A stretch of DNA of 20,094 nucleotides from a virus: IMG/VR virus record IMGVR_UViG_3300028844_000775, positions 1 through 20,094 of that record. One strand, written 5' to 3'. Position numbers and translations under genes: made by a program. The notes beneath the pieces are model-generated. The model did no database searches and had not been told where the DNA came from. It saw nothing but the letters and a program-made list of their open reading frames with translations. Below are positions 1 to 20,094 of the stretch, piece by piece (positions within the stretch are counted from its first letter, which is position 1; each line of letters begins with the position of its first letter).

Positions 1-153
1 ACAATGGACGCCGCAGAAGAAGTAGAGTATTCTATGGAAGATGCAATTGAACTTTTGAAAAATTCTACAATTTTTGATCAGTTTATTACAGATACCATGA
101 ATGACTTTGAACAATTTTCAGTTAAGAAGAAAGAAACAAACTTAAAAAACTAA
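1..153 (+). CDS. Tail assembly chaperone, G-like (3' end only)
   Basis: The frame is open from the left edge and ends at TAA 151-153, giving about 50 visible residues with an acidic helical stretch and a Lys-rich end (VKKKETNLKN). An ATG at position 4 is in frame, but G-like chaperones are usually longer, so this is probably an internal Met and the gene is truncated by the window. The identification rests on context: it lies just upstream of a tape measure gene, is followed by a second open frame in -1 register, and has a canonical slippery heptamer over its last codons. In lambda-like phages the G protein and its frameshifted GT product coat the tape measure and recruit tail-tube subunits during assembly. 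The visible sequence alone would not identify the family. Confidence 0.72.
   Translation, partial: TMDAAEEVEYSMEDAIELLKNSTIFDQFITDTMNDFEQFSVKKKETNLKN
144..150 (+). promoter_or_regulatory. Programmed -1 frameshift slippery heptamer A AAA AAC
   Basis: In the upstream gene's frame the last codons read TTA AAA AAC TAA, so the heptamer 144-150 is A AAA AAC in exact X XXY YYZ register, directly before the stop codon. Slipping back one base re-pairs both tRNAs on AAA AAA. Translation then continues at CTA (150-152) in the frame that stays open to 509. A AAA AAC is an established -1 slippery sequence, and tail-chaperone gene pairs of lambda-like phages are a known site for this recoding. Confidence 0.85.
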
Positions 154-509
154 CTGACTACCTCCAAAGTTCTTTTGGGGGTGGTGGTTTAACAGCAGAT
201 CAATATATATTGATGTGTGAACAGATGGGTTGGGAACCACAAGAGGAAGATCTACCTCAAGATGGCTCCAACCTATCTTTAGAGTGTCAACAAGCTCTAA
301 CAGTTTTAAATGCTCTTCCTGATATATTCGAAGGTATGAATGGTACATGGATGGGAAAAGACTATAGTGGTCTAAGTGCTATTATGGATATTTATGAAAT
401 TGATGATAGACGTTCGGTATTTGAATTATTAAAAGAAGCTGAGTCGCTGTTAGGAAAATACTATTCACAGCAATCTAAGCAACAAAGCAGAAGTCTAAAA
501 AAGGGGTAA
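150..509 (+). CDS. Tail assembly chaperone, T-like frameshift extension
   Basis: The frame is open from 126 through the TAA at 507-509. Read from the slip site at 150 it adds 119 residues to the upstream protein, beginning LTDYLQSSFGGGGLTADQY. A free start is also possible: TTG 210 or ATG 213 would give about 99 residues, but neither has a good Shine-Dalgarno site, and the open frame across the slip site argues for translation as a G-T fusion. The product is acidic and helical, with Trp at W-E-P and W-M-G-K motifs. In lambda the T domain binds the tail-tube protein while the G domain binds the tape measure. The gene ends 3 nt before the tape measure start, the usual arrangement. The assignment rests on the frameshift architecture and position, not on a recognised motif. 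Confidence 0.78.
   Translation, partial: LTDYLQSSFGGGGLTADQYILMCEQMGWEPQEEDLPQDGSNLSLECQQALTVLNALPDIFEGMNGTWMGKDYSGLSAIMDIYEIDDRRSVFELLKEAESLLGKYYSQQSKQQSRSLKKG
157..185 (+). promoter_or_regulatory. Frameshift-stimulating stem-loop
   Basis: Bases 157-168 (actacctccaaa) pair with 174-185 (tttgggggtggt), giving a continuous 12-bp stem with two G-U wobbles (159/183 and 163/179) and a 5-nt loop (gttct, 169-173). The stem begins 6 nt after the slippery heptamer, inside the 5-9 nt spacing normal for -1 frameshift stimulators. No T-run follows, so it is not a terminator. It was found by hand pairing; no folding energy was computed. Confidence 0.75.
497..506 (+). promoter_or_regulatory. Ribosome binding site supporting the TTG start of the tape measure
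   Basis: The purine run AAAAAAGGGG (497-506) lies 6 nt before TTG 513. No in-frame ATG occurs early in the tape measure, so this site decides the TTG start. Confidence 0.6.
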
Positions 510-512
510 TCG

Positions 513-3500
513 TTGGCAACTATTAAAAATACTATTGATACACAGTTTACAAGTAGAGGTGCTAAAAAAGTTAGAGAAGAGACTGAGTCTATTGGTAAGG
601 CTCAGACTCGACTTGGCCAAGGTTCTGCCTCTGCTGGACGTTCTTTTTCATCCCAGGCTCAAGGACTAGGTGGATTAGTTGGTGTATATGCAGCTGCTGC
701 TGCAAACGTATTTGCTATCAGTGCAGCTTTTGAAGCACTAAATGCTGCCGCAAAATTTCAAACAACTATTAGAGGTACTGAACAACTTGCTTCCGCGCTT
801 GGCACAAGTGCTCAAGCTATTATAAAAGATCTTCAAACAGTGACTGATGGGCAGCTTTCTATAGTAGAAGCTGCTCGATCAGCTAACATTGCACTTTCAG
901 CCGGCTTCGGAAGAGAACAGTTGAGAGGATTAGCAGAAGTAGCTACAAAAGCTTCTAAAACATTAGGTAGAGACTTAAATGATTCTTTTCAACGTATAAC
1001 TAGAGGTGTTATTAAACTTGAACCAGAACTTTTAGATGAATTAGGTATTTTTACTCGTATAGAGCCTGCTGTAAATGATTATGCTATTGCTATAGGTAAA
1101 TCTGCTTCTCAATTAACAAACTATGAAAAAAGACAAGCTTTTGCAAACGGAGTTTTGAAAGACGGTACTCAAGCTTTTAAAGATATTACTTTAGCGGGAG
1201 ACTCCACTCAAAAATCTTTTGAACAGTTAGTTGCTACTTTTACTAATATAGCCGTTGTTGCTGGAGGATTAATAGCTGATTCTTTAGCTCCTTTAGCAGA
1301 TTTTTTAAATGATAGTTTAGGTAACCAATTAATTTTAGTAGGATCTATAGGAGCTTTAGTATTTGGAAAACTAACAACCGCTGTAACTGTTTTTGTTACA
1401 GGAGGTTTGACAACTCTTACAGCAAGTTTAAATGGGGTAGCAGCTTCAATGGCTGCTGTTAGTACTAGTGCCACAGCCATGGCTGCAAGAACTGCAGCAG
1501 CTTCCAAAGCTTTTGTAGGAGCAGGAGCATTAACTGGTAGTAATAGGGCTTTTGGTTCTCAGTTTAAAAAAGATATAGCTGCTGGTCCCTTAAGTTTAGG
1601 TCAGGCTCAACAGGCTCAACCCAAAATTGTAAAAGCATTACAAGCTGAAAAGAAAGAAAGAAAAGATATAAAATTGCTTATGAAGCAAGCAAATGCAGAT
1701 GCAACTAGTCTAAATAGAAAATTAACACAATCTGCAGCAAGAAGCAAAGCTTTAGGTATGAGCCTTAGAATAGTTAAAGATCAAATTGCTTTAGCAGGTA
1801 AAGGAGCAAATATTCTAACTCTAGGATTAAGAGGTGCCGCTACTGCTGCCGGTTTTCTTGCTGGATTTGTTAACCTTGCGTTAGCTGCTATAAACTATTT
1901 AATTATAGCAGCTGTTGCTTTACAAGCAGCTTTTAAATTTTTCTTTGATATAGATTTATATCAAAAGGTATTAGATTTTTACAGAGACATTACTGCAGAA
2001 TCAAGACAGCAAAAAGCTGGACTAGAAGAAATAAATGGTTTAATAGATCTTCAAGGCAGTAAATATGCAGAAATGGGTAGAATATTAGATGAAGCTGGAT
2101 TAGATCCTAGTCAAAGAACTGCTGGCAATGTAGAATCTGCTTTAGACGATTTACAAGAAGATGCTTTAGAGGCGTCTCGAACTATATCCTTTTTAAATTC
2201 ACAAATTGCAAAAGGCGTGTTCAGTACTATGAATAATCCAGTTAATTTTGGTTTTTTTACTCAAGGAGGTCTTAATGATGCTAAGGATGAGGTAGATGCA
2301 CTTAAAGATAAACTTGTTGGTTTAAACGCTCAAATAGCTGATCTTGCAGGTATTCAAGCGTTAAGTGTAGATTTTACAAACTTTTCTAAATTTATAGGAA
2401 AAGCAAAAGAAGAAGTAGAAGGTTTAACCACTGCATTATCTAAAGCATTTATTAAAGGTCAGTTTAATATAGATGATGGTGAGTTTATAGCACAAGAGCT
2501 GTTTAGAAAAGTAGACTCAAGTACGACAGCCTCACAGTTAACAAGTCCTTTTTCTGATTTAAGTAATCAGTTTGAGGTGGACGGCGCTATATATGCAAGG
2601 CAACTACAAGGTCTTCAGCTAGTTAGAGATGGCCAAGATAAATATACTAAAGGTAGTAAAGCTTTTATACAAGCTGCAGACGCTTCATCAGATTCTTTTA
2701 ATAAGGTACAAGAAATATTTACTGGATTGGCTACTGACACTATCAGCCAAGAAAACGCTGGTGAGCTCTTAGGCATAATTACTGATCGTATAAAACAGGC
2801 ACAGACTATAATTAAGGAGGCACAAGCGGAGAACAATCAGTTACTTCAAAGTGGACAGGTTGGAATATTTACTGAAGAACAGGCAGAACAGGCAGCACAA
2901 TATGTAATTGCTATAGGTAACGGCTTAGAATATATTGAAGAAAGATTAAAAAACACAACTGAACTGTTCATAGCACAAGAAAAATTATTTCTTTCGTTAA
3001 ATAAACAGTTCTCAGGTGTTAGCACTTTTATAGACGAGATGGGAAATACTGGTGCAATTGATGTGGCGAGTAGGCAGATTGCTACAAGTCAAAAAGAACA
3101 ACTAAAATTTCAAAGAGCTAATTTTTTAATATTACAAGAAAGATTTGAAGTACTTAAAAATATGGGTGAAACCGAACGAAAAAGAGAAGCTAGAGAATCA
3201 GAGTTTAAATCATTAGGGCAAAATCTATTGTTAATAGCTAAATCTTCTTTTCAAGAGTCTGTAAAACTGTTATTGACTAGTGGCGAACGACTTACCCAAG
3301 AAGAAGAAAGAGTGAGAGTATTACGAGCTCAACTTAACATAATGAACATGCAAAATAAAGAAGCTGTACGACAAGCATCAATTCGTGAAAGAACTGCTAG
3401 ATTTGAGCTTTCACTATCTTCTGGACAAGATAATACTATAATGGGTGAAACATTTCGTAGACCTGTTAATAGATTTGACTCTAAAGATCGAGATCAGACA

Positions 3501-5282
3501 CAACGAGGACAAAAACGTCCTTTGTTAGGATTTGAAGGTGGTGATTTAGGCATTGATCGTATGAAGCAAACTCAAACTGCTCTTGACGCCATAATAAGCA
3601 GAGAACAACGTCGTGTAAAATTAGCAGAACAACGAGTAGCTCTTGAAAATGAGGCTGCTTCTATTGAAAGAGGTATGCGTATGGGTGCTGTGCAAGCTAA
3701 AGCAGATGCAGCATCGGGTGCAGGATCTCTTATGGTAATGAGAGCTGAAGAAGCTGCTACTATCATTGAAGAAAGATCACTATCTACTACACAAGAAATA
3801 TTAGATGGTAGAATAGCAGTAATGAAAGCTGAAAGAGATGCAGAGTTAGCCTCTATAGGAGGTAGAGCCGCCGTGGCAGCAGAAGAGTTTGCGCAGGCAA
3901 AAGAGGAGATACAAGAACGCAGAGATGCTCTGCTGATAGAGCAACAAAATCAAGCAGATGCTGAAAATCTTAGACGATTGCGTAGAGCAGATAATTTAGA
4001 AATTATAAGAGCTGAAAGACAACAGGTTATGGCAAGAAAAGCTCTTGAAATTTTTAAAGTACAACAAGAAAAACAGGCTATTACTTCAAGAAGAGATATT
4101 GCAATAGCACAAGCAAACAATGAGAGAGAATCTAAACTATTTGCAATTGACCAACAAATAAAAGAATTTGAATTACTAAAATTTAGAATAGAAGCTGATG
4201 ACAAATTTTTAACAAGATATGCTGAGATAACTGAAGGATTAGCTAAAGCACTAGATATTACTTATAAGCCTGTTGAAGGTAGTAAAATAGATCCTACTAA
4301 AGATGCTTTAAAATTTATTGATAAAATGTTAGGCAGAGAAGGATTCTTTAATCAACAAAGAGGTATAGCTATACAAACAGGGGTTGATAAAACAGCAACT
4401 GCAAAGGCTATAGCAAGTAGAGATGAGGATGGAAGATTAGCTAGGGAAGAAAAACTACAGGATCAGCTTGATCAGCTTAAAGATCTTGATGCATTAAAAA
4501 AATCCATGGAAGATCAAGAAACTACGTTTTTAGAGCAGGAAGCACAAAAACAAGCCGAAATGATTGCTATGAAATTAGAGAACTTAGACCTTGAAGATCA
4601 AGCGGTAAAACAAGCTTTTGATGAAAAAATGGGTGCACTAGGTGTTGAAGCAGAAGTAGCTAAAGAAGCATATAGATTAGCTAGAGACGCTGCTGAATAT
4701 GATCTAAGCCAGAAAAAACGCATGGTCGAGCTAGGCAAAAGTATGGCTTTTACTATATCTGACACTTTAGGTAATGCTATGATGAAGTTTCTAACCAATT
4801 TACAAGAAGGCAAGCCACTCATAGAAGGTATTGGTGAGCTATTTACTCAGATGTTGTTTGATATACAAAAACAAATACTTCAAAAAACTGTTATTGATCC
4901 TATGACTACTGCAGTATCTGATACTCTTATAAAATCATTTGCTGGTTTTATGCTAGCAAGTGGTGGTACTGTTCGTCACATGGCTGAAGGTGGACAAGTT
5001 AACTCACTCCGTGACCGTGTGCCTGCTATGTTGGAACCTGGAGAATTTGTAATTCGTAAATCAGCTGCTAAGTCTATTGGACAAAGTAGATTAGGTCAAA
5101 TGAATGCTACTGGTGCTGGTGGTATGGGTAACGTACAATTTAATATTGTTAACAATGGCGCACCTAAAGAAGCAGCACAACAAGGACCACCTAAAATTGA
5201 TACTGATAAGATTGTAATTGATGTTGTAATGAGAGATCTAAACTCAAATGGTCCTATTAGAAAAGCCATGAGAAGTGGATGA
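513..5282 (+). CDS. Phage tail tape measure protein (lambda gpH-like)
   Basis: This 1589-residue protein sets tail length and probably enters the cell envelope at infection. The N-terminal third has the Ala/Ser-rich tape measure core, with runs such as GLVGVYAAAAANVFAISAAF near residue 55 and a conserved-looking segment EPELLDELGIFTRIEPAVND near 170-190. Hydrophobic stretches lie near residues 268-305 and 455-475 (AAINYLIIAAVALQAAFKFF) and are candidate membrane segments. Long charged helical and coiled-coil regions fill roughly 350-420 and 900-1280. The C-terminus carries the typical tape measure signature near 1484-1520, GG.V..MAEGGQV followed by D.VPAMLEPGEFVIRK.A. At about 1.5 Å per residue it predicts a tail near 240 nm long. 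I see no lysozyme or peptidase motif in it. Start is TTG 513; the stop overlaps the next gene's Shine-Dalgarno site. Confidence 0.95.
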   Translation: MATIKNTIDTQFTSRGAKKVREETESIGKAQTRLGQGSASAGRSFSSQAQGLGGLVGVYAAAAANVFAISAAFEALNAAAKFQTTIRGTEQLASALGTSAQAIIKDLQTVTDGQLSIVEAARSANIALSAGFGREQLRGLAEVATKASKTLGRDLNDSFQRITRGVIKLEPELLDELGIFTRIEPAVNDYAIAIGKSASQLTNYEKRQAFANGVLKDGTQAFKDITLAGDSTQKSFEQLVATFTNIAVVAGGLIADSLAPLADFLNDSLGNQLILVGSIGALVFGKLTTAVTVFVTGGLTTLTASLNGVAASMAAVSTSATAMAARTAAASKAFVGAGALTGSNRAFGSQFKKDIAAGPLSLGQAQQAQPKIVKALQAEKKERKDIKLLMKQANADATSLNRKLTQSAARSKALGMSLRIVKDQIALAGKGANILTLGLRGAATAAGFLAGFVNLALAAINYLIIAAVALQAAFKFFFDIDLYQKVLDFYRDITAESRQQKAGLEEINGLIDLQGSKYAEMGRILDEAGLDPSQRTAGNVESALDDLQEDALEASRTISFLNSQIAKGVFSTMNNPVNFGFFTQGGLNDAKDEVDALKDKLVGLNAQIADLAGIQALSVDFTNFSKFIGKAKEEVEGLTTALSKAFIKGQFNIDDGEFIAQELFRKVDSSTTASQLTSPFSDLSNQFEVDGAIYARQLQGLQLVRDGQDKYTKGSKAFIQAADASSDSFNKVQEIFTGLATDTISQENAGELLGIITDRIKQAQTIIKEAQAENNQLLQSGQVGIFTEEQAEQAAQYVIAIGNGLEYIEERLKNTTELFIAQEKLFLSLNKQFSGVSTFIDEMGNTGAIDVASRQIATSQKEQLKFQRANFLILQERFEVLKNMGETERKREARESEFKSLGQNLLLIAKSSFQESVKLLLTSGERLTQEEERVRVLRAQLNIMNMQNKEAVRQASIRERTARFELSLSSGQDNTIMGETFRRPVNRFDSKDRDQTQRGQKRPLLGFEGGDLGIDRMKQTQTALDAIISREQRRVKLAEQRVALENEAASIERGMRMGAVQAKADAASGAGSLMVMRAEEAATIIEERSLSTTQEILDGRIAVMKAERDAELASIGGRAAVAAEEFAQAKEEIQERRDALLIEQQNQADAENLRRLRRADNLEIIRAERQQVMARKALEIFKVQQEKQAITSRRDIAIAQANNERESKLFAIDQQIKEFELLKFRIEADDKFLTRYAEITEGLAKALDITYKPVEGSKIDPTKDALKFIDKMLGREGFFNQQRGIAIQTGVDKTATAKAIASRDEDGRLAREEKLQDQLDQLKDLDALKKSMEDQETTFLEQEAQKQAEMIAMKLENLDLEDQAVKQAFDEKMGALGVEAEVAKEAYRLARDAAEYDLSQKKRMVELGKSMAFTISDTLGNAMMKFLTNLQEGKPLIEGIGELFTQMLFDIQKQILQKTVIDPMTTAVSDTLIKSFAGFMLASGGTVRHMAEGGQVNSLRDRVPAMLEPGEFVIRKSAAKSIGQSRLGQMNATGAGGMGNVQFNIVNNGAPKEAAQQGPPKIDTDKIVIDVVMRDLNSNGPIRKAMRSG

Positions 5283-5293
5283 GGAAATAACAT

Positions 5294-6910
5294 ATGACTA
5301 TAGCTACATACCCTGATGATGCAATAGCACCTATAACAGCTTTTTCTGTTGTAGCCACTGCTAGTTTTAATAATACTGGATTAACCAGAGTAGCTTTTAA
5401 CTTACCTAGTACTGTTACTAGTAAAGGAGAAGTTACAGCTTTTGATGATGGTATTTTACAATCTACTTCTACTTACTCTTTATCTAATGCAGGTCAAACA
5501 ATAACTTTTGCTGTGGCTCCTAATGCTACTGAACTAGTTGTAAAAACAATATCCCTTCCTGAAAGATATCGTTTAACTAGAACTTTTCCAGATGTAGATG
5601 CCGTAGATTTTAGTAACACAGCCCCTACAGTAGTTAATGGTAATACCTATATTATTAATGGTGTTACGGAAGCTTTTTCTTTTCCCGCTATTGTTAATGT
5701 TACTAGTACTAGTGATTTTATAGTATATGCTTCTGGTGTCTTTCAACAGCCTAGCGCTTATACCTATCCTTCTGTTACTTTAGGTTTTCAGGGTATTGAT
5801 ATAGGTGATAATGCAGCAGTTAACTTATTAACTAATTTTGCAGGTAATTTAACTGATATTAGTCCTAAAGCTCATACTGTTACAATTAATAGTGGCTCTG
5901 CTAGTTTTAGTAGTTCTAATATTGTTCTAGATGCCACTAAATTTATTAATGTACCATCTAGCAATGCTTTTAGTGTGGGAGAAGAAAAATCATTTACTTT
6001 TGATACTATTATAACCCCTGATGCAGGTGCTAGTATGAGTGCTAATCAGACTGTATTAGCCCGTTTTCAAGATGCATCTAACTATTATGCACTAAGAACT
6101 GTAGGATCAAATGCTAATGTAGGATTTGTAGTAAATCAGGGAGGATCCTTAACAGAAATATATGGAGGTAATTGTAATGGTGGTACTACATATAGTGTTG
6201 CTGTGTCGTATGATAAGACTACTGCTAATTTACGTTTGTATGTACAAAATCAATTAGTAAAACATGTAAACTATAATCCTAGTGTATCTCCCTTTACTTC
6301 TGGAGCGCTAACTATTGGAGCAAATGATGATGTATCTGGTGGTTCCGCAGCAAGTCAAGAACGTTATAAAGGTAAAATTGAATATATACGCATGTCTGAC
6401 GGTGGTAGATATAGAACATCTACCATAAATGCACTTACCACTACCGCTACAGTAATTGGAGGAGCACCTTTAGGGGCTATAGATCCTATAGATACTTTAT
6501 CTGTTAGAGTATTTGATTCTTCTGTTAGTGTTAGTGATAGATTTAATTCTATGGCAGATAGAAAACCTGATAAAGGATTTACTACTGATAAAACTTTTGC
6601 AGTAGAAACGTTTACTTCCCATGCTGGATATGAAAAAAGAAGATTAAAATCTAGAAGACCTACACGAAACTATGATTTACAATATACCAATATAACAGGA
6701 GTAGAAAAAACTGCAATTGAAAATTTTTATAATGCTAGAAGCGGAGATTTTGAGTCTTTCAGTTTTGACTTGGCACATTTAAATGAAAGTGGTACAATAA
6801 CTACAAGATTTGATGGGCCTTTAAGTACAACTCAAATCTTGTCTTCAGGTTCTTCTTTAACTGAAAACTTTTATACTGTGGGTTTTAAATTGAAAGAGAC
6901 ATTTGACTAA
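5294..6910 (+). CDS. Distal tail / minor tail protein (gpM or DUF2460-like) with LamG-like insertion
   Basis: A 538-residue beta-rich protein whose position after the tape measure and C-terminal sequence fit a minor or distal tail protein. The last ~100 residues have the family look: HAGYEKRRLKSRRPTRNYDLQYTN, then IENFYNARSGDFESFSFD, ending with VGFKLKETFD. The N-terminal ~170 residues contain two short beta modules with similar cores, AFDDGILQSTSTYSL near 50 and VYASGVFQQPSAYTY near 150. Residues about 180-370 resemble a concanavalin/LamG fold: strand patterns ATKFINVPSS, KSFTFDTIITPD, LRLYVQNQLVKHVNYN and KGKIEYIRMSDGGRY. That is far longer than lambda gpM (about 110 residues). LamG folds often bind glycans, so surface attachment is an inference. 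ATG 5294 has GAGGA (5281-5285) eight bases upstream. Lectin function is unproven. Confidence 0.78.
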   Translation: MTIATYPDDAIAPITAFSVVATASFNNTGLTRVAFNLPSTVTSKGEVTAFDDGILQSTSTYSLSNAGQTITFAVAPNATELVVKTISLPERYRLTRTFPDVDAVDFSNTAPTVVNGNTYIINGVTEAFSFPAIVNVTSTSDFIVYASGVFQQPSAYTYPSVTLGFQGIDIGDNAAVNLLTNFAGNLTDISPKAHTVTINSGSASFSSSNIVLDATKFINVPSSNAFSVGEEKSFTFDTIITPDAGASMSANQTVLARFQDASNYYALRTVGSNANVGFVVNQGGSLTEIYGGNCNGGTTYSVAVSYDKTTANLRLYVQNQLVKHVNYNPSVSPFTSGALTIGANDDVSGGSAASQERYKGKIEYIRMSDGGRYRTSTINALTTTATVIGGAPLGAIDPIDTLSVRVFDSSVSVSDRFNSMADRKPDKGFTTDKTFAVETFTSHAGYEKRRLKSRRPTRNYDLQYTNITGVEKTAIENFYNARSGDFESFSFDLAHLNESGTITTRFDGPLSTTQILSSGSSLTENFYTVGFKLKETFD

Positions 6911-8484
6911 TGACTGCTAGAAATTACGACATAATACTAACTGTAGCAGATGCTACAGATTTTGTCTCAGGTAATGCTATTGTAGGTGTTACAAGTGCTA
7001 CGGTGGGGTTTATTGCTAATGTTAATATTACAGCTAAACAACTAAAAGTTAAACTAAATAATGTAAAACAAGAGTTTCATGATAGTGAGACTATTACTTC
7101 TAATAGTGTAGTTATAAGTGGTACTGCAAATGGTGTATTAAATACTCTTACAGTACCTTTTCAATCTAATGTAAGAGCAAGTGAAACAACCACAGCTACT
7201 ACTACTATAGCTTCTCAAGCTCCTAGTCCTTTTATAGCAGAAAAAAATGCTTTTACTCAAAATCCAATAGTAAGGCTATATGAAATATACTATCCAGGTG
7301 AGTGGTTTCCTACAACTCCAGAAGGAAATCCTTCTGGAGATGGAGAAGGACTATCATGGCCTACTAATTTTCCTTTAAAATTTGCTGATGTTGCAGGAGA
7401 TTTAGTATCTGACTTACAATATAACGTAACTTATAATGGAGAATCTTATATACCTTTTCCTGTAAATTTAACTAGTATTAGCCAGGCTACTGATGGACAA
7501 ATTAATGAACTTACACTAACTGTATTTAATGTTGACAATATCATATCTACTTTAGTAGAAGATCCTTACATTGTAGGTAATAATACGTCTAATGCTTGTG
7601 TTGCTAATGTTAATGGTGTGCCTTGTCATGGTATTGATCCCAGAACTATTAATTTTACACCAGCCCAAGTGGGCAATGTTGGTGAAATAGCTTTTGACAC
7701 TTTAACAAGAGCAAGAGGAAATGGACTTGCTTATAGTGCAGATGTTGTTAGCCTATATGGAAAATCCAATGCTTCTTTTACAAAAGAGCAAACAGAGTCT
7801 GTTAAAGGAACTTGGCGATCATTAAAAAATGATTCTAGAGATTTAGTAGGGGGTGTGGTAAATATTAAAACTACTTTTTCAAACTTTTTAGATGTCTGGC
7901 CTGAACACAGTTCTATTAAATATTTTACAGCAAATGTAATTGAAGTTTATAATGCTATGCCTTATAGAGTTGGTGACAGTGTACGCTCTTCTAGAGGCTC
8001 TACCACTGCGACAATACAAAGCATACAAGAAAATAGATTTTTATTCTTAACTAACGAGTTAGAATCTAATACTACTGTAGGAGATGATATTTTTATTATA
8101 AATGCAGATGCAGATACTGAATCCTATATAGAAGATAACTTTAAAGTTGATCAACTAGAATCTCTAGATACAACAACTGCCGATTTTAATTTAGTTACGT
8201 GGTTGCAATATTTTAAACAAGTAACTCCAAGACGTAAATACTATAAAAATACATGTCAATGGCAGTACAAAGGTGAAGAGTGTCAGTATCCTGGGCCAGC
8301 AGGGGGTACTATACCTGGCACTACTCTTACAGCTAATACTAATCCTATTGCAGCAGATAATACAACTGCTTCGGGTCCTGAAGGTGATATATGTGGTAAA
8401 AATATATTAGCATGTACTATCAGAAATAACTCAATACATTTTGGAGGTTTCCCTGCAACAGGACGAACAATACCCAAACAATAA
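6910..8484 (+). CDS. Minor tail protein L-like tail-tip protein with Fe-S cysteine ligands
   Basis: A 524-residue protein whose stop/start overlap (TAATG at 6908-6912) couples it to the preceding gene. The C-terminus matches lambda gpL: C449 and C458 (CQWQYKGEEC), C495 (ICGK), C502 (ACTIRNN), then FGGFP. In lambda gpL-type proteins four C-terminal cysteines hold an iron-sulfur cluster at the tail tip; spacing and surrounding residues here keep that pattern. The core around residues 115-345 includes IVRLYEIYYPGEW and a PCHGIDPRTINFTPAQ region typical of gpL-like folds. Lambda gpL is about 230 residues; the excess is two beta modules of similar type, one at the N-terminus (about 15-80) and one inserted at about 350-415 (YRVGDSVRSSRGSTTATI). 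Two more cysteines, C230 and C239, lie outside the cluster. The last 44 nt overlap the radical SAM frame. Confidence 0.88.
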   Translation: MTARNYDIILTVADATDFVSGNAIVGVTSATVGFIANVNITAKQLKVKLNNVKQEFHDSETITSNSVVISGTANGVLNTLTVPFQSNVRASETTTATTTIASQAPSPFIAEKNAFTQNPIVRLYEIYYPGEWFPTTPEGNPSGDGEGLSWPTNFPLKFADVAGDLVSDLQYNVTYNGESYIPFPVNLTSISQATDGQINELTLTVFNVDNIISTLVEDPYIVGNNTSNACVANVNGVPCHGIDPRTINFTPAQVGNVGEIAFDTLTRARGNGLAYSADVVSLYGKSNASFTKEQTESVKGTWRSLKNDSRDLVGGVVNIKTTFSNFLDVWPEHSSIKYFTANVIEVYNAMPYRVGDSVRSSRGSTTATIQSIQENRFLFLTNELESNTTVGDDIFIINADADTESYIEDNFKVDQLESLDTTTADFNLVTWLQYFKQVTPRRKYYKNTCQWQYKGEECQYPGPAGGTIPGTTLTANTNPIAADNTTASGPEGDICGKNILACTIRNNSIHFGGFPATGRTIPKQ

Positions 8485-9652
8485 AATTAAAGGTTGCATA
8501 CTTCCTTGGATGCATATTTTTGGGGGATTAACTGGTAATTTTTATTTATGCTGTCATGCACAATTCCAAACAGATACTACTATAGTAGGAACCTATGATC
8601 AAGCCTTAGGTGATATATGGAATAGTGAGAAATATAAAAAAACACGTTTAGATTTTTTAAATAATAAAATACCTAGTGAATGTATAAGAGCATGTTATGA
8701 TAAAGAAAAACAAGGTAGTGATAGTAACAGATTACAAGTAAATAAACGATTTTCTAAAGATGGATATCTACAATCTCAGACTAATGAAGATGGAAGTTTA
8801 GATAATAAACCTACATATTTAGATATTAGATTTGGTAATTTGTGTAACTTTAAATGTAGAATGTGTGGTCCTGATGCCTCTACTAGTTGGTATAAAGACA
8901 CCCTAGAAACGGGCTGGTCTAAAACTATGGACTACTATACTGATAATAAAGATTTTTGGGCAGACGTTCCACAATTTATTCCTGATCTAGAAGAAGTATA
9001 TTTTGCAGGAGGTGAACCTTTTATACAAGAAGGTCATTATAAGATGCTTACATTACTTATAGAATCTGGTTATGCTAAAAATATACACCTAAGCTATAAT
9101 ACAAATTTAAGTTATCATAAATTTAAAAAATATAATCTTCCCGAACTATGGGCTCACTTTAAAAAAGTATCTTTATGGCCTAGTGTAGACGGATACGGAA
9201 GTCGCGTAGAGTATTCTAGAAAGGGATTATCCTGGTCTAAATTTGAAAAACATGCTATTATGTTTAAAGACAATATAACTACGATAAGCTCTGTAATAAG
9301 TATATATAGTATAACATCAATGCCTGACTTAATACTATGGTGTAAACGTAATAATTTTAATTTTTATGGAACAACACTAATTCAACCATCTGAACAAAAG
9401 GTTACTTGTCTGCCTAAAGAAACAAAACAAGATATAATAAAATTATATAAAAAGTTTACTAATGATTATAAAAAATTATTAACTAGGCACGATATAGAAC
9501 AGATTAAAAGTTGGTTATCTTTTATGGTTAGTACAGATGATTCTTATTTACTGCCTACATTTAAAAAAGAACAAGAAAGATTAGACTTATTACGTAATGA
9601 GTCATTTACTAAAACTTTTCCGGAATTTACATCATGGTACGAAACTATATAG
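8441..9652 (+). CDS. Radical SAM protein with N-terminal twitch-like cysteine region
   Basis: A radical S-adenosylmethionine enzyme of up to 403 residues. The CX3CX2C cluster motif is C135-NFK-C139-RM-C142 within YLDIRFGNLCNFKCRMCGPD, and the SAM-binding GGE is at 190-192 (YFAGGEPF). Before it, C19, C37-C38, C81 and C85 form a second cysteine set (GCILPW, YLCCHAQF, CIRACYDKE), as in radical SAM families with an N-terminal half-SPASM or twitch domain that binds an auxiliary Fe-S cluster. Such enzymes commonly modify peptides or small molecules; the substrate here is unknown. It sits between gpL- and gpK-like genes, overlapping both neighbours (44 and 19 nt), so it is translated with tail-tip genes. 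The start is uncertain: TTG 8441 lacks a Shine-Dalgarno site, CTG 8453 follows GGAGG (8443-8447), and ATG 8510 would remove the conserved C19. Confidence 0.9.
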   Translation: MEVSLQQDEQYPNNKIKGCILPWMHIFGGLTGNFYLCCHAQFQTDTTIVGTYDQALGDIWNSEKYKKTRLDFLNNKIPSECIRACYDKEKQGSDSNRLQVNKRFSKDGYLQSQTNEDGSLDNKPTYLDIRFGNLCNFKCRMCGPDASTSWYKDTLETGWSKTMDYYTDNKDFWADVPQFIPDLEEVYFAGGEPFIQEGHYKMLTLLIESGYAKNIHLSYNTNLSYHKFKKYNLPELWAHFKKVSLWPSVDGYGSRVEYSRKGLSWSKFEKHAIMFKDNITTISSVISIYSITSMPDLILWCKRNNFNFYGTTLIQPSEQKVTCLPKETKQDIIKLYKKFTNDYKKLLTRHDIEQIKSWLSFMVSTDDSYLLPTFKKEQERLDLLRNESFTKTFPEFTSWYETI

Positions 9653-10023
9653 GTATACCTCATTCTTATGACGAAATAAACTGTATTACACTAATTAAAA
9701 ATTTTTATCATACTGAGTTGAATTTACAATTTTCTTTGCCTAATTACCCTCTTTCTAGGCATTGGATTAAAGAATTTACTACAGTAAGTATAGATAAATG
9801 GGCAGCTCAATGTGCTAAAAAAGTAAGTTTGACAAATGCTAAAGATTATGATGTAATAGCATTTAAGTCAGAAAAAACAAATTTAATAATACATTTTGGA
9901 ATGTACTTAATGGCATCTAAAATGTTACACATCGAAGAAGGGGGGCTTTCGCGTGTAGAAACTTTATCAGATTATTGGATAGAGAATATACATTCGATAT
10001 ATAGACATGACAGCTTGGTATAA
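9634..10023 (+). CDS. NlpC/P60-like cysteine peptidase, first copy (gpK C-domain-like)
   Basis: A 129-residue single-domain protein with the NlpC/P60 layout. The likely nucleophile is C17 in SYDEINCITLIKNFY, the likely catalytic His is H87 in LIIHFGMYL, and H99 in KMLHIEEGGLS is a plausible third residue. The ending SDYWIENIHSIYRHDSLV matches the usual beta-strand close of phage members. In lambda gpK this domain is fused behind a JAMM domain; here it stands alone. The family cleaves peptide bonds in peptidoglycan stems or processes tail proteins. The role at the tail tip, cutting the cell wall on infection or maturing the tip, is inferred. ATG 9634 overlaps the radical SAM gene by 19 nt and the next gene overlaps its end by 17 nt. 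Confidence 0.8.
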   Translation: MVRNYIGIPHSYDEINCITLIKNFYHTELNLQFSLPNYPLSRHWIKEFTTVSIDKWAAQCAKKVSLTNAKDYDVIAFKSEKTNLIIHFGMYLMASKMLHIEEGGLSRVETLSDYWIENIHSIYRHDSLV

Positions 10024-10438
10024 TAAATATAAAGATTTTCCATATGTACATTTAGGTAATAACGCAGAAACAGGGATTGATTGTTTTAATCTCTGTAAAT
10101 TAGTGTACTTAAATGAGTTAGGTATAGATATTCCTTACACTAGTGATCACTTTTGTAAGATAGTAGACGAAGATTGGTACAGTAAGACACATGAGCGTTA
10201 TTTTGAAATAGGAGGTGCTGCTACTGATACTTATGGTTGGAGAAAAGTTAAAGAACCTAAACTTTATGACATTATAACTATGAGTTTAGGTGCTACAAAT
10301 GTAACTAATCACTGTGCTTTATATGTTGATAAAAATAAAATGTTACAAACCATGATTAAGCATACAAGCTGGATAGCTCCTTATGGAAACTATTACAAAC
10401 AATATACTACAGGGATATATAGATGGAAAGATTTGTAA
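10007..10438 (+). CDS. NlpC/P60-like cysteine peptidase, second copy
   Basis: A 143-residue protein with a clearer NlpC/P60 signature than its neighbour: HLGNNAETGIDCFNLCKLVY places the likely nucleophile at C26, NHCALYV the likely catalytic His at H102, and MIKHTSWIAPY a possible third residue at H119. It ends GIYRW, as many phage NlpC/P60 proteins do. It is not a simple repeat of the upstream gene. The segments before the Cys and the loop between Cys and His differ, so the two probably have different substrates or come from separate acquisitions. ATG 10007 overlaps the upstream gene by 17 nt and its end overlaps the JAMM gene by 16 nt. Expected role is cleavage of peptidoglycan stem peptides or of a tail-tip partner. 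Confidence 0.83.
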   Translation: MTAWYNKYKDFPYVHLGNNAETGIDCFNLCKLVYLNELGIDIPYTSDHFCKIVDEDWYSKTHERYFEIGGAATDTYGWRKVKEPKLYDIITMSLGATNVTNHCALYVDKNKMLQTMIKHTSWIAPYGNYYKQYTTGIYRWKDL

Positions 10439-10794
10439 AGTTAAAAGAAGATATGAATGCACACGCTATGAGAGACTATCCTAAAGAGTGTGTTGGTATT
10501 GTTACTAATGACTTTACTTATGTACCTTGTACTAATATATCCACTTATCCTAAACAAACTTTTATATTAGATCCTGCAGACTTAGTTAGGAATGATGGCA
10601 ACATATGGGGTATTTTTCACTCCCATCCAGGAGATGAAAATCCCATACCAAGTAAAGAAGATAAAGTAAGTGCAGCTTTTCAAGAGTATAAATTTTTAGT
10701 AGGATTTAACAATAAATTTTATATATATTGGTTAGATCATAACGTAGACGCACTCATATTTGATGAGTTTAAGGAAGAACATCTTGTTAATTAA
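10423..10794 (+). CDS. JAB/JAMM metallopeptidase (gpK N-domain-like)
   Basis: A 123-residue stand-alone MPN+/JAMM domain with the complete zinc site: E22 in YPKECVGIV, H66 and H68 in GIFHSHPGDENPIPSKED, S77 and D80. The spacing HxHPx7SxxD is exact, so it should be catalytically competent. In lambda gpK this domain is the N-terminal half, followed by NlpC/P60; here it is a separate gene placed after two NlpC/P60 genes. JAMM proteins of phage tails are thought to act in tail-tip assembly or protein cleavage. Their exact substrate is not settled. ATG 10423 lies within the end of the previous gene (16-nt overlap). Its last codons carry the Shine-Dalgarno site of the gpI-like gene. Confidence 0.9.
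   Translation: MERFVKLKEDMNAHAMRDYPKECVGIVTNDFTYVPCTNISTYPKQTFILDPADLVRNDGNIWGIFHSHPGDENPIPSKEDKVSAAFQEYKFLVGFNNKFYIYWLDHNVDALIFDEFKEEHLVN
10771..10777 (+). promoter_or_regulatory. Ribosome binding site favouring TTG 10784 for the gpI-like gene
   Basis: AAGGAAG (10771-10777) lies 6 nt before TTG 10784. The alternative starts TTG 10760 and ATG 10763 lie upstream of it and have no comparable site. The TTG 10784 start gives MLINLKIHS, which begins at the first beta strand as expected. Confidence 0.5.
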
Positions 10795-11434
10795 TCTTAA
10801 AATACACTCAGCTTATAGTAAATTTTTTACAGAAAAGTCATATACGCTAGAAGCGTATACAGCTAGTGATGTTTTATTCTATCTTAAAGCATTACATCCT
10901 AAATTTTCTAAATATATGATTCAAGTACATTCTGGTGTTTCAGAAGAAGGAATCTCTATACTAGATAGTAAATTAAATCAAATTTCGGATGATATGTTAG
11001 AAGTTAAAAAGTTTAAAGAGGGAGAGACAATTCATTTAGTTCCTAATATATCAGGCGGGGGTGGTAAACGTTTTAGAAATGCACTTCTTTTTATGGCGCT
11101 TATTGTTGCAGCTCCTTATATTATGAGTTATTTAGGTACCGTAGGCTCAAGTTTGGGTATAGGTGCTGGTGCTCCTTTAAATGCTATACCCCAATTGGGC
11201 GCAGTAAATGTAGGTGCAGGTGCAAGTACAGGATTAAGCGTTATGAAAACTATTGGACTTAATTTGGCTATGTCAGGCATTACAGCTCTAATGACTAAAT
11301 CTCCTGCACAAAGAGCTAGTAAACAAACTGATGCTACAACAAGAGATGCTGGTATGTTTGGTAGTTTAACTAATAGTTCTACTTGGTGGTCAGTTTTTAA
11401 GTGGGTATATAAGTTCTATATCTCATGGAAGTAG
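10784..11434 (+). CDS. Tail assembly protein I-like (C-terminus apparently frameshifted)
   Basis: A gpI-like tail-tip protein of 216 residues from TTG 10784 (224 if started upstream). The first ~95 residues form a small beta-grasp-like domain ending EGETIHLVPNISGGGGKRF, as in gpI proteins. Next come a hydrophobic stretch (NALLFMALIVAAPYIMSYLG), a Gly/Ala-rich linker with a second hydrophobic run (TIGLNLAMSGITALM), and a conserved-looking RDAGMFGSLTNSS. After that, gpI proteins normally read into a Pro-x-x-Tyr-Gly segment and a final strand region. Here the frame gives the implausible Trp- and Lys-rich STWWSVFKWVYKFYISWK and stops at 11434. The expected continuation is in frame +1 (see 11370-11474). 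gpI works with gpL, gpK and gpJ in tail-tip assembly. Confidence 0.8.
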   Translation: MLINLKIHSAYSKFFTEKSYTLEAYTASDVLFYLKALHPKFSKYMIQVHSGVSEEGISILDSKLNQISDDMLEVKKFKEGETIHLVPNISGGGGKRFRNALLFMALIVAAPYIMSYLGTVGSSLGIGAGAPLNAIPQLGAVNVGAGASTGLSVMKTIGLNLAMSGITALMTKSPAQRASKQTDATTRDAGMFGSLTNSSTWWSVFKWVYKFYISWK

Positions 11435-11474
11435 TGACACAATCAGTGTAGGAGCGCAATTTGATGGCACATAG
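11370..11474 (+). pseudogene. Displaced C-terminal reading frame of the gpI-like gene
   Basis: In frame +1 relative to the gpI-like gene, the sequence from about 11385 reads GGQFLSGYISSISHGSSDTI, then SVGAQFDGT and TAG at 11472-11474. This resembles the normal gpI ending (a VG..IS.G. strand pattern). It overlaps the next gene's start by about 11 nt, like the other junctions in this cluster. The join to the upstream frame falls near 11381-11385, after NSST. The segment normally containing Pro-x-Tyr-Gly seems absent, so a deletion of roughly 40-45 nt that also shifted the frame is my reading. An assembly error or a recoding event are alternatives. Confidence 0.5.
11449..11454 (+). promoter_or_regulatory. 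Ribosome binding site of the gpJ-like gene
   Basis: TAGGAG (11449-11454) precedes TTG 11461 by 6 nt and ATG 11464 by 9 nt. The two codons are adjacent and in frame; ATG is preferred. Confidence 0.55.
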
Positions 11475-14400
11475 AAATTTTATTAATCATTCTAATACGC
11501 TAGTTCCTCAGATACAAGGTGCAAAAGGCGGTAAAGGAGGAGGCGGTCAACCTTATGAGCCAACAGAAGATCCTCAAAGTTTATTTTCAACTGACATTCT
11601 CTTTGTAGTCATAGGACTAGGAGAGGGGCCTGTATATAGAATTAATCCTAATGGTCCTCAAGATATACAATTAACAGATAGTTCAATTGATGATCTTATT
11701 AATCTAGATGGTGATGGTCTTGAAAATACACAAAAATTTAAAACATTATCCACTACTGGTACAACGGTTCAGGGTAGATTAGATACATTTGGAGAAACAA
11801 TTACTACTCCTCAAAATTTTGCATCTTCTGTTATTTTAAGACACGGAAGTAGTGGAATACCTGCAACTGGTGTTACTCTACAAGAAACTTCTGCTAAAGA
11901 CTGGGATGCTTTAGAATTTCAATTTTTGATAACATCTCTTCAAACAATTACTGATGAAGGGGATTTATTACGACACAGTATTTCAGTAGCTATAACAGTA
12001 TTTAATAGAACTGGAACGACTCAAATTGCTAGTGTTTCTAGAACTATAAATGGTAAAACAAATACTTCTTTTAAATTTACAGTAAAAATTCAAATACCTG
12101 AAGCATCTAAAAGTACGGATGGATATAGATTTAGTGTATCAAAAACCTCTGGAGATTCTACTAGTTCTGGTACAAATGATGATATACAGTTAGTAGGATG
12201 GAATGAGATAGAAAATTCTCCACAAGCTTATCCTAGAACTGCTCATATAGGCTATGCCTTAAGAGCTGGTGACGAGCACAATGGTATACCAACTTTTACT
12301 TCTTTAGTTAAAGGATTAGTACATAAAGTACCTTCTAATTATAATCAACCTACTCTAGTAACAGGAGAAATTGATTGGCGTCATATAGAAGTTCCTTCTA
12401 CGGGAGCTAATAGTCCTGCTACTGCTGGTTATTACTTACAACAGTCAGGTACTAATGTACAAACAAGTGCTACTATAAATATTTATAGAGGCACTTGGGA
12501 TGGAACTTTTGTATATTCGTGGTCTCAAAATCCCGTATGGATTATATATGATATATTAACTAATAAAACATATGGTTTGAGCATACCAGAAGAAAATATA
12601 GATAAATATAGATTCTACCAAATTGCACAATTTTGTGATGCTTGTGATTTTACTACAGGTAATTTCGTAGGAGTAGATGGATTATCTGATGGGACTTTTA
12701 GAAGTAAACCTAGAAACACATTTACAAGTATTAGAGAAAACCAACTTGGACTACTTCAAGGTACTAAAATTAAAGAAAGAAGATTTATCTTAGATATAAC
12801 TATTGCTGATCAGACTCAATCTTTTGATATTTTAAATAGTTTAGCTGCAAGTTTTAGAGGTGCTATAATTTACGCTCATGGTAAAGTAACACTAGCTTGT
12901 GATTTGCCTGAAGAGACTCCTGTTGCGGTATTTAATGAAACTAATATAAAAGAGAATACTTTTATAATAGGAGGCAATAAGGAAAGTGAAGTATTAACTG
13001 GCGTAGATGTTAGTTATATTGATCCTACAAATCATTTTAAAAGAGAAACAGTTCGAATTGACCAGCTAGGTAGTAATGATGGAATTAGAAAAACTGAAAT
13101 AGAGAATATCCAATCTCTAGATTTAGCCGGAGTTACTAGACGAAGTCAGGCGTTAAGATTTGCACAGTATCAAATAGCTTCTTCTAGATACTTAAAGAGA
13201 ACTACTACTTTTACTACTAGTGTAGATGCTTTACAGCTAGCTCCTGGAGATGTGATATCCGTAGCTTTTCAGGCAAGTGGTATAGCTTATGGTTTTGGTG
13301 GAAAAATAGAAAAAGATTCTGCAGTTACTTCATCTAATACTAATGTATTTTTAGAACATTATACTGTTCCGTCTCTTAGTGCAAGTAATTTTGGAACTTC
13401 AAATACTGGTCCTTTAGCTTTAAGAGTTATTAAAGCAACTAGTGATAGAATTGATTTATACATAGTTTCAAATAGTGCTTTTGCTCTTTCTACTACAGAT
13501 AATGTTACTTCGGGAAGTGATAGGGCTACTGTTAATCCTATTAAAAGATTTAATCCTATAACCAGTTCTTGGGATAACTATACTGCTTTTACTGCTAATA
13601 ATGTTCCTAAAAAAGGAGATTTATGGACATTTGGAGAACTTGTAAAAGAAGATACAAATATTTATAGCTCTAAAACTGATAAACTTTTTAAAGTAACTCA
13701 AATAGAACGTGAAATGGATACTAATGAAGTTAATCTATCAGCTGTAGAATATATATCTAATGTATATGTAGATTCAGATACTTTTATTGATTATAAACCT
13801 ACTGCCTATACTGATATACAATCTGCTTTAACTGTTCCTCCTGTGCCTAATTTTAATTTTTTTGCTAGTCCTAGACAGCATACTGATGGATCAATAGTTC
13901 TAACTGGTGTACTAGAAACGTCTACTGAACGAGACGGATTCGGTATAACTTATATTACTGAATATGAAATGTCTAAACCATCTGCAGAGTCTCTAGTAGC
14001 TAATGCAAATTTATCTGGAATTAGTGGTCAGACTATTCAGGTATCTGATGCTAATGTCCTACTAGAAACTGGTTCTGTAACTATAGCAGGTAAAAATGGT
14101 TTTTCAAGTATTGTAGGTGAGATAAAATTATTATGTACAGACGTTAGTATTGTAGATACTGCATCAGGTACTGTAGATGGTAATGTAGAGTTAACTATAC
14201 AGGGTTTTGGTCAAGTATTTGATGAAAATTTTCAATGTAATATACTAGAAGCTAATGATAGTGGTGTATTTGCAGGATTAAAAGGTACAGATAATATTAT
14301 CATTCCTATAAAGGAAAAAGATCAAGAACAGGGTTTATTAAATTTTATAGGACATGCAGGTACTATTACTGCTGTTAGTCAACCTATAACTGGATTTACT

Positions 14401-17400
14401 TTAGCATCTGATAAAGTAAAAATAGAAAATAAAAGAACTGATGATGTAACTTTAGTTACCAAGATACCCGAGCCTCCATTCTATATTAAATTAAATCAAC
14501 TTTTAGATTCTAGACATTATTCTAATAATAGTTTTTATGTATCTGGATCTGAATCTACATTTGTAAAATCAGGAGAAATAAATGGTGATGATTCTACTAC
14601 TATTGATTTACCGGTAAGACCTAGAGATAAAGCTTTTGTTCGTTTATTTATAGATGGTACAGAGCGAACTGCAGGTCAGTTTACCTTGAATAACGATAAT
14701 GTACAAATGAATGCAAATATAGTATACAATAGTACTGCTGCAGAAACAGCTTTTAGAGCAGAGGTAGATTACTATAATGTCCCAATATTTGAGATAGGAG
14801 ACAATGTTCAGTCATCTTTTGATAGTGTTTTTTCTATATCAAATACTAGTTATGATGTTGCTTCTGCTAAATATAATGCTGCATTAACTGCTAATTACAT
14901 ATATAAAATACAAACAGCTACTACACCTTCTAATAATTTAAGTGGCTTTACTTTTACTAATATTTCTATTAATCCTGTAGGTACTATTAGCAATATTTCT
15001 GGAGGGATAGCTACTTTTGAATATGATACAGGACAATATACTGGTAAATTTCATTTAGCTAATAATCGCGTGTATAGTTTAGAAACTGGTTCTGAATTTG
15101 AGCAAATATTTCTAACCAAGGATGGACATACACCCGAATTAACAATTGGTACAACATCTGTTAGAGCTAGAAATAGAAGTAGGGGAGGTAGGACTAGCGC
15201 ATTTAATACAAAATCTGTTAAACTAGGTAATTCTCCTCTTCCTATACAAAAGGTAGAAAATGCTAGTATTATTGAATCGTTATATCGTGAACAAACTGGA
15301 GGAGTTGCTGTTCGTGTTACTCTACAATTTGATCATATACAACAACAGAGTGTAACAGATTATGAAATATCTTATAAATTAGATGCTGTTGAGGATGTGG
15401 GTACTAATGACGGAGGCACTGATTTAACATCTTTTAATACTGTAAAAGTTCCTGCCACCGGAGTTGACAGTGATGGTAAAATTAGATTTACTGTTAATGG
15501 TATAAATAGAGGACCAACTAGTGATGCTAGAAATGTCCTATTTAGAATTGTACCTTTAAATAAAGATATAAGAGGAATAACTGCTACTATAAGTAAATCT
15601 ATTATTGGTAAAACAGATAAACCCTCAAATATATTTAATTTTACTGGCGGTCAACAGACTGATCAAATTACTTTATTGTGGTCTTATGCTCGAGGAGCAG
15701 ATGGAGAATTATCAGATATTGATCTTAAAGAGGTAGTTATAAAAAGACTACCAGGAACATTAACAAATAGTATAGAAAATTTTGTTTTAGCAGATGACCT
15801 AGTAACAGTATCTGCAGGTACTGCTCGTAAATCTATACCTATAGATACTTTTGGCGAATTTACTTATTTTGCAAGAACTAGGGATACTAGCGGTAATTTT
15901 AGTGATGATGTAGTTGCAATTACTCTTATTACCTCTAGACCTATTAGAAGTACTGTAGTTGCTGCATTTAATGAAGATAGTCCTTCTGTTAATTTTACTT
16001 CTATAACTAATACAAATGCAGGAGAAGATAATTTTCCTTCTTTTGCTGATTCTAATACAGGTGGTTTAGCTTTTAATAAGTCTGATTCACCATTTGATTC
16101 TAGTACTACAGATAACGCTAATGGTACTTCTAGTGGTTGGTCAGCTACTGGTGCTGCTACTGATCTATTAGCTGCTGGCACTGCTGAGTATATAACACAA
16201 ATTAGAGATTTTGGATCAACTGTAACAGGTTCTATATTTGTAGATATCGAAGCTACTCAGTCTGTACAAACTAATTGGACAGATACTAAAGAAACGTATA
16301 TATCAGGTGTTACAGAAGTGTCAGGTACTAGTGGTGTACTAAAAGAAGTTCAATTTGGAGGAATTGGTCATGTACTAGGATTTAGTAATACTGCGGTAAC
16401 TAATCCAAGATTTGATGCAAATAATCAGACTTTTATGTCAGGTGGTGTTGATGGTAATGTGTTTGCTATATGGAATGATGGACAATATACTGGTAATGTC
16501 ATAGCTATTACAGGAATTACAAAAGCTAGTCCCGCAGTTATAACTACTGATGGTGTTCATGGTATAGCTAATGGTGATAGAGTTATTATTCATGATGTAA
16601 ATGGTATGACAGAGATAAATGACAGAGAACTTTATGTAAACGCTCCTTCTACAACTACTATACAACTATATACTGATACAGGTAGAACCTCAGCTCTTAA
16701 CTCTAGTGGTTTTGGTACGTATACTTCTTCTGGTGTAGTAGACGAAGGTGATTATTCAAATTCAAACTCGTATGCACTAATAGCAGGACTTATAGATGCT
16801 GATGAAATTAGATTAGGTGCTAGTTACCATGCAAATGGGGATGCTACGGGTGGAAATGCTTTAGCTAATATAACAAGTATAGCTTCTAATTATAAATTAG
16901 TAAATTTAAAACAATATAATGATACAGGTTCTGGTGATACTTTTGCAGGTACATTAGGAGCTATTACAGCACAGACACAAATTAGAACTACTACTGCTGC
17001 TGATGCTCAATTATTTCATGCAAATGGTAACGTAATTACTACTCAATTTGTAGGTGGTACAGTTAATGATGGATTTCAAACTTACCAAGCTGGTAGTAGA
17101 ACGTTTAGACAGTTCCAATTAAAATTTATATTAAAAAATGATCAGCCCGAAGAATTTGACTTTACAATTGATAAATTTAGGTATACTATAGAAAAGGATA
17201 CAGTTACTTTTACAGATACTACTGCATATAACGCTACTACTAAAACTATTGATATTACTAGTGCAGGTTTTTTAACTAGGCCTGTGGTAAGTTACGCAAT
17301 GCTAGATGAGGATTCAAATAAGCCACATATAGTAGTAACTACAGCTGCCTCAAATCAAGCAATTAGTTATCAAGTATTTAAAAGTAGTGATGGAAGCGCA

Positions 17401-17451
17401 GGTTCTACCTCTGCAGGTATGTCTGTAATGATGACAGCAACAGGAGTTTAA
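11464..17451 (+). CDS. Central tail fibre / host specificity protein (gpJ-like)
   Basis: A giant protein of about 1995 residues in the gpJ position. The N-terminus has the Gly-rich GAKGGKGGGGQPYEP stretch and FSTDILFVVIGLGEGPVYRI (about 40-60) seen in gpJ-type proteins. Residues about 355-395 hold the family hallmark NPVWIIYDILTNKTYGL followed by IDKYRFYQIAQFCD. About 440-505 contain SFDILNSLAASFRGAIIYAHG and further gpJ core. Fibronectin III-like sections lie near 1260-1380 and 1385-1500. Near 1680-1770 is a beta module reading TTDGVHGIANGDRVIIHDVN, then GMTEINDRELYV, a type known from phage tails and resembling the FCCH domain family. The last ~100 residues (beta-rich, PVVSYAMLDEDSNKPHI) are the likely receptor-contacting end. 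Lambda gpJ is 1132 residues, so this one is much expanded. The stop abuts the next start. Confidence 0.92.
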   Translation: MAHRNFINHSNTLVPQIQGAKGGKGGGGQPYEPTEDPQSLFSTDILFVVIGLGEGPVYRINPNGPQDIQLTDSSIDDLINLDGDGLENTQKFKTLSTTGTTVQGRLDTFGETITTPQNFASSVILRHGSSGIPATGVTLQETSAKDWDALEFQFLITSLQTITDEGDLLRHSISVAITVFNRTGTTQIASVSRTINGKTNTSFKFTVKIQIPEASKSTDGYRFSVSKTSGDSTSSGTNDDIQLVGWNEIENSPQAYPRTAHIGYALRAGDEHNGIPTFTSLVKGLVHKVPSNYNQPTLVTGEIDWRHIEVPSTGANSPATAGYYLQQSGTNVQTSATINIYRGTWDGTFVYSWSQNPVWIIYDILTNKTYGLSIPEENIDKYRFYQIAQFCDACDFTTGNFVGVDGLSDGTFRSKPRNTFTSIRENQLGLLQGTKIKERRFILDITIADQTQSFDILNSLAASFRGAIIYAHGKVTLACDLPEETPVAVFNETNIKENTFIIGGNKESEVLTGVDVSYIDPTNHFKRETVRIDQLGSNDGIRKTEIENIQSLDLAGVTRRSQALRFAQYQIASSRYLKRTTTFTTSVDALQLAPGDVISVAFQASGIAYGFGGKIEKDSAVTSSNTNVFLEHYTVPSLSASNFGTSNTGPLALRVIKATSDRIDLYIVSNSAFALSTTDNVTSGSDRATVNPIKRFNPITSSWDNYTAFTANNVPKKGDLWTFGELVKEDTNIYSSKTDKLFKVTQIEREMDTNEVNLSAVEYISNVYVDSDTFIDYKPTAYTDIQSALTVPPVPNFNFFASPRQHTDGSIVLTGVLETSTERDGFGITYITEYEMSKPSAESLVANANLSGISGQTIQVSDANVLLETGSVTIAGKNGFSSIVGEIKLLCTDVSIVDTASGTVDGNVELTIQGFGQVFDENFQCNILEANDSGVFAGLKGTDNIIIPIKEKDQEQGLLNFIGHAGTITAVSQPITGFTLASDKVKIENKRTDDVTLVTKIPEPPFYIKLNQLLDSRHYSNNSFYVSGSESTFVKSGEINGDDSTTIDLPVRPRDKAFVRLFIDGTERTAGQFTLNNDNVQMNANIVYNSTAAETAFRAEVDYYNVPIFEIGDNVQSSFDSVFSISNTSYDVASAKYNAALTANYIYKIQTATTPSNNLSGFTFTNISINPVGTISNISGGIATFEYDTGQYTGKFHLANNRVYSLETGSEFEQIFLTKDGHTPELTIGTTSVRARNRSRGGRTSAFNTKSVKLGNSPLPIQKVENASIIESLYREQTGGVAVRVTLQFDHIQQQSVTDYEISYKLDAVEDVGTNDGGTDLTSFNTVKVPATGVDSDGKIRFTVNGINRGPTSDARNVLFRIVPLNKDIRGITATISKSIIGKTDKPSNIFNFTGGQQTDQITLLWSYARGADGELSDIDLKEVVIKRLPGTLTNSIENFVLADDLVTVSAGTARKSIPIDTFGEFTYFARTRDTSGNFSDDVVAITLITSRPIRSTVVAAFNEDSPSVNFTSITNTNAGEDNFPSFADSNTGGLAFNKSDSPFDSSTTDNANGTSSGWSATGAATDLLAAGTAEYITQIRDFGSTVTGSIFVDIEATQSVQTNWTDTKETYISGVTEVSGTSGVLKEVQFGGIGHVLGFSNTAVTNPRFDANNQTFMSGGVDGNVFAIWNDGQYTGNVIAITGITKASPAVITTDGVHGIANGDRVIIHDVNGMTEINDRELYVNAPSTTTIQLYTDTGRTSALNSSGFGTYTSSGVVDEGDYSNSNSYALIAGLIDADEIRLGASYHANGDATGGNALANITSIASNYKLVNLKQYNDTGSGDTFAGTLGAITAQTQIRTTTAADAQLFHANGNVITTQFVGGTVNDGFQTYQAGSRTFRQFQLKFILKNDQPEEFDFTIDKFRYTIEKDTVTFTDTTAYNATTKTIDITSAGFLTRPVVSYAMLDEDSNKPHIVVTTAASNQAISYQVFKSSDGSAGSTSAGMSVMMTATGV

Positions 17452-18702
17452 ATGGCATTACAAGATTCAAATACATATATAGAACCTACAGCAGGTACTT
17501 CACTGAATGCTTCTCGTACTCAGTTTAATAACTCTTTACGCTCATTACTAACTAACTTTAGAAGCTCAAGTCCTCCTGCTACTGTAAATATTAGTGCATC
17601 TGGTGAAGGTATTAGTGTGCCCGATGGTACTATAATGCATTTTGCTAATTCTAATGTTAATGCTTTGTTTGTGTCTGATTCTAGTAATAAAAAATCTTCT
17701 CCAATTGGTGGTAACTTTACTAGAAGTGGTATAGGTCACCGCAATGAGAATGGTATTACAGTAATGATGGCTAATGCTCCTTCTTATGAAATAGGAGAGT
17801 TAGCAACCACTGTTACTGCAGGTGCTGCCGCAGCTAATGCTAGATTATATCTTGTAACAGCTAATAACAGAACTGCTGCTGATTTTATTGATGTAGGTAT
17901 ACCTCCTACTAATGGATCTGTTGTAAATACTATGATTGCTATTAATGGTGTTACCTCTGATAGAGTTAATCTGACTACAAGTGGTGTATCTACTAATAAT
18001 CTTACAATAACTGCAAGTACTGCTGGTGGAGGTAAAAAATGGTTTCCAGCAGCTGATGGTGTAGGTCATGCAGCTCTTAAGATATCTAGTATAGGTGCTA
18101 GTGATAACACTGCTATATTATTTAATTTTGGTAGTTCTAGTGCTAATGTATCTTTAGCACATCAACCAAGTGTTGCATCTACTAAAAATGGTCTAAACAT
18201 TGTGCAACAAGATGGCACTTACGCACCTATAGCAGCAAATGTTGTACTATCTTCTGCTATAACAGGATCTGGCACAGCACCTGTACCTTTATTACCTGCA
18301 GGTACTATAGTAGCAACTGGTGGTACAGTGTCTGCTGGTTGGTTAGAATGCAATGGACAAGCTGTAAATAGAACTACTTATGCAGCTTTATTTGCTGCTA
18401 TAGGCACTACATATGGTGCAGGAGATGGTTCATCTACTTTTCTTGTTCCTAACTTTGAAAGTAAAGTTCTAATAGGTGAATCTTCTACATTTTCTATGGG
18501 GGCAGGTGCGGGATCTTTTGCTTCTGGAGGAACTATTACTACTGCTTCTGGCTCCGCATCACTAAGTCTTGCTACAACTTCTGTTGCTACTAGTGCTAAA
18601 GATAGTAGTACAGCCGCTGTAGTATCAGGTGTTACCGCTGGTGGTCACACTCATACAGCTGTAATTCCGCATGCTGTTGCACGTTATATAATAAAAACAT
18701 AA
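17452..18702 (+). CDS. Tail collar domain fibre protein
   Basis: A 416-residue tail protein with a phage tail collar domain near residues 280-345: LPAGTIVATGGTVSAGWLEC, NGQAVNRTTYAALFAAIGTT, then YGAGDGSSTFLVPNF. That is the T4 gp12-type pattern (PxGTI, GWLxCNGqavsR..Y..LFa.iGttyG.GdGstTFxvPd). The C-terminus GGHTHTAVIPHAVARYIIKT carries a small His cluster of the kind that binds metal in some fibre trimers, then the usual YIIK ending. The N-terminal 270 residues are Ser/Asn/Thr-rich and beta-like, probably a shaft. ATG 17452 follows the gpJ stop directly, with AGGAG at 17442-17446. The likely role is cell-surface adhesion or a fibre tip; the receptor cannot be told from sequence. Confidence 0.88.
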   Translation: MALQDSNTYIEPTAGTSLNASRTQFNNSLRSLLTNFRSSSPPATVNISASGEGISVPDGTIMHFANSNVNALFVSDSSNKKSSPIGGNFTRSGIGHRNENGITVMMANAPSYEIGELATTVTAGAAAANARLYLVTANNRTAADFIDVGIPPTNGSVVNTMIAINGVTSDRVNLTTSGVSTNNLTITASTAGGGKKWFPAADGVGHAALKISSIGASDNTAILFNFGSSSANVSLAHQPSVASTKNGLNIVQQDGTYAPIAANVVLSSAITGSGTAPVPLLPAGTIVATGGTVSAGWLECNGQAVNRTTYAALFAAIGTTYGAGDGSSTFLVPNFESKVLIGESSTFSMGAGAGSFASGGTITTASGSASLSLATTSVATSAKDSSTAAVVSGVTAGGHTHTAVIPHAVARYIIKT

Positions 18703-18712
18703 GAGGGAAATA

Positions 18713-19282
18713 ATGGAATATATAAAAGTTCATATAGATGAGATGTTTCAAAAAACTGTATTTTTTGAATATAGACTTATAGAAGAAGATAAAAGCAATG
18801 ATTTAGTTAGTAGAGCTTTTCCTTTTGCTAAATTAATAGAAAGAGAACCACATATAGAAAAGTTAGTAGAGGGTACTATCATAGGTATTTATTATGAACA
18901 GCGTGGTTCTAATACCGTAAGTGAGCGTCAATGGCTTGATAAAAGTGAAGAGCTAGACAATGATACTATTGACTATATTAAAAAGCTTGCTATAAAAATA
19001 TGTGTAGATAAATACTATGATGAAATATTAAAACCACCAACAATTGATGAACAGGTAGAAGATTTTATAAAAGAATTTTTTGAAGAAGGTGATTCAGAAC
19101 CTTTAGAACAAAAAGACTTTTTAGCTGAGTTTTTTGAAGAACTATCTGATGATAATACGGAAACAACTGATATATCCTCTAAAAAAACTATATCTTCTCA
19201 AATAGAAGAAAAATTTAATAATACTACTTTAGGACAAAAAGACTTTTTAGCTGAGTTTTTTGATCAATTAGACGACGAGTAG
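18713..19282 (+). CDS. Unrecognised acidic protein with repeated DFxxEFF motif
   Basis: I do not recognise a family for this 189-residue protein. The first ~105 residues look like a folded alpha/beta domain (MEYIKVHIDEMFQKTVFFEY, GTIIGIYYEQRGS, IKKLAIKICVDKYYDEI). The C-terminal ~75 residues are very acidic and contain three copies of one motif: EDFIKEFFEEG at 116-126, QKDFLAEFFEEL at 133-144 and QKDFLAEFFDQL at 175-186. The last two come from an exact 30-bp DNA repeat. Linkers between copies are low-complexity and probably disordered. Lying between a collar protein and a tail fibre, it could be a fibre-assembly chaperone, or a minor fibre component using the motif as a repeated docking peptide. 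ATG 18713 is preceded by GAGGG (18703-18707). No signal peptide or membrane segment is seen. Confidence 0.75.
   Translation: MEYIKVHIDEMFQKTVFFEYRLIEEDKSNDLVSRAFPFAKLIEREPHIEKLVEGTIIGIYYEQRGSNTVSERQWLDKSEELDNDTIDYIKKLAIKICVDKYYDEILKPPTIDEQVEDFIKEFFEEGDSEPLEQKDFLAEFFEELSDDNTETTDISSKKTISSQIEEKFNNTTLGQKDFLAEFFDQLDDE
19108..19137 (+). repeat. 30-bp direct repeat, copy 1 (DFLAEFF motif)
   Basis: This stretch is identical base for base to 19234-19263, 126 bp (42 codons) away in the same frame. It encodes QKDFLAEFF. Identity at synonymous positions points to recent duplication or gene conversion rather than protein-level constraint alone. Confidence 0.9.
19234..19263 (+). repeat. 30-bp direct repeat, copy 2 (DFLAEFF motif)
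   Basis: Exact second copy of 19108-19137. A diverged third version of the peptide (EDFIKEFFEEG) is encoded at 19058-19090. Confidence 0.9.
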
Positions 19283-19284
19283 TT

Positions 19285-19290
19285 AAGGAG
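19285..19290 (+). promoter_or_regulatory. Ribosome binding site of the right-edge tail fibre
   Basis: AAGGAG lies 5 nt before ATG 19296, fixing that start although the gene runs off the window. Confidence 0.65.
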
Positions 19291-19295
19291 CAACT

Positions 19296-20094
19296 ATGGC
19301 GCTTACGCGTGTAACATCTACAGTCTTAGAGTCTAATGCAGTTTCTGCAGAAAAAATGGCTAATGGTTCTATAGTAACCAGACTATATGGTATAAAATCT
19401 ATTGAAGCTAAACATTTAGCTGCTAGTGCAAATACTGCAAGTTTAACTACGAATGTAAATTTATTACAAAGTAATATTAATACTGTTCATGCTAATGTAG
19501 TAGCAGCAGAAGCTAATATAATATCTGCTAATACTGCAGTATTTAACGCGGCTAAAGCAAATGATTTTGCAACTTTTACGTCTCTAACTGGACTTATTAA
19601 TGCTACTACTAATAATGTTAATACAATTTCGGCTAATGCTACAAGTATAGAGACTAGAAGGGTAGCTAATATTGCTGGAGCTTTATCTACTATTACAACA
19701 GCAGATTTAACAGCTTCAAGAGCTGTAGTATCTGATGGTAGTGGTAAAGTAGCTGTTTCAGATGTTACTAGTACAGAACTTGGTTACGTAGATGGCGTTA
19801 CTAGCGCAATACAAACTCAATTAGATGCTGGAGTGACTAACGCTGCAGCTGTTGTTACTGAGGCACTAGGTATAGAAGCTAGAAGAGTTGCTAATATAGC
19901 CGGAGCTGTTTCAAGTATTACAACTTCTGATTTAACAGCCTCTAGAGCCCTTGTATCTAGTGGTAGTGGTAAAGTAGCTGTTTTATCATCTGTAACATCA
20001 ACAGAATTAGGTTATGTTGATGCTACTAGCTCTATACAAACTCAGTTAAGTGCAGGTGTTACAAATACTAACTCTGTTAAGGCAAATGTAGATG
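19296..20094 (+). CDS. Repetitive tail fibre protein (5' part)
   Basis: The frame is open from ATG 19296 to the right edge, showing 266 residues. The start MALTRVTSTVLESNAVSAEK is typical of phage fibre N-termini. Residues about 45-115 are Ala/Asn-rich with heptad-like spacing (ANTAS, SANTAVFNAAKAN), suggesting a trimeric coiled coil. From residue 118 on there are tandem units of 75 codons, each with ARRVANIAGA or a close variant, then ITT.DLTASRA.VS.GSGKVAV and TSTELGYVD..(T/S)SAIQTQL-type segments. The TSTELGYVDGVTSAIQTQL core is widespread in phage tail fibres and probably forms the trimeric shaft. The C-terminal receptor-binding tip lies beyond the window. It is probably the side or tip fibre used in host recognition. 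Confidence 0.85.
   Translation, partial: MALTRVTSTVLESNAVSAEKMANGSIVTRLYGIKSIEAKHLAASANTASLTTNVNLLQSNINTVHANVVAAEANIISANTAVFNAAKANDFATFTSLTGLINATTNNVNTISANATSIETRRVANIAGALSTITTADLTASRAVVSDGSGKVAVSDVTSTELGYVDGVTSAIQTQLDAGVTNAAAVVTEALGIEARRVANIAGAVSSITTSDLTASRALVSSGSGKVAVLSSVTSTELGYVDATSSIQTQLSAGVTNTNSVKANVD
19647..20094 (+). repeat. Tandem 75-codon repeats in the tail fibre gene
   Basis: Unit 1 begins at 19647 (IETRRVANIAGALSTITT) and unit 2 at 19872 (IEARRVANIAGAVSSITT), a period of 225 bp. The units agree in most residues but differ at many synonymous bases, so the duplication is not very recent. The second unit is cut by the window end, so the total copy number is unknown. Confidence 0.8.

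Follow-up and report, generated by a model that had tools for sequence, protein, structure and literature searches.

Why does a gene for a radical SAM enzyme lie among the tail-tip genes of a phage, and does its product act on tail proteins? The question is raised by rSAM1, found in a 20,094-nucleotide stretch of viral DNA (the window, by which we mean the whole stretch analysed). The features of the tail operon and of rSAM1 itself are as follows.

6910..8484, + strand: gpL-like hub protein, 524 aa (TIGR01600, 81.7 bits, cut-off 70.75; PF05100)
8441..9652, + strand: rSAM1, radical SAM enzyme with an N-terminal twitch domain (403-aa ORF beginning at TTG)
8443..8455, + strand: conserved start region inside the gpL gene, GGAGG at 8443-8447 and in-frame CTG at 8453-8455 (locus comparison)
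8495..8695, + strand: twitch (one-cluster SPASM-type) domain, C19-C85 (Pfam SPASM; BtrN profile match)
8843..9016, + strand: radical SAM core motifs C135-C139-C142 (CX3CX2C) and GGE 190-192 (alignment)
9634..10023, + strand: NlpC1, NlpC/P60 peptidase-like, overlapping the rSAM1 3' end (Pfam)
10007..10438, + strand: NlpC2, second NlpC/P60 paralogue (Pfam)
10423..10794, + strand: JAB-domain protein, equivalent to the remaining half of a gpK-type protein (domain and PHROG-type searches)
10760..11434, + strand: gpI-like tail protein (PHROG 32)
11461..17451, + strand: gpJ-like central tip protein, 1996 aa (tblastn)
17452..18702, + strand: tail-collar fibre protein (PF07484)
18713..19282, + strand: DFxxEFF-repeat protein, conserved between the collar and fibre genes (locus comparison)
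19296..20094, + strand: tail-fibre gene, only its 5' part in the window (comparison with the sister contig G001)

The gpL-like protein has four conserved Fe-S cysteines (449, 458, 495 and 502), and the gpJ-like protein was recognised by tblastn at 22-26% identity over about one quarter of its length to proteins with the annotation tail tip protein J. The gpI gene of the window is 41 bp shorter, without a segment found in locus L001. A preliminary description of this DNA had placed rSAM1 between a gpL-like and a gpK-like gene, overlapping both. The rSAM1 ORF does overlap the gpL gene (stop at 8484) and the NlpC1 gene (start at 9634), but the gpK-like function is divided here over three genes, two for NlpC/P60 proteins and one for a JAB protein.

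The rSAM1 protein and its start region

rSAM1 matched the NCBIfam family NF033640 (N_Twi_rSAM) with an E-value of 2.1e-107 and a score of 359.6 bits (curated cut-off 170), in a near full-length alignment of profile positions 5-398 of 398 with rSAM1 residues 19-400. Pfam SPASM matched residues 19-85 (30.4 bits, cut-off 21.5, 4.6e-07), and Pfam Radical_SAM matched residues 130-242 with 27.1 bits, slightly below its cut-off of 29.5. The AlphaFold2 model had a pLDDT of 93.5. A chance match was dismissed on the grounds of the NF033640 score, the Pfam domains and this pLDDT. In a 64-row alignment that included the window sequence and extended down to 29% identity to it, C135, C139, C142 and GGE 190-192 were invariant (64/64 rows), confirming the complete radical SAM site that the preliminary description had located there. 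The N-terminal cysteine set that it had also pointed out was recovered: C19, C37, C81 and C85 were invariant in the same alignment, and the conservation of C38 was at least 90%. The four invariant residues are probably the cluster ligands of the twitch domain. The classical C-terminal two-cluster SPASM domain is absent from rSAM1, whose auxiliary domain is N-terminal and has the ligands for one cluster. Judged by its sequence, rSAM1 is an intact member of the radical SAM enzymes with a single N-terminal auxiliary cluster domain.

The TTG at 8441 is not conserved, being TCG in L081, L084 and L085, whereas GGAGG and the in-frame CTG are retained in all overlapping types among loci L001-L089. For this reason the true start of rSAM1 is probably CTG 8453 rather than TTG 8441, which would make the gpL overlap 32 nt. 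In a set of 38 dereplicated loci, the gpL codons overlapped by this region hardly varied at the wobble position (CCT 38/38, TTC 37/38, GGA 36/38), unlike the Gly codon lying between them (16/16/4/2).

Distribution, descent and allele exchange

Examination of the best 80 matches of each viral scan placed rSAM1 between its two neighbours in 168 of the 180 viral loci that held a gpL gene together with an NlpC or JAB gene. By match coordinates, the following gene was NlpC1 in all 168 of these loci, the rSAM1 start overlapped gpL in 141/168, and its end overlapped NlpC1 in 165/168. A more distant scan added nine contigs; gpL and NlpC flanked rSAM1 in eight of them, and the ninth was cut after the gene. 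Close homologues in the viral loci examined adjoined gpL and NlpC wherever the contig was long enough to judge; this is the neighbourhood in which the preliminary description had proposed to look for homologues. A one-contig artefact is excluded by this recurrence in many viral loci. The 40 dereplicated tail copies of rSAM1 formed a single clade (SH-aLRT 100) in which the sole non-tail row was one bacterial gene, and the tree indicates that this tail clade is of common descent.

Remote relatives were found in other settings. Those in genome contigs lay outside tail modules and had 27-35% identity, or 49% in the one exception, L090, and some stood in tandem radical SAM arrays; relatives of 22-24% identity in three INPHARED records were also outside tail modules. 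The preliminary description had offered a prevalence of homologues outside tail modules as grounds for giving up a tail role. This prevalence was seen among the remote relatives but not in the close clade, from about 40% identity upward. Scanning 64 of the 79 neighbours of remote bacterial relatives (the 15 left out were in many cases short or cut) revealed no common family pointing to a protein substrate; the families included radical SAM (11), phosphate acetyl/butyryl transferase (5) and glycosyltransferase PF00535 (2). Some genome loci (e.g. L091, L096, L099, L120, L138, L159 and L165) were represented by a tandem paralogue in place of the original match, and these paralogues underlie the neighbour lists and a small number of genome rows in the tree.

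The dN/dS of rSAM1 was 0.06-0.25, similar to that of the neighbouring genes, and indicates that rSAM1 is under purifying selection; together with the invariant motifs, it excludes a decaying gene. Nevertheless, about three losses of rSAM1 have occurred; they left the tail genes intact and brought in no replacement gene, and no copy was found elsewhere on the enzyme-less contigs, most of which are fragments. Furthermore, rSAM1 was exchanged in place for alleles of 45-56% identity while gpL, NlpC1, NlpC2 and JAB held 77-100% identity. Five lineages showed rSAM1 at 45-56% identity between otherwise close phages, one of them being L083 versus the window. Between L221 and L224, rSAM1 was 51% identical and g538, gpL, NlpC1, NlpC2, JAB and gpI were 91-97% identical. 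Between L189 and L192, rSAM1 (52%), the fibre (53%) and g538 (69%) were divergent, but gpL (94%) and JAB (96%) were not.

When enzyme-bearing and enzyme-less loci were compared, no residue of gpL, NlpC1, NlpC2, JAB, gpI or gpJ cleanly tracked the presence of rSAM1; only weak differences with exceptions were seen, such as gpI H46 and gpJ H172. Columns of g538, which had a single enzyme-less row, were ignored. Partial correlations of rSAM1 from distance matrices, a comparison confounded by linkage, were 0.34 for NlpC2, 0.26 for NlpC1, 0.19 for gpI and 0.01 for both gpL and JAB, and would not favour a special tie between rSAM1 and gpL. The DFxxEFF-repeat protein was rejected as a partner exclusive to rSAM1, since the enzyme-less G013 was among the 24/30 records that had it.

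A second radical SAM gene, rSAM2, lies just beyond the window end. In the near-identical sister contig, the tail-fibre stop overlaps the rSAM2 start (TAATG). rSAM2 was present in 22 of 30 records, and the fibre ORF ended at most 11 nt from it in 44/44 loci with an intact 5' end. The rSAM2 model was poor (pLDDT 60.5), and its fold matches would support the radical SAM assignment and nothing further; its profile gave no sequence match among solved structures. A remote rSAM2 relative in Pelagibacter phage Mosig belongs to a gene cluster whose annotations include methylases, aminotransferases, a carbamoyltransferase and Asp/Arg hydroxylases. The sister contig also codes elsewhere for glycosyltransferase-, aminotransferase- and PhyH-like proteins.

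Proposed tail-protein maturation and its alternatives

Maturation of tail-tip or adhesin proteins ahead of assembly is the role that we find most likely for rSAM1 and rSAM2, with a probability of roughly 0.45. We infer the catalysis, timing, protein substrate, chemistry and benefit of rSAM1 along the following lines. rSAM1 would be a working twitch-type enzyme, acquired once by the lambda-type tail-tip operon and passed down in it from then on. It would be synthesised with gpL and NlpC late in infection and, with SAM and a host electron donor, would generate the 5'-deoxyadenosyl radical, which would alter a newly synthesised tail-tip or adhesin protein, at a side chain or in the backbone, ahead of its assembly. 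Foremost among the candidate substrates would be gpL, encoded directly upstream by the overlapping gene, followed by its tip partners, and rSAM2 would relate to the tail-fibre gene as rSAM1 does to gpL.

In favour of tail-protein maturation we counted the intact motifs and fold at a fixed tail site within a single clade, the purifying selection with the constrained start region, and the mirrored arrangement of rSAM2 after the fibre gene. The peptide maturases among the fold matches were also counted, although a shared fold proves no function, as were the radical SAM cassettes of pelagimyophages (PMC7029224). Counted against it were the three or so losses without replacement and the lack of a tracking residue, the L221/L224 swap with the rSAM1-gpL partial correlation of 0.01, the bacterial relatives without a neighbour family hinting at a protein substrate, and the fact that vertical descent alone could explain the fixed position. 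A fuller version, in which a clade of uncultured phages with lambda-type tails has two dedicated maturases, one coupled to gpL and one to the fibre, that put radical-derived modifications on tail tip and fibre, with swappable alleles tuning the modification, appears somewhat doubtful.

The same losses, which left the tail unchanged, and the in-place swaps independent of neighbours lend themselves to another explanation: rSAM1 may be a passenger (moron) whose substrate during infection is a small molecule, such as a host metabolite or a glycan, and which landed once in the late operon and was kept in place by synteny and homologous recombination. The settings of its remote relatives (non-tail loci, tandem radical SAM arrays or varied neighbour families), the company of the Mosig rSAM2 relative and the three kinds of additional proteins encoded by the sister contig would fit this explanation, which we regard as a tentative but real contender. 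It accounts less readily for the confinement of a whole clade to one site flanked by two overlapping tail genes, for the constraint on the start region, or for the repetition of the arrangement by rSAM2.

Allele exchange might also reflect an arms race, if rSAM1 altered a host or phage component to evade defence or widen adsorption. The five lineages with divergent rSAM1 and the joint divergence of rSAM1, fibre and g538 in L189/L192 point in this direction, as does a weak resemblance of the rSAM1 core to viperin (E 0.011; by profile 7.7e-10). However, rSAM1 missed the viperin family cut-offs (NF038283, 18.5 bits versus 180; TIGR04278, 17.7 versus 450), PADLOC returned nothing but a weak, partial pVip match (20.9 bits, residues 133-225), a twitch domain is present, and rSAM1 alone differs in L221/L224. 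A role in host interaction or counter-defence is improbable on this evidence.

Lambda is not known to have a gene like rSAM1, nor are radical SAM enzymes known as cluster scaffolds, and both points were counted against a role for rSAM1 in forming or repairing the gpL Fe-S cluster. Such a role, suggested by the adjoining, overlapping genes and the four gpL cysteines, was rejected as highly improbable: the cysteines were kept in 7/7 enzyme-less loci with an aligned gpL, and lambda gpL has the cluster (PMC10721106). The tie that the preliminary description had drawn to gpL as an Fe-S protein now looks coincidental, since these cysteines persist without the enzyme and losses and swaps leave the neighbours unchanged.

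If the enzymes do act on tail proteins, host recognition would gain an enzyme-made chemistry invisible to sequence-based host-range prediction, and swappable maturase alleles could change host recognition with the adhesin gene untouched. Otherwise, a conserved cluster of phage genes has long retained an enzyme from another pathway, and that retention would need explaining in its own right. In either case the system can be tested by comparison, as nature provides both relatives without the enzyme and pairs of phages with swapped alleles.

Comparison with known enzymes and tail systems

Neither the enzyme family nor the carriage of radical SAM genes by phages is new. Our literature search, which covered few subscription journals, found no account of lambda-type tail-tip operons that include a radical SAM gene, or of a tail-locked pair. 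rSAM1 shares the N-terminal twitch and radical SAM core with NF033640, at about twice the cut-off score, but remote relatives occur without these tail genes, whereas the rSAM1 clade is tail-locked. Profile positions 11-85 of rSAM1 align with BtrN (PDB 4m7s/4m7t; E 2.9e-07 and 3.3e-07) with matching cysteines, but the twitch domain follows the radical SAM core in BtrN and precedes it in rSAM1; this likeness gave no pointer to a common substrate.

Foldseek with the rSAM1 model returned nine PDB chains at E ≤0.001, all radical SAM enzymes, with TM-scores of just 0.33-0.41. Eight were peptide maturases (CteB in 5wgg/5why, SkfB and SuiB), and the ninth was BlsE. These RiPP maturases and anSME, which ranked among the top matches (6e-06 to 2e-04), likewise combine a radical SAM core with an auxiliary Fe-S domain, which in them lies at the opposite end from that of rSAM1. 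Structural alignment gave Z 11.8 for SkfB (rmsd 3.7, 206 aligned) and 11.6 for anSMEcpe (rmsd 4.3, 219 aligned). Small-molecule enzymes gave similar values (BlsE 12.4, MoaA 11.9), so that the fold does not separate peptide enzymes from those of small molecules.

The operon has gpL, the NlpC and JAB domains, gpI and gpJ in the same order as lambda (L, K, I, J; PMC10721106). It differs in the splitting of gpK into NlpC1, NlpC2 and JAB and in having one radical SAM gene after gpL and another after the fibre. Radical SAM genes within a tail-fibre gene region are also described in a pelagimyophage study, where radical SAM cassettes distinguish the host-recognition clusters of two similar phages (PMC7029224). 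Those cassettes form variable islands in T4-like phages, whereas rSAM1 occupies a fixed, overlapping site in a lambda-type tail-tip operon.

rSAM1 and its position among the tail genes

The preliminary description placed an intact radical SAM gene between the gpL-like and gpK-like tail genes and conjectured that its product modifies the tail. The gene itself was borne out by an open reading frame that exceeded the NCBIfam NF033640 (N_Twi_rSAM) cut-off of 170 with a score of 359.6 bits.

8441-9652, + strand: rSAM1, radical SAM enzyme, 403 open codons

Pfam placed a SPASM-type domain at residues 19–85 and Radical_SAM at residues 130–242 (27.1 bits, slightly below the gathering score of 29.5). 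Across an alignment of 64 sequences with at least 29% identity to the window (32 viral, including the window, and 32 from genome contigs), C135, C139, C142, G190, G191, E192, C19, C37, C81 and C85 were invariant, and C38 was conserved in at least 90%.

Four viral scans (40 loci with a protein query, and the best 80 of 547, 383 and 239 relatives with the rSAM1, gpL and JAB alignments, respectively) yielded 221 loci, or 222 with the window's own. Both gpL and an NlpC or JAB gene were present in 180 of these; rSAM1 lay between them in 168 and was absent from 12 (10 contigs). One side was missing from the other 42 loci, which comprised 23 with the enzyme and 19 too short to tell. The loci were partly redundant, with 89 distinct gpL 3′ ends in the enzyme-bearing set and 8 in the enzyme-less set. 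By match coordinates, NlpC1 came next after rSAM1 in 168/168 loci, the start of rSAM1 overlapped gpL in 141/168, and its end overlapped NlpC1 in 165/168. An extra scan headed by the closest bacterial protein (best 80 of 543) gave 50 re-cut or new loci, nine contigs being new (eight complete, one cut); gpL and NlpC flanked the enzyme in 48, and the other two were cut by a contig end. No rSAM1 copy was seen elsewhere in the viral loci among the best 80 matches of each scan. At 9634–10794, the gpK-type function was divided between two NlpC paralogues and a separate JAB gene; L210, L211 and L215 were without both NlpC1 and rSAM1.

TTG 8441 was replaced by TCG in three loci (L081, L084 and L085), and GGAGG followed after 5 nt by an in-frame CTG was present in every overlapping sequence type listed (from L001–L089). 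From these sequences, CTG 8453 is the likely start of rSAM1. Among 38 dereplicated loci, gpL codons within the overlap were nearly fixed (Pro as CCT in 38/38, Phe as TTC in 37/38, Gly as GGA in 36/38); the intervening Gly codon varied (16/16/4/2), as did most Gly and Pro codons farther upstream. Such fixation at wobble positions is evidence that the overlap is selected for translation of rSAM1. L038 had an ATG start overlapping the gpL stop, and in the L063–L071 class the start lay 3′ of that stop.

Descent, loss and exchange of rSAM1

For the rSAM1 tree, near-duplicates, genome copies that were incomplete and any copy that contained stops or exceeded 460 aa were removed, leaving 82 sequences (40 tail and 42 genome rows). 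All 40 tail copies fell in a single clade (SH-aLRT 100), whose sole other member was a gene of a Neomarinimicrobiota contig (L090:7878-9065) nested among the phage sequences, with chromosomal-type neighbours (DsbD-, AhpC/TSA-, LPP20- and CsgG-type); this placement probably reflects phage-to-bacterium transfer. The 79 genome-contig loci showed 27–49% identity to rSAM1 (best of 142 relatives), and the window's other tail genes had no match in them. In one binned contig, L120, a scan of the neighbours showed several radical SAM/SPASM genes in tandem within an extended run of collinear genes; L110 and L112 had similar collinear runs, judged from the gene runs alone. The dN/dS of rSAM1 against ten relatives was 0.06–0.25, within the span of values for neighbouring genes (0.04–0.33).

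In the 12 enzyme-less loci, gpL was followed by an NlpC gene with 2–48 nt between matches, and rSAM1 was not found elsewhere on their ten contigs, mostly fragments but including one of 51.8 kb. Its presence or absence required three changes on the NlpC2+JAB tree (57 rows), at least two of them forced by well-supported branches. No column in gpL, NlpC1, NlpC2, JAB, gpI or gpJ cleanly split the enzyme-bearing and enzyme-less sets, and the four gpL Fe-S cysteines were retained in 168/168 enzyme-bearing and 7/7 aligned enzyme-less loci.

Exchange was screened in 86 close pairs among 59 dereplicated loci, with a criterion of 20 points below median identity; the only genes to fall that far were rSAM1, in 7 pairs from four lineages, and the fast-evolving gpI, in 17 pairs. 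In L221/L224, rSAM1 alone was exchanged (51% identity, versus 91–97% for the other compared genes). L083 against the window was a fifth case (rSAM1 56%, gpL 100%, available part of NlpC1 91%), and in L189/L192 rSAM1 (52%), the fibre gene (53%) and the tail-region gene g538 (69%) diverged together.

Contig G001, which carries L001, differed from the window by three substitutions over 441–10000 and over 10301–11600 by a single 41-bp stretch in gpI. At 11384 the window lacked these 41 bp, with a frameshift that shortens gpI (224 aa, vs. 251 aa in L001); this is either an assembly error or a real variant. In L003, L023, L024, L026, L042 and others, a gpJ-like segment (residues ~1660–1754) lay between g538 and a gpL match beginning near residue 78–81, an arrangement that suggests domain exchange between gpJ and gpL.

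A second enzyme after the fibre gene

G001 extends past the window and carries a second enzyme.

L305:4333-5325 = G001:C1:21333-22325, just beyond the window end: rSAM2 (P0002), radical SAM enzyme, 330 aa

In G001 its start sits in the fibre-gene stop codon (TAATG). The motif FRCNAKCPAC (CX3CX2C) and five cysteines towards the end of the protein (C219, C238, C239, C296 and C300) were invariant in 16 rows. rSAM2 matched PHROG 21308, a radical SAM family, and scored 42.5 bits against W_rSAM_matur, far under the family cut-off of 380; its model was weak (pLDDT 60.5), with radical SAM enzymes as the best fold matches. Of 30 records, 22 contained rSAM2, which was truncated at a contig end in one of them and split into two pieces in another. 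By coordinates, the five records with rSAM1 but no rSAM2 all ended before the rSAM2 site; among four enzyme-less records, G013 had rSAM2, G015 (51.8 kb) lacked it, and two ended too early. In a separate scan of 46 loci, a fibre reading frame ended within 11 nt of rSAM2 in 44/44 with an intact 5′ end, overlapping it in 40. Between L358 or L360 and L359, rSAM2 and the two next genes were 99–100% identical and the fibre and DFxxEFF genes just 56–63%; these identities place the edge of a recent recombination close to the 3′ end of the fibre gene. The DFxxEFF gene (18713–19282), between the collar and fibre genes, encodes a conserved protein that carries DFxxEFF repeats close to the C-terminus (L305 has three and L314 two).

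Predicted role and comparison with known systems

A role linked to tail proteins is favoured by where rSAM1 lies and how it overlaps its neighbours, by its single descent and the selection on it, and by the mirrored rSAM2; we tentatively predict tail-protein maturation (probability roughly 0.45). The losses and lone allele swaps weaken that link and speak for rSAM1 as a passenger, a somewhat less probable reading that the former features count against.

One T4-like marine viral genome is reported to carry 12 radical SAM genes (PMC5332604), and the host-recognition clusters of two pelagimyophages are reported to differ only by radical SAM cassettes (PMC7029224). No description of a tail-locked radical SAM pair was found in the literature searched. 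Just three INPHARED records matched rSAM1 (22–24% identity), and PADLOC gave only weak, partial viperin matches for rSAM1 and rSAM2 (20.9 and 20.4 bits). The protein type itself is known, since similar proteins of uncultured phages are among the viral structure models (best TM 0.84).

The AlphaFold2 model of rSAM1 had a pLDDT of 93.5, falling below 50 only at residues 1–13. Its core matched BlsE (Z 12.4; rmsd 4.1 over 218), MoaA (11.9), SkfB (11.8) and anSMEcpe (11.6); these similar Z values span diverse radical SAM enzymes, so the fold is no guide to the substrate. The N-terminal domain matched BtrN (2.9e-07 and 3.3e-07) with aligned cysteines, but this domain lies C-terminal to the core in BtrN, whereas the same type of domain is N-terminal to the core in rSAM1.
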